Positions 1-56,850 of a DNA stretch of 56,850 nt are shown piece after piece. Each line of letters starts with the position of its first letter. Within the stretch, counting starts at the first letter, position 1. The notes below the pieces were generated by a model. That model saw only the letters and a program-made list of their open reading frames with translations, did not search any database and was not told the DNA's origin. This stretch comes from Burkholderiales bacterium (GTDB lineage Bacteria; Pseudomonadota; Gammaproteobacteria; Burkholderiales; Burkholderiaceae_C): the NCBI GenBank assembly GCA_016192425.1, contig JACPUE010000022.1, positions 1-56,850 on the forward strand, written 5' to 3'. The translations under genes were made by a program, and so were the position numbers.

Positions 1-31
1 GCCCGCGCCTGGCACCAGGCCCTGCAAATGC

Positions 32-59
32 AAAAGGGAAGCCGAAGCTTCCCTTTTTT
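32..59 (-). terminator. Intrinsic terminator downstream of tRNA-Gly
   Basis: Read on the minus strand, a GGGAAGC/GCTTCCC stem closes a TTCG tetraloop and is followed by TTTT, just after the tRNA-Gly 3' end. The plus strand also gives a hairpin followed by six T, so the element may work in both directions. Confidence 0.75.
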
Positions 60-63
60 GAAC

Positions 64-139
64 TGGAGCGGGAAAAGAGTCTCGAACTCTCGACCTCAAC
101 CTTGGCAAGGTTGCGCTCTACCAACTGAGCTATTCCCGC
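64..139 (-). tRNA. tRNA-Gly (GCC anticodon)
   Basis: The 76-nt cloverleaf is complete: the acceptor arm starts GCGGGAA and pairs with TTCCCGC before T and an encoded CCA. The D arm contains AGCTCAGTTGGTAGAGC, the anticodon loop reads CTTGCCAAG with anticodon GCC, and the T arm contains GTTCGAGAC. Minus-strand gene, followed by a TTCG-loop terminator. Confidence 0.97.
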
Positions 140-196
140 ATTGTTTGCAGCCTTACATTCTACAACGTTTGTCTGCAATAGCTGCATTGTAGCGTA

Positions 197-220
197 TTTT
201 TTGAGGGGTCCTCCAAAAAA
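197..220 (-). terminator. Probable terminator of lon
   Basis: Directly after the lon stop codon there is an imperfect hairpin with A-rich and T-rich flanks (six T, GAGG/CCTC core, six A), so it would read as a stem followed by a U tract on either strand. Spacing fits a lon terminator. Confidence 0.55.
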
Positions 221-223
221 CCT

Positions 224-2656
<2,433 letters not shown>

Positions 2657-2681
2657 GGGATTCCTCATCAATCTACCGGGC

Positions 2682-2709
2682 ATATGACCCGCAGATGCTC
2701 AATTTCAAG
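2682..2709 (-). promoter_or_regulatory. Candidate sigma-32 promoter of lon
   Basis: On the minus strand CTTGAAA (2709-2703) is followed after 13 bp by GGTCATAT (2689-2682), close to the sigma-32 pattern CTTGAAA-N11-16-CCCCATNT, about 26 bp before the lon ATG. Lon is a classic heat-shock gene, which supports the reading. An 8-bp stem CCCAAGCC/GGCTTGGG (2710-2738) lies immediately upstream and may close the clpX transcript. Confidence 0.5.
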
Positions 2710-2796
2710 CCCAAGCCCGCCTCAAAACCCGGCTTGGGTGGCACGGCCAGGGTTTGCCTGGCAGTGAATGCGGTCGGCCCACACCTGGCCAGGGCG

Positions 2797-4062
2797 TCAG
2801 GCCTTTTTCGCGGCTTCGCGGTACACCAGCAGGGGCAGCTTGCCTTCTTCGACGGTGGACTCATCGACCACCACCTTTTCAACATTGCTGGCATTGGGCA
2901 GATCGAACATGGTGTTGATCAGCGCCTGTTCCAGAATGGACCGCAGCCCGCGCGCACCGGTCTTGCGTGCCAGCGCCTTGCGTGCAATGGCCTTGAGCGC
3001 TGCGGGGCGGATCTCCAGCTCGGCGCCTTCCATGGCCAGCAGCTTGCTGTACTGCTTGACGAGTGCATTCTTGGGCTCGGTCAGGATCTGCACCAGGGCA
3101 TCCTCGCCCAGTTCGGCCAATGCAGCCACCACCGGCATGCGGCCCACCAGCTCGGGGATCAGGCCGAACTTGATGAGATCCTCGGGCTCGATGTCCTGGA
3201 ACACCTCGCTGAGCGAGCGCTGCTTCTTGCTTTTGACGGCAGCGCCAAAACCAATGCCCGAGGCCTCGGTACGGTTTTCGATGACCTTTTCCAGGCCTGC
3301 GAACGCGCCGCCGCAGATGAACAGGATGTTGGTCGTGTCGATCTGCAGGAAGTCCTGGTTGGGGTGCTTGCGTCCGCCCTGGGGCGGCACGCTGGCCATC
3401 GTGCCCTCGATGAGCTTGAGCAGCGCCTGCTGCACGCCCTCGCCCGACACGTCGCGCGTGATGCTGGGGTTGTCGGACTTGCGCGAGATCTTGTCGATCT
3501 CATCGATGTAGACGATGCCGCGCTGGGCACGCTCCACTTCGTAATTGCAGCTTTGCAGGAGCTTCTGGATGATGTTCTCGACATCCTCGCCCACGTAGCC
3601 CGCTTCGGTCAGCGTGGTGGCGTCGGCCATCACGAAGGGCACATCGAGCATGCGCGCCAGCGTCTGCGCCAGCAGCGTCTTGCCCGAGCCCGTGGGGCCG
3701 ATGAGCAGGATGTTGCTCTTGGACAGCTCCACGTCGTCCTTGTGCGCCTTGTCCTTGTGGCGCAGGCGCTTGTAATGGTTGTATACCGCCACCGCCAGCG
3801 TGCGCTTGGCGGCTTCCTGGCCGATCACGTAATGATCCAGGTTGGCCTTGATTTCGGCCGGTGTGGGCAGGTCGGTCTTGGCCTCGCGGCCGACTTCACC
3901 TGCGGGCAGTTCATCGCGGATGACTTCGTTGCACAGATCAATGCACTCGTCGCAAATGAAGACCGACGGACCGGCAATCAGCTTCTTTACCTCGTGCTGG
4001 CTCTTGCCGCAGAACGAGCAGTAAAGGGTTTTTTCGCTGGATGAGCCTTTTTTCTCGGCCAT
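2797..4062 (-). CDS. clpX: ClpX, ATPase subunit of ClpXP protease
   Basis: 421-residue AAA+ unfoldase that recognises substrates and feeds them to ClpP. The N-terminal zinc-binding domain shows four cysteines (C15, C18, C37, C40). Walker A GPTGSGKT is at 122-129, Walker [11 protein letters not shown] follows, and the pore-loop GYVGEDVE and sensor region [13 protein letters not shown] are present. It lies 107 bp downstream of clpP on the same strand, the conserved arrangement, so both are probably co-transcribed with possible internal promoters. The start ATG at 4062 gives the family N-terminus. Confidence 0.97.
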
Positions 4063-4169
4063 GGGAAGCTGTGCCTTGTGTGTTACTGAAAGTTATCGGG
4101 ATGATACCCAAAGGAGGGACGGGTGCGCACAAGCCCGGCAACAGCCCGCCAGCGCCTCCTGGCGCAGGG

Positions 4170-4778
4170 TCAGGGGCGCTTGGAAATGACCTGGTCAATG
4201 AGGCCGTAGTCCTTGGCCTCGTCGGCGGTCATGAAGTAGTCGCGCTCGGTATCGGCCTTGACCTTGTCCTCCGGCTGGCCGGTGCGCTCGGCCAGGATGC
4301 GGTTCATCTGGTCCTTGGTGCGCAGGATGTCGCGGGCGTGGATCTCGATGTCCGTGGCCTGGCCGCGCGCGCCGCCCAGCACCTGGTGGATCATGATCTT
4401 GGAATTGGGCAGCGAGAACCGCTTGCCCTTGGCGCCCGCTGCCAGCAAGAAGGCGCCCATGCTGGCGGCGAAGCCGCAGCACAGCGTGGACACGTCGGGC
4501 TTGATGAACTGCATGGTGTCGTAGATGGCCATGCCCGCCGTGACGCTGCCGCCCGGCGAGTTGATGTACAGCGAGATGTCCTTGTCGGGGTTCTCGCTCT
4601 CCAGGAACAGGAGCTGCGCCACCACGAGGTTGGCCGTCTGGTCGTTGACCTCGCCCACCAGGAAGATCACGCGCTCCTTGAGCAGGCGCGAGTAGATGTC
4701 GTAGGCGCGCTCGCCGCGGCCCGACTGTTCGATGACCATGGGGACCATGCCCAGGGCCTGTGTGTCCAGTGCGCTCAT
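4170..4778 (-). CDS. clpP: ClpP, proteolytic subunit of Clp protease
   Basis: 202-residue serine protease subunit that forms the tetradecameric chamber paired with ClpX or ClpA. The nucleophile lies in GFAASMGAF (Ser106), His131 in MIHQVLGG, and the Asp of ERDYFM completes the triad; the glycine-rich loop NSPGGSV is at 73-79. The ATG at 4778 follows GGAGAAACCTAC and yields the normal length; an upstream in-frame extension of 31 codons is not supported. Located between tig and clpX as in most proteobacteria. Confidence 0.97.
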
Positions 4779-4822
4779 GTAGGTTTCTCCATTGCAGGCG
4801 GGTAATGTACCCAGAAATGAAT

Positions 4823-4850
4823 GGGGCTTGTGCCCATGGCCACAAGCCCC
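4823..4850 (-). terminator. Hairpin between tig and clpP
   Basis: A perfect 10-bp stem, GGGGCTTGTG/CACAAGCCCC, with an 8-nt loop lies in the 128-bp tig-clpP gap. It has no proper U tract on the minus strand, so it could be an attenuator or RNA-processing hairpin rather than a full terminator. Confidence 0.4.
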
Positions 4851-4906
4851 CAAGCATGGCTTCAGTTGCACGCGCAGGCCTGCAACGGCCCGCGCCAGGT
4901 GGCCGT

Positions 4907-6229
4907 TCAGGCCTGTGCGGCTGCAGCGCCCATCAGTTCGTCAAAGGTGACGTCCTTGTTGGTGACCTTGGCCTTGCCCAGCACGAAGTCGGCCACGTTG
5001 TTCTCGATCACCACGGCCTCGACTTCGGCCAGACGCTGGCGGTCGCTGAAGTACCAGCGCACCACGTCCTCGGGCTTCTCGTAGCTGGCGGCCAGTTCGT
5101 CGATGTGGGCCTTGAGCTGGTCGGGCTGTGCCTGCAGGCTGTTGGCGCGCACCACTTCGGCCACCACCAAGCCCAGGCGCACGCGGCGTTCTGCCTGCGC
5201 AAGGAAGATGTCGTCGGGCAGTTCTGCCTTGTCGGCGTCCTTGATGCCGCGCTGCTTGAGCTCGGCACGCGCACCGGCCTTGAGGCGCTCGATTTCAGCC
5301 TGCACGCTGGCCTTGGGCAGGTCGAGTTCGGCCTGGGCCACCAGCGCTTCCATCACGGCAGCCTTGTTGCGGCCCAGCAGGCGGAACTTGACTTCGCGCT
5401 CCAGGTTCTTCTTGATGTCGGCACGCAGGCCAGCCACGGTAGCGTCGGCAATGCCCAGCGACTTGGCCAGCGCATCGTTCACTTCGGGCAGGTGCGAGGC
5501 CTCGATCTTCTTGACCGTGACCAGGAAATCTGCCGTCTTGCCCGCCACGTCCTTGCCGTGGTAGTCGGCCGGGAAAGCCAGCGGGAAGGTCTTGCTTTCG
5601 CCAGCCTTCATGCCGCGCACGGCGTCTTCAAATTCCTTGAGCATCTGGCCTTCGCCCACCAGGAACTGGAAGTCCTCTGCCTTGCCGCCGCCGAAGGGTT
5701 CACCGTCGATCTTGCCTTCAAAGTCCACGGTCACGCGGTCGCCGTCCTGGGCTGCAGCGTCCAGGGCGCGCTGGGCGAAGCTGCGGCGCTGCTTGCGCAG
5801 GATGTCCAGCGTGCGGTCGATGGCGCTGTCGGTCACTTCGGTGCCGAGCTTTTCGACTTCGACCTCGGACAGGTCACCGATCTTGACTTCGGGGAATACC
5901 TCGAACACGGCGTCGAAGGTCATCTCGCCCTCGGGCGCGCCTTCCTTCTCGGTGATGCGCGGCTGGCCTGCCACACGCAGCTTGGCTTCGTTGGCGGCCA
6001 GGGAGAAGGCCTCGCCGACCTTGTCGTTCAGCACTTCGTACTGAACCGAGTAGCCGTAGCGCTGGGCCACCACGTTCATGGGCACCTTGCCGGGGCGGAA
6101 GCCGTCCATCTTGACGGTGCGCGCCAGGCGCTTGAGGCGCGATTCGACTTCGCCCTGGACAGCGGCCAGGGGCAGGCTCAGCGTGATCTTGCGTTCGAGC
6201 TTTTCGAGGGTTTCAACGGTAACAGCCAT
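4907..6229 (-). CDS. tig: Trigger factor chaperone
   Basis: 440-residue ribosome-associated peptidyl-prolyl isomerase that meets nascent chains at the exit tunnel. The N-terminal ribosome-binding domain carries the signature GFRPGKVP; the FKBP-like domain (about 150-245) contains [19 protein letters not shown]; the C-terminal helical arms follow. The ATG at 6229 is preceded by TAGGAGTAGCC, and the first residues [14 protein letters not shown] match the family, so a 22-codon upstream extension is rejected. First protein gene of the tig-clpP-clpX-lon block. Confidence 0.97.
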
Positions 6230-6256
6230 GGCTACTCCTAAATTTTTCTGGTGAAT

Positions 6257-6282
6257 GGCGCCGTCTGCCAGGCAGCGGCGCC
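6257..6282 (-). other. Strong hairpin between tRNA-Leu and tig
   Basis: GGCGCCG/CGGCGCC with a second inner pairing CTGCC/GGCAG forms a very stable stem between the tRNA-Leu 3' end and tig. No U tract follows on the minus strand. It may help tRNA 3'-end processing or partially terminate the tRNA transcript. Confidence 0.4.
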
Positions 6283-6308
6283 CTGTCCCGGACAAGGGTC
6301 ATGAGGGG

Positions 6309-6395
6309 TGGTGCGCGGAGCCGGACTCGAACCGGCACGCCCGTGAAGGCGTCAGGACCTAAACCTGGTGCGTCTACCAATTTCGCCACCCGCGC
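6309..6395 (-). tRNA. tRNA-Leu (UAG anticodon)
   Basis: An 87-nt class II tRNA with encoded CCA. The acceptor GCGCGGG pairs with TCCGCGC, the D arm reads GGCGAAATTGGTAGACGC, the anticodon loop contains TTTAGGT (UAG), a long variable arm is present, and the T arm is GGTTCGAGTCC. It lies 79 bp upstream of tig on the same strand. Confidence 0.96.
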
Positions 6396-6500
6396 GGTCT
6401 TCAAACAGACAAGCGGCAAGTTCCACCTGCCGCCTGCTTGAAACTGGTCAACCCTTAATTTTAACCTGATGCTTTCACCCAATGCGCAAGCCACTGCGGA

Positions 6501-9500
6501 TCAGGCGACTTCTGGGTCGGGCCTGCGCACGCGGAACCAGGCCGCGTACATGGCGGGCAGGGCCAGCAGCGTGAGCACGGTGGCCACGATCAACCCGCCC
6601 ATGATGGCCACGGCCATGGGGCCCCAGAACACGCTGCGCGAGAGCGGGATCATGGCCAGCACGGCGGCAGCGGCGGTCAGCACGATGGGGCGCAGGCGGC
6701 GCACGGCCGACTCGACGATGGCGTCCCACGCCGGCACGCCGCGCGCGCGGTCCTGCTCGATCTGGTCGATCAGGATCACCGAGTTGCGCTGGATCATGCC
6801 CATGAGCGCAATCACCCCCAGCAGCGCCACAAAGCCGAACGGCCGCCCCAGCAGGATCAGCGCTGCGGCCACACCGGCAATGCCCAGCGGCCCGGTCAGG
6901 AATACCAGCATGGCGCGGCTGAAGCTGTGCAGCTGCAGCATGAGCAGCGTGAAGGTGATGAACAGCATGATGGGCACGCCCGCCGCAATGGACGACGAGC
7001 CCTTGGAGCTTTCGGCCACGGCGCCCGCCACGGTGATGCGGTAGGCGTTTTGCCCTGCGGCATGCCAGGCGGCTTCCATCTTGCGCAGCTCGGGCAGCAG
7101 TTGCTGCGTGACCGTGGCGCCCTGCATGCCCTGCACCACGTCGCCCTGCACGGTGATGGCGTACTCGCGCCCATCGCGCCACATCACGCCAGGTTCCCAG
7201 GTGAACTGGGGCTTGGCGATCTGCGTGAGCGGGATCGACTTGCCCGAGGCCGTGGGCAGGTAGGCGTTGGCGATGTCGGTGATGGCGCGGCGCTCATCGC
7301 CTGGCTGGCGCAGCACGATGTCGATGAGCTTGTCGCCCTCGCGGTACTGCCCCACCTGCATGCCCGATTGCATGACCTTGGACGCCTGCGCGATGGACTG
7401 GCTGGTCACGCCCAGCGCGCGCGCCTTGTCCTGGTCCACCTCCAGGCGCAGCACCTTGACGGACTCGTTCCAGTTGTCGTTCACGCCGCGCATGTTCGGC
7501 GAGGCGCGCAGCACGGCCTTGACCTCGTCGGCATGCTGGCGCAGCACGGCGGGGTCTGGCCCCAGCACGCGGAACTGCACCGGGTACGGCACGGGCGGCC
7601 CGTTGGGCAGCAGCTTGACGCGGCCGCGCGCCTCGGGGAATTCCTGCGCCAGCAGGGCGGGCAGCGAGGCCAGCAGCGCCTCGCGCTTCTTCAGGTCTTG
7701 CGCCAGCACAATGAACTGCGACACGTTGGTCTGCGGGAACACCTGGTCCAGCGGCAGGTAGAAGCGCGGCACGCCCGAGCCCACCCAGCCGCTCACCGTG
7801 GCCACGCCGGGCTGCTCCATGAGGCGTTTTTCCACGCGCAGCGTGACTTCCTCGTTGCCCTCGAACGAGGTGCCCTCGGGGAACCACAGGTCCACCAGGA
7901 TCTCGGGGCGGTTGGAATCCGGGAAGAACTGCTGCTGCACCTTGCCCATGCCCACGATGCCCAGGGCAAAGACCAGCAAGGTGGCGCCGATGGTGATCCA
8001 GCGGTGCGCCACGCACCAGTGCACCAGGCGCCGGAAGGCGGTGTAGAACGGGCTGTCGAAGACCTCGTGCGGGTCGTCCGTGACGCCCGCCGCCAGCACA
8101 TGCGGCGGGGGCTTGAGCAGCAGCGTGCCCAGGTAGGGCACAAAGTACACCGACGCAATCCAGCTCAGCACCAGCGCAATGACCGTGACCGCAAAGATGG
8201 CGAAGGTGTACTCCCCCACGGCCGACTTGGCGATGCCGATGGGCAAAAAGCCCACCGCCGTGATCAGGGTGCCCGTGAGCATGGGAATGGCGGTGATCTC
8301 GTAGGCAAAGGTGGCGGCGCGCAGCTTGTCGTAGCCCTCTTCCATTTTGCGCACCATCATCTCGACGGCGATGATGGCGTCGTCCACCAGCAGGCCCAGC
8401 GCAATGATGAGCGAGCCCAGCGATATCTTGTGCAGCCCGATGCCCCAGTACCACATGGCCAGGAAGGTCACCGCCAGCACCAGCGGAATGGTGATGGCCA
8501 CCACCAGGCCGGGGCGCGGGTCGATGTACCAGCGCCGCCACCAGGGCTGCCGGCCGGTACGCTTGTGCATGCCAAGGCTCACAAAGCTCACGGCCAGCAC
8601 AATGGCCACGGCCTCAATCAGCACCTTGACAAACTCGCTGACCGAGTTGGCCACCGACTTGGGCTGATCCTGCACGTTCACCAGCTGCACGCCGGCGGGC
8701 AGGGTCTTGCCGATCGATCCGGTGGCCGCGTGCAAGGCCTTGCCAAGGCGGATGATGTCGCCGCCCTTGGTCATGGAGACGCCCAGCGCAATCACCTCCT
8801 GCCCCTCGTGGCGCACCTTCACCGCCGTGGGCTCCACGTAGCCGCGCCGGATCTCGGCGATGTCGCCCAGGCGCAGCATGTTGCCCGTGCTGCCGCGGAT
8901 GGGCATGGCGCGCAGGTCTTCGATGGCCTGGAACTGCCCGGCCACGCGCACCTGCACCTGGTCTTGCGGTGTCTGCACCACGCCCGCGCTCTCCACCGCG
9001 TTCTGCTGGCCCAGCTGCGCCAGCACGGCGTTCATGTCCAGGCCGAGCTGCGACAGGCGCTTTTGCGAGACCTCGATGTAGAGCTTCTCGTCCTGCACGC
9101 CGAACAGCTCCACCTTGGCCACGTCGGGCACGCGCAGCAGCTGCTGGCGCACGTCGTCGGCAAACTGCTTGACTTCGGCGTAGCTGTAGCCCTTTGCCTG
9201 CAGCGCGTAGATCACGCCGTACACATCGCCAAAGTCGTCGTTGAAGAACGGCCCCTGGATACCTTGCGGCAGGGTGTAGCGCATGTCGCCCACCTTCTTG
9301 CGCACGGTGTACCAGATGTTGGCCACCTCGGCAGCGCGCGTGCTGTCCTTGATCTCCAGGATGATCTGCGACTCGCCGGGCTTGGAATAGCTGCGGATCT
9401 TGTCGGCGTTGGGCACTTCCTGCAGGGTGCGCTCGATCTTGTCGGTCACCTGCTCGGCCACCTGCTGCGCCGTGGCGCCGGGCCAGTAGGTGCGCACCAC

Positions 9501-9662
9501 CATGGCACGGAAGGTGAAGGGCGGGTCTTCGTCCTGCCCCAGTTGGAAGTAGGCCGCAATGCCCAGCACCATCAGCACCACCATCAGGTAGCGCGTGAGC
9601 GGGGCATGCTCGATGGCCCAGCGGGAGAGGTTGAAGCCCTCGTTTGCTTGCACTGGCGTCAT
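6501..9662 (-). CDS. RND efflux transporter permease (AcrB/CzcA superfamily)
   Basis: 1053-residue inner-membrane proton-driven pump of the resistance-nodulation-division superfamily. It has the usual N-terminal transmembrane helix after a short cytoplasmic start, two large periplasmic loops, and the TM4 signature GLLVDDAIIAVE that supplies the proton-relay aspartates; a second helix set begins near QQQFFPDSNRPEI. The N-terminal motif DEDPPFTFRAMVVRTYWPGA is typical of the subgroup of hydrophobe exporters with a single adaptor. It starts 7 bp after the adaptor gene, so the two form an operon; no outer-membrane factor gene is adjacent. The substrate cannot be read from the sequence. Confidence 0.93.
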   Translation of the reverse strand: MTPVQANEGFNLSRWAIEHAPLTRYLMVVLMVLGIAAYFQLGQDEDPPFTFRAMVVRTYWPGATAQQVAEQVTDKIERTLQEVPNADKIRSYSKPGESQIILEIKDSTRAAEVANIWYTVRKKVGDMRYTLPQGIQGPFFNDDFGDVYGVIYALQAKGYSYAEVKQFADDVRQQLLRVPDVAKVELFGVQDEKLYIEVSQKRLSQLGLDMNAVLAQLGQQNAVESAGVVQTPQDQVQVRVAGQFQAIEDLRAMPIRGSTGNMLRLGDIAEIRRGYVEPTAVKVRHEGQEVIALGVSMTKGGDIIRLGKALHAATGSIGKTLPAGVQLVNVQDQPKSVANSVSEFVKVLIEAVAIVLAVSFVSLGMHKRTGRQPWWRRWYIDPRPGLVVAITIPLVLAVTFLAMWYWGIGLHKISLGSLIIALGLLVDDAIIAVEMMVRKMEEGYDKLRAATFAYEITAIPMLTGTLITAVGFLPIGIAKSAVGEYTFAIFAVTVIALVLSWIASVYFVPYLGTLLLKPPPHVLAAGVTDDPHEVFDSPFYTAFRRLVHWCVAHRWITIGATLLVFALGIVGMGKVQQQFFPDSNRPEILVDLWFPEGTSFEGNEEVTLRVEKRLMEQPGVATVSGWVGSGVPRFYLPLDQVFPQTNVSQFIVLAQDLKKREALLASLPALLAQEFPEARGRVKLLPNGPPVPYPVQFRVLGPDPAVLRQHADEVKAVLRASPNMRGVNDNWNESVKVLRLEVDQDKARALGVTSQSIAQASKVMQSGMQVGQYREGDKLIDIVLRQPGDERRAITDIANAYLPTASGKSIPLTQIAKPQFTWEPGVMWRDGREYAITVQGDVVQGMQGATVTQQLLPELRKMEAAWHAAGQNAYRITVAGAVAESSKGSSSIAAGVPIMLFITFTLLMLQLHSFSRAMLVFLTGPLGIAGVAAALILLGRPFGFVALLGVIALMGMIQRNSVILIDQIEQDRARGVPAWDAIVESAVRRLRPIVLTAAAAVLAMIPLSRSVFWGPMAVAIMGGLIVATVLTLLALPAMYAAWFRVRRPDPEVA

Positions 9663-9669
9663 GGCGTGC

Positions 9670-10851
9670 TCACTGGGCGGTGGAGGCTGCGGCTGCCGCC
9701 GTACCGGATGCTACTGTTTTTGTAGCTGCTTGCGCTTTTCCAGATTGCCCTGGAGCCGTTTTTTCTTGATAAACCACCACCTTCTGCCCCGGTGTGAGCA
9801 CATGCACGCCCGTGCTCACCACCTGCATGCCGGGCGTGAGGCCGCCTACGATGACGGCCTCATTGCCGTCGGCCGTGGCCACCTGCACCACCTGCGAGCG
9901 CAGCGTGCCCTTGTCGGCCTCGTACACCCACACCGCCGTGGCCTGGCCTTCCTGGCGCAGCGCCGTGGTGGGCAGCTTGATGGCCTGTGCGCCCTTGGCC
10001 GCCAGCGCCTGCGGCACCACATGCACCGTGGAGCCCAGGGGCGGCGCGCTGGCCGGGTCGATCTTGACCTTGACGGTGAAAGTGCGCGTGACCGGGTCGG
10101 CGCTGGCCGCCACCTCGCGCACGGTGCCCGGCAGGGATTCGTCCGTGGACCAGGCACGCACCTGCACCGGCTGGCCCGGCTGCAGGCGGGTGACCTTGTC
10201 TTCGGGCACGGCAATGACCACATCGCGCGCGCCGTCGTGCGCCAGGCGCACCACAGGCGTGCCCGCGGCCAGCACCTGGCCGGGTTCGGCATCAATGCCG
10301 GTGACCACGCCCGAGGCATCGGCCTGCAGGCGTGTGTACTGCGCCTGGTTGCCCTGGGCCTGCGCCTGGGCCTGCGCCTGCTGCAGCGACGAGCGCGCCG
10401 CCTTCAGCGTGGTCTCGCGCCGCTCCAGCTCGGCACCGCTGATGAAGTTCTGCTCCCTGAGCTTGCCATAGCGCTGGTAGTCGGCTGCCGCCAGGTCGTA
10501 CTGCGTTTGCGCGGCGGCCACCTGGGCGCGCGCGGCGGCGGCGCTCAATTGGTAGTCCTGCGGGTCGATCTGCGCCAGCACCTGCCCGGCCTGCACGCGC
10601 TGGCCCAGTTGCACCGGGCGCTCCACCAGCTTGCCCGCCACACGGAAGCCCAGGCGCGACTCCACGCCCGCCCGCACCTCGCCCGCGTATTCCTGCACCG
10701 TCTGCAGCTCGCTGGCCCCCACGGTGAGCAGCTTGACCGCCCGCACCGGCTCGGGCGGGGGCTCGGGCTGCGAGCAGGCGGCGACCAGGGAAAGCAGGGC
10801 CAAAACCCCGAAAAGCCCCTTGCGGGGCTGAGCTGCGGACGAAGTTCGCAT
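9670..10851 (-). CDS. RND periplasmic adaptor (membrane fusion) lipoprotein
   Basis: About 393 residues. The N-terminus has a lipoprotein signal ending LLSLVAAC, so the protein should be anchored in the inner membrane. Barrel-sandwich segments GFRVAGKLVERPVQLGQRV and GQVLAQIDPQDYQL surround a coiled-coil with a helical repeat AQAQAQAQG (about 155-165), followed by the beta-barrel and membrane-proximal domains. The ATG at 10851 is preferred over an in-frame TTG four codons upstream. The last ~30 residues, rich in Ala/Thr/Ser, are encoded by a dispersed repeat (9707-9770), so the original C-terminus was probably different. Operon partner of the RND pump. Confidence 0.92.
   Translation of the reverse strand: MRTSSAAQPRKGLFGVLALLSLVAACSQPEPPPEPVRAVKLLTVGASELQTVQEYAGEVRAGVESRLGFRVAGKLVERPVQLGQRVQAGQVLAQIDPQDYQLSAAAARAQVAAAQTQYDLAAADYQRYGKLREQNFISGAELERRETTLKAARSSLQQAQAQAQAQGNQAQYTRLQADASGVVTGIDAEPGQVLAAGTPVVRLAHDGARDVVIAVPEDKVTRLQPGQPVQVRAWSTDESLPGTVREVAASADPVTRTFTVKVKIDPASAPPLGSTVHVVPQALAAKGAQAIKLPTTALRQEGQATAVWVYEADKGTLRSQVVQVATADGNEAVIVGGLTPGMQVVSTGVHVLTPGQKVVVYQEKTAPGQSGKAQAATKTVASGTAAAAASTAQ
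9707..9770 (-). repeat. Dispersed ~60-bp repeat, copy 1 (inside adaptor gene)
   Basis: On the minus strand it starts AAGAAAAAACGGCTCCAG, continues with GCGCAAGCAGCTA and ends near CAGTAGCATC. The first block is identical to copy 2 at 11849. It lies within the 3' end of the adaptor coding sequence. Confidence 0.75.
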
Positions 10852-10867
10852 GGATGTGTCCAAACTG

Positions 10868-10889
10868 TTACTGACTGACTGGTTAGTAA
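10868..10889. promoter_or_regulatory. Probable TetR-family operator upstream of efflux operon
   Basis: TTACT (10868-10872) and AGTAA (10885-10889) form an inverted repeat around a TGACTGACTGG core, 17 bp upstream of the adaptor ATG. Such TTACTnACTGnTTAGTAA-like sites are typical of AcrR/TetR regulators of efflux operons. No TetR gene lies in this window, so the repressor would act in trans. Confidence 0.55.
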
Positions 10890-10941
10890 TCTATGTGATC
10901 GCTTGCCCCTTGTCAAGGCGCATTTGGCGACAATCGGGGCC

Positions 10942-11790
10942 GTGAACACGCCCCTGCCCCCACCCGTCACCCACTACGAGAACTTTCCCGTGGCCTCCTG
11001 GCTGTGCCCGCCGCAGCTGCGCGCACCCATTGCCGCCATCTACGCCTTTGCCCGCACGGCCGACGACATTGCCGACGAGGGCAGCGCCAGCGCCGCCCAG
11101 CGCCTGGAGGACCTGGGCGCCTACCGGGCCGACCTGCACGCCATTGCAGCAGGGCAAGCGCCATCAGAGCGCTGGCCAGCGGTATTTGCCCCGCTGGCCG
11201 CCATGCTGCGCCAGCACGCCCTGCCCGTGCCGCTGCTGGACGACCTGCTCAGCGCCTTTGTGCAAGACGTGCAGAAAACCCAGGGCAGCGCAGGCTACGC
11301 CCACCGCGCCGAGCTGCTGGACTACTGCCGCCGCTCGGCCAACCCCGTGGGCCGCCTGCTGCTGCACCTGTACGGCGTGCACGGCGCGCAGGCGCTGGCC
11401 GAGAGCGACGCCATCTGCACCGCGCTGCAGCTCATCAACTTCTGGCAGGACCTGAGCGTGGACCTGCCGCGCGGGCGCTTTTACCTGCCCGAAGACGACT
11501 GCGCCGCGCACGGCGTGGGCCGCACCGATTTGCTGGCGTTGCAACCCACGGCGCAGACCACGGCCCTCATCCACGAGCTCTCGCGCTGGACGCGCGCCAC
11601 CATGCTGCGCGGCGCGCCGCTGGTGCACCGCGTGCCCGGCCGCATGGGCTGGGAGCTGCGCCTGGTGGTGCAAGGGGGCTTGCGCATTCTGGACAAGGTG
11701 GACGCCCTGCAAGGCCGCAGCCTGTGCCAGCGCCCGCGCATCCGCGCCTGGGACGCCCCGCGCATGCTGGCACGCGCCCTGGCCATGTAA
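10942..11790 (+). CDS. hpnC: HpnC, squalene/hydroxysqualene synthase family
   Basis: About 282 residues from GTG 10942. It belongs to the trans-isoprenyl diphosphate synthase family; HpnC converts presqualene diphosphate to hydroxysqualene in the HpnCDE route to squalene and hopanoids. Hallmarks are the N-terminal HYENFPVASWLCP, the first aspartate motif FARTADDIADE, and the second NFWQDLSVD followed by LPRGRFYLP. The GTG is chosen since the family starts just before HYENFPVAS; an upstream TTG would overlap the region of the efflux operator. HpnD, HpnE and cyclase genes are not nearby, so the pathway is dispersed or the gene is orphaned. Divergent from the efflux operon. Confidence 0.87.
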   Translation: MNTPLPPPVTHYENFPVASWLCPPQLRAPIAAIYAFARTADDIADEGSASAAQRLEDLGAYRADLHAIAAGQAPSERWPAVFAPLAAMLRQHALPVPLLDDLLSAFVQDVQKTQGSAGYAHRAELLDYCRRSANPVGRLLLHLYGVHGAQALAESDAICTALQLINFWQDLSVDLPRGRFYLPEDDCAAHGVGRTDLLALQPTAQTTALIHELSRWTRATMLRGAPLVHRVPGRMGWELRLVVQGGLRILDKVDALQGRSLCQRPRIRAWDAPRMLARALAM

Positions 11791-11848
11791 GAAACATTCA
11801 TGCCCCGCAACCGGCACTGAAGCCCCAGCACCCAAGGCCAAACGGCTC

Positions 11849-11909
11849 AAAGAAAAAACGGCTCCAGCGCCCGTATTCATTGCGTAAGCAGCTATTATTT
11901 TTATAGCAT
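11849..11909 (+). repeat. Dispersed ~60-bp repeat, copy 2
   Basis: Begins AAGAAAAAACGGCTCCAGCG, has GCGTAAGCAGCTATTA, and ends TTTATAGCAT. It lies in the 244-bp gap between hpnC and sdaA, which otherwise shows no feature. Confidence 0.8.
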
Positions 11910-12034
11910 ACAAGGCACCAGCCAGGCCGCTGCCGCCGCCTGTGCGCGCTGGCGCCTCAGGGAATATGCGCTTGCCAGCGCGCAGCGGCGGCCCCACGCT
12001 GCAGGCCACACAGCTTGCGCACAGCGCACACCCC

Positions 12035-13420
12035 ATGACCGTCAGCGTTTTCGACCTCTTCAAGATCGGCATCGGCCCATCCAGCTCGCACACCGTAGGC
12101 CCCATGATCGCCGCCCGGCACTTTGCCAGCCAGCTCCAGGCGGCGGGCCTGCTGGGCGCCACCCAGCAACTGAACACCGAACTGTTTGGCTCGCTCAGCG
12201 CCACCGGGCGGGGCCACGGCACCGACAGCGCCGTGCTGCTGGGCCTGGCCGGGCACGAGCCCGACCGCATCGACCCCGACCAGATCGCCCCTGCGCTGCT
12301 GGCCATCCGCAGCGGCCAGCAACTGGCCCTGCTGGGCGAACACCCCGTGCGCTTTGTCGAAAAAGAGCACCTCCTGTTCCGCCGCAAAAACCTGCCCTAC
12401 CACCCCAACGGCCTGCGCTTTGCCGCGCTGGACGCGCAGGGCCAGGAACTGCTGGGCGCCGAATACTTCTCGGTGGGCGGCGGCTTTGTCGTCGATGCGC
12501 GCGGCGAGCGCGTGTTCAGCCGCCCCCCCGCGCCGCTGGCCACCGAACCGGTGCCCTACCCCTACGCCAGCGCCACCGAACTGCTGGGCCTGTGCCGCAC
12601 CCACGGCCTGAGCGTGGCCCAGCTGCAGCGCGCCAACGAAGAACACCTGCGCAGCCCCGCCCAGGTGCACGAAGGCCTGGCCGCGCTGTGGCAGACCATG
12701 GCCTCCTGCGTGCAGCGCGGCTGCGCTGCGCAGGGCCACCTGCCGGGGCCGCTGCAGATCCGGCGCCGCGCGGCCGAACTGCAGCACAAGCTCAGCAGCC
12801 AGCCTGAGGCCGCGCTGCGCGACCCGCTGTCCATGCTCGACTGGGTCAACCTGTACGCCATGGCCGTGAACGAGGAAAACGCCGCTGGCGGGCGCGTGGT
12901 GACGGCGCCCACCAACGGCGCGGCGGGCGTGATCCCGGCGGTGCTGCACTACTACGTGAAGTTCATCCCCACCGCCACCGAGGCGGGCATTGCCGACTTC
13001 CTGCTCACCGCAGGCGCCATTGGCGGCATCTACAAGATGAACGCCTCGCTCTCGGGCGCCGAAGTGGGCTGCCAGGGCGAGGTGGGCGTGGCCTGCTCCA
13101 TGGCAGCGGGCGCGCTGGCCGCCGTGCTGGGCGGCACGCCCGCACAGGTGGAAAACGCCGCCGAGATCGGCATGGAGCACAACCTGGGCATGACCTGCGA
13201 CCCCGTGGGCGGGCAGGTGCAGATTCCCTGCATCGAACGCAACGCCATGGGCGCCATCAAGGCCATCAACGCCGCGCGCCTGGCGCTGCGCGGCGACGGC
13301 ACGCACGTGGTGTCGCTGGACCAGGTCATCCGCACCATGGTGCAGACGGGCAAGGACATGATGTCCAAGTACAAGGAGACCTCACGCGGCGGCCTGGCCG
13401 TCAACGTGGTGGAATGCTGA
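12035..13420 (+). CDS. sdaA: L-serine ammonia-lyase (L-serine dehydratase)
   Basis: 461-residue single-chain iron-sulfur serine dehydratase that deaminates L-serine to pyruvate and ammonia in the cytoplasm. The N-terminal domain begins [20 protein letters not shown] and the catalytic domain contains [34 protein letters not shown], and [16 protein letters not shown], which include the cysteines that hold the 4Fe-4S cluster. The ATG at 12035 matches the family start; a longer frame opens upstream but has no support. Monocistronic and convergent with the following gene. Confidence 0.95.
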
Positions 13421-13431
13421 AAATTTGCGGC

Positions 13432-14592
13432 CTACCAGCGGTCTGAGCGCATGCGCAATTCCCAACTGCCGCGCCGCAGCTCGTACACGCCCACGGCGGC
13501 GTAGCGCTGCTCGCCTTTCTCGTCCCACTTCATCGAACCGGTGACCGGCGCATAGCCGTTGATGCGGTGCAGCGAAGCCGTCACCTCCTTGGGCTTGACC
13601 GACTTGGCCGCCTGCATGGCAGCGGCCAGCACATGCATGCTGTCGTAGCTGTAATGCCCCCCGTAGGCCGGGGGCATCTTGAAGGCATCGAGGTAGCGCT
13701 CCAAGAACGGGCGCCCGGCCACAAACTCCTTGGCCTCCAGCACCGGCGAGGTGGCAAAAATGCCCTGGATCTGCCCCGCCGCCTTGACCATGTCGGTGGT
13801 CTTGACCGTGTCGCCCCCCAGCAGGCGGACGTTGGTGTAGTCGATCTTGGCCAGCGCCGCAATCAAGGCCACGGCCTGGAAGTCGTTGAGCGTAGAGACG
13901 ATGACCCCCACCTTCTCGGCCTTGATCTTGGCGGCCAGTTCGTCAAAGGCCACGGTCTTGTCATCGAAAGACTGGCGCAGCACGATCTCGCGCTTTTCCG
14001 CCTTGAGCTGCTCGACGGCGCCATCGGTCAGGCCCTTGCCGTAGGGCGTGCCGTCGTCCAGCGCGGCATAGCGCGCCTCGCCAAACTGCGACGCCGCAAA
14101 CGAACCGATGGCCCGGGCCTGCAGGTTGTCGTTGGCCACCATGCGGAAGGTCGTCTCGTGCCCCAGTTGGGTGAACTTGGGGTTGGTGGAAATAGCGATC
14201 TGCGCAATGCCCGCCGCCGCATAAATGGGCGCGGCCTCGATGCTGACGCCCGAGTTCAGGTGCCCAATGACGGCCACCACCCCGGCATCCACGAGTTGCT
14301 GCGCCACGGCCTTGCCCGTGGCCGCATCGGCCTTGTCGTCCAGCGACATGACCTCCAGCGTGACGCGCTTGCCGTCGATGCTGAAGTTGCCCTTGTTCAG
14401 CTCATTCACGGCCAGTTGCACACCATTGAGCAAATCCTTGCCCAGCGCACTGAGCGGGCCGCTCAGCGGCTGCGCAACGCCGATCTTGACGTTGTCGGGG
14501 ATATTGCCGCAGCCGGTGAGCAGGCCGCCCGCAGCCCACGGCGCCAGGGCCAGACCGGCAGAAAAACGGCGCCGGTTCAATGGTTGGATCAT
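13432..14592 (-). CDS. ABC transporter substrate-binding protein, branched-chain amino acid/urea type
   Basis: 386 residues. The N-terminus has RRR followed by a hydrophobic stretch and LLTGC, so it is an exported lipoprotein, possibly Tat-dependent. The mature part begins KIGVAQPLSGPLSALGKDLL, the type I periplasmic-binding fold of LivJ-like proteins, and continues with VAVIGHLNSGVSIEAAP. No permease or ATPase genes are nearby, so it either partners with a remote transporter or acts as a sensor. It sits between sdaA and nasT, so an amino-acid or nitrogen-related ligand is plausible but not shown. Confidence 0.85.
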   Translation of the reverse strand: MIQPLNRRRFSAGLALAPWAAGGLLTGCGNIPDNVKIGVAQPLSGPLSALGKDLLNGVQLAVNELNKGNFSIDGKRVTLEVMSLDDKADAATGKAVAQQLVDAGVVAVIGHLNSGVSIEAAPIYAAAGIAQIAISTNPKFTQLGHETTFRMVANDNLQARAIGSFAASQFGEARYAALDDGTPYGKGLTDGAVEQLKAEKREIVLRQSFDDKTVAFDELAAKIKAEKVGVIVSTLNDFQAVALIAALAKIDYTNVRLLGGDTVKTTDMVKAAGQIQGIFATSPVLEAKEFVAGRPFLERYLDAFKMPPAYGGHYSYDSMHVLAAAMQAAKSVKPKEVTASLHRINGYAPVTGSMKWDEKGEQRYAAVGVYELRRGSWELRMRSDRW

Positions 14593-14709
14593 GCTGAAAA
14601 CTCCGTCGGTTGAATAGGTAATGTGACAGGGGTATATCGGAGCCCGACAAAATCCCCTACCGGGTAAGCCCCAGCATTAGTTACTTTCAGGCGCCGCAAG
14701 GGCTACAGA

Positions 14710-14724
14710 CGCACAAAAAGAGTG
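14710..14724. promoter_or_regulatory. NtrC-type dyad upstream of nasT
   Basis: GCAC-N7-GTGC (14710-14713, 14721-14724) with flanking C and A matches the NtrC-binding pattern. It is 43 bp upstream of a sigma-54-like element and about 58 bp from the nasT start. Confidence 0.5.
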
Positions 14725-14752
14725 CAAAACCCGGTGCGCTACACCCCTTGTG

Positions 14753-14768
14753 ATGGCATGGTTGTTGC
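14753..14768 (+). promoter_or_regulatory. Sigma-54-like -24/-12 element before nasT
   Basis: TGGCAT-N5-TTGCT has the invariant GG (14754-14755) and GC (14766-14767) at the exact 12-bp offset. Transcription would start near 14779, leaving almost no leader before the ATG at 14782, so either the transcript is near-leaderless or the match is fortuitous. Confidence 0.4.
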
Positions 14769-14781
14769 TGCAGATGCGGAC

Positions 14782-15408
14782 ATGAACGAGACGCTGCGCA
14801 TTGTGGTGGTGGCGCCCGACCTGGCCATCACCAACCCCGACGACCAACACGCCGCGCGCCTGGCGGCACGCTCGCGCATGCTGCGCATCGGCCTGCTGGA
14901 AAACAACTACAACCTCGTGGCCGCCATACCGGCCGACACCTTTCTGGCCGAACGGCTGGCGCAACTGCAGCCCGACCTCATCATCGTGGACAGCGAAAGC
15001 GAAGCCCGCGACGCCCTGGAGCACGTGGTGCTGGCCACCCGCGAGGCCCCCCGCCCCATCGTCATGTTCACCAACGACGAGGATACCACCCACGTCAAAG
15101 ACGCCGTGGCCGCAGGCGTGTGCGCCTACATCGTGGCCGGGCTGGCGCCCCAGCGCATCCGCCCCATCCTGGCCGTGGCCATGGCCCGCTTTGCCCACGA
15201 ACAGGCCCTGCGCGCCGAACTGGCCGACGCCAGAACCGAACTGCAGGACCGCAAGGCCATCGACCGCGCCAAGGGCCTGCTCATGCAGCGCCAGGGCCTG
15301 AGCGAACAGGCCGCCTACGAAAAACTGCGCAAAACCGCCATGGACAAAGGCCTGAAACTGGGCGAAGTGGCGCGGCGCATGCTGGAGATGGTGGATTTGC
15401 TGGGGTAG
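14782..15408 (+). CDS. nasT: NasT, ANTAR-domain antitermination regulator of nitrate assimilation
   Basis: 208 residues. A receiver-like domain (LRIVVVAPDL, PDLIIVDSESE) is followed by a coiled-coil linker and a C-terminal ANTAR RNA-binding domain with the signature DRAKGLLMQRQGLSEQAAYEKLRK. NasT proteins bind two-hairpin leaders and prevent termination, normally held inactive by the nitrate sensor NasS. No separate nasS gene is present here; the NrtA-like binding protein downstream is the closest homolog type. The leader upstream of nrtA (16637-16768) is the obvious target. Start chosen at MNETLRI; an in-frame ATG eight codons earlier overlaps the promoter element. Confidence 0.92.
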   Translation: MNETLRIVVVAPDLAITNPDDQHAARLAARSRMLRIGLLENNYNLVAAIPADTFLAERLAQLQPDLIIVDSESEARDALEHVVLATREAPRPIVMFTNDEDTTHVKDAVAAGVCAYIVAGLAPQRIRPILAVAMARFAHEQALRAELADARTELQDRKAIDRAKGLLMQRQGLSEQAAYEKLRKTAMDKGLKLGEVARRMLEMVDLLG

Positions 15409-15489
15409 CCAAGGGCCGCCATATGTCGCCATTTATGAAAAATGAGAACACGTTTCGTTGACGTGTCGCCGTCAGCGACATAAGCTGCC

Positions 15490-15514
15490 AACCTGTCGAT
15501 AAAACAGGTTTTTT
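15490..15514 (+). terminator. Probable terminator after nasT
   Basis: Stem AACCTGT/ACAGGTT with a 7-nt loop, followed by TTTTTT overlapping the arm. It lies 80 bp after the nasT stop. Between the two, TATGTCGC (15422-15429) and GCGACATA form a separate inverted repeat around an A/T-rich stretch. Confidence 0.55.
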
Positions 15515-15871
15515 GCGCCGTGGCTGCTCTTCATGCTGCAGGCCGTGGCCGATACGTCGAAATGGACCACAGGCAAGATCGCCGCCATCCGCGCACTGGC
15601 CGAACACACCACGGAGCATGTGCGCACCCGCCTGCCCAAGATCTACACCCGCGAACTGGTGGATGTGATCTTCGAGCAGCCCTATTGCCGCATCGGCAAC
15701 CTGGTGGACAAAGGCATTGCCCAACGCCAGGCCGCTTCGCGCTATCTGCACGACCTCGCCACCCTCGGCGTGCTGCGCGAAATGCCGTTTGGCAAAGAAA
15801 AACTCTTCATCCACCCCAAGCTCATGCAACTGCTCAGCCGGGACAGCAACCAATTTCAGCCGTACACCTGA
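15503..15871 (+). pseudogene. Fic family protein, C-terminal remnant
   Basis: The reading frame holds only the C-terminal linker and winged-helix part of a Fic (filamentation induced by cAMP) protein: PWLLFMLQAVADTSKWTT, then YTRELVDVIFEQPYCRIGNLVD and a final KLFIHPKLMQLL. The catalytic HPFxxGNGR motif and the whole AMP-transferase domain are missing, and a stop lies at 15500 just before homology begins. The fragment is therefore a truncated remnant. An internal ATG at 15533 could still give a 112-residue DNA-binding-like peptide. Confidence 0.75.
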
Positions 15872-15902
15872 GCGCGCCAAGCAAACCATCCCCCCCACAG
15901 CG

Positions 15903-16245
15903 CCATACGCTACCGTGCGCCGGCCAGCCTGGCGTTCAACCCAAGGACAAAATGCAGACCTGCTGGGCCCGCCGCCTGTGCCATCGGCATGTGGAACTGC
16001 CCCGCCACACCCTGCCCTCGCCCCAGGCCTTCGCCACCGCCGCGCTGGCCGGCATGGGCTGGGGCATGCAGCTGGAAGTGCTGGTGGCCGACCATCTGAA
16101 GGACGGCACGCTGGTCAAGCTGGTGCCGGATACGCCGCTAGATGTGCTGCTGTATTGGCAGCAGGCGCGGGCGGCTTCGGGGGTGTTGGAGGGGTTGAGC
16201 CGGGTGGTGTTGGGGGCGGCACGCGGGGTGCTACGGGCGGCTTGA
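15903..16245 (+). pseudogene. LysR-family (ArgP-like) regulator, C-terminal remnant
   Basis: The last ~110 residues of an ArgP/IciA-type LysR regulator are recognisable: RYRAPASLAFN in one frame, then KDKMQTCWARRLCHRHVELP, SPQAFATAALAGMGWGMQ and TPLDVLLYWQQARAASGVLE in another. One base is missing around 15940, which separates the two frames, and the N-terminal DNA-binding helix-turn-helix is absent. It follows the Fic remnant directly, so the two mark a degraded segment between nasT and its likely target operon. Confidence 0.75.
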
Positions 16246-16497
16246 AAACCACTAAGAAGGGAATGGCGGCATCAGGCTGGTAGCGGTGCATTTCGGACCG
16301 ACCGTTCGTCGGACCAAGTCCGAGCGAGTCAGTAACTGGTAGAGGGCCGAAAGCGTGAGATCGGTCGGAGCGAGCCGAACGACTGTAACCGCTGCAAAGC
16401 GGCCCCTTGGTCTGGGCAGCCACGCTCACGCTCAAGCAGAGTGCAAGTTCCTATCCACCCAGCGCACAACTCCACTCCCGCGCGCCCATGGTGCACC
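16246..16497. other. Intergenic stretch without recognised gene
   Basis: About 250 bp with no credible coding frame. It contains imperfect palindromes such as CCGAC/GTCGG around 16298-16312 and mixed GC-rich sequence. No function can be assigned. Confidence 0.5.
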
Positions 16498-16512
16498 GCA
16501 CAACCCCGGTGC
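16498..16512. promoter_or_regulatory. NtrC-type enhancer site of the nrt operon
   Basis: GCAC (16498-16501), seven bases, GTGC (16509-16512) match the NtrC dyad exactly. A further palindrome GGTGCACC overlaps it upstream. The centre is about 107 bp upstream of the -24 GG of the sigma-54 promoter, a normal enhancer distance. Confidence 0.6.
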
Positions 16513-16610
16513 ATCCCCGCACGCATCATTTCAGGCCAAATCAGCCCGCAACGCCCTAGAACAGGGCGCCACCAGCTCCCCCTTTCATAGCAACCCCAGC
16601 TTTCCAAAGC

Positions 16611-16626
16611 TGGCACAAGCCTTGCA
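16611..16626 (+). promoter_or_regulatory. Sigma-54 promoter of nrtABC
   Basis: TGGCAC-AAGCC-TTGCA is a full -24/-12 match with GG at 16612-16613 and GC at 16624-16625. The start site would be near 16637, giving a leader of about 158 nt before nrtA. Activation would need NtrC or a related enhancer protein. Confidence 0.8.
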
Positions 16627-16636
16627 TTGATGGTTT

Positions 16637-16768
16637 CAACCCCCTCGGGGGTGACCACGGCGGTGCCACCCAACGGCGGGTGGCGGCCACCGGGAACCGG
16701 ACAAAGGCGTCCCCACCCTGCGCATGCGGCCCCTGGCTGGCGTGCGCAGCGTGAGGACGCCTTTTTTT
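16637..16768 (+). ncRNA. NasT-responsive (ANTAR) leader of the nrt operon
   Basis: The predicted transcript begins with a hairpin ACCCC-CTCG-GGGGT (16639-16652). A second stem follows, GCCACCC-AACGGC-GGGTGGC (16665-16684), whose six-base loop has A at position 1 and G at position 4, the ANTAR target features. An intrinsic terminator closes the leader before nrtA. The first hairpin does not show the hexaloop, so the classical two-hairpin motif is only half convincing. The 3' arm GGGTGG can alternatively pair with CCACCC at 16713-16718. Confidence 0.6.
16704..16768 (+). terminator. Leader terminator before nrtA
   Basis: AAGGCGTCC (16704-16712) pairs with GGACGCCTT (16755-16763) around an inner CTGCGCA/TGCGCAG stem, followed by seven T (16762-16768). 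It lies 27 bp before the nrtA ATG, so transcription must read through it to express the operon. Confidence 0.8.
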
Positions 16769-16794
16769 GTTTTTCACGTTGCAAGGGGAGCCCC

Positions 16795-18050
16795 ATGACC
16801 GATGTTTTGAAAACCAGCCTCAACCGCCGCACCGTGCTGCAGGCCGCCACCGTGGGCGCCGTGGGAGTGAGCCCCGCGCTGCGGGCGCTTGTCCATGCCC
16901 AGGGTTCGGACGCGCCCGAAAAGAAGGAGGTCAAGATCGGCTTCATTCCGCTGACCGACTGCGCCAGCGTGGTGATGGCCTCGGTGCTGGGCTTCGACAA
17001 GAAGTACGGCGTGACCATCATTCCCACCAAGGAGGCGAGCTGGGCCGGTGTGCGCGACAAGCTGGTGAATGGCGAGCTGGACTTTGCCCATGTGCTCTAC
17101 GGCCTGGTGTACGGCGTGCACCTGGGCACGGCCGGGCCGAAGAAGGACATGGCGGTGCTGATGAACCTGAACCACAACGGCCAGGCGATCACGCTCTCCA
17201 AGGCCCTGGCCGACAAGGGCGCGGTGGACGGCCCCTCGTCGCGGCGCTGATGGCCAAGGAGAAGCGCGAATACACCTTCGCGGGCACCTTCCCCACGGGC
17301 ACGCACGCGATGTGGATGCACTACTGGCTGGCGGCGGCGGGCATCAACCCGCTGTCGGGCGCCAAGCTGATCACGGTGCCGCCCCCGCAGATGGTGGCCA
17401 ACATGCGCGTGGGCAACATGGACGGCTTCTGCGTAGGCGAGCCCTGGAACCACCGCGCCATCATGGACGGCATCGGCATCACGGCCAACACCACGCAGGA
17501 CATCTGGCAAGACCACCCCGAGAAGGTGCTGGGCACCTCGGCCGAGTTTGTGAAAAAGTACCCCAACACCACGCGCGCCGTGATGATGGCGGTGCTGGAG
17601 GCGAGCCGGTGGATTGATGCGAGCCTGTCGAACAAGGCCAAGATGGCCGAGACGGTGGCGCAGAAGTCTTACATCAATACCAGCGTGGACGCGATCAACC
17701 AGCGCATTCTGGGCCGCTACAGCAACGGCGTGGGTGGCGGCCTGGGCAAGACCTGGGACGACCCCAACCACATGAAGTTCTTCAACGATGGGGCGGTGAA
17801 CTTCCCCTACCTGAGCGATGGCATGTGGTTCCTCACGCAGCACAAGCGCTGGGGCCTGCTCAAGAGCCACCCCGATTACCTGGCCGTAGCCAGGCAGGTG
17901 AACCAGATCGACCTGTACAAGTCCGTCGCCAGCGCGATGAAGATCAGCGTGCCCAAGGAGGTGCTGCGGACAGCCAAGCTGATCGACGGCGTGGTGTGGG
18001 ACGGCAAGGACCCCGCCAGGTACGCCGACGGTTTCAAGATCAAGGCCTGA
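16795..18050 (+). pseudogene. nrtA: NrtA-type nitrate ABC transporter binding protein, frameshifted
   Basis: Starts at ATG 16795 behind AAGGGGAG. A twin-arginine signal (LNRRTVLQAATVGAVGV) is followed by KIGFIPLTDCASVVMASVLG, the CmpA/NrtA family. The frame breaks at about 17238: it reads DGPSSRR and stops at 17250, while homology continues in another frame with ALMAKEKREYTFAGTFPTG, PPPQMVANMRVGNMDGFCVG and on to 18050. Adding one C after 17238 gives DGPSLAALMAKEK, the expected family sequence, so a single base has been lost in the genome or in the read. If real, nitrate binding by this ABC system is lost; NarK could compensate. First gene of nrtABC, behind the sigma-54 promoter and NasT leader. 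Confidence 0.88.
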
Positions 18051-18096
18051 AACCACGGCTTTCGTCACCCATCTTTTCGACCCACCGGAGATCACC

Positions 18097-19041
18097 ATGG
18101 TCAGCGCCGTTTTTTATGTACCGCTGGAGCCCACGCCAGCCAAAGCGTTTGATGCTACTAAAAGTATAGCTACTAGCGCCCTATCTACGGGCGATACAGC
18201 CAAAAATACCTCAAGTCCATCCGCAGCACCTACCCTGGCCCGGCGCGATGCTGGGGCGCTTTCGCGCGCCTTCTGGCAGAACGTGCTGCCGCCCGTGCTG
18301 GGCCTGGGGCTGCTGGTGGGGCTGTGGGCGCTGGTGTCGGCCAGCACGGGCCGCAGCATTCCCACGCCTTACGAGACCTGGCTGCAGGCGGTGGAGGTGT
18401 TCAGCAACCCCTTCTACCGCAACGGCCCCAACGACCAGGGCGTGGGCTGGAACGTGCTGGCCTCGCTGCAGCGCGTGGCCGCGGGCTTCGGGCTGGCGGC
18501 GCTCGTGGGCATTCCGGCGGGCTTTGCCATCGGGCGCTTCGCCTTCCTCTCGCACATGTTCATGCCCGTAATCAGCCTGCTGCGGCCGGTCTCGCCGCTG
18601 GCGTGGCTGCCCATCGGGCTGCTGGTGTTCAAGGGCGCCAACCCGGCCGCCATCTGGACCATCTTCATCTGCTCCATCTGGCCCATGGTCATCAACACCG
18701 CCGTGGGCGTGCAGCGCGTGCCGCAGGACTACCTGAACGTGGCCCGCGTGCTCAACCTGAGCGAGTGGAAGGTACTCACCAAGATCCTGTTCCCCGCCGT
18801 GCTGCCCTACATGCTGACCGGCGTGCGCCTGGCCGTGGGCACGGCATGGCTGGTGATCGTTGCGGCCGAGATGCTGACGGGCGGCGTGGGCATCGGCTTC
18901 TGGGTGTGGGACGAGTGGAACAACCTCAACGTCAAGAACATCATCATCGCCATCTTCGTGATCGGCATCGTCGGGCTGCTGCTCGAAGCGGCCCTGGTCA
19001 AGCTGGCCACGGCCTTCACATTCGAGGAGGTGAAATCATGA
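18097..19041 (+). CDS. nrtB: Nitrate ABC transporter permease NrtB
   Basis: 314-residue inner-membrane permease of the NrtB/CmpB/SsuC type. After an unusual polar N-terminal segment of about 50 residues come membrane helices and the ATPase-contact EAA-like region around GVQRVPQDYLNVARVLNLSE. The end, MLTGGVGIGFWVWDEWNNLN, is typical of NrtB. The start at 18097 follows CCGGAG. Residues about 19-37 are encoded by a dispersed repeat (18151-18207), so the N-terminal extension is probably acquired. The stop overlaps the nrtC start by ATGA. Confidence 0.93.
   Translation: MVSAVFYVPLEPTPAKAFDATKSIATSALSTGDTAKNTSSPSAAPTLARRDAGALSRAFWQNVLPPVLGLGLLVGLWALVSASTGRSIPTPYETWLQAVEVFSNPFYRNGPNDQGVGWNVLASLQRVAAGFGLAALVGIPAGFAIGRFAFLSHMFMPVISLLRPVSPLAWLPIGLLVFKGANPAAIWTIFICSIWPMVINTAVGVQRVPQDYLNVARVLNLSEWKVLTKILFPAVLPYMLTGVRLAVGTAWLVIVAAEMLTGGVGIGFWVWDEWNNLNVKNIIIAIFVIGIVGLLLEAALVKLATAFTFEEVKS
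18151..18207 (-). repeat. Dispersed ~60-bp repeat, copy 3 (inside nrtB)
   Basis: On the minus strand it contains GGCTGTATCGCCC, a central GGGCGC and AGTAGCTATACTTTTAGTAG. It is in frame within the nrtB N-terminal coding region and adds a Ser/Thr/Ala-rich stretch. Confidence 0.7.
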
Positions 19042-19862
19042 ATGCATCCACCCATCCGTCGTACTCCACCAAGTTCATCGAAGTCCAGGGCGTGGAGCAG
19101 ACCTTCCGCACCGCCAAGGGCCTGTTCCCGGCGCTGCGCGACATTGACCTGACCGTTGCCAAGGGCGAGTTCGTGGCGCTCATCGGGCACTCGGGCTGCG
19201 GCAAGTCCACGCTGCTGAATCTGATCGCCGGGCTGACCACGCCCACCAACGGCGCGCTGCTGTGCGCCAACAAGGAGATCAAGGGCCCGGGGCCGGAGCG
19301 CGCCGTGGTGTTCCAGAACCATTCGCTGCTGCCCTGGCTGACCTGCTTTGACAACGTGTACCTGGCCGTGGAGCGCGTGTTCGGCGCCCGCGAGGGCAAG
19401 GCCCAGCTCAAGGCGCGCACCGACGCAGCCCTGGCCCTGGTGGGCCTGACGCACGCGGGCCAGAAGCGCCCCGGCGAAATCTCGGGCGGCATGAAGCAGC
19501 GCGTGGGCATTGCCCGGGCGCTGTCGATGGAGCCGCAGGTGCTGCTGATGGACGAGCCCTTCGGCGCGCTCGACGCCCTCACCCGCGCCAAGCTGCAGGA
19601 CGAGCTGCTGGAGATCGTGGCGCGCACGCACAGCACGGTGGTGATGGTGACGCACGACGTGGACGAGGCCGTGCTGCTGTCCGACAAGATCGTGATGATG
19701 ACCAACGGCCCGGCCGCGACCATCGGCGAGGTGCTGCACGTGGACTTGCCCCGCCCGCGCTCACGCGTGGAACTGGCCGAGGATGCGCGCTACGTGAACT
19801 ACCGCAAGGCGGTGATCGACTTCCTCTACACGCGCCAGGGGCATGTCGAGAAGGCGGCGTGA
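19038..19862 (+). CDS. nrtC: Nitrate ABC transporter ATP-binding protein
   Basis: 274-residue ATPase of the NrtC/NrtD/TauB group that powers NrtB. Walker A GHSGCGKST, Q-loop VVFQNHSLLPW, signature SGGMKQRVGIARAL, Walker B VLLMDEPFGALD and H-loop VTHDVDEA are all intact. The start codon overlaps the nrtB stop (ATGA), implying translational coupling. It lacks the extra C-terminal NrtA-like sensory domain found in cyanobacterial NrtC, so it equals NrtD in architecture. Confidence 0.94.
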   Translation: MNASTHPSYSTKFIEVQGVEQTFRTAKGLFPALRDIDLTVAKGEFVALIGHSGCGKSTLLNLIAGLTTPTNGALLCANKEIKGPGPERAVVFQNHSLLPWLTCFDNVYLAVERVFGAREGKAQLKARTDAALALVGLTHAGQKRPGEISGGMKQRVGIARALSMEPQVLLMDEPFGALDALTRAKLQDELLEIVARTHSTVVMVTHDVDEAVLLSDKIVMMTNGPAATIGEVLHVDLPRPRSRVELAEDARYVNYRKAVIDFLYTRQGHVEKAA

Positions 19863-19869
19863 TGAGGAG

Positions 19870-20060
19870 CATCCCCCTGAGCGGCTACGCCGCTTCCCCC
19901 TTCTCTCGCCTCGCTACGCGATGCGGGAAGGGGGACGCCGCCAGCGCGGCGGGGCGGCCCTTGCGCGGTGGCCGCTGGCCTGGGCCGCTTTATCGTGCTG
20001 CGCGCAATACGTGGTGCGCTGGCCAAAGGCCAAATGCAAAAGCTCTGGCTTCGCAGCCAG
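19870..20060. repeat. GC-rich palindromic intergenic element
   Basis: Between nrtC and the CBS gene there is no coding frame with support. The sequence has long imperfect palindromes: CCCCCTTCTCTCG against CGGGAAGGGGG (about 19897-19934) and GCCGCC/GGCGGC stretches after it. Elements of this look are common between genes in Comamonadaceae, and the main stem may terminate the nrt transcript. Confidence 0.5.
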
Positions 20061-20073
20061 GGCCTTTTGGCGT

Positions 20074-20517
20074 TCAGCGGCCCCCGCCGGTGATGTAGTG
20101 CTCCAACTGCTCGATGATGAACTGCTGCTCGGAGATGATGTCCTTCACCAGGTCGCCGATGGAGATCATGCCCAGCAGCTTGCCGCCCTCTTCCACCACG
20201 GGCAGGTGGCGCAGGCGTTTGCCGGTCATGATCTGCATGCACTGCTCGCTGGTCTGCGTGGGGCGCACGCACAGCACGGACGCGGTCATCACGTCGCGCA
20301 CCGGCGTGTCCATAGAGGTGCGCCCGCGCAGTGCGAGTTTGCGGGCGTAGTCGCGCTCGGTGAAGATGCCTGCGATCGCGCCGCCATCGAGGACGAGCAG
20401 CGCCCCCACTTCCTTTTCGGCCATGGTGCGCAAGGCCTGGAACACGCTGTCCTGCGGCGCCACGCTGTACACCGCAGCATGTGGCTTGGACTTGAGAATT
20501 TCGGCAACGGCGGTCAT
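20074..20517 (-). CDS. CBS-domain pair protein
   Basis: 147 residues made almost entirely of two CBS domains (about 8-62 and 75-132), a module that binds adenine nucleotides and senses energy state. The motifs GIFTERDYARKLAL and LLGMISIGDLVKDII mark the ends of each domain. The ATG at 20517 follows TTTTGGAGGGGG and gives the usual stand-alone length. It is transcribed toward nrtC, convergent with it. Its role here is unknown; similar proteins are annotated as inosine-5-monophosphate dehydrogenase-related by domain only, which would be misleading. Confidence 0.88.
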   Translation of the reverse strand: MTAVAEILKSKPHAAVYSVAPQDSVFQALRTMAEKEVGALLVLDGGAIAGIFTERDYARKLALRGRTSMDTPVRDVMTASVLCVRPTQTSEQCMQIMTGKRLRHLPVVEEGGKLLGMISIGDLVKDIISEQQFIIEQLEHYITGGGR

Positions 20518-20861
20518 GAAAACCCCCTCCAAAATAATGGCTCGGATATACATTTCAGCCCAGGCAGCGATGGATTGCAAGCCGTGGCGACCCTGGGGGG
20601 CCGCGCACATTGCAGGCTGGCGTCTCGAGCACAACCTTTGCGCTGGTTGACTGGGCGGAATCCATGCCTACCAGATGATTATTCTTGAAACTGGAATAGT
20701 CAATTCGCGACCAGATGGTTTTTTTGTGGGCGCCAGAGGAATACAGTTCATCCCATCGATGAGCCAAACGCTACCGCACAGCTCACCGACAGAGCTCCAG
20801 CAATCACCCGATGGCCTTTGCCGGAGCACCTTCAGAGTGTCTTTTGATCAAGGAAACCATC

Positions 20862-21158
20862 ATGCAAACCGCACGCATCCTCACCATCGCAGCCCTGTCC
20901 GCTTTCGCTACCCTGGGCGCCCAGGCGGCTGAACTCAACGGCGACCTGTACGGCACCGACTTCGAATCCAAGGTGCAATCGGTGCGCAGCGCCGCCGAAG
21001 TGCGTGCTGAAGGCCAGAAGGCTCTGGCCAGCTTCAATGACGGCCCCGTCGCTGACCGCTACGCCAAGACCCCCAGCACCATGGAGCGCCCTGCAGTGCG
21101 CTCAAACGGCGCCATCGCCCTGCGTGCAAACAGCATTGCTACGGGCGAGCGCAGCTGA
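20862..21158 (+). CDS. Small exported protein of unknown function
   Basis: 98 residues. A clear Sec signal (MQTARILTIAALSAFATLG, cleavage likely after AQA) is followed by a short helical region with SKVQSVRSAAEVRAEGQKAL and a polar tail. No catalytic motif or further cysteine is visible. The start at 20862 has AAGGAAACC upstream. Related small proteins occur in Comamonadaceae with a DUF4148-like EVRAE helix, and some are misannotated. A strong terminator follows, so it is a single-gene unit placed between the CBS gene and nirB. Confidence 0.7.
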   Translation: MQTARILTIAALSAFATLGAQAAELNGDLYGTDFESKVQSVRSAAEVRAEGQKALASFNDGPVADRYAKTPSTMERPAVRSNGAIALRANSIATGERS

Positions 21159-21205
21159 TCTTCAGCCCCGCCCCGCGTTCTGGCCGAGGCCAGAATTGCC
21201 CAAAG

Positions 21206-21231
21206 CCCACAGCCGAGCCTGTGGGTTTTTT
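21206..21231 (+). terminator. Intrinsic terminator of the small exported protein gene
   Basis: CCCACAG/CTGTGGG stem with six-base loop CCGAGC followed by TTTTTT. It sits 47 bp after the stop and isolates the nirB promoter from upstream transcription. Confidence 0.85.
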
Positions 21232-21244
21232 CGTTGGAGGTCCC

Positions 21245-21259
21245 GCACCAGCACGGGGC
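21245..21259. promoter_or_regulatory. NtrC-like site upstream of nirB
   Basis: GCAC-N7-GGGC differs from the NtrC dyad by one base in the right half-site. It lies about 155 bp upstream of the nirB sigma-54 promoter. Confidence 0.35.
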
Positions 21260-21277
21260 ATGGGCAGCAGCACCCCG

Positions 21278-21298
21278 CTTTGGTGCAGCGCACCAAAG
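21278..21298. promoter_or_regulatory. Perfect palindrome upstream of nirB
   Basis: CTTTGGTGC-AGC-GCACCAAAG: 9-bp perfect arms with a 3-bp spacer. GGTGC and GCACC are NtrC half-sites in the reverse order, so it may be part of a clustered enhancer or a site for another regulator. Confidence 0.45.
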
Positions 21299-21404
21299 CA
21301 CTCCCCCCTTCGCGCACCAAAACGCGCCACCGCAGCGCGCGGCAGCGGTGCAAGGCGGCATCCGCTGCGGTACCACCGGCTGCTTCAGCGGCGTTTGGCC
21401 GTGC

Positions 21405-21420
21405 TGGCACGGTCGTTGCA
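21405..21420 (+). promoter_or_regulatory. Sigma-54 promoter of nirBD-nasA
   Basis: TGGCACGGTCGTTGCA is an exact consensus match with GG at 21406-21407 and GC at 21418-21419. The start site would be near 21431, leaving an 80-nt leader. That leader has GC-rich stems (TGGCCG/CGGCCG) but no terminator or clear ANTAR hexaloop, unlike the nrt leader. Confidence 0.85.
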
Positions 21421-21509
21421 TTGCACAGGGCGTGTGGCCGCTACCGGCCGCAGGTACGGCGCGCCAGCAAGGCCCGCCGCTTTCTGGACAAGCAACGCGC
21501 GAGGGCACG

Positions 21510-23957
21510 ATGAAGAAATCGAAACTGGTGATGGTGGGCAACGGCATGGCAGGGGTGCGCACGCTCGAAGAACTGCTCAAGATCGCACCGGATCTGTACG
21601 AGATCACCGTCTTCGGTGCCGAGCCCCACCCCAACTACAACCGTATCCTGCTCTCGCCGGTGCTGGCGGGCGAGCAGACGCTGGAACAGATCGTCCTCAA
21701 CGACTGGTCCTGGTACGAGGACAACCACATCACCCTGCATGCGGGCTTTTCCGTCACGCAGGTGGACCGCACGCGGCGCATGGTGCACGCCACCAATGCA
21801 GCGGGCGAGGCGGTGAGCGTGCCCTACGACCGGCTCATCATGGCCACGGGCTCCAACCCCTTCATGCTGCCCATTCCGGGCAAGGACCTGCAGGGCGTGC
21901 TGGCCTACCGCGACATTGCGGACACGCAGGCCATGATCGACGCGGCCGCGCACTACAAGCACGCCGTGGTCATTGGCGGCGGCCTGCTGGGCCTGGAGGC
22001 CGCCAACGGCCTGATGAAGCGCGGCATGCAGGTGGCGGTGGTGCACGCCGCAGAATGGCTGATGGAGCGCCAGCTCGACGATGTGGCGGGCAAGATGCTG
22101 CAGAAGTCGCTGCAGGAGCGCGGCATGCAGTTCCTCATGCAAGCGCAGACGCAGGAGCTGCTGGCCAGCGACGCCGGGCGCGTGCGCGCCGTGCGCTTCA
22201 AGGACGGCACCGAGGTACCCGCCGACCTGGTGGTGATGGCCGTGGGCATCCGCCCCAACGTGTCGCTGGCGCAGAACATGCGTCTGCACGTGAACCGGGG
22301 CATCGTCGTCAACGACACCATGCAGACCACCACCGACGCGCGCATCTACGCCGTGGGCGAATGTGCCGAACACCGGGGCGTGGCCTACGGCCTGGTGGCG
22401 CCGCTGTTCGAGCAGGGCAAGGTGGCGGCCAACCACCTGGCGGAGTTCGGCATCGGGCGCTACCAGGGCTCGCTCACGTCCACCAAGCTCAAGGTCACGG
22501 GTATCGACCTGTTCTCCGCGGGCGACTTCATGGGCGGCGAGGGTACCGAGGAAATCGTGATGAGCGACCCCGGCGCCGGGCTGTACAAAAAGCTCGTGCT
22601 CAAGGACGACAAGCTCGTGGGCGCCTGCCTGTACGGCAACACCGTGGACGGGAGCTGGTACTTCAAGCTGCTGCGCGACGGCCGCCCCGTGAGCGACCTG
22701 CGCGACAAGCTGATGTTCGGCGAGAGCAACATCGGCGAAGGCGGCCACGCAGGCCAGAACAAGGCCGCGAGCATGCCCGACGATGCCGAGGTCTGCGGCT
22801 GCAACGGCGTGACCAAGGGCACCATCTGCAAGGCCATCAAGGAAAAAGGCCTGTTCACGCTGGACGAAGTGCGCAAGCACACCAAGGCCAGCGCCAGCTG
22901 CGGCTCGTGCACCGGCCTGGTCGAGCAGATTTTGATGGCCACCGTGGGCGGCGACTATTCCGCCACGCCCAAGACCAAGCCCGTATGCGCCTGCACCGAC
23001 CACGGCCACCAGGCAGTGCGCGACGCGATCCGCACCAACAAGCTGCTGTCCAAGGAGGAGGTATTCGCCTTCATGGAATGGAAGACGCCCAACGGCTGCC
23101 CCAGCTGCCGCCCTGCCGTCAACTACTACCTCATCAGCACCTGGCCCAAGGAGGCGCTGGACGACCCGCAAAGCCGCGCCATCAACGAGCGCAGCCACGC
23201 CAACATCCAGAAGGACGGCACCTACAGCGTGGTGCCGCGCATGTGGGCAGGCGAGACCACGGCCGACGAGCTGCGCCGCATTGCCGACGTGGTGGACAAG
23301 TACAAGATCCCGGCCGTCAAGGTCACGGGCGGCCAGCGCATCGACCTGCTGGGCGTGAAGAAGGAGGACCTGCAGGGCGTGTGGGACGACATCGGCATGC
23401 CCTGCGGCCACGCCTACGGCAAGAGCCTGCGCACCGTGAAGACCTGCGTGGGCAGCGAATGGTGCCGCTTTGGCACGCAGGACAGCACCCAGATGGGCCG
23501 CGACCTGGAACGCGCCCTGTGGCGCATGTACGCACCGCACAAGGTCAAGCTCGCCGTCAGCGGCTGCCCGCGCAACTGCGCGGAAAGCGGCATCAAGGAC
23601 GTGGGCGTGATCGGCGTGGACTCGGGCTGGGAAATCTACGTGGCCGGCAACGGCGGCATCAAGACCGAGGTGGCGCACTTCTTCACCAAGGTGAAGACCG
23701 CCGAGGAGGTGCTGGAAATCAGCGGCGCCTTCCTGCAGCTCTACCGCGAAGAAGGCTGGTACCTGGAACGCACGGTGCACTACGTCTCGCGCGTGGGCCT
23801 GGACTACGTGAAGAAAAAAGTGCTCGAAGACCACGAGAACCGCAAAGCCCTGTGGGCACGGCTGCAGGCAGCGCTGGAAGGCGAGCCCGACCCCTGGTTC
23901 GAAGGCGAGAAGGCCCGGGTCGATGCACGCCAGTTCATCCCCATTGCCGTGGCCTGA
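21510..23957 (+). CDS. nirB: Assimilatory NADH-nitrite reductase, large subunit NirB
   Basis: 815 residues, a normal size for NirB. It reduces nitrite to ammonium in the cytoplasm. The N-terminal NAD/FAD half contains VMVGNGMAGVRTLEELL and VVIGGGLLGLEAANGLM. A BFD-like 2Fe-2S domain follows (CGCNGVTKGTI, CGSCTGLVEQIL). The C-terminal siroheme/4Fe-4S half has TCVGSEWCRFG and SGCPRNCAESGIKD, which supply the cluster cysteines. Start at 21510 gives MKKSKLVMVGNG; a weak GAGGGCACG precedes it. It is followed by nirD and nasA in one operon, and siroheme is likely supplied by cobA at 42378. Confidence 0.96.
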   Translation: MKKSKLVMVGNGMAGVRTLEELLKIAPDLYEITVFGAEPHPNYNRILLSPVLAGEQTLEQIVLNDWSWYEDNHITLHAGFSVTQVDRTRRMVHATNAAGEAVSVPYDRLIMATGSNPFMLPIPGKDLQGVLAYRDIADTQAMIDAAAHYKHAVVIGGGLLGLEAANGLMKRGMQVAVVHAAEWLMERQLDDVAGKMLQKSLQERGMQFLMQAQTQELLASDAGRVRAVRFKDGTEVPADLVVMAVGIRPNVSLAQNMRLHVNRGIVVNDTMQTTTDARIYAVGECAEHRGVAYGLVAPLFEQGKVAANHLAEFGIGRYQGSLTSTKLKVTGIDLFSAGDFMGGEGTEEIVMSDPGAGLYKKLVLKDDKLVGACLYGNTVDGSWYFKLLRDGRPVSDLRDKLMFGESNIGEGGHAGQNKAASMPDDAEVCGCNGVTKGTICKAIKEKGLFTLDEVRKHTKASASCGSCTGLVEQILMATVGGDYSATPKTKPVCACTDHGHQAVRDAIRTNKLLSKEEVFAFMEWKTPNGCPSCRPAVNYYLISTWPKEALDDPQSRAINERSHANIQKDGTYSVVPRMWAGETTADELRRIADVVDKYKIPAVKVTGGQRIDLLGVKKEDLQGVWDDIGMPCGHAYGKSLRTVKTCVGSEWCRFGTQDSTQMGRDLERALWRMYAPHKVKLAVSGCPRNCAESGIKDVGVIGVDSGWEIYVAGNGGIKTEVAHFFTKVKTAEEVLEISGAFLQLYREEGWYLERTVHYVSRVGLDYVKKKVLEDHENRKALWARLQAALEGEPDPWFEGEKARVDARQFIPIAVA

Positions 23958-23980
23958 AGCCCCGTCCAGCCCTCCATTCT

Positions 23981-24042
23981 TTAAGCAAAAAGTGGCTCCA
24001 GCCCTTTATTTACAAGCGCAACCAGCTACAAAAGGTATAGCA
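23981..24042 (+). repeat. Dispersed ~60-bp repeat, copy 4
   Basis: Contains AAAAAGTGGCTCCAGC, AAGCGCAACCAGCTA and AAAAGGTATAGCA. It fills the 85-bp nirB-nirD gap and ends directly at the nirD ATG, so its AAAGG may act as the nirD ribosome-binding site. Confidence 0.75.
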
Positions 24043-24426
24043 ATGACACAGTGGAAATACATCTGCAAGCTCGAAGACATCCCCGTGCTGGGCGCCCGCC
24101 GCGTCACGCGAGCGCAGGGCCTGGAGGTGGCCGTGTTCCGCACCGCCACGGACGAGGTGTTTGCCCTGCTGGACCGCTGCCCGCACAAGGGCGGCCCGCT
24201 GAGCCAGGGCATCGTGTTCGGCAAGAGCGTGGCCTGCCCGCTGCACAACTGGACCATCGGCCTGTGCGACGGCCATGCCCAGGCGCCCGACGAAGGCTGC
24301 ACGCCCAGCTTCCAGGTCAAGCTGGAAGACGGTGCGGTGTACCTGGACGCCGACGAGCTGGCCCACCGCGCCCTGACCGAAACCCGCCCGCTGGCCGGGC
24401 CCGCCTTGCGCGCTGCAGTGGCATGA
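24043..24426 (+). CDS. nirD: Nitrite reductase small subunit NirD
   Basis: 127 residues with a Rieske-type 2Fe-2S fold. The ligands are visible as CPHKGGPLS and CPLHNW, the C-x-H and C-x2-H motifs. It associates with NirB to form the NADH-dependent nitrite reductase. The gene follows nirB across a repeat element and overlaps the nasA start by ATGA. The start at 24043 gives MTQWKYICKLEDIP, the family N-terminus. Confidence 0.95.
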   Translation: MTQWKYICKLEDIPVLGARRVTRAQGLEVAVFRTATDEVFALLDRCPHKGGPLSQGIVFGKSVACPLHNWTIGLCDGHAQAPDEGCTPSFQVKLEDGAVYLDADELAHRALTETRPLAGPALRAAVA

Positions 24427-27227
24427 CACAGACCGCCACCACCCGTTCCACCTGCCCGTACTGCGGCGTGGGTTGCGGCGTACTCATCGACAGCGAGGGC
24501 GGCCGCATCACCCGCGTGCGCGGCGACCCGGAGCACCCCGCCAACTTCGGGCGGCTGTGCTCCAAGGGCTCGACCCTGCACCTCACGGCCCGCCCCGAAG
24601 TGCAGGCCCAGGTGCGCCTGCTGCAGCCCCTGCAGCGCGCGCAACGCGGCGGCGCGGCACTGCCGCTGGCCTGGGACCAGGCGCTGGACACCCTGGGCCA
24701 GCGCATCGCCGCCACCGTGCAGCAGCACGGCGCAGACGCCGTGGGCCTGTACGTCTCGGGCCAGCTGCTCACCGAGGACTACTACGTCTTCAACAAGTTC
24801 GCCAAAGGGCTGCTGGGCACCAACCACATCGACACCAACTCACGCCTGTGCATGAGCAGCGCCGTGGCGGGCTACAAGGCCACGCTCGGGGCCGACGCGC
24901 CACCCGCCTGCTACGAGGACATAGCCCACGCGGCCACGCTGTTCATCACCGGCGCCAACCCAGCCTGGGCGCACCCCATCGTGTTCCGGCGCATCGAAGA
25001 CGCCAAGCACGCCAACCCGCAGTTGCGCATCATTGTCTGCGACCCGCGCCGCACCGACACCGCCGAGCTGGCCGACCTGCACCTGGCGCTGCAACCTGGC
25101 TCGGACGTCTGGCTCTACCACGGCATGCTGCGCTGCATGCTGGAGCAAGGCTGGGTGGACCAGGCCTTCATCACCGCGCGCACCCAGGGCTGGGACGCCC
25201 TGGCCGCCCAGGTGCAGCACGCCACGCCCGCCGCCGTGCAGCAGCACTGCGGCATTGCCCCGGCCGAGCTGCTGCAGGCCGCACGCTGGTTTGCCGGGGT
25301 GGACGCAGGCGCTACCGGCCGCAGCCCCACGCTGAGCCTGTACTGCCAGGGCCTGAACCAGTCGGTGCGCGGCACCGACAACAACACCGCCCTCATCCAC
25401 CTGCACCTGGCCTGCGGCCAGATCGGCAAACCTGGCGCGGGGCCGTTCTCGCTCACCGGCCAGCCCAACGCCATGGGCGGACGCGAGGTGGGCGCGCTGG
25501 CCAACCAGCTCAGTGCCCACCGCAACCTGGCCGACCCGCAGCACCGCGCCGAAGTGGCCGCCCTGTGGGGCGTGCCCGATGTGCCCGCCACGCCCGGCAA
25601 GGCGGCGGTGGAGCTGTTCGAGGCCGCTGCCGACGGCCAGATCAAGCTGCTGTGGATTGCCTGCACCAACCCCGCGCACAGCCTGCCCGACCAGGCCCTG
25701 GTGCGCCGCGCCCTGCAGCGCGCTGAGTTCGTGGTGCTGCAGGACGCCTATGCCACCACGGCCACCGCGCGCTATGCCGACCTGCTGCTGCCCGCCGCCA
25801 CCTGGGGCGAAAAAGAAGGCACCGTGACCAACAGCGAACGCCGCATCAGCCGCGTGCGCGCCGCGGTGGCGGCGCCCGGCCAGGCCTGGGCGGACTGGCG
25901 CATCGTCACCGAAGTGGCGCGGCGCGTGCAGCCCCTGCTGCCCACGCGCGCCCACCTGCCCAGCCTGTTCCCCTACGACGGCCCCGAGGCCATCTGGAAC
26001 GAGCACCGCGAAAGCACGCGCGGGCGCGACCTGGACATCACCGGCCTGAACTGGGCCCAACTGGAGGCCGCCCCGCAACAATGGCCCCGCCCCCAGGGCC
26101 AGGCTCAGGGCAGCGCACGCCTGTACACCGACGGCCGCTTTGCCACCCCCGACGGCCGCGCGCGCTTTGTGCTGCCCCAGCCCGGCACCGTGGCCGAACC
26201 CACCGATGCACGCTACCCCTTTGCGCTGATCACCGGCCGCCTGCGCGACCAGTGGCACGGCCTGAGCCGCAGCGGCACGGTGGAAAGCCTGTGGGCCCAC
26301 GCCAGCGAACCCGTGGCGCAGATGGCCTGCGAAGACATGGACCGCCTGGGCCTGGCGCCCGGCGACCTGGCCTACCTCACCAGCCGCAGGGGCACCGTGC
26401 TGGCGCCCGTGCAGCCAGACGAAGGCCTGCGCAGCGGCCAGGTCTTCATGGCCATGCACTGGGGCGACGAGGTGCTGGGCGGCGCCAGCAGCACCGGCAA
26501 GCGCCTGGCGGGTGTGAACGCGCTGACCACGGCAGCGCGCTGCCCGCAGTCGCTGCAGCCCGAGCTCAAGCACGCGGCCATCAAGGTGCTCAAGGCCGAA
26601 CTGCCCTGGGGCGTGTGGGCCCAGGCCTGGCTGCCGCTGGCCCAGGTGCACCAGGCACGCCAGGCGCTGGAGGGCCTGATGGCCTCCTTCCCCTTTGCCA
26701 GCTGCACGCTGTTTGGCCGTCCCGAAACCGGCGTGGGCCTGCAACTGCGCGCCGCCGCGCACCAGGCGGTGGACACGGCGCTGCTCGAACGCATCGCCCA
26801 GGTGCTGGGCGTGCAAGGCCCCGGCGCACTGAGCTACCAGGACGCACGCCGCGGCCAGTGGCGCCGCGCCCGCCTGCAAAGCGAAGGCTCTGCGCAAGTG
26901 TTGCAAGGCATGGTGCTGGCAGGCGACGTGAGCGCCCAGGCCTGGATCGCCCCGCTGCTGCAAGAACGCCAGAACGCCCAGCCCTTGCGCCGCGCCCTGC
27001 TGCAGCCAGGCGCGCAGCCGCCCGTGCGCGTGGCCGCCCGTGGCGCCACCGTGTGCGCCTGCGAGGGCGTGGCCGAGAGCGCCATCACCGGCCTGCTGCA
27101 ACGCTGCGTGGGCGACGCCACCCAGCGCCTGCAGCAGCTCAAGGACGGGCTGCGCTGCGGCACGCAGTGCGGCTCCTGCGTCCCACAGCTGCAACGCATG
27201 GTGCAGGCCAGCCTGGCCAGCGCCTGA
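24423..27227 (+). CDS. nasA: Assimilatory nitrate reductase catalytic subunit NasA
   Basis: 934-residue cytoplasmic molybdopterin enzyme reducing nitrate to nitrite. The N-terminal 4Fe-4S motif CPYCGVGCGV with a fourth Cys in GRLCSKG is intact. The molybdopterin domains contain YVSGQLLTEDYYVFNK, NSRLCMSSAVAGY (the usual region around the Mo-ligand), and TGRLRDQWHGLSRSG. A C-terminal BFD-like 2Fe-2S domain (CACEGVAESAITGLL, CGTQCGSCVPQL) is characteristic of NasA with this electron route. Start overlaps the nirD stop, so nirB, nirD and nasA are translationally coupled. Confidence 0.95.
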   Translation: MTQTATTRSTCPYCGVGCGVLIDSEGGRITRVRGDPEHPANFGRLCSKGSTLHLTARPEVQAQVRLLQPLQRAQRGGAALPLAWDQALDTLGQRIAATVQQHGADAVGLYVSGQLLTEDYYVFNKFAKGLLGTNHIDTNSRLCMSSAVAGYKATLGADAPPACYEDIAHAATLFITGANPAWAHPIVFRRIEDAKHANPQLRIIVCDPRRTDTAELADLHLALQPGSDVWLYHGMLRCMLEQGWVDQAFITARTQGWDALAAQVQHATPAAVQQHCGIAPAELLQAARWFAGVDAGATGRSPTLSLYCQGLNQSVRGTDNNTALIHLHLACGQIGKPGAGPFSLTGQPNAMGGREVGALANQLSAHRNLADPQHRAEVAALWGVPDVPATPGKAAVELFEAAADGQIKLLWIACTNPAHSLPDQALVRRALQRAEFVVLQDAYATTATARYADLLLPAATWGEKEGTVTNSERRISRVRAAVAAPGQAWADWRIVTEVARRVQPLLPTRAHLPSLFPYDGPEAIWNEHRESTRGRDLDITGLNWAQLEAAPQQWPRPQGQAQGSARLYTDGRFATPDGRARFVLPQPGTVAEPTDARYPFALITGRLRDQWHGLSRSGTVESLWAHASEPVAQMACEDMDRLGLAPGDLAYLTSRRGTVLAPVQPDEGLRSGQVFMAMHWGDEVLGGASSTGKRLAGVNALTTAARCPQSLQPELKHAAIKVLKAELPWGVWAQAWLPLAQVHQARQALEGLMASFPFASCTLFGRPETGVGLQLRAAAHQAVDTALLERIAQVLGVQGPGALSYQDARRGQWRRARLQSEGSAQVLQGMVLAGDVSAQAWIAPLLQERQNAQPLRRALLQPGAQPPVRVAARGATVCACEGVAESAITGLLQRCVGDATQRLQQLKDGLRCGTQCGSCVPQLQRMVQASLASA

Positions 27228-27267
27228 TTCCACCACCACCCATCCCTGTTCCACTCGGAGAAGCACC

Positions 27268-28533
27268 ATGGCGGGATTCCGCACCTTCCTCAAGTCCGGC
27301 CACGCGCCCACGCTGCTGGCAGCCTTTGTCTACTTTGCCTACAGCTGCGGCGTGTGGGTGTCCAACGGAGCCATGGCGCCGTTCATCAAGGAGTCGCTGG
27401 GGTTGACGCCCTCGCAGGTGGGACTGATGCTGTCGGTACCCATTTTTGCCGGGGCACTCATGCGCTTCCCGCTGGGCGTGCTGGCCCAGTACATCGGGCG
27501 CAAGAACGCCACGCTGGTGGAGATGACCGGCATTGCCGTAGCGCTGATGTACGGCTACTTCATGGTCCAGACCTTCAGCGACCTGCTGGCCATGGGCGTG
27601 CTGCTGGGCGTGGCGGGCGCCAGCTTTGGCGTGGCGCTGTCGCTGGGGTCGGGGTCGTTTCCGGCGCACTACAAGGGCCTGGCCATGGGGCTGGTAGGCG
27701 CGGGCAACGTGGGCACCTCGGTGGCCGCCATCATGGCCCCCCAGCTGGCGCAATGGTGGGGCTGGAAGACGGTGTACGGCATTGCCGCCCTGGGGCTGGT
27801 CGTGCCCATCGTGGTCATGGTGGCCCTGGCGCGCGAACCCGAAGACGTGGACAAGCACGCCGCCTTCAGCGACCACATCGCCTGCCTGTTCGAAAAGGAC
27901 GGCTGGGCCTTCAGCGCCATCTACGCCATCACCTTCGGCGGCTTCATCGGACTGACCACTTTCTTGCCCACCTACTACTACGACCAGTTCGGCGTGAGCA
28001 AGGTGCAGGCCGGGCAGTTGACCATGCTGGCCGCCTTCATGGGCGCAGCGCTGCGTATCTTCGGCGGCTGGATCTCCGACCGCTGGGGCGGCATCAACAC
28101 CCTGACCGCCGTGCTGGTGGCCGTAGGCCTGAGCCTGCTGGCCTGCGGCTTCACGCAGTCGTCGCTGGTGCTGACCACGCTGCTCATGCTGCTGTGCTTT
28201 GCGGCGCTGGGCGCGGGCAACGGCGCGCTGTTCCAGCTCGTACCCCTGCGCTGGCCGCTGTCCACCGCCGTGGCAGGCTCGATGATCGGTGAGATCGGCG
28301 CCCTGGGCGGCGGCCTGGTGCCCAATGCCATGGGCTTGTCCAAGCAGTACCTGGGCACCTACCTGTGGGGCTTCGCCCTGCTCGCCACCCTGTCCCTGGC
28401 CGTACTGGCCATGATGCGCTGGATGCAACTCCGCTGGACCCGCACCTGGGCAGAAAAAGGCGGCCGGGCCCGCGCAGCGGGATCGGTGGCGGCGCAGCCG
28501 ACAGGAGCGGAAGCGACCCCGACTTTTCGATAA
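27268..28533 (+). CDS. narK: Nitrate/nitrite MFS transporter NarK/NasA type
   Basis: 421-residue major facilitator with twelve predicted membrane helices, NNP family. Signatures are FVYFAYSCGVWVSNGAMAPF, the loop 2-3 motif GVLAQYIGRKNATL and GAGNVGTSVAAIMAP, the nitrate signature region. A second half-motif is RIFGGWISDRWGG. It begins 40 bp after nasA with CGGAG before the ATG. The final 25 residues (GGRARAAGSVAAQPTGAEATP) come from the first unit of a 78-bp tandem repeat, whose TAA stop ends the protein; the ancestral C-terminus was probably shorter. Confidence 0.93.
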   Translation: MAGFRTFLKSGHAPTLLAAFVYFAYSCGVWVSNGAMAPFIKESLGLTPSQVGLMLSVPIFAGALMRFPLGVLAQYIGRKNATLVEMTGIAVALMYGYFMVQTFSDLLAMGVLLGVAGASFGVALSLGSGSFPAHYKGLAMGLVGAGNVGTSVAAIMAPQLAQWWGWKTVYGIAALGLVVPIVVMVALAREPEDVDKHAAFSDHIACLFEKDGWAFSAIYAITFGGFIGLTTFLPTYYYDQFGVSKVQAGQLTMLAAFMGAALRIFGGWISDRWGGINTLTAVLVAVGLSLLACGFTQSSLVLTTLLMLLCFAALGAGNGALFQLVPLRWPLSTAVAGSMIGEIGALGGGLVPNAMGLSKQYLGTYLWGFALLATLSLAVLAMMRWMQLRWTRTWAEKGGRARAAGSVAAQPTGAEATPTFR

Positions 28534-28655
28534 AAAGGCGGCCGAGCCCGCGCAGCGGGACCGGTGGCGACGCAGCCGACAGGAGCGGAAGCGACCCCGA
28601 CTTTTCGATAAAAAGGCGGCCGAGCCCGCGCAGCGGGACCGGTGGCGGCGCAGCC
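28454..28655 (+). repeat. 78-bp tandem repeat at the end of narK
   Basis: Two full 78-bp units (28454-28531 and 28532-28609) and a partial third (28610-28655). Each begins AAAAAGGCGGCCG, carries a CCCGC-GCA-GCGGG hairpin, and ends GACTTTTCGAT; junctions read CTTTTCGATAAAAAG, itself palindromic. Units differ at a few bases. The first encodes the NarK C-terminus. The 90 bp that follow up to the kinase gene hold no gene. Confidence 0.9.
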
Positions 28656-28731
28656 GCCACAAGCTGCAGCAGCCCCGCGTTTGTGACCACTCCGCAACGA
28701 GGTCGCCACCGCCCATGAAGATCCGCGTCAC

Positions 28732-28751
28732 TTCCTGATGCGTTCCTGATG
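28732..28751 (+). promoter_or_regulatory. 11-bp direct repeats before the sensor kinase gene
   Basis: TTCCTGATG occurs at 28732-28740 and 28743-28751, one helical turn apart, the layout of OmpR/PhoB-family binding sites. TAGTGT at about 28761-28766 could be the -10. Matching repeats precede kup (31028-31046). Confidence 0.6.
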
Positions 28752-28790
28752 CCGCATCTGGTAGTGTTGCCCGATGAAAGGCAACTCCCA

Positions 28791-30323
28791 GTGATCGCAG
28801 ACCCGCAGCGCCTCGCGGCCTTGGGCCTCTGGCCCTGGCTATTGGCATGGCTTGCGCTGGTGCTGCTTGACGGCACGCTGGACGTCGGCAGTCTGGCGCA
28901 ACTGCTGGTGATGGCGGCCGCATTCTGCGCTCTGTGGTGGCCATGGTGGGCTGCGCTGGGGATCAGCGCCCTGTCGGTGCTTCTGTTCAACTACGCCTTC
29001 GTTCCACCGCGCGGAACGTTCTCCGTGGCCTTGCACCAGCATGTTCTGCTGCTGTTTTCCACCTTGGCACTCAGTGCGCTGGTGGCGCTTTTGATGCAAC
29101 GGCTGCGCAGTTTGGCCCACAAGGCCCACTGGCTTGCCAACTGTTCTGAGCGCCAGCGGTTGTTGGCGGGCGGCCTGCGGGAAACCGAGCATGTGCCAAA
29201 GATGCAAGCCCAACTGGCGCAAGCCCTGGCAGACTTTGGAACTGGCGAGGTGGTAGTGCTGGCGGCCGAAGTGGAAGATGCCGCCGATCCCCCCGCCGCA
29301 GAGCCAGGGTGCTGGTGGGGCATTCCGACGGAGGACGAGACCAGCGGATTGCGCCTGTGCATGCACCAAGGGCGCAGCCTGGGCCAAGGCACCGGGCGGC
29401 ATGACAACCTGTGGGCGGTGTATTGGCCCCTGCGTGCCCGTGCGCATGTAATGGGTGCGGCCTTGCTGCGCCTGCGCGAAGGCCAGGCACTGGGCAGTGC
29501 CCAGCAAGACCATATCCAGGCGCTTTGCGACGAGGTTGGCGCAGCGCTGGAGCGCCTGTGGACGCATCACCTGGCGCAGCGCAGCAGCCAGCAGTCGCAG
29601 GTGCATGCGCTGCGCAATACCTTGCTGGCCTCCATTGCACACGACCACCGCACACCGCTGGCATCCATCACCAACGCTGCAGAACTGCTGCGCGACCAGG
29701 CCCAGCTATTGGGCCCGGCGCGTTGCCAACAACTGGCCCAGACCATCGTGGACGAATCCGCACAACTGAGCCGCATCACCGACCAGTCCTTGCAATTGGC
29801 ACGCCTGGACGCCCCTGCGCTGGCCGTGCCCATGGACTGGGAATCCGTGGAAGAACTGGTGGCCAGCGCCATGCAGCGCTATCGCCAGCGCCCCGGTGCC
29901 ACGCGCGTGCGCATGCGCCTTCCAAACACCTTGCCCCTGGTGCGCTGCAATGCCGTGCTGGTGGTTCAGTTGCTGGAAAACCTGCTCGACAACGCTGCAC
30001 GGTATGGCAGCCATCCAGACGCGCCCACTGAAGTGCGGGTATGGGTGGCGCACAGCGCCCTGTGGCTTCAGGTATGTGACCGCGGGCCAGGGCTGGATGG
30101 GCGGGTGCAGGCGCATTGGTTTGCCGGTGCAGTGCCTGTCTCGCAGCGCCCGCCCAGCCTTGGCAGCGGTGTGGGACTGGCGCTGTGCCACGCCATTGCG
30201 CGGGTTCATGGCGCGCAGCTGCGCTACCGGCAGCGCCGCGGCGGCGGTGCCTGCTTTGCACTGGGGTTGCCTCTGTCTGAAGCGCCTGCGCCACCCAAGG
30301 AGGAAATGGGAGACCTTTCATGA
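28791..30323 (+). CDS. KdpD-like sensor histidine kinase, short form
   Basis: About 510 residues. Four closely packed membrane helices near the N-terminus (DUF4118, as in KdpD: LLFNYAFVPPRGTFSV) are followed by a GAF-like region, a HisKA domain with SIAHDHRTPLASITNAAELL, and a HATPase domain with NLLDNAARYG, DRGPGLDG and GSGVGLALC. It lacks the N-terminal KdpD cytoplasmic domain (Walker and USP parts). The usual HDLRTPL is HDHRTPL. The GTG at 28791, with AAAGG upstream, is preferred because the ATG at 28749 lies inside the direct-repeat operator; that start would add 14 residues. Overlaps its response regulator by ATGA. The signal is plausibly potassium or turgor, given kup downstream. Confidence 0.88.
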   Translation: MIADPQRLAALGLWPWLLAWLALVLLDGTLDVGSLAQLLVMAAAFCALWWPWWAALGISALSVLLFNYAFVPPRGTFSVALHQHVLLLFSTLALSALVALLMQRLRSLAHKAHWLANCSERQRLLAGGLRETEHVPKMQAQLAQALADFGTGEVVVLAAEVEDAADPPAAEPGCWWGIPTEDETSGLRLCMHQGRSLGQGTGRHDNLWAVYWPLRARAHVMGAALLRLREGQALGSAQQDHIQALCDEVGAALERLWTHHLAQRSSQQSQVHALRNTLLASIAHDHRTPLASITNAAELLRDQAQLLGPARCQQLAQTIVDESAQLSRITDQSLQLARLDAPALAVPMDWESVEELVASAMQRYRQRPGATRVRMRLPNTLPLVRCNAVLVVQLLENLLDNAARYGSHPDAPTEVRVWVAHSALWLQVCDRGPGLDGRVQAHWFAGAVPVSQRPPSLGSGVGLALCHAIARVHGAQLRYRQRRGGGACFALGLPLSEAPAPPKEEMGDLS

Positions 30324-31024
30324 GAAGCCCCACCATCGTGTTGGTAGAGGACGATACGCAACTGCGCTCCACGATCAAGGAAGCCCTTCAGGTGGAGGGC
30401 TACCATGTCCATGCCTGCGCCAGCGTTGCCGATGCGCGCGCACTGCTTGTGCACAGCGGCGCCAAGGTGGACGCAGTGCTGCTTGATCTGGGCCTGCCTG
30501 ACGGTGACGGTGCCGAACTGCTGCCCGTGGTTCGTACGCACAGCAGCGCAGCGCTGCTGGTTCTGTCTGCACGCGACGCCGAGCCGCACAAGATTTCCCT
30601 GCTGGATGCAGGTGCAGATGACTACCTGGTCAAGCCATTCAGCCTGCGCGAACTGATGGCACGCATGCGCGTGGCGCTGCGCCACCAGGGCACCAGCGTG
30701 CGGCCTGCCGTGCGCCAGTACCGCCACGGCACCTTGGATGTGGACCTGGAGGCGCGGCGCGTGCTGCGCGACGGAGCGCCGGTGCACCTGACCCCGCATG
30801 AATATGCGCTTCTGGCGCGCCTGGTACGCTGTGCTGGCCAGGTAGTGACGCACCGCCAACTGCTGGCGGACGTTTGGGGCGCAGACTGCGTGGAGCACAC
30901 CCACTACCTGCGGCTCTACATGGGGCAACTGCGCGCCAAACTCGAAGCACAGCCAGCACAACCCCAACTGTTGCTGACCGAGCCGGGCGTGGGCTACCGT
31001 TTGGCCGAGCCCACAGAGCTGTAG
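30320..31024 (+). CDS. KdpE-like response regulator (OmpR family)
   Basis: 234 residues: receiver domain with acidic pocket VEDD, phosphoacceptor Asp in [12 protein letters not shown], Lys in [12 protein letters not shown], then a winged-helix DNA-binding domain containing [30 protein letters not shown] and GVGYRLAEP. It matches KdpE most closely by the ethos of these motifs and by its KdpD-like partner. Translation is coupled to the kinase gene (ATGA). No kdpFABC genes occur here; the downstream kup carries a matching candidate binding site. Confidence 0.9.
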
Positions 31025-31027
31025 GCC

Positions 31028-31046
31028 TCCTTATGCGATCCTGATG
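31028..31046 (+). promoter_or_regulatory. 11-bp direct repeats before kup
   Basis: TCCTTATG (31028-31035) and TCCTGATG (31039-31046) are 11 bp apart. The arrangement, and the 8-bp distance from GATGCC to a hexamer ending in T, parallel the site before the kinase gene (28732-28751). This suggests the KdpE-like regulator controls kup. Confidence 0.55.
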
Positions 31047-31091
31047 CCTGCCGGCGCATGCTCCAGGCCAGGATCACTTCTGGAGCCTTGC

Positions 31092-33014
31092 ATGGCAAGC
31101 AACACACCCACGGGCGAGGCAGATGCCTCGCCCACATCGGCCCATACCACCCGGCAAGGGCTGGCAGGCCTGACCCTGGCCGCCATCGGCGTGGTCTATG
31201 GCGACATCGGCACAAGCCCGCTGTACACCGTCAAAGAGGTTTTCTCTCCCCACACCGGATTGAGCGTAAGCCCGGACAACGTGCTGGGGGCCGTATCCAC
31301 CATCGTCTGGGCGCTGATGCTGGTGGTCACGCTCAAATACGTCATCCTGATCCTGCGCGCCGACAACAATGGCGAGGGTGGCGGCCTGGCGCTCACGGCA
31401 CTGGCCGCCAAGGCCGTGGGCAGCACGCGGCCACGCCTGCGCCAGGCCCTTACCCTGCTGGGCGTGTTCGGGGCCACACTGTTCTATGGCGACAGCCTCA
31501 TCACACCGGCCATCTCGGTCATGGGTGCGATGGAGGGGCTCGAATACGTCACCCCGGCCGCCCACGACTGGGTCGTGCCCTGCACCCTGGTGGTGCTGTT
31601 GGGGCTGTTTGTGGTGCAACGGTTCGGCACCGCACTGGTGGGGCGATTTTTCGGCCCCATCATCGTGCTGTGGTTTGTGGTGCTGTCGGTGGTGGGCCTG
31701 TGGCAGATTGCCCAGCAACCCGCCGTCGTGGCCGCACTCAACCCGCTGCATGCCTGGGAATTCCTGTCACAGCGCGGCTGGAAGCTGCTGGCTGTGATTG
31801 GTGCCGTAGTGCTGGCCCTGACCGGGGCCGAGGCGCTGTATGCCGACATGGGCCACTTCGGCAAGCGCCCGATCCGCCTGGCATGGGGCGGGCTGGTACT
31901 GCCCGCACTGGCCATCAACTACATGGGCCAGGGGGCACTGCTGCTGGGCGATGCCTCCACCGTGGAAAACCCCTTCTACCGCATGTTCCCTGCCGCACTG
32001 GCGCTACCGGTGCTGCTGCTGGCCACGCTGGCAGCCATCATTGCATCGCAGGCCGTGATTTCAGGCGCCTACTCCATGACCAAGCAGGCCATTTTGCTGG
32101 GCTTTCTGCCGCGCATGACGGTGCGCTACACCTCGGCGCGCGAGATGGGCCAGATTTACCTGCCCGCCGTGAACTGGGCCCTGCTGGCCGGTGTGGTGGC
32201 CATGGTGTTGTTCTTCCGGTCTTCGTCGGCACTGGCCACGGCGTACGGCATCGCAGTCACTGTGACCATGCTCATCACCACGCTTCTGACCTTTTTCGTG
32301 GTGCGCGATGCCTGGAAACTGCCACGATGGCTGGCATGGGGGGCTACGGCCTTCTTTGTGGCGCTGGATACGCTGCTCGTCTGCGGCTGTGCGGTCAAGT
32401 TCTTCGACGGGGGCTGGATCCCCTTGGCCCTGGGGCTGGTGCTGTTTACCTTCATGAGCACCTGGGCACGCGGGCGCAGCCTGCTGGTGCAGGCCATCCG
32501 CAAAGACGGCGTGTCCTTGGTGGACTTCATTGAAAGCCTTGACCCCCGCGAACTCAAGCGTGCCAGCCGTACTGCGGTCTACGCCGTGGCCGACACCAGC
32601 ACCGTACCCCAGGCACTGTTGCACAACCTCAAGCACAACGAGGTATTGCACGAGCGCAATGTGATCCTCACCGTGATCTTTCACGACGTACCCTGGATTC
32701 CCATGCACCAACGTGTGCAGGTGGAATCCCTGGGAAAGAACTTCTGGCGCGTACAACTGCATTTCGGGTTCATGAACACACCCGATGTTCCGCGGGCCCT
32801 GGAATTGACCCGCTCCTTTGGCTTGAACATTCCTGTCTTCGAGACAACGTTTTTCCTCAGCCGCGAAACCGTGGTGCCGACCCCTGGCTCGGGCATGGCG
32901 CGCTGGCGGGAACACCTGTTTGCCACCATGAGCCGCAATGCCGGAGGCGTGGTCGAGTTCTTCCGCCTTCCTGACAACACCGTGGTGGAACTCGGCACGC
33001 GGGTACAGATATGA
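31092..33014 (+). CDS. kup: Kup low-affinity potassium uptake protein
   Basis: 640-residue inner-membrane K+/H+ symporter of the KUP/HAK/KT family. It begins with a polar segment and [20 protein letters not shown], the family signature, followed by about twelve helices ([37 protein letters not shown]) and a C-terminal cytoplasmic domain of about 180 residues. The ATG at 31092 has TGGAG upstream; a longer frame opens from 31044 without support. It lies 67 bp after the KdpE-like gene with its own candidate promoter. Confidence 0.95.
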
Positions 33015-33095
33015 AAAAGTCACACCACTGACACAGCCTGTTTTTACAGTTCGTTTCTTTGCTTTTGCTCCCAGAAATCTCGATTTGGAGGAACT

Positions 33096-34505
33096 ATGAA
33101 GAAACGGTTGATCGCCCTGGCCATTGCCAGCCTGGCACTGACAGCATGCGGAGGATCGGGCGACAGTGTTCCCAAAAACGTCATCTTCTTTCTGGGTGAC
33201 GGCATGGGCATTCCCACGCTGACTGCAGCACGTATCTACAAAGTGGGAGAAGCAGGCGACCTCACCATCGACACACTGCCCGAAACCGCATTTGTACGCA
33301 CCTATTCGAACAACGCTCAGGTGACAGACAGCGCCCCTTCGATGGCCGCGTACATGACAGGTGTGAAGATGAACAACGAGGTCATCTCCATGACCCCGGA
33401 AACCAATGCCTTCGACACCGCAACGGGCAAGGACTACCTCAGCGGCGCGGACTCCACCTGCCCCGCCAGTGGCAACGGGAAATCCGTGGCCACGTTGCTG
33501 GAGATTGCCAAGGGACTGGGCATGGGCACGGGTGCCGTCACCACCACGCGCATTACCCATGCCACACCAGCCACTACCTACGCCCACGTCTGCCACCGCG
33601 ACGCTGAAAACACCATTGCGGCCCAAGTGGTGCCGGGGGGTACGGGCTACAACAGTGCGCTGGGCGACGGCGTGGACGTGCTGCTCGGCGGAGGCCGCCA
33701 GTTCTTCCTGCCCAGCAGCAATGGCGGCAAGCGCACGGACGGGCGCGACCTGACCGCTGAACTCAAGGCCAAAGGCTACACCTACGTGCAAAGCCGCACC
33801 GAGCTGGATGCAGCCGCGGCAGCAACCACCAAGAAGCTGGTGGGCCTGTTCACCAGCAGCCACATGAGCTATGACCTGGACCGCGACGCCAGCAAGGAAC
33901 CCAGCCTGGCGGAGATGACGGACAAAGCCATCGAAGTGCTCAGCAAGAACAGCAAAGGCTTTTTCCTGATGGTGGAAGGCGGCCGCATTGACCACGCACT
34001 GCACGAAACCACCGCGCGCAAGGCGCTGCAAGACACCGTGGCATTTGACGATGCCATCAAACTTGCGCTCGACAAGATGCAGGCCAAAGACCCTGGCCTG
34101 AAAAACACGCTGATCGTCGTCACCGCCGACCACGACCACACCCTGGTGCTCAATGGGTACGCCGCACGCACCGGCCCCACCACCACCAGCAACCCTGGCG
34201 TACTGGGTCTGCTGCGCAGCTTCGTGGACGGTTCCCTGGCTTCCGACAGCAGCGGCAATCCGTTCACCATCATTGGTTTTGGCAATGGCGAAAACCGGCC
34301 CGCAACCCGCTCGGCCCTGACCGATGCCCAGGTGGCAGACAAGGCCTACCACCAGGAAGCCGCCATTCCCGTGGCCGCCGGCAGCGAAACCCACGGTGGC
34401 ACCGACGTTTTCCTGGGTGCTGTGGGCAAGGGTGCCGATCTGTTCACCGGCACCATCACCAACACGGAAGTCTTCGGCCTCATTCGCAAGGCCACCGGCC
34501 TGTAA
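33096..34505 (+). CDS. Alkaline phosphatase family lipoprotein
   Basis: 469 residues of the PhoA-type metal-dependent phosphomonoesterase family. The signal ends LALTAC, so this copy is a lipoprotein. Metal and catalytic motifs are NVIFFLGDGMG (Asp), VTDSAPSMAAYMTG (nucleophile Ser), MVEGGRIDHALH and VVTADHDHT; a distal ETHGGTD supplies the last metal His. It begins with a GGAGG ribosome site. It is 43% or more similar by eye to the next gene, and the two are tandem paralogs. Confidence 0.92.
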   Translation: MKKRLIALAIASLALTACGGSGDSVPKNVIFFLGDGMGIPTLTAARIYKVGEAGDLTIDTLPETAFVRTYSNNAQVTDSAPSMAAYMTGVKMNNEVISMTPETNAFDTATGKDYLSGADSTCPASGNGKSVATLLEIAKGLGMGTGAVTTTRITHATPATTYAHVCHRDAENTIAAQVVPGGTGYNSALGDGVDVLLGGGRQFFLPSSNGGKRTDGRDLTAELKAKGYTYVQSRTELDAAAAATTKKLVGLFTSSHMSYDLDRDASKEPSLAEMTDKAIEVLSKNSKGFFLMVEGGRIDHALHETTARKALQDTVAFDDAIKLALDKMQAKDPGLKNTLIVVTADHDHTLVLNGYAARTGPTTTSNPGVLGLLRSFVDGSLASDSSGNPFTIIGFGNGENRPATRSALTDAQVADKAYHQEAAIPVAAGSETHGGTDVFLGAVGKGADLFTGTITNTEVFGLIRKATGL

Positions 34506-34522
34506 TCGAAAGCCTCTTGACC

Positions 34523-35920
34523 ATGAAAAAACTGCACCGCATTACCGTCGCCGCATTGGCTCTTGCCGCCAGCAGCACCAGCTTCGCAGCAGGCGAAGCC
34601 ACCAACGTCATCTTCTTCCTCGGTGATGGCATGGGCCCCACCACCGTGACCGCCAGCCGCATCTACAAATACGGTGAAACAGGCCAGCTGGCCATGGAAA
34701 GCCTGCGCCGCACTGCACGCATCAAAACCTATTCGAACGACGCGCAGACCACCGACAGCGCGCCGTCCATGGCCGCCTACATGACCGGCGTGAAGATGAA
34801 CAACGAAGTCCTCTCCATGAGCCAGGACACGAAGGCCTACAACGGCACCAAGCCCTACTACAGCGGTGCAGACTCCACCTGCCCTGCAACAGGCAACGGC
34901 ACTTCGGTACCGACCCTGCTGGAGCTTGCCAAAGCGGCGGGCAAGTCTGTCGGTGCGGTGACAACAACACGCATCACGCACGCCACACCGGCGGCCACCT
35001 ATGCCCACATTTGCCACCGCGACGGCGAGAACAACATTGCCGCGCAGGCAGTGCCGGGCTCGGGGCAATTCAACACTGCCTTGGGCAGCGGGGTGGATGT
35101 GCTGCTCGGTGGCGGCGCAAAGTTCTTCCTGCCCAACACCGTGACTGGCGGCAAGCGCACCGATGGCCAGGACCTGACCGCGCTGCTGCAAAAAGCCGGA
35201 TACACCTACGTCACCACCGGCGCGGCCTTGCAGGCCGTGGATGCGGGAACCACCAAGCTGGTCGGACTGTTCAACCCCGATCACCTGAACTATGAACTTG
35301 ACCGCGTGAAGAAAAAGCTGGACGAGCCCAGCCTGGCCGACATGACGGAAAAGGCCATCAAGGTGCTGCAAAAGAACAGCAAGGGCTACTTCCTGATGGT
35401 CGAGGGCGGCCGCATCGACCATGCGCTGCACGGCACCAACGCCAAGCGCGCACTGGAAGACACCATTGCCTTTGACGAAGCCATCCGCCGCGCCTTGTCG
35501 CTGGTGGACACGAAGAACACGCTGATCGTGGTCACCGCCGACCATGACCACACAATGACCTTCAACGGCTATTCGCACCGCGGCAATCCGATTCTGGGCA
35601 AGTCCACAGACATCAAGTCCACTGCCGTGCAAGGCAAACCCGTGCTGGCGACTGCCGCCGATGGCAAGCCCTACACCACCCTGGTGTTTGGCAACGGCGG
35701 CGGCCCACGCAAGGCAAGCCGCGACGACCTCACCGCTGTGGACACGGCCGATGACGACTACCTGCAGGAAGTGGCCGTGTCGCTGGGCAGCCCCGGCTCG
35801 GAAACCCATGGCGGCGGCGACGTGATGCTCTTTGCCACAGGCGCTGGCAGCAGCGCCTTCAAGGGCACGATGGTCAACACCAAGGTGTTTGGGCTGGTCA
35901 AGGCCGCCTCGGGGCTGTAA
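34523..35920 (+). CDS. Alkaline phosphatase, secreted paralog
   Basis: 465 residues with an ordinary Sec signal (VAALALAASSTSFA) in place of the lipobox of its upstream twin, so it should be periplasmic or secreted. The same catalytic set is present: NVIFFLGDGMGP, TDSAPSMAAYMTG, EGGRIDHALHG, VVTADHDHTM and ETHGGGD. It starts 17 bp after its paralog and is probably co-transcribed. An upstream in-frame TTG at 34517 would add only two codons. Confidence 0.92.
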   Translation: MKKLHRITVAALALAASSTSFAAGEATNVIFFLGDGMGPTTVTASRIYKYGETGQLAMESLRRTARIKTYSNDAQTTDSAPSMAAYMTGVKMNNEVLSMSQDTKAYNGTKPYYSGADSTCPATGNGTSVPTLLELAKAAGKSVGAVTTTRITHATPAATYAHICHRDGENNIAAQAVPGSGQFNTALGSGVDVLLGGGAKFFLPNTVTGGKRTDGQDLTALLQKAGYTYVTTGAALQAVDAGTTKLVGLFNPDHLNYELDRVKKKLDEPSLADMTEKAIKVLQKNSKGYFLMVEGGRIDHALHGTNAKRALEDTIAFDEAIRRALSLVDTKNTLIVVTADHDHTMTFNGYSHRGNPILGKSTDIKSTAVQGKPVLATAADGKPYTTLVFGNGGGPRKASRDDLTAVDTADDDYLQEVAVSLGSPGSETHGGGDVMLFATGAGSSAFKGTMVNTKVFGLVKAASGL

Positions 35921-35944
35921 GCACCCTCGTCATCCAATGACCGC

Positions 35945-35974
35945 AATCGCCCGGCATCCCTGTCGGGCGATTTT
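35945..35974 (+). terminator. Terminator after the phosphatase pair
   Basis: AATCGCCCG/CGGGCGATT stem with a 10-nt loop followed by TTTT. It lies 24 bp after the second phosphatase and before the small secreted protein gene. Confidence 0.7.
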
Positions 35975-35990
35975 CTGTATTTGAGCCCGT

Positions 35991-36686
35991 ATGAAATCCC
36001 TACCCATGAAACGCGTATTTCCTGCAGCGCTGCTGGCCCTTTGGCTGGCTGCACCCGCCCAGGCCCAGGAGCCCGTACCTCCCTTGGCCCTGAAGATCGA
36101 GCATGCCGTCACCACACTGTCTGCCGATGGTGTGACGCGTGAAGTTCGCTACGCCGAGCACCTGGTGCGCCAAGGCGGCCAAGTCTGGCTGGCGCGCGTG
36201 CTGCCGCCGCACGCCCACGAATCGCAAGAGCATGCCGGCGCCAGCAAAGAACACAAGCACATGGACGTTGCCGCAGCGGCCCGGTGGATACAACGGGCCA
36301 GCGACGGCAGCTTGCGCGTGCGCCTGGTCAATGCACACGACCAGCTCGTGGTGGATGTGCCCGCGCCCGATTGGGGCAACATCGGTTTCGACGGCCAGTG
36401 GCTGGCTGCCCAGCACCTGCTCGACCCCGCCCAAGTGCAGCGCATGAAGCCGCTGGACCGCACCGCGCCTGCAGGCACCCGGTGGTACCAAGGCGGCACA
36501 GCCACCATGAAGGTGCTGGTGCTATGGGATGCCCAAGGCCAGTTTCCACGCCGGGTGGAATCCGCCGACACCCATGGCACCAGCCACAGCGTGACCACTG
36601 CCATGCGCGAACCGCTGCCCAAAGCCTTGCCCTGGGGGCAGTTGGAGAAGTACCAGCAGAAGGAGTATTCCGACCTCCTCGACTAA
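35991..36686 (+). CDS. Secreted protein of unknown function
   Basis: 231 residues. Sec signal (LLALWLAAPAQAQ) then a mixed alpha/beta domain without obvious catalytic motif; RYAEHLVRQGGQVWLARVLP and GTRWYQGG recur in uncharacterised exported proteins near phosphatases. An HEHAGASKEHKHMDV stretch is rich in His and could bind metal. ATG at 35991 or 36006 are both possible. It follows the phosphatase pair and may share its function, but nothing proves that. Confidence 0.7.
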   Translation: MKSLPMKRVFPAALLALWLAAPAQAQEPVPPLALKIEHAVTTLSADGVTREVRYAEHLVRQGGQVWLARVLPPHAHESQEHAGASKEHKHMDVAAAARWIQRASDGSLRVRLVNAHDQLVVDVPAPDWGNIGFDGQWLAAQHLLDPAQVQRMKPLDRTAPAGTRWYQGGTATMKVLVLWDAQGQFPRRVESADTHGTSHSVTTAMREPLPKALPWGQLEKYQQKEYSDLLD

Positions 36687-36687
36687 G

Positions 36688-36800
36688 AACTTATCCGTAA
36701 ATTATTTGATGCCACGCAGCGCTCTTTTCGGGATGGGATGCAAGGCGCAGTGCGCAGCCCATAGCCCCGCTATGGGCAAGCATCGCAACGCCGCAGACCG
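36688..36800. repeat. Probable dispersed intergenic repeat
   Basis: Starts AACTTATCCGTAAATTATTT, continues with GGGATGGGATGCAAGGCGCA, a CCCATAG-CCCCG-CTATGGG hairpin (about 36759-36777) and GCATCGCAACGCCGCAG. This composition resembles a repeat seen between genes in Comamonadaceae. It abuts the 3' end of the kinase-phosphatase gene. Confidence 0.4.
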
Positions 36801-36815
36801 CGCAGGCGCTACGCC

Positions 36816-38543
36816 CTATGTCGGCAGGAACAGCAGCCACACCACCAGCAGCACATTGAGCAGCAGCGACACGGCGAGCCCGATCTTCCAGCCCGCATCC
36901 ACCGGCTGCGGCCTGGCGGCTGGCGCCGTGGCGGGCCTGTGGGAGCCGCGCTCCAGGGCCTGGCGGAAGTCTTCTGCGCTGGCGTAGCGCTCGTGCGCAT
37001 CGCGGGCAATGGCGCGGGCGAGCACGGCGTCGAGCCAGTGCGGGACGCTGGGGTTGTGGTGCGATGCCGGGCGCGGTTCGCGGGCGTAGCGGCCCACCTG
37101 GTAGGGCAGCACCTCGCCGTAGGGCAGCGTGCCGGTGAGCATCTGGTACAGCGTGACGCCTAGCGCAAACAGGTCGCTGCGCGCATCGGGGGGCTGTGGG
37201 GCGCCCAGGGTGGCGCCACGGGACAGGCCCCATTGCTCGGGGTTGATGTAGCTGGGGGTACCGGCGTGTGCGGGCCCATCGCCCTCGCGGTCGTGGGCGC
37301 TCAGTGCCACGCCCAGGTCGATGAGCCGCAGCACCTGGTCGTTGCCCCAGTGCAGGTTGCCGGGCTTGATGTCGCGGTGCACCACCTCCTGGCGGTGCAG
37401 TTGCGCGAGCGCGCTGAGGGCCTGCAGTCCCCATTGCACGCACTGCTCCACGCTGACGGGCTGGCCCCGGTCCAGCCATTGCTGCAGCGTCTGGCCCCGG
37501 TGCCAGTCGTACAGGACGTACAGGTGCGCCGGTGGCAGCCCGTCAGGGCGCTGCAGGTGCGCGCGCACCAGGTGCCGCGCTGCGGGACTGCTTTGCATGT
37601 GCTGGGCCAGCCAGGCTTCGTGCACCAGCATGGCGCGCTGCGGGGTGTCGTGTGCACGTGCGGGGTGCAGGGTTTTGAGGGCGTAGGTCTGCTCTGCCGC
37701 ACGCACTTGGTAGATGCGGTGGATGCCGTTGTCGGCCACCAGGGCACTGACCTTGAGGCCCTCGAATTCGTCCCCTGGACGCAGCGGCGGGGGCAGCGGC
37801 AGGTGTGCGCAGCGCTCCCAGGCCTGGCGCAGGGACTGCGTCTGCAGGCCTTGCACGCGCAGGACCAGGGCGCTGGCATTGTCCTGGCCGCCTGCCTGCA
37901 GCGCAGCCGCCACCAGGGCGTCGGCCAGTTCCTGCGCCGTGCCCTGGGCCTGGCACAGCATGCGCCACTGGCGTGCGTGCAACACGCCGTGCACGCCGTC
38001 GGTGGTGAGGATCAGCACATCGCCTACCTGCAGCGCGCCCTGGGCGTAGTCCACTGCCAGGCGTTCCTCCAGGCCCACCGCGCGCACCAGGCCGTGGGCA
38101 AAGTCGCGCTGGGGCAGCACATGGTCCTGGGTGAGCTGCTCCCACTGGCCCTGGCGCAGCAGGTGGGCGCGGGTGTCACCCACATGGGCCAGGGTGTAGT
38201 GGTGGCCGCGCAGCACCACGGCGGTGATTGCCGTGAGCCCGACCGCAGGCGCGCGCCGCTGGTTGGTACCCGCCAGCCAGGCGTTGTGCGCAGCGAGGAT
38301 GCGCTCCAGCGCCACCGTGGCATCCCAGTGCAGCGGGGTGCTGTGGTAGTCGCTCAGCAGGGTGTGCACGGTGGTCTGCGCGGCTTCGCGCCCGTGCCCG
38401 CCCTGGCTCACACCGTCGGCCACGGCAGCAATGGCACCCCATTCGACCTCGTGTGCACCAGGCAGGCGCACGGCGCAGAAGTCTTCGTTCACCGGTTTGG
38501 GGCCGGGCTGGCTGCAGTAGCCAATGTCGAGCTGAAAAGTCAT
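36816..38543 (-). CDS. PP2C phosphatase-protein kinase fusion 1
   Basis: About 575 residues. The N-terminal PP2C domain (to ~235) has metal-site motifs NEDFC, VADGVSQGGHG, HVGDTRAH, TTDGVHGVL and GGQDNAS. A eukaryotic-type kinase domain (~255-515) has the ATP lysine in YALKTLHP, catalytic VVHRDIKPGNLHW, a DLG variant of DFG (RLIDLGVAL) and GTPSYINPEQWG; its glycine loop is degenerate. A C-terminal helix (LLLNVLLVVWLLFL) anchors it in the membrane. The ATG at 38543 or at 38549 could start it. It is divergent from nirC behind its own sigma-54-like element, and has a paralog on the other side of nirC. Confidence 0.92.
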   Translation of the reverse strand: MTFQLDIGYCSQPGPKPVNEDFCAVRLPGAHEVEWGAIAAVADGVSQGGHGREAAQTTVHTLLSDYHSTPLHWDATVALERILAAHNAWLAGTNQRRAPAVGLTAITAVVLRGHHYTLAHVGDTRAHLLRQGQWEQLTQDHVLPQRDFAHGLVRAVGLEERLAVDYAQGALQVGDVLILTTDGVHGVLHARQWRMLCQAQGTAQELADALVAAALQAGGQDNASALVLRVQGLQTQSLRQAWERCAHLPLPPPLRPGDEFEGLKVSALVADNGIHRIYQVRAAEQTYALKTLHPARAHDTPQRAMLVHEAWLAQHMQSSPAARHLVRAHLQRPDGLPPAHLYVLYDWHRGQTLQQWLDRGQPVSVEQCVQWGLQALSALAQLHRQEVVHRDIKPGNLHWGNDQVLRLIDLGVALSAHDREGDGPAHAGTPSYINPEQWGLSRGATLGAPQPPDARSDLFALGVTLYQMLTGTLPYGEVLPYQVGRYAREPRPASHHNPSVPHWLDAVLARAIARDAHERYASAEDFRQALERGSHRPATAPAARPQPVDAGWKIGLAVSLLLNVLLVVWLLFLPT

Positions 38544-38603
38544 GTGCATAGGGCCGCGTGGTGCTCCATTGTGGTCTGTGCACCGTGCTGTGCAGGGCGG
38601 GCA

Positions 38604-38619
38604 TGCAAGTTTGGTGCCT
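38604..38619 (-). promoter_or_regulatory. Sigma-54-like promoter of kinase-phosphatase 1
   Basis: Minus-strand AGGCAC-CAAAC-TTGCA has GG and GC at the correct 12-bp offset; only the first base departs from consensus. The start site would be near 38593, about 45-50 nt before the start codons. Confidence 0.55.
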
Positions 38620-38639
38620 TTGCGTCATCGCTGCGCGCT

Positions 38640-38655
38640 TGGCACGTTGTTTGCT
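38640..38655 (+). promoter_or_regulatory. Sigma-54 promoter of nirC
   Basis: TGGCACGTTGTTTGCT matches the -24/-12 consensus with GG at 38641-38642 and GC at 38653-38654. The start site would be near 38666, giving a ~105-nt leader. A GCAC-N6-GTGC dyad (about 38579-38592) lies upstream, one base short of the NtrC spacing. Confidence 0.75.
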
Positions 38656-38771
38656 GAACAGGGCATAAGCCGTGGACACGCAGCACCGCTGCATCCACGC
38701 ACCGACGCTGCTGCGCCTTGTGCTGCAGCAGCGCCCCGAAGACCTGCATCGCAACCTGGAGCAAGCACACC

Positions 38772-39584
38772 ATGGCCTACCTCGTCCCTGCTGAATTCGT
38801 CACCAAAATGGTGGACGCTGGCGAATCCAAGATCTACATGTCCACGCGCGATACGCTGATACGCGGCTTCATGGCGGGCGCCATCCTGTCGCTGGCGGCG
38901 GTGTTTGCCGTCACCGCCAGCGTGATGACGGGCTCCCCCCTCGTGGGCGCCATGTTGTTCCCGGTGGGCTTTTGCATGCTGTACCTGCTGGGGTTTGACC
39001 TGCTGACAGGGGTGTTCATGCTCACCCCGCTGGCCTGGCTGGACAAGCGCCCTGGCGTCACCCTGGGCGGCATCCTGCGCAACTGGGGGCTGGTGTTTGT
39101 GGGCAACTTCCTGGGAGCGCTGACGGTGGCCTTCATGATGGCGTTCATCTTCACCTATGGATTTTCGGTGCCGCCCAACGAGGTCGGGGAGAAAATCGGC
39201 CACATCGGCGAGGCGCGCACGCTCGGGTATGCCAAGTACGGCCTCATGGGCTGGCTCACCATCTTCATCCGCGGCATGCTGTGCAACTGGATGGTGTCCA
39301 CGGGCGTGGTCGGCGCCATGATTTCCACCACCGTCAGCGGCAAGGTCATCGCCATGTGGATGCCCGTCATGCTGTTCTTTGCCATGACGTTCGAACACTC
39401 GGTGGTCAACATGTTCCTGTTCCCCTCGGGCCTGATGATGGGCGGCAACTTCTCCATCATGGATTACTTCATCTGGAACGAGATCCCCGTGGTGCTGGGC
39501 AACCTGGTGGGCGGCCTGGCCTTCACCGGCCTCACGCTGTACGCCACCCACGTGCGCACCGCCCCCAAGCGCAAGCTGGTGTGA
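38772..39584 (+). CDS. nirC: Formate/nitrite channel NirC
   Basis: 270-residue inner-membrane FNT family channel that moves nitrite or formate. It has six helices with the family patterns GFMAGAILSLAAVFAV, YLLGFDLLTGVFMLTP, WGLVFVGNFLGAL, GMLCNWMVSTGV and FEHSVVNMFLFPSGLM. The central pore loop glycines and NFS sequence are kept. The start at 38772 follows CTGGAGCAAGCACACC. It is followed after 11 bp by the second kinase-phosphatase gene, so both are in one operon. Confidence 0.94.
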   Translation: MAYLVPAEFVTKMVDAGESKIYMSTRDTLIRGFMAGAILSLAAVFAVTASVMTGSPLVGAMLFPVGFCMLYLLGFDLLTGVFMLTPLAWLDKRPGVTLGGILRNWGLVFVGNFLGALTVAFMMAFIFTYGFSVPPNEVGEKIGHIGEARTLGYAKYGLMGWLTIFIRGMLCNWMVSTGVVGAMISTTVSGKVIAMWMPVMLFFAMTFEHSVVNMFLFPSGLMMGGNFSIMDYFIWNEIPVVLGNLVGGLAFTGLTLYATHVRTAPKRKLV

Positions 39585-39595
39585 CCCCAAGCGCC

Positions 39596-41362
39596 ATGCC
39601 CTTGACCACGCCAGCCCTGCTGCAAGTGCGTGTCGGCCAGCATTCCAATGCGGGGCGCAAAAGCGTCAACCAGGACTTCCACGGCGCATGCCTGCCCGAC
39701 GGGCTGCAGCGCCAGAGCAAGGGCGTGGCCGTGGCGCTGGCCGACGGCATCGGCAGCAGCGATGTCAGCGACGTGGCCGCTGCCGCCGCCGTGCATGCGC
39801 TGCTGGTGGACTACTACTGCACCTCCGACGCCTGGAGCGTCAAGCGCTCGGCCCAGTGCGTGATCGCAGCCACCAACTCGTGGCTGCATGCGCAAACCCG
39901 GCGCAGCCCCTACCGCTTCGACCAGGACCGGGGCTACGTCTGCACGCTCAGCGCACTCATCATCAAAGGGGCCACGGCGCACCTGTTCCATGTGGGCGAC
40001 ACACGCATCCACCGCGTGCAGGGCCGCACGCTGGAGCAGCTCACCGAAGACCACCGCGTCTGCATGGCCGACGGGCGCAGCTACCTGGGGCGCGCGCTGG
40101 GCGTGCAGCCCCAGACCGAGATCGACTACCGCAGCCTGCCCGTGGACGCGGGCGACGTGTTTGTGCTGAGCACCGACGGCGTGCACGAGCATGTATCGCC
40201 CGGCGCCATGATGCAGGCCATTGCCGCCCATGCGCACGACCTGGATGCTGCTGCGCGCAGCATCGTGCAGCAGGCCCTGGCGCAGGGCAGCCCGGACAAC
40301 TGCACGCTGCAGATCGTCGCCATCGACCGCGTGCCCCAGGCCGACAGCGGCGAAGTGCTGCACCAGCAGGCCCAGCAGCGTGCCCAACTGCGCCTGCCGC
40401 CCGTGCTGTCGGCGCGCCAGCAGTTCGAGGGCTACGAGATCGTGCGCGAACTGCACGCCAGCCACCGCAGCCATGTGTACCTGGCCACTGCACTGGCCAG
40501 CGGCCGCCAGGTGGTGCTCAAGACCCCTTCCATCGACCGGCGCGAAGACCATGCCTACCTCGACCGCTTTGTGCTGGAGGAATGGATCGCACGGCGCATC
40601 GACAGCCCCCATGTGCTGCGCCCAGCCGATGGCGACCCGCCCCGCCCGCGCGAACACCTGTTTGTGGCCATGGAGTATGTGCATGGACAGACCCTGGCGC
40701 AGTGGATGACCGACCACCCCCGCCCCAGCCTGGCGCAGGTGCGCGACATCGTGGGCCAGGTGGCGCGCGGGCTGCAGGCCTTTCACCGGCGCGAGATGCT
40801 GCACCTGGACCTGCGGCCCGAGAACATACTGATCGACGCCCAGGGCACGGTCAAGATCATCGACTTTGGCGCCGTGCAGGTGGCCGGGCTGGCCGAGGCC
40901 CAGCCCGCCAGCGACACCCCGCCCGTGCTGGGCAACCTGCACTACACCGCCCCCGAATGCCTGCTGGGCGAGGCCCCCGCGCCCAGCGCCGACCTGTACG
41001 CCCTGGGCGTGCTCACCTATCAGATGCTGACCGGCCGCCTGCCCTACGGCAGCCAGGGCGCCGCCGTGCGCACACGCGCCGACCTGCGCCGCCTGCAGTA
41101 CCGCAGCGCGCTGGACGAACACCACCCCATTCCCGCATGGATGGACGCCGTGCTCGAACGCGCCGTGCACCCACAGCCGCACAAGCGCCAGCAGGCGCTC
41201 ACCGAATTCGTGCACGACCTGCATCACCCCGGTGCAGCCTACCTGCGCCAGAACCGCCAGCCCCTCACGGAGCGCAATCCGCTGCTGTTCTGGCGCAGCC
41301 TCTCGTTGCTGCTGGGGCTGGCTGTGGTGGTGCTCTTGGGCATGATTAACAGCCTGCGCTGA
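39596..41362 (+). CDS. PP2C phosphatase-protein kinase fusion 2
   Basis: 588 residues, paralog of the gene at 36816. The PP2C domain shows VNQDFHG, ALADGIGSSD, FHVGDTRIHR, LSTDGVHEHV and GSPDNCT. The kinase domain has VVLKTPSI, an unusual LHLDLRPENILID in place of HRDxKxxN, an intact IIDFGAVQVAG, and LHYTAPECLLG; the glycine loop is degenerate. It ends with a hydrophobic helix LLLGLAVVVLLGMI. The membrane anchor and placement next to nirC suggest control of a membrane or nitrogen-metabolism target, which is inference. Starts 11 bp after nirC. Confidence 0.92.
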   Translation: MPLTTPALLQVRVGQHSNAGRKSVNQDFHGACLPDGLQRQSKGVAVALADGIGSSDVSDVAAAAAVHALLVDYYCTSDAWSVKRSAQCVIAATNSWLHAQTRRSPYRFDQDRGYVCTLSALIIKGATAHLFHVGDTRIHRVQGRTLEQLTEDHRVCMADGRSYLGRALGVQPQTEIDYRSLPVDAGDVFVLSTDGVHEHVSPGAMMQAIAAHAHDLDAAARSIVQQALAQGSPDNCTLQIVAIDRVPQADSGEVLHQQAQQRAQLRLPPVLSARQQFEGYEIVRELHASHRSHVYLATALASGRQVVLKTPSIDRREDHAYLDRFVLEEWIARRIDSPHVLRPADGDPPRPREHLFVAMEYVHGQTLAQWMTDHPRPSLAQVRDIVGQVARGLQAFHRREMLHLDLRPENILIDAQGTVKIIDFGAVQVAGLAEAQPASDTPPVLGNLHYTAPECLLGEAPAPSADLYALGVLTYQMLTGRLPYGSQGAAVRTRADLRRLQYRSALDEHHPIPAWMDAVLERAVHPQPHKRQQALTEFVHDLHHPGAAYLRQNRQPLTERNPLLFWRSLSLLLGLAVVVLLGMINSLR

Positions 41363-41449
41363 GAGGCCACACAAGGCCAAGTGCCTGCAGGGGTGGCGCT
41401 TTCGCACGACAATCGGCACCCTTGCTGTTTTCATCCCACACCACGAACC

Positions 41450-42418
41450 ATGGCCATCAGCCACTACCTCAAAGACATAGGCCGCGGCAAGGACGGCACA
41501 CGCTCCCTGAACCGCGCCCAGGCCACCGACCTGCTGGGCCTGGTTCTGGACGGCATGGCCAGCGACCTGGAGGTGGGCGCCTTCTGCATTGCCATGCGCA
41601 TCAAGGGTGAAACGCCCGAAGAGATGGCGGGCTTTCTGGACGCCATCCACCAGCGCCTGCCGCGCCTGGCCGTTCCCGGGCGCCCGCTGGTGGTGCTGCC
41701 CAGCTACAACGGCGCCCGCAAGCTGCCGCTGCTGACCCCGCTGCTGGCCCTGCTGCTGGCGCGCCAGGGCTTGAGCGTGCTGGTGCACGGCAGCGCCACC
41801 GAGGAGCGCCGCGCCTGCAGCGCCGACGTGCTGGCCCACCTGGGCGTGGTCCCGCAACAGGTCTTGCAGACCCCTGCCCCGGGCAGCGTAGCCTTTGCGC
41901 CCACGGCCCTGCTGCTGCCCGGCCTGGAGCGCCTGCTGCAGGTGCGCCGCGTGCTGGGCCTGCGCAACAGCGCGCACAGCCTGGTCAAGCTGCTGGACCC
42001 TCTGGCCCCCGCGGGCGCGCACAGCATCGTGGTGGGCAGCTACACCCACCCGGAATACGCGCAATCGATGGCCGCCACCTGCGCGCTGACGGGTGCCTGC
42101 GCCCTGCTGCTGCGCGGCACCGAAGGCGAGCCCGTGGCCGACCCGCGCCGCACGCCGCAGATGGACGCCTACGTGCACGGACAGCACCAGCGCGTGCAGG
42201 ACGCGCAAGCCGGCCCGCTGGCCGCCCTGCCCCAGTTGCCCACGGCCATTGACGCGGCCAGCACCGCCGCCTGGATCCGCAGCGTGCTGGACGGCGCGCA
42301 GCCCGTGCCTGCCTCCATTGCGCTGCAGGTGGAACACATCTTGCGTATTGCAGGGCAGATGTCCACGGAGCCCGCGCATGATGCCCATCGCCTACCCACA
42401 CCACCCGCACCCCACTGA
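41450..42418 (+). CDS. ybiB: YbiB-family protein (anthranilate phosphoribosyltransferase fold)
   Basis: 322 residues. The sequence HYLKDIGRGKDGTRSLNRAQ and GAFCIAMRIKGETPEEMAGF is that of YbiB, a TrpD2-like protein that binds nucleic acid and lacks the phosphoribosyl-pyrophosphate site. Its cellular role is unclear. It starts 87 bp after the second kinase-phosphatase gene, and its 3' end overlaps cobA by about 41 bp, so the genes are tightly linked. In betaproteobacteria this pair often sits with nitrate assimilation genes. Confidence 0.88.
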   Translation: MAISHYLKDIGRGKDGTRSLNRAQATDLLGLVLDGMASDLEVGAFCIAMRIKGETPEEMAGFLDAIHQRLPRLAVPGRPLVVLPSYNGARKLPLLTPLLALLLARQGLSVLVHGSATEERRACSADVLAHLGVVPQQVLQTPAPGSVAFAPTALLLPGLERLLQVRRVLGLRNSAHSLVKLLDPLAPAGAHSIVVGSYTHPEYAQSMAATCALTGACALLLRGTEGEPVADPRRTPQMDAYVHGQHQRVQDAQAGPLAALPQLPTAIDAASTAAWIRSVLDGAQPVPASIALQVEHILRIAGQMSTEPAHDAHRLPTPPAPH

Positions 42419-43196
42419 CACCCACGGCCGCTGCACCCTGGTGGGCGCGGGGCCGGGCGACCCCGAACTGCTCACCCTCAAGGCCGTGCGCGCCATCGAA
42501 TCGGCCACCGTGCTGCTGGTGGACGACCTGGTGAGCGAAGCCATCGTGGCCCTGGCGCCGCGCAGCGCGCGCATCGTGCGCGTGGGCAAGCGCGGTGGCT
42601 GCAAGAGCACGCCGCAGGCCTTCATTGAAAAGCTCATGCTCATGGCGGTGCACGAGGGCGAACATGTGGTGCGCCTCAAAGGGGGCGACCCGTTCATCTT
42701 TGGGCGCGGCGGCGAAGAGGCCGAGCACCTGCGCGCTGCGGGCGTAGCCGTGGAGGCCATCAACGGCATCACCGCCGGGTTGGCCGGGCCCACGGCACTG
42801 GGCGTGCCGCTCACGCACCGCGACCACGCGCAGGGCGTGCTGTTCATCACCGGCCACGCCCGCCCCGGAGCCCCCAGCCCCGACTGGGCCCTGCTCGCCC
42901 GCACCGCGCAACAGGCACGGCTCACACTGGTCATCTACATGGGCATGAGCGGCGCACGCCAGATCCAGGACGGTCTGCTGCAGGGCCTGCCCAGCCACAC
43001 GCCCGTGGCCGTGATCCAGCACGCCAGCCTACCCCGGCAACGCCACGCCACGGCCGCGCTGGAGCAGTTGGCTGACACCATTGCCCAACACGGCCTGGGC
43101 AGCCCGAGTGTCATCGTGGTGGGCGAGGTGGTGCGCGGGCTGGCGGCGCTGCACGGCCAGAGCGCGCCGATCCTGATGCGGCACCAAGCCGCCTGA
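42378..43196 (+). CDS. cobA: Uroporphyrinogen-III C-methyltransferase
   Basis: 272 residues. It methylates uroporphyrinogen III twice using S-adenosylmethionine to form precorrin-2, the first step to siroheme. Motifs are LVGAGPGDPELLTLKAVRAI, VRLKGGDPFIFGRGGEEAEHL, INGITAGLAGPTALGVPLTH and VIYMGMSGARQIQ. It is the stand-alone CobA/SUMT form without the CysG oxidase-chelatase domains, so another enzyme must finish siroheme. The start at 42378 follows GGAG. NirB needs this cofactor, which explains the location. Confidence 0.93.
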   Translation: MMPIAYPHHPHPTDTHGRCTLVGAGPGDPELLTLKAVRAIESATVLLVDDLVSEAIVALAPRSARIVRVGKRGGCKSTPQAFIEKLMLMAVHEGEHVVRLKGGDPFIFGRGGEEAEHLRAAGVAVEAINGITAGLAGPTALGVPLTHRDHAQGVLFITGHARPGAPSPDWALLARTAQQARLTLVIYMGMSGARQIQDGLLQGLPSHTPVAVIQHASLPRQRHATAALEQLADTIAQHGLGSPSVIVVGEVVRGLAALHGQSAPILMRHQAA

Positions 43197-43282
43197 GCAC
43201 CCCAAAGCACTGGGCTAGGGCCACTGCGGCGACCCGCGCAGCGTGCGCCTGAGACTGCGCACGAGGCTCTGCGCGTACCTGT

Positions 43283-43765
43283 TCAGAGTCCTTCCAGCTC
43301 TGTCTCCAGTGCCTTGAGCTGCTTGCGCAGCTCCTCGGTGCGGGCCTCGCAGGCCGCCTTGTCCTTGGCACTGGCGGCTTCCTGCTCTTGCACGAACTGG
43401 GAGCCTTGCGGGAGGTTGCCGCGCCGCAGCGGCCCCGCGTGGGCAACGGCCTCTGCCGGTGCCGCCGCGCATTCACGCTGGTTGCGCTCCAGGGCCGCGC
43501 GCGCCTGCGGGATGCCCTGGGTTTGCAGGTAGTTCTTGCGCTGCCAGGTCGCGCCGAAGGCGCCTTCCTTGGAGGGTTTGCGCGGGGGCGGGGCAACGGC
43601 GGGAGCCGGCATGGCGGGCCGTACTTCGATCTCCCCACCCTCGCCCGGACAGGGCGCTTCCTGAAACGACACCTTGCCCTGGGCATCCGTGCATTTGTTG
43701 ATGGCCCAGGCCGGGGGTACCAAGCCCAGTACCAGGAAGCAGGCGGCGTAGCGAAGAGGTTTCAT
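43283..43765 (-). CDS. DUF4124-type exported protein
   Basis: 160 residues. After a signal ending VPPAWA comes a short DUF4124 region, INKCTDAQGKVSFQEAPCPG, with two cysteines likely to form a disulfide, then a proline-rich linker and a charged helical C-terminus (CEARTEELRKQLKALETELE) likely to coil. ATG at 43765 is preferred over one ten codons upstream. Convergent with cobA. Function unknown. Confidence 0.85.
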   Translation of the reverse strand: MKPLRYAACFLVLGLVPPAWAINKCTDAQGKVSFQEAPCPGEGGEIEVRPAMPAPAVAPPPRKPSKEGAFGATWQRKNYLQTQGIPQARAALERNQRECAAAPAEAVAHAGPLRRGNLPQGSQFVQEQEAASAKDKAACEARTEELRKQLKALETELEGL

Positions 43766-43852
43766 AGGGGCTGCCCCTCGGACGACAAAGACCACATGCT
43801 ACCGCGTCGCATGGGGACAATGCGGGTCTCTTTGATCCGCCAGTACCATCCA

Positions 43853-45949
43853 CTAATCCGGCAACACCAGTCGCAGCACGCTGTTCTCGCTGCCCAGGTA
43901 CAGGCTGTTCCGGTCGGGCCCTGGCGCCAGGAACTTCACCCGATTCAACCCGCCCGGCAGCGTGCCGGGGAAAACGCCTCCGGGTATGGGCTCGTTCTGG
44001 CCCGCCAGCAGCTCCAGCCCTTTGGCCTGCGTCCACCGGTGCACGCCGCAGGCACTGGAGAGAAACACCTCGCCGGGCCGACCGGGCAGAACGCAGATCT
44101 GCTTGAAGGGTTCCTGGTAGAACTCCGGCAGCTTTGGATCTATCACCAAAGACAACGCAAATTTCTGGATTTCCTGGGTATCGATGCGCACCAGTTCGGG
44201 GTGGAAGCGCACAAAGGAGGTGGCGCCATCCAACTCCACACGGTTGCACAGCACCCACGAAACCTGGGCGGAGCCGCCCTCGAAAGCCATGTCCGCAATG
44301 TCCATGTACCAGGGGCGCTGTGCCAAGGAAGGATAGGTCTGCGGCGTATACACCGCCTGCAGATCCCCCGCAACGATTTGCACCTGCCCATTGGCATCGA
44401 TCGTGCCCACGAGCGAGTTCCCCGTGGCCCTGCCGAAATACGCATCGCCAGTGCTGGGCTGCGGCGAATAACGCTTGGCAAACCACAGCCGCCCCGTCGT
44501 ATCGGTGCGCAGAAACACATCTTCACCCCGGTTGCGAGCGACATGGCTGGAACTTGTCCATGCCTGCCAGGCAGACTTGCCATCCATGGGCGTTCGAACC
44601 AAGGTATTTTTGGTTCCGCCCTCATGGCCGACCAGATGCCCATAGGCAATGGCCAACCGGGACCCGAGCGGCGGGGCGGCCCATGTGCTCACCCGGCCCG
44701 GGGCACTGACCGATCGAACGGCAGGCACAGGTGCAGCAGACGACGAACTGCCCCGCTGGTACTCCAGCACCACCAAACCACCGGCCCCATCGGGCAATGC
44801 CTCAGCGCCCTGCATGAAGTCGAAACGTGCCTGCAGGCCCTGGCCGTCTGCCTCGCCCCTGTGGGCCCGCAGGCCCAACCACCGGTGCACCACGGCACCT
44901 GTGGACTCCAGCCTGCACTCCACAACTTCCGATCCATCCTGCCACAGCCCACTGCAAGCCACGAACAGGGAGGCCGGGTTTGCCTGCGACGGCCCTTGAG
45001 CAACGACCGCTACCGCACTGCCCCGCACCTTCCACCCTGCAGCCACCGAGCGGCCCGACAAGTCGATTTGCGCAATGCTGAATTCGGGGCCCCCTTGCGT
45101 TCCGGAATACGCCCAGTACACATCTGCGGCCCCTTGGACCTTTTGCAGCGGAGTCCACTGGTCGAACGCCCACTGGCTGGGAAGCACCCGCCATTGGTAG
45201 GCGTTGCCCTCCATCACGAGTTCTGCCCACTCCTTTGGCACGGACGCGTCCGGCGAATGGGTGTAACGCCGCACGCCACCGGCAGGGGACTCCAGCAGCT
45301 GGCTCCCATGGGGTATCGGCAACAGTGTCTTCACCGTTCCGTCCGCCGCCAGGGTGCGCAACACCGGTTGAAAACCCCGCTGGGAATCTTCATCGATGAA
45401 GTACACGAGCCCGTCCTTGGCCAGCAGCAGAGATTGGGGGGAAAAGAGACGCGCGCCCGTTCCCACCCCATCGATCAACCCCGTACCGGAAGCGCCTCCC
45501 GCCAGGCGCACGGGTGTTTCGCCCTGCAAGTATTCAACGGTTCCCCCGCCCCCCGTCACGAGGTAACGGTCCAGGGCATCAAACAACAGTCCATGGAGAG
45601 CCGAGGGGATCGGAGAAAACGACGACACCCCTTGCCTGCTTCTGCGCCCCACGCGACAGTCATAGGTTCCGCTCACAAACTGAAAGTCGCCCTGGCTGTT
45701 GAACGCAGGCCCGCTCAGTTCATCGGGCAGCCGCGCCATGGCGCCTTGCTGCAGTGCGAACCCGCCGCCACCCAGAGCGCCAGCCACCAGCTCCAGCGCA
45801 CCCACTTTGGCAGGCAGGACCACTGGGGGCTCCTCGCCCTCCCCCCCGCCCCCGCAACCGGCAACGCCAGCCGTTACGGCCACCAGGCCCCACTGGCCAA
45901 AGCGGCGCCGTGTGATGGCCCGTGCGTAGAAATCGGATGCAGACGTCAT
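43853..45949 (-). CDS. Tat-exported lipoprotein, probable beta-propeller
   Basis: 698 residues. The start has ITRRRFGQWGLVAVTAGVAGC: twin-arginine and a lipobox cysteine followed by a glycine-rich linker. The rest contains repeated beta-strand units such as LARLPDELSGPAF, GVGTGARLFSPQSLLLAKDG and LGSENSVLRLVLPD, with NHL-like phrases, so a six- or seven-bladed propeller is likely. No enzyme signature seen. Function unknown; single gene. Confidence 0.75.
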   Translation of the reverse strand: MTSASDFYARAITRRRFGQWGLVAVTAGVAGCGGGGEGEEPPVVLPAKVGALELVAGALGGGGFALQQGAMARLPDELSGPAFNSQGDFQFVSGTYDCRVGRRSRQGVSSFSPIPSALHGLLFDALDRYLVTGGGGTVEYLQGETPVRLAGGASGTGLIDGVGTGARLFSPQSLLLAKDGLVYFIDEDSQRGFQPVLRTLAADGTVKTLLPIPHGSQLLESPAGGVRRYTHSPDASVPKEWAELVMEGNAYQWRVLPSQWAFDQWTPLQKVQGAADVYWAYSGTQGGPEFSIAQIDLSGRSVAAGWKVRGSAVAVVAQGPSQANPASLFVACSGLWQDGSEVVECRLESTGAVVHRWLGLRAHRGEADGQGLQARFDFMQGAEALPDGAGGLVVLEYQRGSSSSAAPVPAVRSVSAPGRVSTWAAPPLGSRLAIAYGHLVGHEGGTKNTLVRTPMDGKSAWQAWTSSSHVARNRGEDVFLRTDTTGRLWFAKRYSPQPSTGDAYFGRATGNSLVGTIDANGQVQIVAGDLQAVYTPQTYPSLAQRPWYMDIADMAFEGGSAQVSWVLCNRVELDGATSFVRFHPELVRIDTQEIQKFALSLVIDPKLPEFYQEPFKQICVLPGRPGEVFLSSACGVHRWTQAKGLELLAGQNEPIPGGVFPGTLPGGLNRVKFLAPGPDRNSLYLGSENSVLRLVLPD

Positions 45950-46064
45950 ATCCAGGTTCTCCTTGAGCAGCCCAGATTATTCGTGAACCGCACCCGCGGA
46001 ACGCCATTGCCATCCCATCGTTACCAACAGAAACACTGTTTTGTGAAGTGCGGCAGAGGCTCCT

Positions 46065-47372
46065 GTGGCCACACCTCTTGCCACCAGCAAAGACGGCACA
46101 ATCAGCGCCTTTGCCTCACTGCCTCCAACCGCCGTGCCAACGCTCCCCCTTTTTGACACCGTCATCATCGGCGCTGGCGCCGCCGGTTTGTTTTGCGCAG
46201 GCCAGGCGGGCCAGCGTGGCCTCAAGGTACTGCTCATCGACCATGCGCAAGCCGTGGCCGAGAAGATCCGCATCTCGGGCGGCGGGCGCTGCAATTTCAC
46301 CAACCGCGACCTGGACCCACAGGCGCCGCACAAGCACTTTGTGGGGCAGAACCCGCAGTTCTGCCGTTCGGCGCTCTCGCGCTACACACCCGCCGACTTC
46401 ATCGCACTGGTGCAAAAGCACGGCATCCCCTTCCATGAAAAGCACAAGGGCCAGTTGTTCTGCGACCGCTCGGCCGAGGACCTCATCGCCATGCTGCTGG
46501 CCGAGTGCGCCGCTGGCGGTGTGGAGCGCTGGCAGCCCTGCAGCGTCAGAAAAGTGGTATTTTCGGCCTCTGAGGCAGATGGGGCAGGCGCTGGCAGCTA
46601 TCAAATTCATACCGATCGCGGGCCGGTGCAGGCGCGCAGCCTGGTGGTGGCGACCGGCGGGCTGTCCATCCCCAAGATCGGCGCCACGGATTTCGGCTAC
46701 CGGATCGCGCAGCAGTTCGGCATTCCGCTGGTGGAGCGCCGCCCCGGCCTGGTGCCGCTCACCTTCGACGGCGAGGCCTGGGCGCCGTGGGCACAGCTCG
46801 CCGGGCTGGCCCTGCCGGTCACGATCAGCACCGGCGCCAAAAAGTCGCGTATGGCCTTCGACGAAGACCTGCTGTTCACCCACCGCGGGCTGTCGGGCCC
46901 GGCGGTGTTGCAGATCTCCAGCTACTGGCAGGAGGGAACGCCGCTGTCGATCGACCTGGCCCCTGGCGTGGATCTTTCTGCCAGCCTTGCGCAGGCCAAA
47001 ACACGTTCACGCAAGCTCATTGCCAACGAGCTGGCCCAGCTCGTGCCCGGCCGCCTGGCAGATGCCTGGGCCGGGCGCGAAGCCGATTGGCAGCGCCCCA
47101 TCAACGAAGCCGCCGACAAGGCCCTGGCCCGGCTGGCCGAGCAGATGGCGCGCTGGGAGCTGACGCCCACCGGCACCGAGGGCTACAAAAAGGCCGAGGT
47201 CACGCTGGGCGGCATCGACACGCGCGCCCTCTCGCAGCAGACCATGGAATGCAAAGCCCAGCCGGGGCTGTACTTCATTGGCGAGGTGGTGGACGTGACC
47301 GGCTGGCTGGGCGGCTACAACTTCCAGTGGGCCTGGGCCAGCGCGCATGCGTGCGCGCAGGGGTTGGCCTAG
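46065..47372 (+). CDS. NAD(P)/FAD-dependent oxidoreductase, HI0933/YhiN family
   Basis: 435 residues from GTG 46065 (GTG 46134 is also possible). The N-terminal dinucleotide motif VIIGAGAAGLFCAGQAG, then EKIRISGGGRCNFTNRD, and the C-terminal GEVVDVTGWLGGYNFQWAWAS mark the HI0933/BaiN flavoprotein family, whose substrate is unknown. A stretch around residues 161-183 (ASEADGAGAGSYQI) coincides with a degenerate copy of the dispersed repeat (46545-46612) and may be an insertion. Confidence 0.85.
   Translation: MATPLATSKDGTISAFASLPPTAVPTLPLFDTVIIGAGAAGLFCAGQAGQRGLKVLLIDHAQAVAEKIRISGGGRCNFTNRDLDPQAPHKHFVGQNPQFCRSALSRYTPADFIALVQKHGIPFHEKHKGQLFCDRSAEDLIAMLLAECAAGGVERWQPCSVRKVVFSASEADGAGAGSYQIHTDRGPVQARSLVVATGGLSIPKIGATDFGYRIAQQFGIPLVERRPGLVPLTFDGEAWAPWAQLAGLALPVTISTGAKKSRMAFDEDLLFTHRGLSGPAVLQISSYWQEGTPLSIDLAPGVDLSASLAQAKTRSRKLIANELAQLVPGRLADAWAGREADWQRPINEAADKALARLAEQMARWELTPTGTEGYKKAEVTLGGIDTRALSQQTMECKAQPGLYFIGEVVDVTGWLGGYNFQWAWASAHACAQGLA
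46545..46612 (+). repeat. Degenerate dispersed repeat copy inside oxidoreductase gene
   Basis: AAAAGTGGTATTTTCGGCC and GCGCTGGCAGCTATCAAATTC resemble the flanks of the dispersed repeat. The middle is diverged and the reading frame is kept. Confidence 0.4.
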
Positions 47373-47394
47373 CGTTTGCGCCTGTGCGGCCCCA

Positions 47395-47829
47395 TCACTT
47401 GGCAACGGCCAGGCTGGATTCCTGCACACCCTTTTGCCCGGTGGCGGCATCCACCACCTGCAGTTTATTGCGGGCATACAAAGCGCCCATTTTCACTTCT
47501 TGCCAAACGTAATACAACATACCCGGCTTGGTATCGATGGTCAGTGAATCGGTATTCTCCGCCTTGGAGGTGATGGTATGCCTGCCAGGCGCCACCTGGG
47601 TATAGAGATAGGTTTTTGCAGCCGTCTGGCCAATGGGTTTTCCATCCACTTCCACATCCATGGCCACAGTGCCGCCGATCGATTCATTGCGGTAAATGTA
47701 GATTCCCGCCTTGTTGGACTGTGGCGCAAACTTCTTGGCCGTTGCATCTGCCTGGGCATCACCCATGGGAACAGAGGCACACCCCACCAAACCTGCGGCG
47801 GCAATGGCAATCAAAATCAGTTTTCTCAT
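47395..47829 (-). CDS. DUF2846-type lipoprotein
   Basis: 144 residues. The signal ends AAGLVGC (lipobox), so it is a lipoprotein. The mature domain with KAGIYIYRNESIGG, DGKPIGQTAAKTY and APGRHTITSKAEN is the DUF2846 beta-sandwich seen in small envelope proteins. ATG at 47829. Convergent with the oxidoreductase. Function unknown. Confidence 0.85.
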   Translation of the reverse strand: MRKLILIAIAAAGLVGCASVPMGDAQADATAKKFAPQSNKAGIYIYRNESIGGTVAMDVEVDGKPIGQTAAKTYLYTQVAPGRHTITSKAENTDSLTIDTKPGMLYYVWQEVKMGALYARNKLQVVDAATGQKGVQESSLAVAK

Positions 47830-48109
47830 ACACAAGATCCCTACAAATTGGCAAACAAAATACCGGTTGACACAAATTCGCTTCTGATATTTCAGAAAGC
47901 GCTTCCAAGCAGCCGCGCACTTTATCTGTGTTTGCTTTCACGCCGGGCATTCGCAACACTCATTTACCTCACAGAACATATTTCAACAATTTACCGAGTG
48001 GTGGCGGTTTTTCGTGCCGATCTGGCGTGGGCACCAACGTCCATCCGTGACACTCCCCCGAGGCCGACGCACCGGGCCGTTGCTCTGCAGCCCCAGGGGC
48101 GCATGGCGC
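47830..48109. other. Intergenic stretch without recognised gene
   Basis: About 280 bp of lower GC content between the DUF2846 gene and the rpsU promoter. No coding frame with a ribosome site and no clear regulatory site was seen; it should hold the promoter of the DUF2846 gene. Confidence 0.5.
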
Positions 48110-48137
48110 TTGCCGTTTGTGTCACAAGGGCTATAAT
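48110..48137 (+). promoter_or_regulatory. Sigma-70 promoter of rpsU
   Basis: TTGCCG (48110-48115), 16-bp spacer, TATAAT (48132-48137). The predicted leader of about 135 nt has a CCTCCAGG/CCTGGAG stem near 48221-48243 and no open frame before the rpsU ATG. Confidence 0.75.
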
Positions 48138-48278
48138 GCTCGGCTTTGCTGGCACTCGCCCCGTCGGCCAAATACTAGTTACAGTCACTGACTGAGACGG
48201 GGGAACCCGCCGCGCACGGCCTCCAGGCCCGATCTTCCTGGAGACCCTCTGCGGGCACATTTTGGAAAACATTAGCTA

Positions 48279-48491
48279 ATGACCACCATCCGTGTAAAAG
48301 AGAACGAGCCCTTTGACGTTGCCCTGCGCCGCTTCAAGCGCACCATCGAAAAGCTGGGCCTGCTGACCGACCTGCGCGCCCGCGAGTTCTACGAGAAGCC
48401 CACCGCCGAGCGCAAGCGCAAGAAGGCTGCCGCCGTCAAGCGCCACTACAAGCGCGTGCGCAGCATGCAGCTGCCCAAGAAGCTGTACTGA
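48279..48491 (+). CDS. rpsU: 30S ribosomal protein S21
   Basis: 70 residues, basic, with [20 protein letters not shown] and a lysine/arginine-rich end [16 protein letters not shown] typical of bS21. It binds the small subunit near the anti-Shine-Dalgarno region and influences initiation. It is followed by a strong terminator and then yqeY, the common bacterial order. Confidence 0.97.
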
Positions 48492-48522
48492 TCGCAGCCC
48501 GGCGTTCTTTTCGACGCCCACG

Positions 48523-48557
48523 AAACCCGCGCTAGGGACGCCAAGCGCGGGTTTTTT
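48523..48557 (+). terminator. Intrinsic terminator after rpsU
   Basis: AAACCCGCGCT/AGCGCGGGTTT stem with a 10-nt loop and a TTTTTT tail (48552-48557). yqeY begins 20 bp later, so read-through or a second promoter is needed for its expression. Confidence 0.85.
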
Positions 48558-48577
48558 ATTTTTCACTGGAGCAAATC

Positions 48578-49024
48578 ATGAGCCTCAAGGACCAGATCAC
48601 CGAAGACATGAAAACCGCCATGCGCGCCAAGGACAGCGAGCGCCTGGGCACCATCCGCCTGCTGCAGGCCGCGATGAAGCAGAAGGAAGTGGACGAGCGC
48701 ATCACGCTGGACGACGTGGCCGTCGTCGCCATCGTGGACAAGCTCATCAAGCAGCGCAAGGACAGCATTGCCGCCTTCGAGGGCGCGGGCCGCCAGGACC
48801 TGGCCGACAAGGAAAAGGCCGAAATGACCGTGCTGCAGGCCTACCTGCCCGCGCGCATGTCCGAAGCCGAGGTGGCCGCCGCCGTCCAGGCCATCGTGGC
48901 CGAAGTCGGCGCCAAGGGCCCGGGCGACATGGGCAAGGTGATGGGTGTGGTCAAGACGCGCCTGGCCGGCAAGGCCGACATGGGCCAGGTGTCGGCGGCA
49001 GTGAAGGCAGCGCTGGCGGGCTGA
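48578..49024 (+). CDS. yqeY: YqeY/GatB-related protein
   Basis: 148 residues, all-helical. The sequence MSLKDQITEDMKTAMRAKD, RLGTIRLLQAAMKQKEVDER and KGPGDMGKVMGVVKTRLAG is that of the YqeY family, related to the tail of GatB/Asn-tRNA amidotransferase. A role near tRNA amidation or translation is suspected but not shown. A TGGAG ribosome site precedes the ATG. Confidence 0.92.
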   Translation: MSLKDQITEDMKTAMRAKDSERLGTIRLLQAAMKQKEVDERITLDDVAVVAIVDKLIKQRKDSIAAFEGAGRQDLADKEKAEMTVLQAYLPARMSEAEVAAAVQAIVAEVGAKGPGDMGKVMGVVKTRLAGKADMGQVSAAVKAALAG

Positions 49025-49060
49025 GGGCCTGGTATTTTTGCTGGGGCAGGCGCAGATTTG

Positions 49061-49120
49061 CTATTTATTTGATAGCTGCTTGCGCTTGCTGCAGAAGCGC
49101 TATAGGCCATTTTTATTCAT
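49061..49120 (-). repeat. Dispersed ~60-bp repeat, copy 5
   Basis: Minus strand: AAAAATGGCCTATAGCGC, AAGCGCAAGCAGCTATCAAA. It lies between yqeY and the alcohol dehydrogenase gene, whose 3' ends converge here. Confidence 0.8.
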
Positions 49121-49167
49121 AAATTTCAGGCATCCCAAGATACCGCGTTCGGGCCCTGAACCGGCGC

Positions 49168-50190
49168 CTATCCGAAGCGCACCACCACCTTGCCAAAGGC
49201 GCCGCGCCCCAGGTGGGCAAAGGCCGCGGGCACCTCATCGGCCATGTATTCGCCCGCGATGACAGGCTGCAGCCCGGTGGCATCCACGGCACGCACCAGG
49301 TCTTCCAGCGCACGCCGGTGGCCTACGCTGATACCTTGCACCGTGGCCCGGCCCATGAGGAAGTCATAGACCGAGGCGCTCACCGTGTCCCCGGCCAGCG
49401 TGCCGATGACCGATACGCGCCCTCCCGCGCGCAGTGCCTGCATGGAGCGGCCCAGGTTCGCACCGCCCACAGTTTCCAACACCTGATCGGCACCCCGGCC
49501 ACCGGTCAGCGCCCGTACCTGTGCAGGCCAGTCAGCGTCGCGTGCCAGTGCGTGGGCAGCGCCCAGTGTCAGCACCTGCTCGCGCTTGGCGGCGTCGCCC
49601 GACACGACGATGGGCACCGCGCCGTGCATGCGTGCCACCTGCACGCCAAACAAGGCCACACCCCCCGTGCCGTGGATGAGCACCGTCTGCCCCGCACGCA
49701 ACCGGCCGGTTTCCACCAGCGCAAACCAAGCCGTGAGCCCCGCAATGGGCAAGGTGCTGGCGGCGGCAGGGTTCAGCGTGTCCGGCGCGGCCACGGCCCA
49801 GTCGGCATCCAGCAGCACATGCGATGCCAGCATGCCCGGCCCGGGCGCACCCAGCGGCACGGTGGAGGCAGGGCGCTCGCCGTCCAGCCAGCCGCCCCAG
49901 AAGGTACTCAGCACCTTGTCCCCAGGCCGCCAGCGGGTGACGCCTTCACCCACCGCCAACACGGTTCCTGCGAGGTCAGACGCTGGCACGCAAGGGAACG
50001 ACAAGGCCATGCCCATGCCATCGCGCGCCATCAGCAGGTCGCGGTAGTTCAAGGCCACCGCCTGCGTGCCCACCAGGATCTGGTGGGCTGAAGGCACTGG
50101 CATGGGGGCCTCCACACGCTCCAGGTGGGCCAGGCCAAAACGGGGCAACTGCCAGCGCTGCAAGGTGGCGGGAAGGGAGGAATCAGTCAT
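49168..50190 (-). CDS. Medium-chain dehydrogenase, quinone oxidoreductase-like
   Basis: 340 residues. The N-terminal part ALNYRDLLMARDGMGMA lacks the catalytic-zinc cysteine of classic alcohol dehydrogenases, and SDLAGTVLAVGEGVTRWRPG with GTGGVALFGVQVARMHGA gives the NAD(P)-binding QOR-type MDR fold. It probably reduces a small carbonyl or quinone. ATG at 50190 with GGGAGG upstream. Divergent from a LysR gene, its likely regulator. Confidence 0.88.
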   Translation of the reverse strand: MTDSSLPATLQRWQLPRFGLAHLERVEAPMPVPSAHQILVGTQAVALNYRDLLMARDGMGMALSFPCVPASDLAGTVLAVGEGVTRWRPGDKVLSTFWGGWLDGERPASTVPLGAPGPGMLASHVLLDADWAVAAPDTLNPAAASTLPIAGLTAWFALVETGRLRAGQTVLIHGTGGVALFGVQVARMHGAVPIVVSGDAAKREQVLTLGAAHALARDADWPAQVRALTGGRGADQVLETVGGANLGRSMQALRAGGRVSVIGTLAGDTVSASVYDFLMGRATVQGISVGHRRALEDLVRAVDATGLQPVIAGEYMADEVPAAFAHLGRGAFGKVVVRFG

Positions 50191-50298
50191 GTTCACGCTC
50201 CAGATAAATGAATTACAAAGAAACAATGCCATGCTATTGGCGCCTGATAGTCTCTGGTGGTTCGTTTTTATCCCATTACTGGAGAATAAAATTCACCA

Positions 50299-51243
50299 AT
50301 GAGCGAACGATTGCAAGGCATTGAGGCGTTTGTCGCAGCGGCGGAGACAGGCAGTTTTGCCCTGGCAGCGGTACGTCTGGGCCGCACCCGATCTGCTGTG
50401 GGCAAGAGCATTGCGCGGCTGGAGCGCAGGCTTTCGGTGCGGCTCTTTCACCGCACCACGCGCAGCCAGAGCCTGACCGACGACGGCCAGGCCTACTACG
50501 AGCGCTCTCGGCGGGCACTGGACGAACTGGATGCGGCCGACGCCATGGTGGAAGCTGGCCGCCACGAACCCGTGGGCACGCTGCGCATAAGCATGCAGGC
50601 GCTGTTCGGTCGGATCTGTGTGGCGCCGCTACTGATGCAACTTGCGTGCGACCATGAGAGACTGCGGCTGGATCTGCAGTTCAGCGACCGCCGGGTGGAC
50701 CTGGTGGAGGAGCGTGTGGATCTGGCCATCCGCAGCGGGCCGCTGGACGACAGCAGCACACTGGCAGCCCGCCTGTTGGGGTACCAATGGATGGGCCTGT
50801 ACGCCGCACCCGACTACCTGGCGCGCCACGGTCATCCCACCGATTGGCAGGCACTGGTGGACACGGCGCCCAGCCACCACTTCTGCAGCTATGGCCGCGA
50901 CGAGCAGCGCCCGCCAACATGGCTGTACCACGACGGCGCCACCGGCGAACTGCGCACGTTTTCGGTGCCCGCGCGTATACGCTGCGACAGCCTGGAGGTC
51001 GTGGCCGCCAGTGCCATCGCTGGACTAGGAATCGCACGGCTACCGCAGTGGCTGGCTGCGCAGGCGGTGGCAGCCGGTACATTGGTTCCGCTGTTCAGCG
51101 AGGCCCGGCCCTTTGGTTACGCTCTGCATGCCGTATGGCCCAGCGCACGCGCGCTGCCGCGCCGCACGCGTGTGGTGATCGACACCTTGGCCGCCCAACT
51201 CCCATCCGTGCTGGAGCCTGCGCACAGCCTATCCATCGCCTAG
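50299..51243 (+). CDS. LysR-family transcriptional regulator
   Basis: 314 residues with a full N-terminal helix-turn-helix (FVAAAETGSFALAAVRLGRTRSA) and a C-terminal ligand-binding domain (ERLRLDLQFSDRRVDLVEER, LAIRSGPLDDSSTLAARL). Divergent from the MDR gene, with a 108-bp shared region likely holding its operator, the usual LysR pairing. Start at 50299. Confidence 0.9.
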   Translation: MSERLQGIEAFVAAAETGSFALAAVRLGRTRSAVGKSIARLERRLSVRLFHRTTRSQSLTDDGQAYYERSRRALDELDAADAMVEAGRHEPVGTLRISMQALFGRICVAPLLMQLACDHERLRLDLQFSDRRVDLVEERVDLAIRSGPLDDSSTLAARLLGYQWMGLYAAPDYLARHGHPTDWQALVDTAPSHHFCSYGRDEQRPPTWLYHDGATGELRTFSVPARIRCDSLEVVAASAIAGLGIARLPQWLAAQAVAAGTLVPLFSEARPFGYALHAVWPSARALPRRTRVVIDTLAAQLPSVLEPAHSLSIA

Positions 51244-51278
51244 CGGACATCCCCGCACCCAAACCTCCAACCGCAGCC

Positions 51279-51880
51279 CTACGACTGGAACAGGCCTTTC
51301 TGCCGAAAGGCCTCCTGCAAGAACTCCACGCACACCCGCACCTTGGCCGAGCGCTCCGGCCGCGTGGGGTACACGGCCCAGATATTGGCCTCCTGGCGCC
51401 ATTTGGGCAGCACCTGCACAAGCTGGCCGACGCGCAGCAGTGGCGCCACGTCCCACAACGAGCGCAGCACGATGCCATGCCCATCCACGGCCCACTGCAC
51501 TGCCATCTCGCCGTGGTTGGCCGAGAGCGGGCTGCGTACCTTCACCGCCTGCTCCTGGGCGCCGCAGCGCAGGCGCCAGACACCGAAGGGGTGATCGCGC
51601 TCCTTGATCACCAGGCAGTCGTGCCCCGGCAGCTCTGCCAGCGTGCGCGCCGCGCCGCTTCAGATAGGCCGGTGCCGCACACAGCACACGGTGGTTGTCG
51701 GCCCGGCCTGCAGGTGCGGCTGGAGGTGTTCGACCGGCTGGCGGATGTGGCGGGCGAGGGCTTCGACCTGGATGTGCGGGTGGGTGACGACATTGCCCCG
51801 CACCTGATCGCGCGGCGCCGGGGTGGCGCTGCACCCACTGCGACAGATCAGTCCACAGGCAATGGATTGTATTAATGCGG
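51279..51880 (-). pseudogene. LysR regulator remnant with internal micro-inversion
   Basis: On the minus strand the effector-binding domain of a LysR protein is in pieces: DLSQWVQRHPG (about 51850-51823), then 121 bp (51702-51822) lying in the opposite orientation, then ADNHRVLCAAPAYLKRRG (to about 51646) and, after a one-base frame change, RTLAELPGHDCLVIKERDHP to the stop at 51279. The inverted part reads LQVRLEVFDRLADVAGEGFD on the plus strand. CCCGGC and GCCGGG bound it, and turning it back joins all parts in frame. The N-terminal helix-turn-helix is absent. It faces a tartrate/malate dehydrogenase gene whose relatives have divergent LysR regulators (DmlR type). Confidence 0.82.
51702..51822. 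other. 121-bp inverted segment with CCCGGC/GCCGGG ends
   Basis: CCCGGC at 51702-51707 and GCCGGG at 51817-51822 are the ends of the inverted part of the LysR remnant. Restoring it gives the joins QRHPG-LQVRLEV and LIARRR-ADNHRVL without frame loss. Confidence 0.8.
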
Positions 51881-51929
51881 CTTCCAAAGAAGAATACCGC
51901 CATCCCTCATCCACAACACCAGGAGCACC

Positions 51930-53021
51930 ATGCCCCCCACGTACCACATCGCCGTGATTCCCGGCGACGGCATTGGCAAGGAAGTCATGCCCGAAGGCCT
52001 GCGCGCAGTGCGGGCCGCCGCCCAGCGCTTTGGCATGGCGCTGGAACTGCACACGATGGAATGGGCCAGCTGCGACCACTACCTGCAGCACGGCCAGATG
52101 ATGCCCGACGACTGGAAGGCGCAACTGCAGGGCATGGACGCGATCTTCTTCGGCGCCGTGGGCTGGCCCGCCACGGTGCCCGACCACGTTTCGCTGTGGG
52201 GCTCGCTGCTCAAGTTCCGCCGCGAATTTGACCAGTACATCAACCTGCGCCCGGTGCGCCTGTTCGAGGGCGTACCCTGCCCGCTCGCGGGCCGCAAGCC
52301 CGGCGACATCGACTACCTGGTGGTGCGCGAGAACACCGAGGGCGAGTACACCGCGCTGGGCGGCATCATGTACGAGGGCACGGAGCGCGAGATCGTGATC
52401 CAGGAGTCTGTCTACTCGCGCCACGGCGCAGAGCGCCTGCTGAAGTTCGCCTTCGACCTGGCACAAAAACGCCCGCGCAAGCACCTGACCCTGGCCACCA
52501 AGAGCAACGGCATTGCCATTGCCATGCCCTGGTGGGACCAGCGCGCCGAAGACGTGGCCAGGGCCTACCCCGAGGTGACGCTGGACAAGCAGCATATCGA
52601 CATCCTGACCGCACGCTTCGTGCTGCAGCCGGGGCGCTTCGACGTGGTCGCCGCCACCAACCTGTTTGGCGACATTCTTTCCGACCTGGGCCCCGCCACC
52701 ACCGGCACCATCGGCCTGGCGCCATCGGCCAACCTCAACCCCGAGCGCCGTTTTCCCAGCCTGTTCGAGCCCGTGCACGGCTCGGCGCCCGACATCTACG
52801 GCCGCAATATCGCCAACCCCATCGCCATGGTGTGGTCCGGCGCGCTGATGCTGGACTTCCTCACCCACGGCCAGGGCGCAGGCCGCGCAGCGCACGACGC
52901 CATCGTGGCGGCCATCGAAGACGTGCTGCGCAGCGGCCCGCGCACGCCTGACCTGGGCGGTACGGCCAGCACCACGCAGGTGGGCGAGGCGATTGCAGCA
53001 CACATCACCAACGCTTGTTGA
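51930..53021 (+). CDS. Tartrate dehydrogenase/D-malate dehydrogenase family
   Basis: 363 residues of the isocitrate/isopropylmalate dehydrogenase superfamily, oxidatively decarboxylating a 2-hydroxyacid with NAD and Mn/Mg. The start MPPTYHIAVIPGDGIGKEV, VRENTEGEYTALGG, LATKSNGIAIAMPWWDQR and FEPVHGSAPDIYGRNIANP place it in the TtuC/DmlA group; tartrate and D-malate cannot be told apart from sequence alone. It is adjacent to a broken LysR remnant, so its normal control may be lost. Confidence 0.9.
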   Translation: MPPTYHIAVIPGDGIGKEVMPEGLRAVRAAAQRFGMALELHTMEWASCDHYLQHGQMMPDDWKAQLQGMDAIFFGAVGWPATVPDHVSLWGSLLKFRREFDQYINLRPVRLFEGVPCPLAGRKPGDIDYLVVRENTEGEYTALGGIMYEGTEREIVIQESVYSRHGAERLLKFAFDLAQKRPRKHLTLATKSNGIAIAMPWWDQRAEDVARAYPEVTLDKQHIDILTARFVLQPGRFDVVAATNLFGDILSDLGPATTGTIGLAPSANLNPERRFPSLFEPVHGSAPDIYGRNIANPIAMVWSGALMLDFLTHGQGAGRAAHDAIVAAIEDVLRSGPRTPDLGGTASTTQVGEAIAAHITNAC

Positions 53022-53134
53022 GGAACCGATGGGGTGCGGCAGCGCTCTGACGGTGCTTGAGCCCATGGCGGCAGCACCTGCCCCTCGGCCCTCAACCGAT
53101 ACACTCCTGCCCACCCGCAAAGCACCACGCGCCC

Positions 53135-54199
53135 ATGCACACCCTTCCCTGGCTGCGCCCCTTCGCCCTTTTGAGCCTTGTCGGCCTTGCCGCTTGCAGC
53201 GCCCCCCGCACCGCACCGCCCCAGGCTGCCGGCGCCCCCGTGACCAGCGCCTCTGCGCCTGCGGCGGTGCCCCTCAAGGTGGGCATCGCCCTGGGTGGTG
53301 GCGCCGCCAAGGGGTTTGCGCACATTGGTGTGCTCAAGATGCTGGAGGCCAACGGCCTGGCGCCAGCCGTGGTGGCGGGTACCAGCGCAGGCAGTGTGGT
53401 GGGTGCGCTGTACGCCAGCGGCATGAATGCCTTCGATCTGCAAGAAAAAGCCGTGGCACTGGACGAATCCAAGATCCGTGACCTGCAACTGTCTTCCGGG
53501 GGGCTGGTGCAGGGCCAGAAACTGGAAGACTACGTGAACGAGCAGGTACGCCGCAAACCGCTGGAGCAATTGCCCAAACCCTTTGTGGCCGTGGCCACGC
53601 GCCTGGAGGATGGCGAGCGCACGGTGTTTGCGCGTGGCAACACGGGGCAGGCCGTGCGAGCGTCCAGCAGCGTGCCGGGCGTGTTCCAGCCCGTGGCCAT
53701 TGGCGCACACCACTTTGTGGATGGCGGCATCGTCAGCCCGGTGCCGGTGGATGCAGCACGCCAACTGGGTGCCGATCTGGTGATTGCCGTGGATATTTCC
53801 AACAAGGCGCGCGGCAAGGCGCCCGAACACATGCTGGGCGCGCTGAACCAGTCGATCGCCATCATGGGCCAGAAACTGGGCCAGGCCGAACTGGCGCGCG
53901 CCGACGTGGTGATCCGCCCCAAGGTGCTGGACATGGGCCCGGCCGACTTCAGCCAGCGCGCCAGCGCCATCGTAGAGGGCGAAAAAGCCACCCTGGCTGC
54001 CATGCCGCAGATCCGCGAGCGCATTGCACAGCTGCAGGCAGCACGGGCGCAGGCGGCCCAGCAAGCGGTGCAGCAGGCCGCACTGGCCCGCCAGCAAGAA
54101 GCACAGGCCCGCCACCAGGCCTGCCTGGAGCAGCGCTCTGGCCTGCAGAAAATGGCGGGACTGGCCGGGCTGGACCACTCCTGCGGCACGGCACCATGA
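53135..54199 (+). CDS. Patatin-like phospholipase lipoprotein
   Basis: 354 residues. The signal ends VGLAAC, a lipobox, so it is membrane-anchored. The patatin domain shows the oxyanion loop GGGAAKGFAHIGVL, nucleophile GTSAGS and catalytic DGGIVSPVP, a Ser-Asp dyad; it is a RssA-like lipid acyl hydrolase. A long coiled C-terminal tail (AARAQAAQQAVQQAALARQ) is unusual for the family. Start at 53135. Confidence 0.9.
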   Translation: MHTLPWLRPFALLSLVGLAACSAPRTAPPQAAGAPVTSASAPAAVPLKVGIALGGGAAKGFAHIGVLKMLEANGLAPAVVAGTSAGSVVGALYASGMNAFDLQEKAVALDESKIRDLQLSSGGLVQGQKLEDYVNEQVRRKPLEQLPKPFVAVATRLEDGERTVFARGNTGQAVRASSSVPGVFQPVAIGAHHFVDGGIVSPVPVDAARQLGADLVIAVDISNKARGKAPEHMLGALNQSIAIMGQKLGQAELARADVVIRPKVLDMGPADFSQRASAIVEGEKATLAAMPQIRERIAQLQAARAQAAQQAVQQAALARQQEAQARHQACLEQRSGLQKMAGLAGLDHSCGTAP

Positions 54200-54217
54200 G
54201 CGCGAAGGATCAGGCTC

Positions 54218-55597
54218 TCAGCTTCCCGCCACCTTCATGCGGTTGATGAGCACCGAGCCCACTGTCTTGGCGCCAAAGGCGTAGGCGTCGGCACCCACGG
54301 CTTCCAGCCCCTGGAACATGGTCTTGAGGTTGCCCGCGATGGTGATCTCATGCACCGGAAAGGCGATCTGGCCGTTCTCCACCCAGAAGCCGCTGGCGCC
54401 GCGCGAGTAGTCGCCGGTCACATAGTTCACGCCCTGGCCCATGAGTTCGACGACAAACAGGCCGGTGCCCAGCTTTTTCAGCATGGACTGCAGGTCGTCG
54501 CCCGGCCGGGTCTGGCGCGAGACGAGCTGCAGGTTGTGCGAGCCGCCGGCGTTGCCCGTGGTCTTCATGCCCAGCTTGCGCGCCGAATAGCTGCTGAGGA
54601 AGTAGCCCTCCACGCGCCCGGCATCCACCACCTTGCGGGCCTGTACGCGCACGCCCTCTTCGTCAAACGGCGAACTGCCCTTGCCGCGCAGCACAAAGGG
54701 GTCTTCCAGAATGTCGATGTGCTTGGGAAAGATTTTCTTGCCCAGCGAATCGACCAGAAAGCTGCTCTTGCGGTAGAGCGCGCCGCCACTCACCGCCTGC
54801 ACGAACGAGCCCAGCAGCCCGGCGGCCAGGGGCGATTCGAACAGCACCGGGCATTCGGTGGTGGGAATCTTGCGGCTGTGCAGGCGCGAGAGCGCGCGCT
54901 GCGCCGCATAGCGCCCCACGGCAGCGGGGGAGGCCAGCTCCTGCGCACTGCGCTGCGAGCTGTACCAGGCGTCGCGCTGCATTTCGCCGTGTTTGCCGGG
55001 CAGCGAAGCGATGGGGGCCACCGACATGCTATGGCGCGAAGTGGCGTAGCCGCCGCGGAAGCCCCGCGTGTGTGCACTGAAGAAATGGCTTTGCTGTGCC
55101 GAAACGCCCGCACCTTCGCTGTTGGTAATGCGCTTATGCGTAGACAGTGCCGCAGCCTCGCACTCCAGCGCCAGGCGCGCGGCCTCTTCGCTGGTGATCT
55201 GCCAGGGGTGGAACAGGTCCAGGTCACGGTGCTCTGCAGTGGGGGCAATGTCGTCGGCCTCGGGCAGGCCGGCCACCGGGTCTTCGGCGGTGAAGCGGGC
55301 AATGTCGTAGGCGGCCTGCACGGTGCGCTCGATGGCCGCCTCGGAAAAATCAGACGTGCTGGCGTTGCCGCGCCGGTGGCCCAGGTACACCGTCACGCCC
55401 AGGGACTTGTCACGGTTGCGCTCCACGGTTTCCAGCTCGCCCTTGCGCACGCTGACCGACAGGCCGCAGCCCTCGGAGGCCTCGGCTCCGGCGTCGGTGG
55501 CGCCCAGCTTGCGCGCATGGCGCAGGGCAAGATCCACCAGGTGTTCAAACTGGGCGCGGGAATGGCTGAAGCCGGTATCAGAATGCGTATGGTTCAT
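54218..55597 (-). CDS. pmbA: PmbA metalloprotease-like protein
   Basis: 459 residues of the TldD/PmbA family, which matures microcin and degrades antitoxin in E. coli, in complex with TldD. Motifs include ARKLGATDAGAEASEG, YLGHRRGNASTSDFS, LPGKHGEMQRDAW and VELMGQGVNYVTGDYSRGASG. PmbA itself lacks the zinc motif of TldD, which fits. ATG at 55597 begins MNHTHSDTGFSHSR; 39 further upstream codons overlap the divergent gene region. Divergent from yjgA, the usual pairing in betaproteobacteria. Confidence 0.94.
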   Translation of the reverse strand: MNHTHSDTGFSHSRAQFEHLVDLALRHARKLGATDAGAEASEGCGLSVSVRKGELETVERNRDKSLGVTVYLGHRRGNASTSDFSEAAIERTVQAAYDIARFTAEDPVAGLPEADDIAPTAEHRDLDLFHPWQITSEEAARLALECEAAALSTHKRITNSEGAGVSAQQSHFFSAHTRGFRGGYATSRHSMSVAPIASLPGKHGEMQRDAWYSSQRSAQELASPAAVGRYAAQRALSRLHSRKIPTTECPVLFESPLAAGLLGSFVQAVSGGALYRKSSFLVDSLGKKIFPKHIDILEDPFVLRGKGSSPFDEEGVRVQARKVVDAGRVEGYFLSSYSARKLGMKTTGNAGGSHNLQLVSRQTRPGDDLQSMLKKLGTGLFVVELMGQGVNYVTGDYSRGASGFWVENGQIAFPVHEITIAGNLKTMFQGLEAVGADAYAFGAKTVGSVLINRMKVAGS

Positions 55598-55697
55598 GGC
55601 GGCAGCTATGATACTTGCCACTGCGGCCCTGCGCCGCGCGGAGCAGCATCGCACCGCCACGGCCCCGGCCAGCCCTCTTTTCCCCACCCATTGCACC

Positions 55698-56366
55698 ATG
55701 TCACGCAAACCCAAAAAAGGCTACTACGTGAAAGGCCAGTTCGTTGCCGAAGGCAGCGAACTGGACCTGCAGCTCAAGGCCGAACTCAAGGGCACGGAAA
55801 CCAGCCGAACCGACCTCAAGCGCGAAAGCGATGAGCTGCAGGAGCTGGGCAAAGACCTGCTCAGCCTGCGCGCCGATCTGTTCCAGCGCCTGCAGCTCCC
55901 CGAAACCCTGGTGCTGGCCCTGGGCGAAGCCCGGCGCATCACCAATTTCGAGGGCAAGCGCCGCCAGATGCAGTACGTGGGCAAGCTCATGCGCAAGCTC
56001 GATGAAACCACCGTGCAGGCCGTACGCGAGGCGCTGTCCGAGCAGCGCAGCGGCCCGGCGCGCGAAACCCTGGCCTTGCACCAGGCCGAGCACTGGCGCG
56101 ACGAACTCATTGCCCGCGATGGCGCCCAGGCCGAGTGGATCGCCCAGTTCCCGGACACCGATATCCAGCAACTGCGCGCCCTGGTGCGCCAGGCACGCAA
56201 GGACGCACCGCCCGCGCACGAAGCCGCCGTGGCACAGTCCCAAGGCCAGGCCCTTCGCAAGGGCCGCGCCTACCGCGAACTGTTCGCCCTGCTGCGCACC
56301 CAGTTGAGCGCCCAGGCCGACGATGCGCCAGACCACAACACCGACGCCGAAGAGCCCAATGACTGA
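55698..56366 (+). CDS. yjgA: YjgA/DarP ribosome-associated protein (DUF615)
   Basis: 222 residues. DUF615 proteins bind the late 50S precursor. The sequence ESDELQELGKDLLSLRADL, ALGEARRITNFEGKRRQMQY and VGKLMRKLDETTVQAV is typical. The ATG at 55698 gives MSRKPKKGYYVKGQFV. Its last 8 bases overlap the mog start (ATGACTGA), so the two genes are co-translated. Confidence 0.93.
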   Translation: MSRKPKKGYYVKGQFVAEGSELDLQLKAELKGTETSRTDLKRESDELQELGKDLLSLRADLFQRLQLPETLVLALGEARRITNFEGKRRQMQYVGKLMRKLDETTVQAVREALSEQRSGPARETLALHQAEHWRDELIARDGAQAEWIAQFPDTDIQQLRALVRQARKDAPPAHEAAVAQSQGQALRKGRAYRELFALLRTQLSAQADDAPDHNTDAEEPND

Positions 56367-56850
56367 AGCCTCTGCACAACACGCGCCGGTGCGCATCGGC
56401 ATCGTCTCCATCAGCGACCGCGCCAGCACCGGCGTGTACGAAGACAAGGGCCTGCCCGCGCTGCAGGACTGGCTGGCACGCGCGCTGCAAAACCCCATCG
56501 AGTTCGTCCCCCGCCTGATCCCCGACGAGCGCGAACGCATCAGCGCCACGCTGATCGAGCTGGTGGACCAGCACCACTGCAGCCTGGTGCTGACCACCGG
56601 CGGCACCGGCCCCGCCCTGCGCGACGTGACCCCCGAAGCCACCCTGGCCGTGGCCCACAAGGAGATGCCCGGTTTTGGCGAGCAAATGCGCCAGATCAGC
56701 CTGCGCTTTGTGCCCACCGCCATCCTTTCACGCCAGGTGGCGGTGATCCGGCACCAAAGCCTCATCATCAACCTGCCCGGCCAGCCCAAGGCCATTGCCG
56801 AAACGCTGGAAGGCCTGAAGGACGCGAACGGCCAGCCGCTGGTGCCCGGC
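56359..56850 (+). CDS. mog: Molybdopterin adenylyltransferase, partial at window end
   Basis: The frame from ATG 56359 runs off the window after 164 residues. It reads VRIGIVSISDRASTGVYEDKG, CSLVLTTGGTGPALRDVTPE and ILSRQVAVIRHQSLIINLPG, the MogA/MoaB family that adenylates molybdopterin before molybdenum insertion. The TTGGTGPxxRD motif is present. The last ~20-30 residues lie outside. Overlaps the yjgA end by 8 bp. Its product is needed by NasA. Confidence 0.92.
   Translation, partial: MTEASAQHAPVRIGIVSISDRASTGVYEDKGLPALQDWLARALQNPIEFVPRLIPDERERISATLIELVDQHHCSLVLTTGGTGPALRDVTPEATLAVAHKEMPGFGEQMRQISLRFVPTAILSRQVAVIRHQSLIINLPGQPKAIAETLEGLKDANGQPLVPG

Follow-up and report, generated by a model that had tools for sequence, protein, structure and literature searches.

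Introduction

The PknB/Stk1 kinase and the PstP/Stp1 phosphatase that goes with it are encoded by two separate genes, and the system has PASTA sensor domains. A PP2C also serves in nitrogen control; the cyanobacterial PphA acts on PII and is not known to be fused to a kinase or encoded in a transporter operon. In plants a PP2C opposes the control of the nitrate transporter NRT1.1 by CIPKs; this eukaryotic system consists of separate proteins and has a calcium input. NRT1.1 is described as phosphorylated by CIPKs at T101 (PMC7348705), and PII is described as acting on the nitrate, ammonium and urea uptake systems (PMC6603209).

The closest precedent for the locus analyzed here is the Pseudomonas gene ppkB, which lies beside nasA. 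The 2013 genome paper of strain UW4 gives the order nasST-nasA-ppkB-nasDEC-cobA and, in its passage on ppkB, mentions kinases of A. thaliana and H. polymorpha by which the nitrate transporter is phosphorylated, which hints at transporter phosphorylation (PMC3596284). In addition, PA1782, a putative orthologue, is listed under the name ppkB together with nasA and nirB in a table of expression data (PMC6954232) and is counted as one of at least three Ser/Thr kinases (PMC8560001). We found no characterization of PA1782 in the literature.

Two PP2C-kinase fusions in a nitrate-assimilation island

The window, i.e. the whole stretch of 56,850 nucleotides analyzed from a Burkholderiales bacterium, encodes two proteins with the PpkB-like domain order, in which an N-terminal PP2C domain and a C-terminal Ser/Thr kinase are joined in a single chain. 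F1 (577 aa; positions 36816-38549, minus strand) has its PP2C domain at about residues 20-231 and the kinase at about 265-541, as located with Pfam and NCBIfam; in F2 (588 aa; 39596-41362, plus strand) the Pfam-based limits are about 17-241 and 272-544. Each chain ends in a hydrophobic membrane helix, placed by AF2 at 552-573 in F1 and at 562-587 in F2. The matches to PP2C_2 reach 44.8 bits in F1 and 63.0 bits in F2 (cut-off 24) and those to Pkinase 89.7 and 123.9 bits (cut-off 31.7). AF2 produced models with pLDDT 86.4 and pTM 0.64 for F1 and pLDDT 89.0 and pTM 0.83 for F2. Open reading frames, Pfam and the AF2 helices thus agree with a sequence-only reading of this DNA, which had described two such membrane-anchored proteins on either side of a channel gene. 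F1 and F2 are members of a family that is widespread in bacteria yet unstudied and in which a kinase is fused to its opposing phosphatase; a C-terminal membrane helix is predicted by hydropathy in all 115 fusions that we collected.

The same reading had quoted the kinase motifs HRDIKPGN/DLG for F1 and HLDLRPEN/DFG for F2, and both are present. It had interpreted them as complementary deviations; this did not hold, since each deviation is found throughout its clade and leaves the catalytic residues untouched. The Arg in place of the catalytic-loop Lys is fixed in all 31 members of the clade of F2 (clade A), DLG is fixed in all 28 members of the clade of F1 (clade B), and neither protein has lost the Lys, Glu, HxD, Asn or DFG Asp. 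With these residues intact, F1 and F2 are predicted to have kinase as well as phosphatase activity. The position which we take to be the phosphate-binding Arg of PP2C enzymes is a Lys in both F1 and F2, and this counts against the explanation, developed below, that the fusions switch transporters.

In a Foldseek search with F2 the kinase resembled PknB and the phosphatase PstP; chains of these two proteins were the top matches, and tPphA was also found. The fusions therefore share their domain folds with the PknB/Stk1 and PstP/Stp1 systems, but they differ in forming one chain, in having no PASTA match and in their linkage to transporters. F1 and F2 stay below the NCBIfam cut-offs for the PknB/Stk1 PASTA kinase (NF033483; 123.2 and 161.6 versus 450 bits, from the kinase part only) and for the Stp1/IreP phosphatase (NF033484; 98.6 and 95.6 versus 230 bits). 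The MADS6 model of NCBIfam is also missed (97.4 and 134.2 versus a cut-off of 460). PADLOC reports kinase-domain matches to PD-T4-6 and mad6 for both proteins, as would suit a house-keeping or defence kinase that is an operon member without functional coupling to nitrogen. However, among the matches listed (25 of 35 and 25 of 36 families for the two fusions) only the kinase region and the C-terminus are covered, and the fusions are linked with nitrogen transporters of several folds (see below), so that we consider this explanation extremely improbable.

The two fusion genes and the channel gene between them sit inside a nitrate-assimilation island, in which the other genes listed here lie on the plus strand. 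The island contains a gene for a nasT-like ANTAR regulator (14722-15408; 377 bits with our own HMM, the family representative of which is Pfam ANTAR), the nitrate ABC transporter genes nrtA, nrtB and nrtC (16767-19862; NMT1_2, BPD_transp_1 and ABC_tran), nirB and nirD for the large and the small, Rieske-type subunit of assimilatory nitrite reductase (21510-23957, with NIR_SIR among other Pfam matches, and 24043-24426), and nasC for the molybdopterin-containing assimilatory nitrate reductase (24423-27227). It also includes narK for an MFS transporter (27268-28533), which has TIGR00886 as its best match at 216.3 bits, below the cut-off of 311.7. Downstream of F2 are ybiB, coding for a glycosyltransferase-like DNA-binding protein (41450-42418; NF006005, 372.4 bits, cut-off 185), and cobA, coding for the uroporphyrinogen-III methyltransferase that provides siroheme for NirB (42381-43196; NF004790, 296 bits, cut-off 198).

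The channel gene between the fusions

The channel (270 aa; 38772-39584, plus strand) had been called nirC. It clearly belongs to the FNT superfamily (PF01226; 219.7 bits versus a gathering score of 34.6) but fails the NCBIfam model for NirC (PRK11562; 46.9 versus a cut-off of 293 bits), as it does those for FocA (TIGR04060; 121.9 versus 290.1 bits) and the fnt subfamily (145.2 versus 232.3 bits). By these scores nirC is a label only. F2 starts 11 bp past the stop of the channel gene and F1 is divergent from it; a promoter and terminator scan of positions 38400-39700 found nothing. We predict from this arrangement and its conservation that the FNT channel is the partner of F2.

Two residues in the N-terminal tail of the channel, T11 and T28, are conserved in fusion-linked FNT proteins, whereas 19 unlinked ones at a greater distance lack both. 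A comparison of linked and unlinked FNTs revealed no enrichment of Ser/Thr (2 of 15 discriminating columns; Fisher p=0.69 over conserved columns and 0.57 in the tails), and T28 is kept by all five close unlinked FNTs. Because of these two results we dropped T11 and T28 as phosphosites of the fusion. The failed test also counts against the transporter-switch explanation.

Linkage of the fusion family to nitrogen transporters

A NarK or FNT gene occurs within about 2.6 kb of 96 of the 115 fusions, and nir/nas/nrt-type genes were present in the fetched stretch of 12 further ones, one of which (L145) has only an nrtC-like ABC match. Seven fusions had no recognized nitrate gene: L052, where the fusion is at a contig end; L155, L174 and L179, with no nitrogen link among the neighbours scanned; and three near amino-acid-permease genes. 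Pfam identifies amino-acid permeases in L171, L175 and L178, and EutB in L175. Apart from these few outlying members, the fusions of relatives keep a nitrogen linkage. As a control, up to 1.5 kb around each of six other kinases of this genome contained neither narK nor FNT, and the nitrogen linkage of the fusions is far above chance (96/115 versus 0/6).

The distances are short. The median gap from a same-strand upstream gene to the first aligned residue of the fusion is 53.5 bp for FNT (n=28) and 57 bp for NarK (n=43). The linkage also holds in the reverse direction: a fusion adjoins 39 of the 41 automatically cut FNT loci that score above 400 bits with our own FNT model, the window's own included, and none of the remaining 14 loci, all below 250 bits, has one within 1.5 kb. 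One genome (G813) has kept a close FNT, and no fusion was detected there at E 1e-30. Most narK neighbours were called by our own model only, those outside the Burkholderiales often at 80-116 bits; the NarK model of NCBIfam was the best match in all five MFS neighbours checked besides that of the window, over the cut-off in three, and several more were recovered in a TIGR00886 search.

Annotated records show the same picture. All four plasmid records opened have FNT (three) or NarK (one) directly upstream of the fusion, which is annotated as 'bifunctional protein-serine/threonine kinase/phosphatase'. Among the best 15 named loci, the fusion adjoins narK or FNT in 13; of the two exceptions, L188 has an ammonium transporter (Amt) gene nearby, confirmed by Pfam, and in L192 the fusion follows genes of the glutamine/glutamate-synthase type. 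The genetic coupling of the fusions to nitrogen transporters is well supported.

Phylogeny of the fusions

F1 and F2 fall into separate clades, both strongly supported, which differ in their usual partners. In clade A, 29 of 31 members adjoin an FNT gene, and in 28 of these cases the two genes share a strand. Clade B is tied to nirB and narK; its set of 28 rows received an SH-aLRT of 100 in our second tree, a quick search in which 37 of 112 inner branches have less than 80% support and composition differs in many rows. In the first tree (FastTree) the FNT clade is nested among type-2 NarK-linked fusions under an ancestor of 67 tips with a support of 0.654; these tips minus clade A form group C of our linkage table. 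The branch of PpkB and, putatively, PA1782 is NarK-linked; F2 differs in belonging to the FNT-linked clade, and F1 in that its clade is usually divergent from nirB. In P. brenneri and P. fluorescens (L183/L184) the order is nrtA-nasT-narK-fusion-nirB-nirD-nasC-cobA.

Three transporter types (FNT, NarK or APC; 97 labelled tips) require at least two changes, and the 115-fusion tree needs no more than these two. With shuffled labels the mean was 28.2 changes, and none of 200 shuffles was as low as two. The 18 unlabelled tips are 16 without a labelled transporter nearby plus F1 and its sister copy, which were set aside because they touch FNT but fall in the NarK-linked set. The fusion tree hence agrees with transporter type.

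These data bear on a different substrate. NasT-like, NIT-ANTAR, ANTAR-PilJ and NirBD genes recur in fusion loci, and a regulator or an enzyme (NasT, NIT-ANTAR/NasR, PilJ-ANTAR, NirBD or PII) may therefore be the substrate, the adjoining transporter being co-regulated cargo. Moreover, clade B fusions are usually divergent from nirB (20/28) and not in tandem with a transporter, a layout that counts against the transporter-switch explanation, and the L138 fusion diverges from a P-II gene that is followed by an Amt gene, both confirmed by Pfam. On the other hand, the closest recognized neighbour is most often a transporter, the clades track transporter type with the fewest possible changes, and some FNT-fusion pairs, e.g. 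in Azospirillum (L381) and Acinetobacter (L382), have no nir/nas gene within 6 kb in the collection's gene table, which is incomplete. A regulator or enzyme as the target is in our judgement a somewhat unlikely, serious competitor.

Origin of the bracketed channel

The sequence-only reading had regarded F1 and F2 as a possible heteromeric writer/eraser pair for NirC, with complementary degenerate kinases, and had proposed a search for conserved nirC-adjacent pairs in relatives. The two do lie on either side of the channel gene, both in the window and in its sister genome G116. This arrangement, however, occurs in 2 of 26 genus genomes (15 of them at least 90% complete); 7 others have an F2-type gene without F1, and F1 and F2 are side by side in none of the 15 genomes of a family sample that carry an F2-type gene. 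The two proteins were rightly called paralogs, but with 33% identity and clades with different partners they are, by sequence, old ones, and neither has lost a catalytic residue. A heteromeric pair is thus very improbable. Of the membrane-bound phospho-switch tied to nitrite or nitrogen, the membrane anchor and the gene linkage are supported, and the pair built around nirC is not.

Bracketing of an FNT gene by two fusions is local and rare. In G116 (L099) narK and F1 are convergent and 280 bp apart, followed by FNT and F2, both in the direction of narK. The block of about 8.1 kb that separates narK from F1 in the window (28657-36804, plus strand; delimited by blastn of L099 against the window and by Pfam) is absent there. 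It codes for a DUF4118 histidine kinase, a response regulator and a K+ transporter (K_trans), all three confirmed by Pfam, two alkaline phosphatases and one unknown gene. From this synteny the narK product is the predicted ancestral partner of F1. Another genome, G186, may hold an independent cluster: about 5 kb from an FNT-linked fusion it has a further one, which begins only 113 bp inside the contig, too close to its end to show the preceding gene. The bracketing, as we infer from G116 and other relatives, arose as two transporter modules met in one locus.

Discussion

The gene neighbourhood suggests that the uptake of nitrate or nitrite has an on/off switch built into it. Our best reading, to which we give about an even chance, is that each nitrogen transporter has one membrane-anchored, single-chain kinase/phosphatase that sets its activity. 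F2 would be dedicated to the FNT channel beside it, and F1 would serve the NarK transporter, the gene of which is about 8 kb distant. Both catalytic domains, kinase and PP2C, would lie in the cytosol, tethered near the transporter by the C-terminal helix, and would add phosphate to, or remove it from, the transporter or a small partner bound to it. In this way the nitrogen or redox state inside the cell could throttle nitrate/nitrite uptake with no need for new transcription. The plant CIPK-NRT1.1 system, in which a kinase acts on a nitrate transporter, is the analogue of this putative role.

The same linkage data would also fit self-phosphorylating membrane sensors that report transporter occupancy in a transceptor-like manner, with the transporter as input and not substrate, and a chain that combines kinase and phosphatase may suit a self-resetting sensor. 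The chain, however, stops at the C-terminal helix in the models and appears to have no periplasmic or PASTA-like sensor part, and we found no constant output partner in the neighbourhoods; we consider sensors of this kind unlikely.

The transporter-switch reading may extend, as a tentative generalization, to a bacterial class of operon-encoded, membrane-anchored writer/erasers, one per nitrogen transporter, which would bring reversible phosphorylation to unrelated folds (MFS NarK, the FNT channel, amino-acid/ethanolamine-type permeases and perhaps Amt); transporters that share a locus would each keep their own switch. If true, a dedicated kinase/phosphatase accompanies nitrate/nitrite transporters in many families, including Pseudomonas, and would offer a direct, testable route to fast control of nitrogen uptake in proteobacteria. 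It would also be a case in which the substrate of a bacterial Ser/Thr kinase is predictable from gene order, and the kinase and phosphatase in a single chain would provide a compact model of a self-contained phospho-switch.

Fusion genes around an FNT channel gene

An ORF check of the window placed the fusion genes F1 (36816-38549, minus strand) and F2 (39596-41362, plus strand) on either side of the channel gene (38772-39584, plus strand). Both fusion proteins matched the Pfam models for PP2C and protein kinase above the cut-offs. Their AF2 models, made from 16-row alignments and rated confident (pLDDT 89.0 and pTM 0.83 for F2; 86.4 and 0.64 for F1), each end in a single long hydrophobic helix. 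Coordinates, Pfam matches and models thus bear out the sequence-only reading of two PP2C-kinase fusions with a C-terminal helix around the channel gene. In a Foldseek search the F2 model resembled PknB-type kinases and PstP/PppA/tPphA-type phosphatases; no PP2C-kinase fusion chain was among the best 50 of at least 2000 matches. The channel, previously called NirC, is indeed a protein of the formate/nitrite-channel family (FNT, PF01226), yet it falls under the NCBIfam cut-offs for NirC, FocA and fnt.

The window spans a complete contig of 56,850 bases, from a genome of 3.67 Mb. Upstream lie nasT-like, nrtABC, nirB, nirD, nasC and narK genes; ybiB and cobA follow immediately downstream of F2. 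In the sister genome G116 the genes run nirB-nirD-nasC-narK, F1 (reverse), an extra nirD copy, FNT, F2, ybiB and cobA. Missing there between narK and F1 is an 8.1 kb block (window 28657-36804) that codes for a histidine kinase, response regulator, K+ transporter and, in tandem, two alkaline phosphatases. In 20 of 28 loci of the nirB/narK-linked clade, which includes F1, a narK gene lies past the 3' end of the fusion gene, so insertion in the window lineage seems the simpler reading.

Distribution and gene neighborhoods

The family was surveyed with F2 as query in 100 genomes, including the one that holds the window. Outside the latter we found 15 F2-type genes (49-61% identity) and 27 other matches of about 30% identity, of which one was incomplete and another split in two; we took the neighborhoods of the remaining 40 genes. 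FNT adjoins 14 of the 15 F2-type genes, frequently in the order nirB-nirD-FNT-fusion, and the fifteenth is cut by a contig end. In the second group most fusions diverge from nirB and converge with narK. A recurrent gene in ten F1-type loci of this sample (L055, 6161-7423, and 9 others) joins an ANTAR domain with PilJ-type stretches, often accompanied by a PAS-GGDEF gene; its product is possibly a nitrate sensor variant.

Within the genus, F2 occurs in 9 of 26 genomes and F1 in addition only in our genome and G116. The pair bracketing the channel gene is hence not a conserved arrangement in the genus, and the bracketing is incidental. At another locus (L385, in G186 of another family) one fusion linked to FNT faces a second one about 5 kb away.

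In the class, 121 of 369 genomes hold a relative, a count that may be a lower bound with at most three candidates scored per genome; neighborhoods were taken for 60 of 139 places. The proposed nitrogen-gene linkage is upheld: 96 of 115 fusions lie within about 2.6 kb of an FNT or NarK gene (F1 of the window being counted through FNT, not narK), and nir/nas/nrt-type genes occur in the examined stretch for 12 more. Among the best named loci, narK or FNT adjoins the fusion in 13 of 15. Of the remaining two, L192 lies downstream of glutamine-synthetase and glutamate-synthase-type genes, and L188 (3459-7190) has an ammonium transporter gene at a distance of 0.7 kb. At L138 (4933-9896) the fusion diverges from genes for P-II and Amt, after which comes narK.

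Seven fusions had no such nitrate gene. One sits at a contig end (L052). Three outlying fusions (L171, L175, L178) lie within about 2.3 kb of amino-acid permease genes, with ethanolamine ammonia-lyase genes also at L171 and L175, which suggests that the same kind of switch serves a different nitrogen source there. In the remaining three (L155, L174, L179) the scanned neighbors gave no nitrogen link; they were an EamA transporter with a lyase-like protein, a TrkA-type channel, and a phosphofructokinase.

We also analyzed the reverse direction. In 94 genomes a PF01226 scan gave 16 rows for 15 FNT genes, one gene of G233 being split in two; a fusion adjoins 7, our own included. In a second set of FNT loci, scored with our own FNT model, a fusion adjoins 39 of the 41 above 400 bits, again with our own locus included, and none of the 14 at 248 bits or less. 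Of 20 further loci picked by hand, 5 were linked (L375, L377-L380); at L370 nasC separates the FNT gene from a fusion roughly 3 kb away. No fusion adjoins the tandem narK pairs (L278, L288 and L289 of our genome), which look dissimilatory. On an Acinetobacter junii plasmid typed as mobilizable (NZ_CP131471, L382), an FNT-fusion pair lies next to cynS (cyanase) and insertion sequences; cyanate might be the cargo of this FNT.

Phylogeny and catalytic motifs

The FastTree phylogeny grouped all FNT-linked fusions in one clade of 31 and 28 F1-type fusions in a separate clade, each with a support of 1.0. A quick IQ-TREE analysis placed F1 in a group of 28 rows, where every labelled member is NarK-linked, and F2 in the FNT-linked group of 29 rows (100* in each case). 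On 97 labelled tips the transporter type (FNT, NarK or APC-type permease) required two changes, the least possible; shuffled labels required a mean of 28.2, with two or fewer in 0 of 200 shuffles. Since the shuffles ignore the relatedness of the fusions, this shows that partner type is conserved along the fusion tree and does not imply many independent events.

All 115 fusions keep the kinase Lys and the HxD His. Glu, catalytic Asp, Asn and DFG Asp are each absent from one fusion, always within the 20 outlying members. Arg replaces the catalytic-loop Lys throughout the FNT clade (31 of 31), and the F1 clade keeps Lys (28 of 28). DLG is fixed in the latter (28/28); the middle position in the FNT clade is F in 23, L in 7 and Y in 1. 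The metal-binding Asp positions of PP2C are intact in F1 and F2, and both have Lys at what we take to be the phosphate-binding Arg position. Across the F1 clade this position is K in 14, R in 12, A in 1 and G in 1.

Relation to published work and possible function

The fusion family is real, nitrogen-linked and widespread. It is known by annotation; we found no characterization, and recognized no functional study of it in the open literature. Passages of PMC3596284 on Pseudomonas sp. UW4 put ppkB directly after nasA and mention nitrate-transporter-phosphorylating kinases of A. thaliana and H. polymorpha, so the phosphorylation idea for the NarK branch was already hinted at there. Elsewhere, a passage names PA1782 as a Ser/Thr kinase (PMC8560001) and an expression table includes PA1782 (ppkB), nasA and nirB (PMC6954232). 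Passages of PMC7214821 describe a strong drop of nasA and nirB when ntrB or ntrC is mutated and do not name PA1782; those of PMC5524735, PMC7261876 and PMC7343986 say nothing on the fusion. Our searches of the mostly open-access literature turned up neither the FNT clade nor the permease-linked members, nor any mention that fusion clade and transporter type agree.

Where fusion and transporter genes are in tandem, the median gap is near 55 bp. In the simplest account the fusion would be a dedicated membrane regulator, which would phosphorylate and dephosphorylate its transporter. A phosphosite was looked for in the FNT sequences and none was demonstrable. Pathway regulators and enzymes may be targets too. 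The interesting part of the finding is the transporter rule: the conserved feature is the combination of fusion and transporter, irrespective of the transporter fold.
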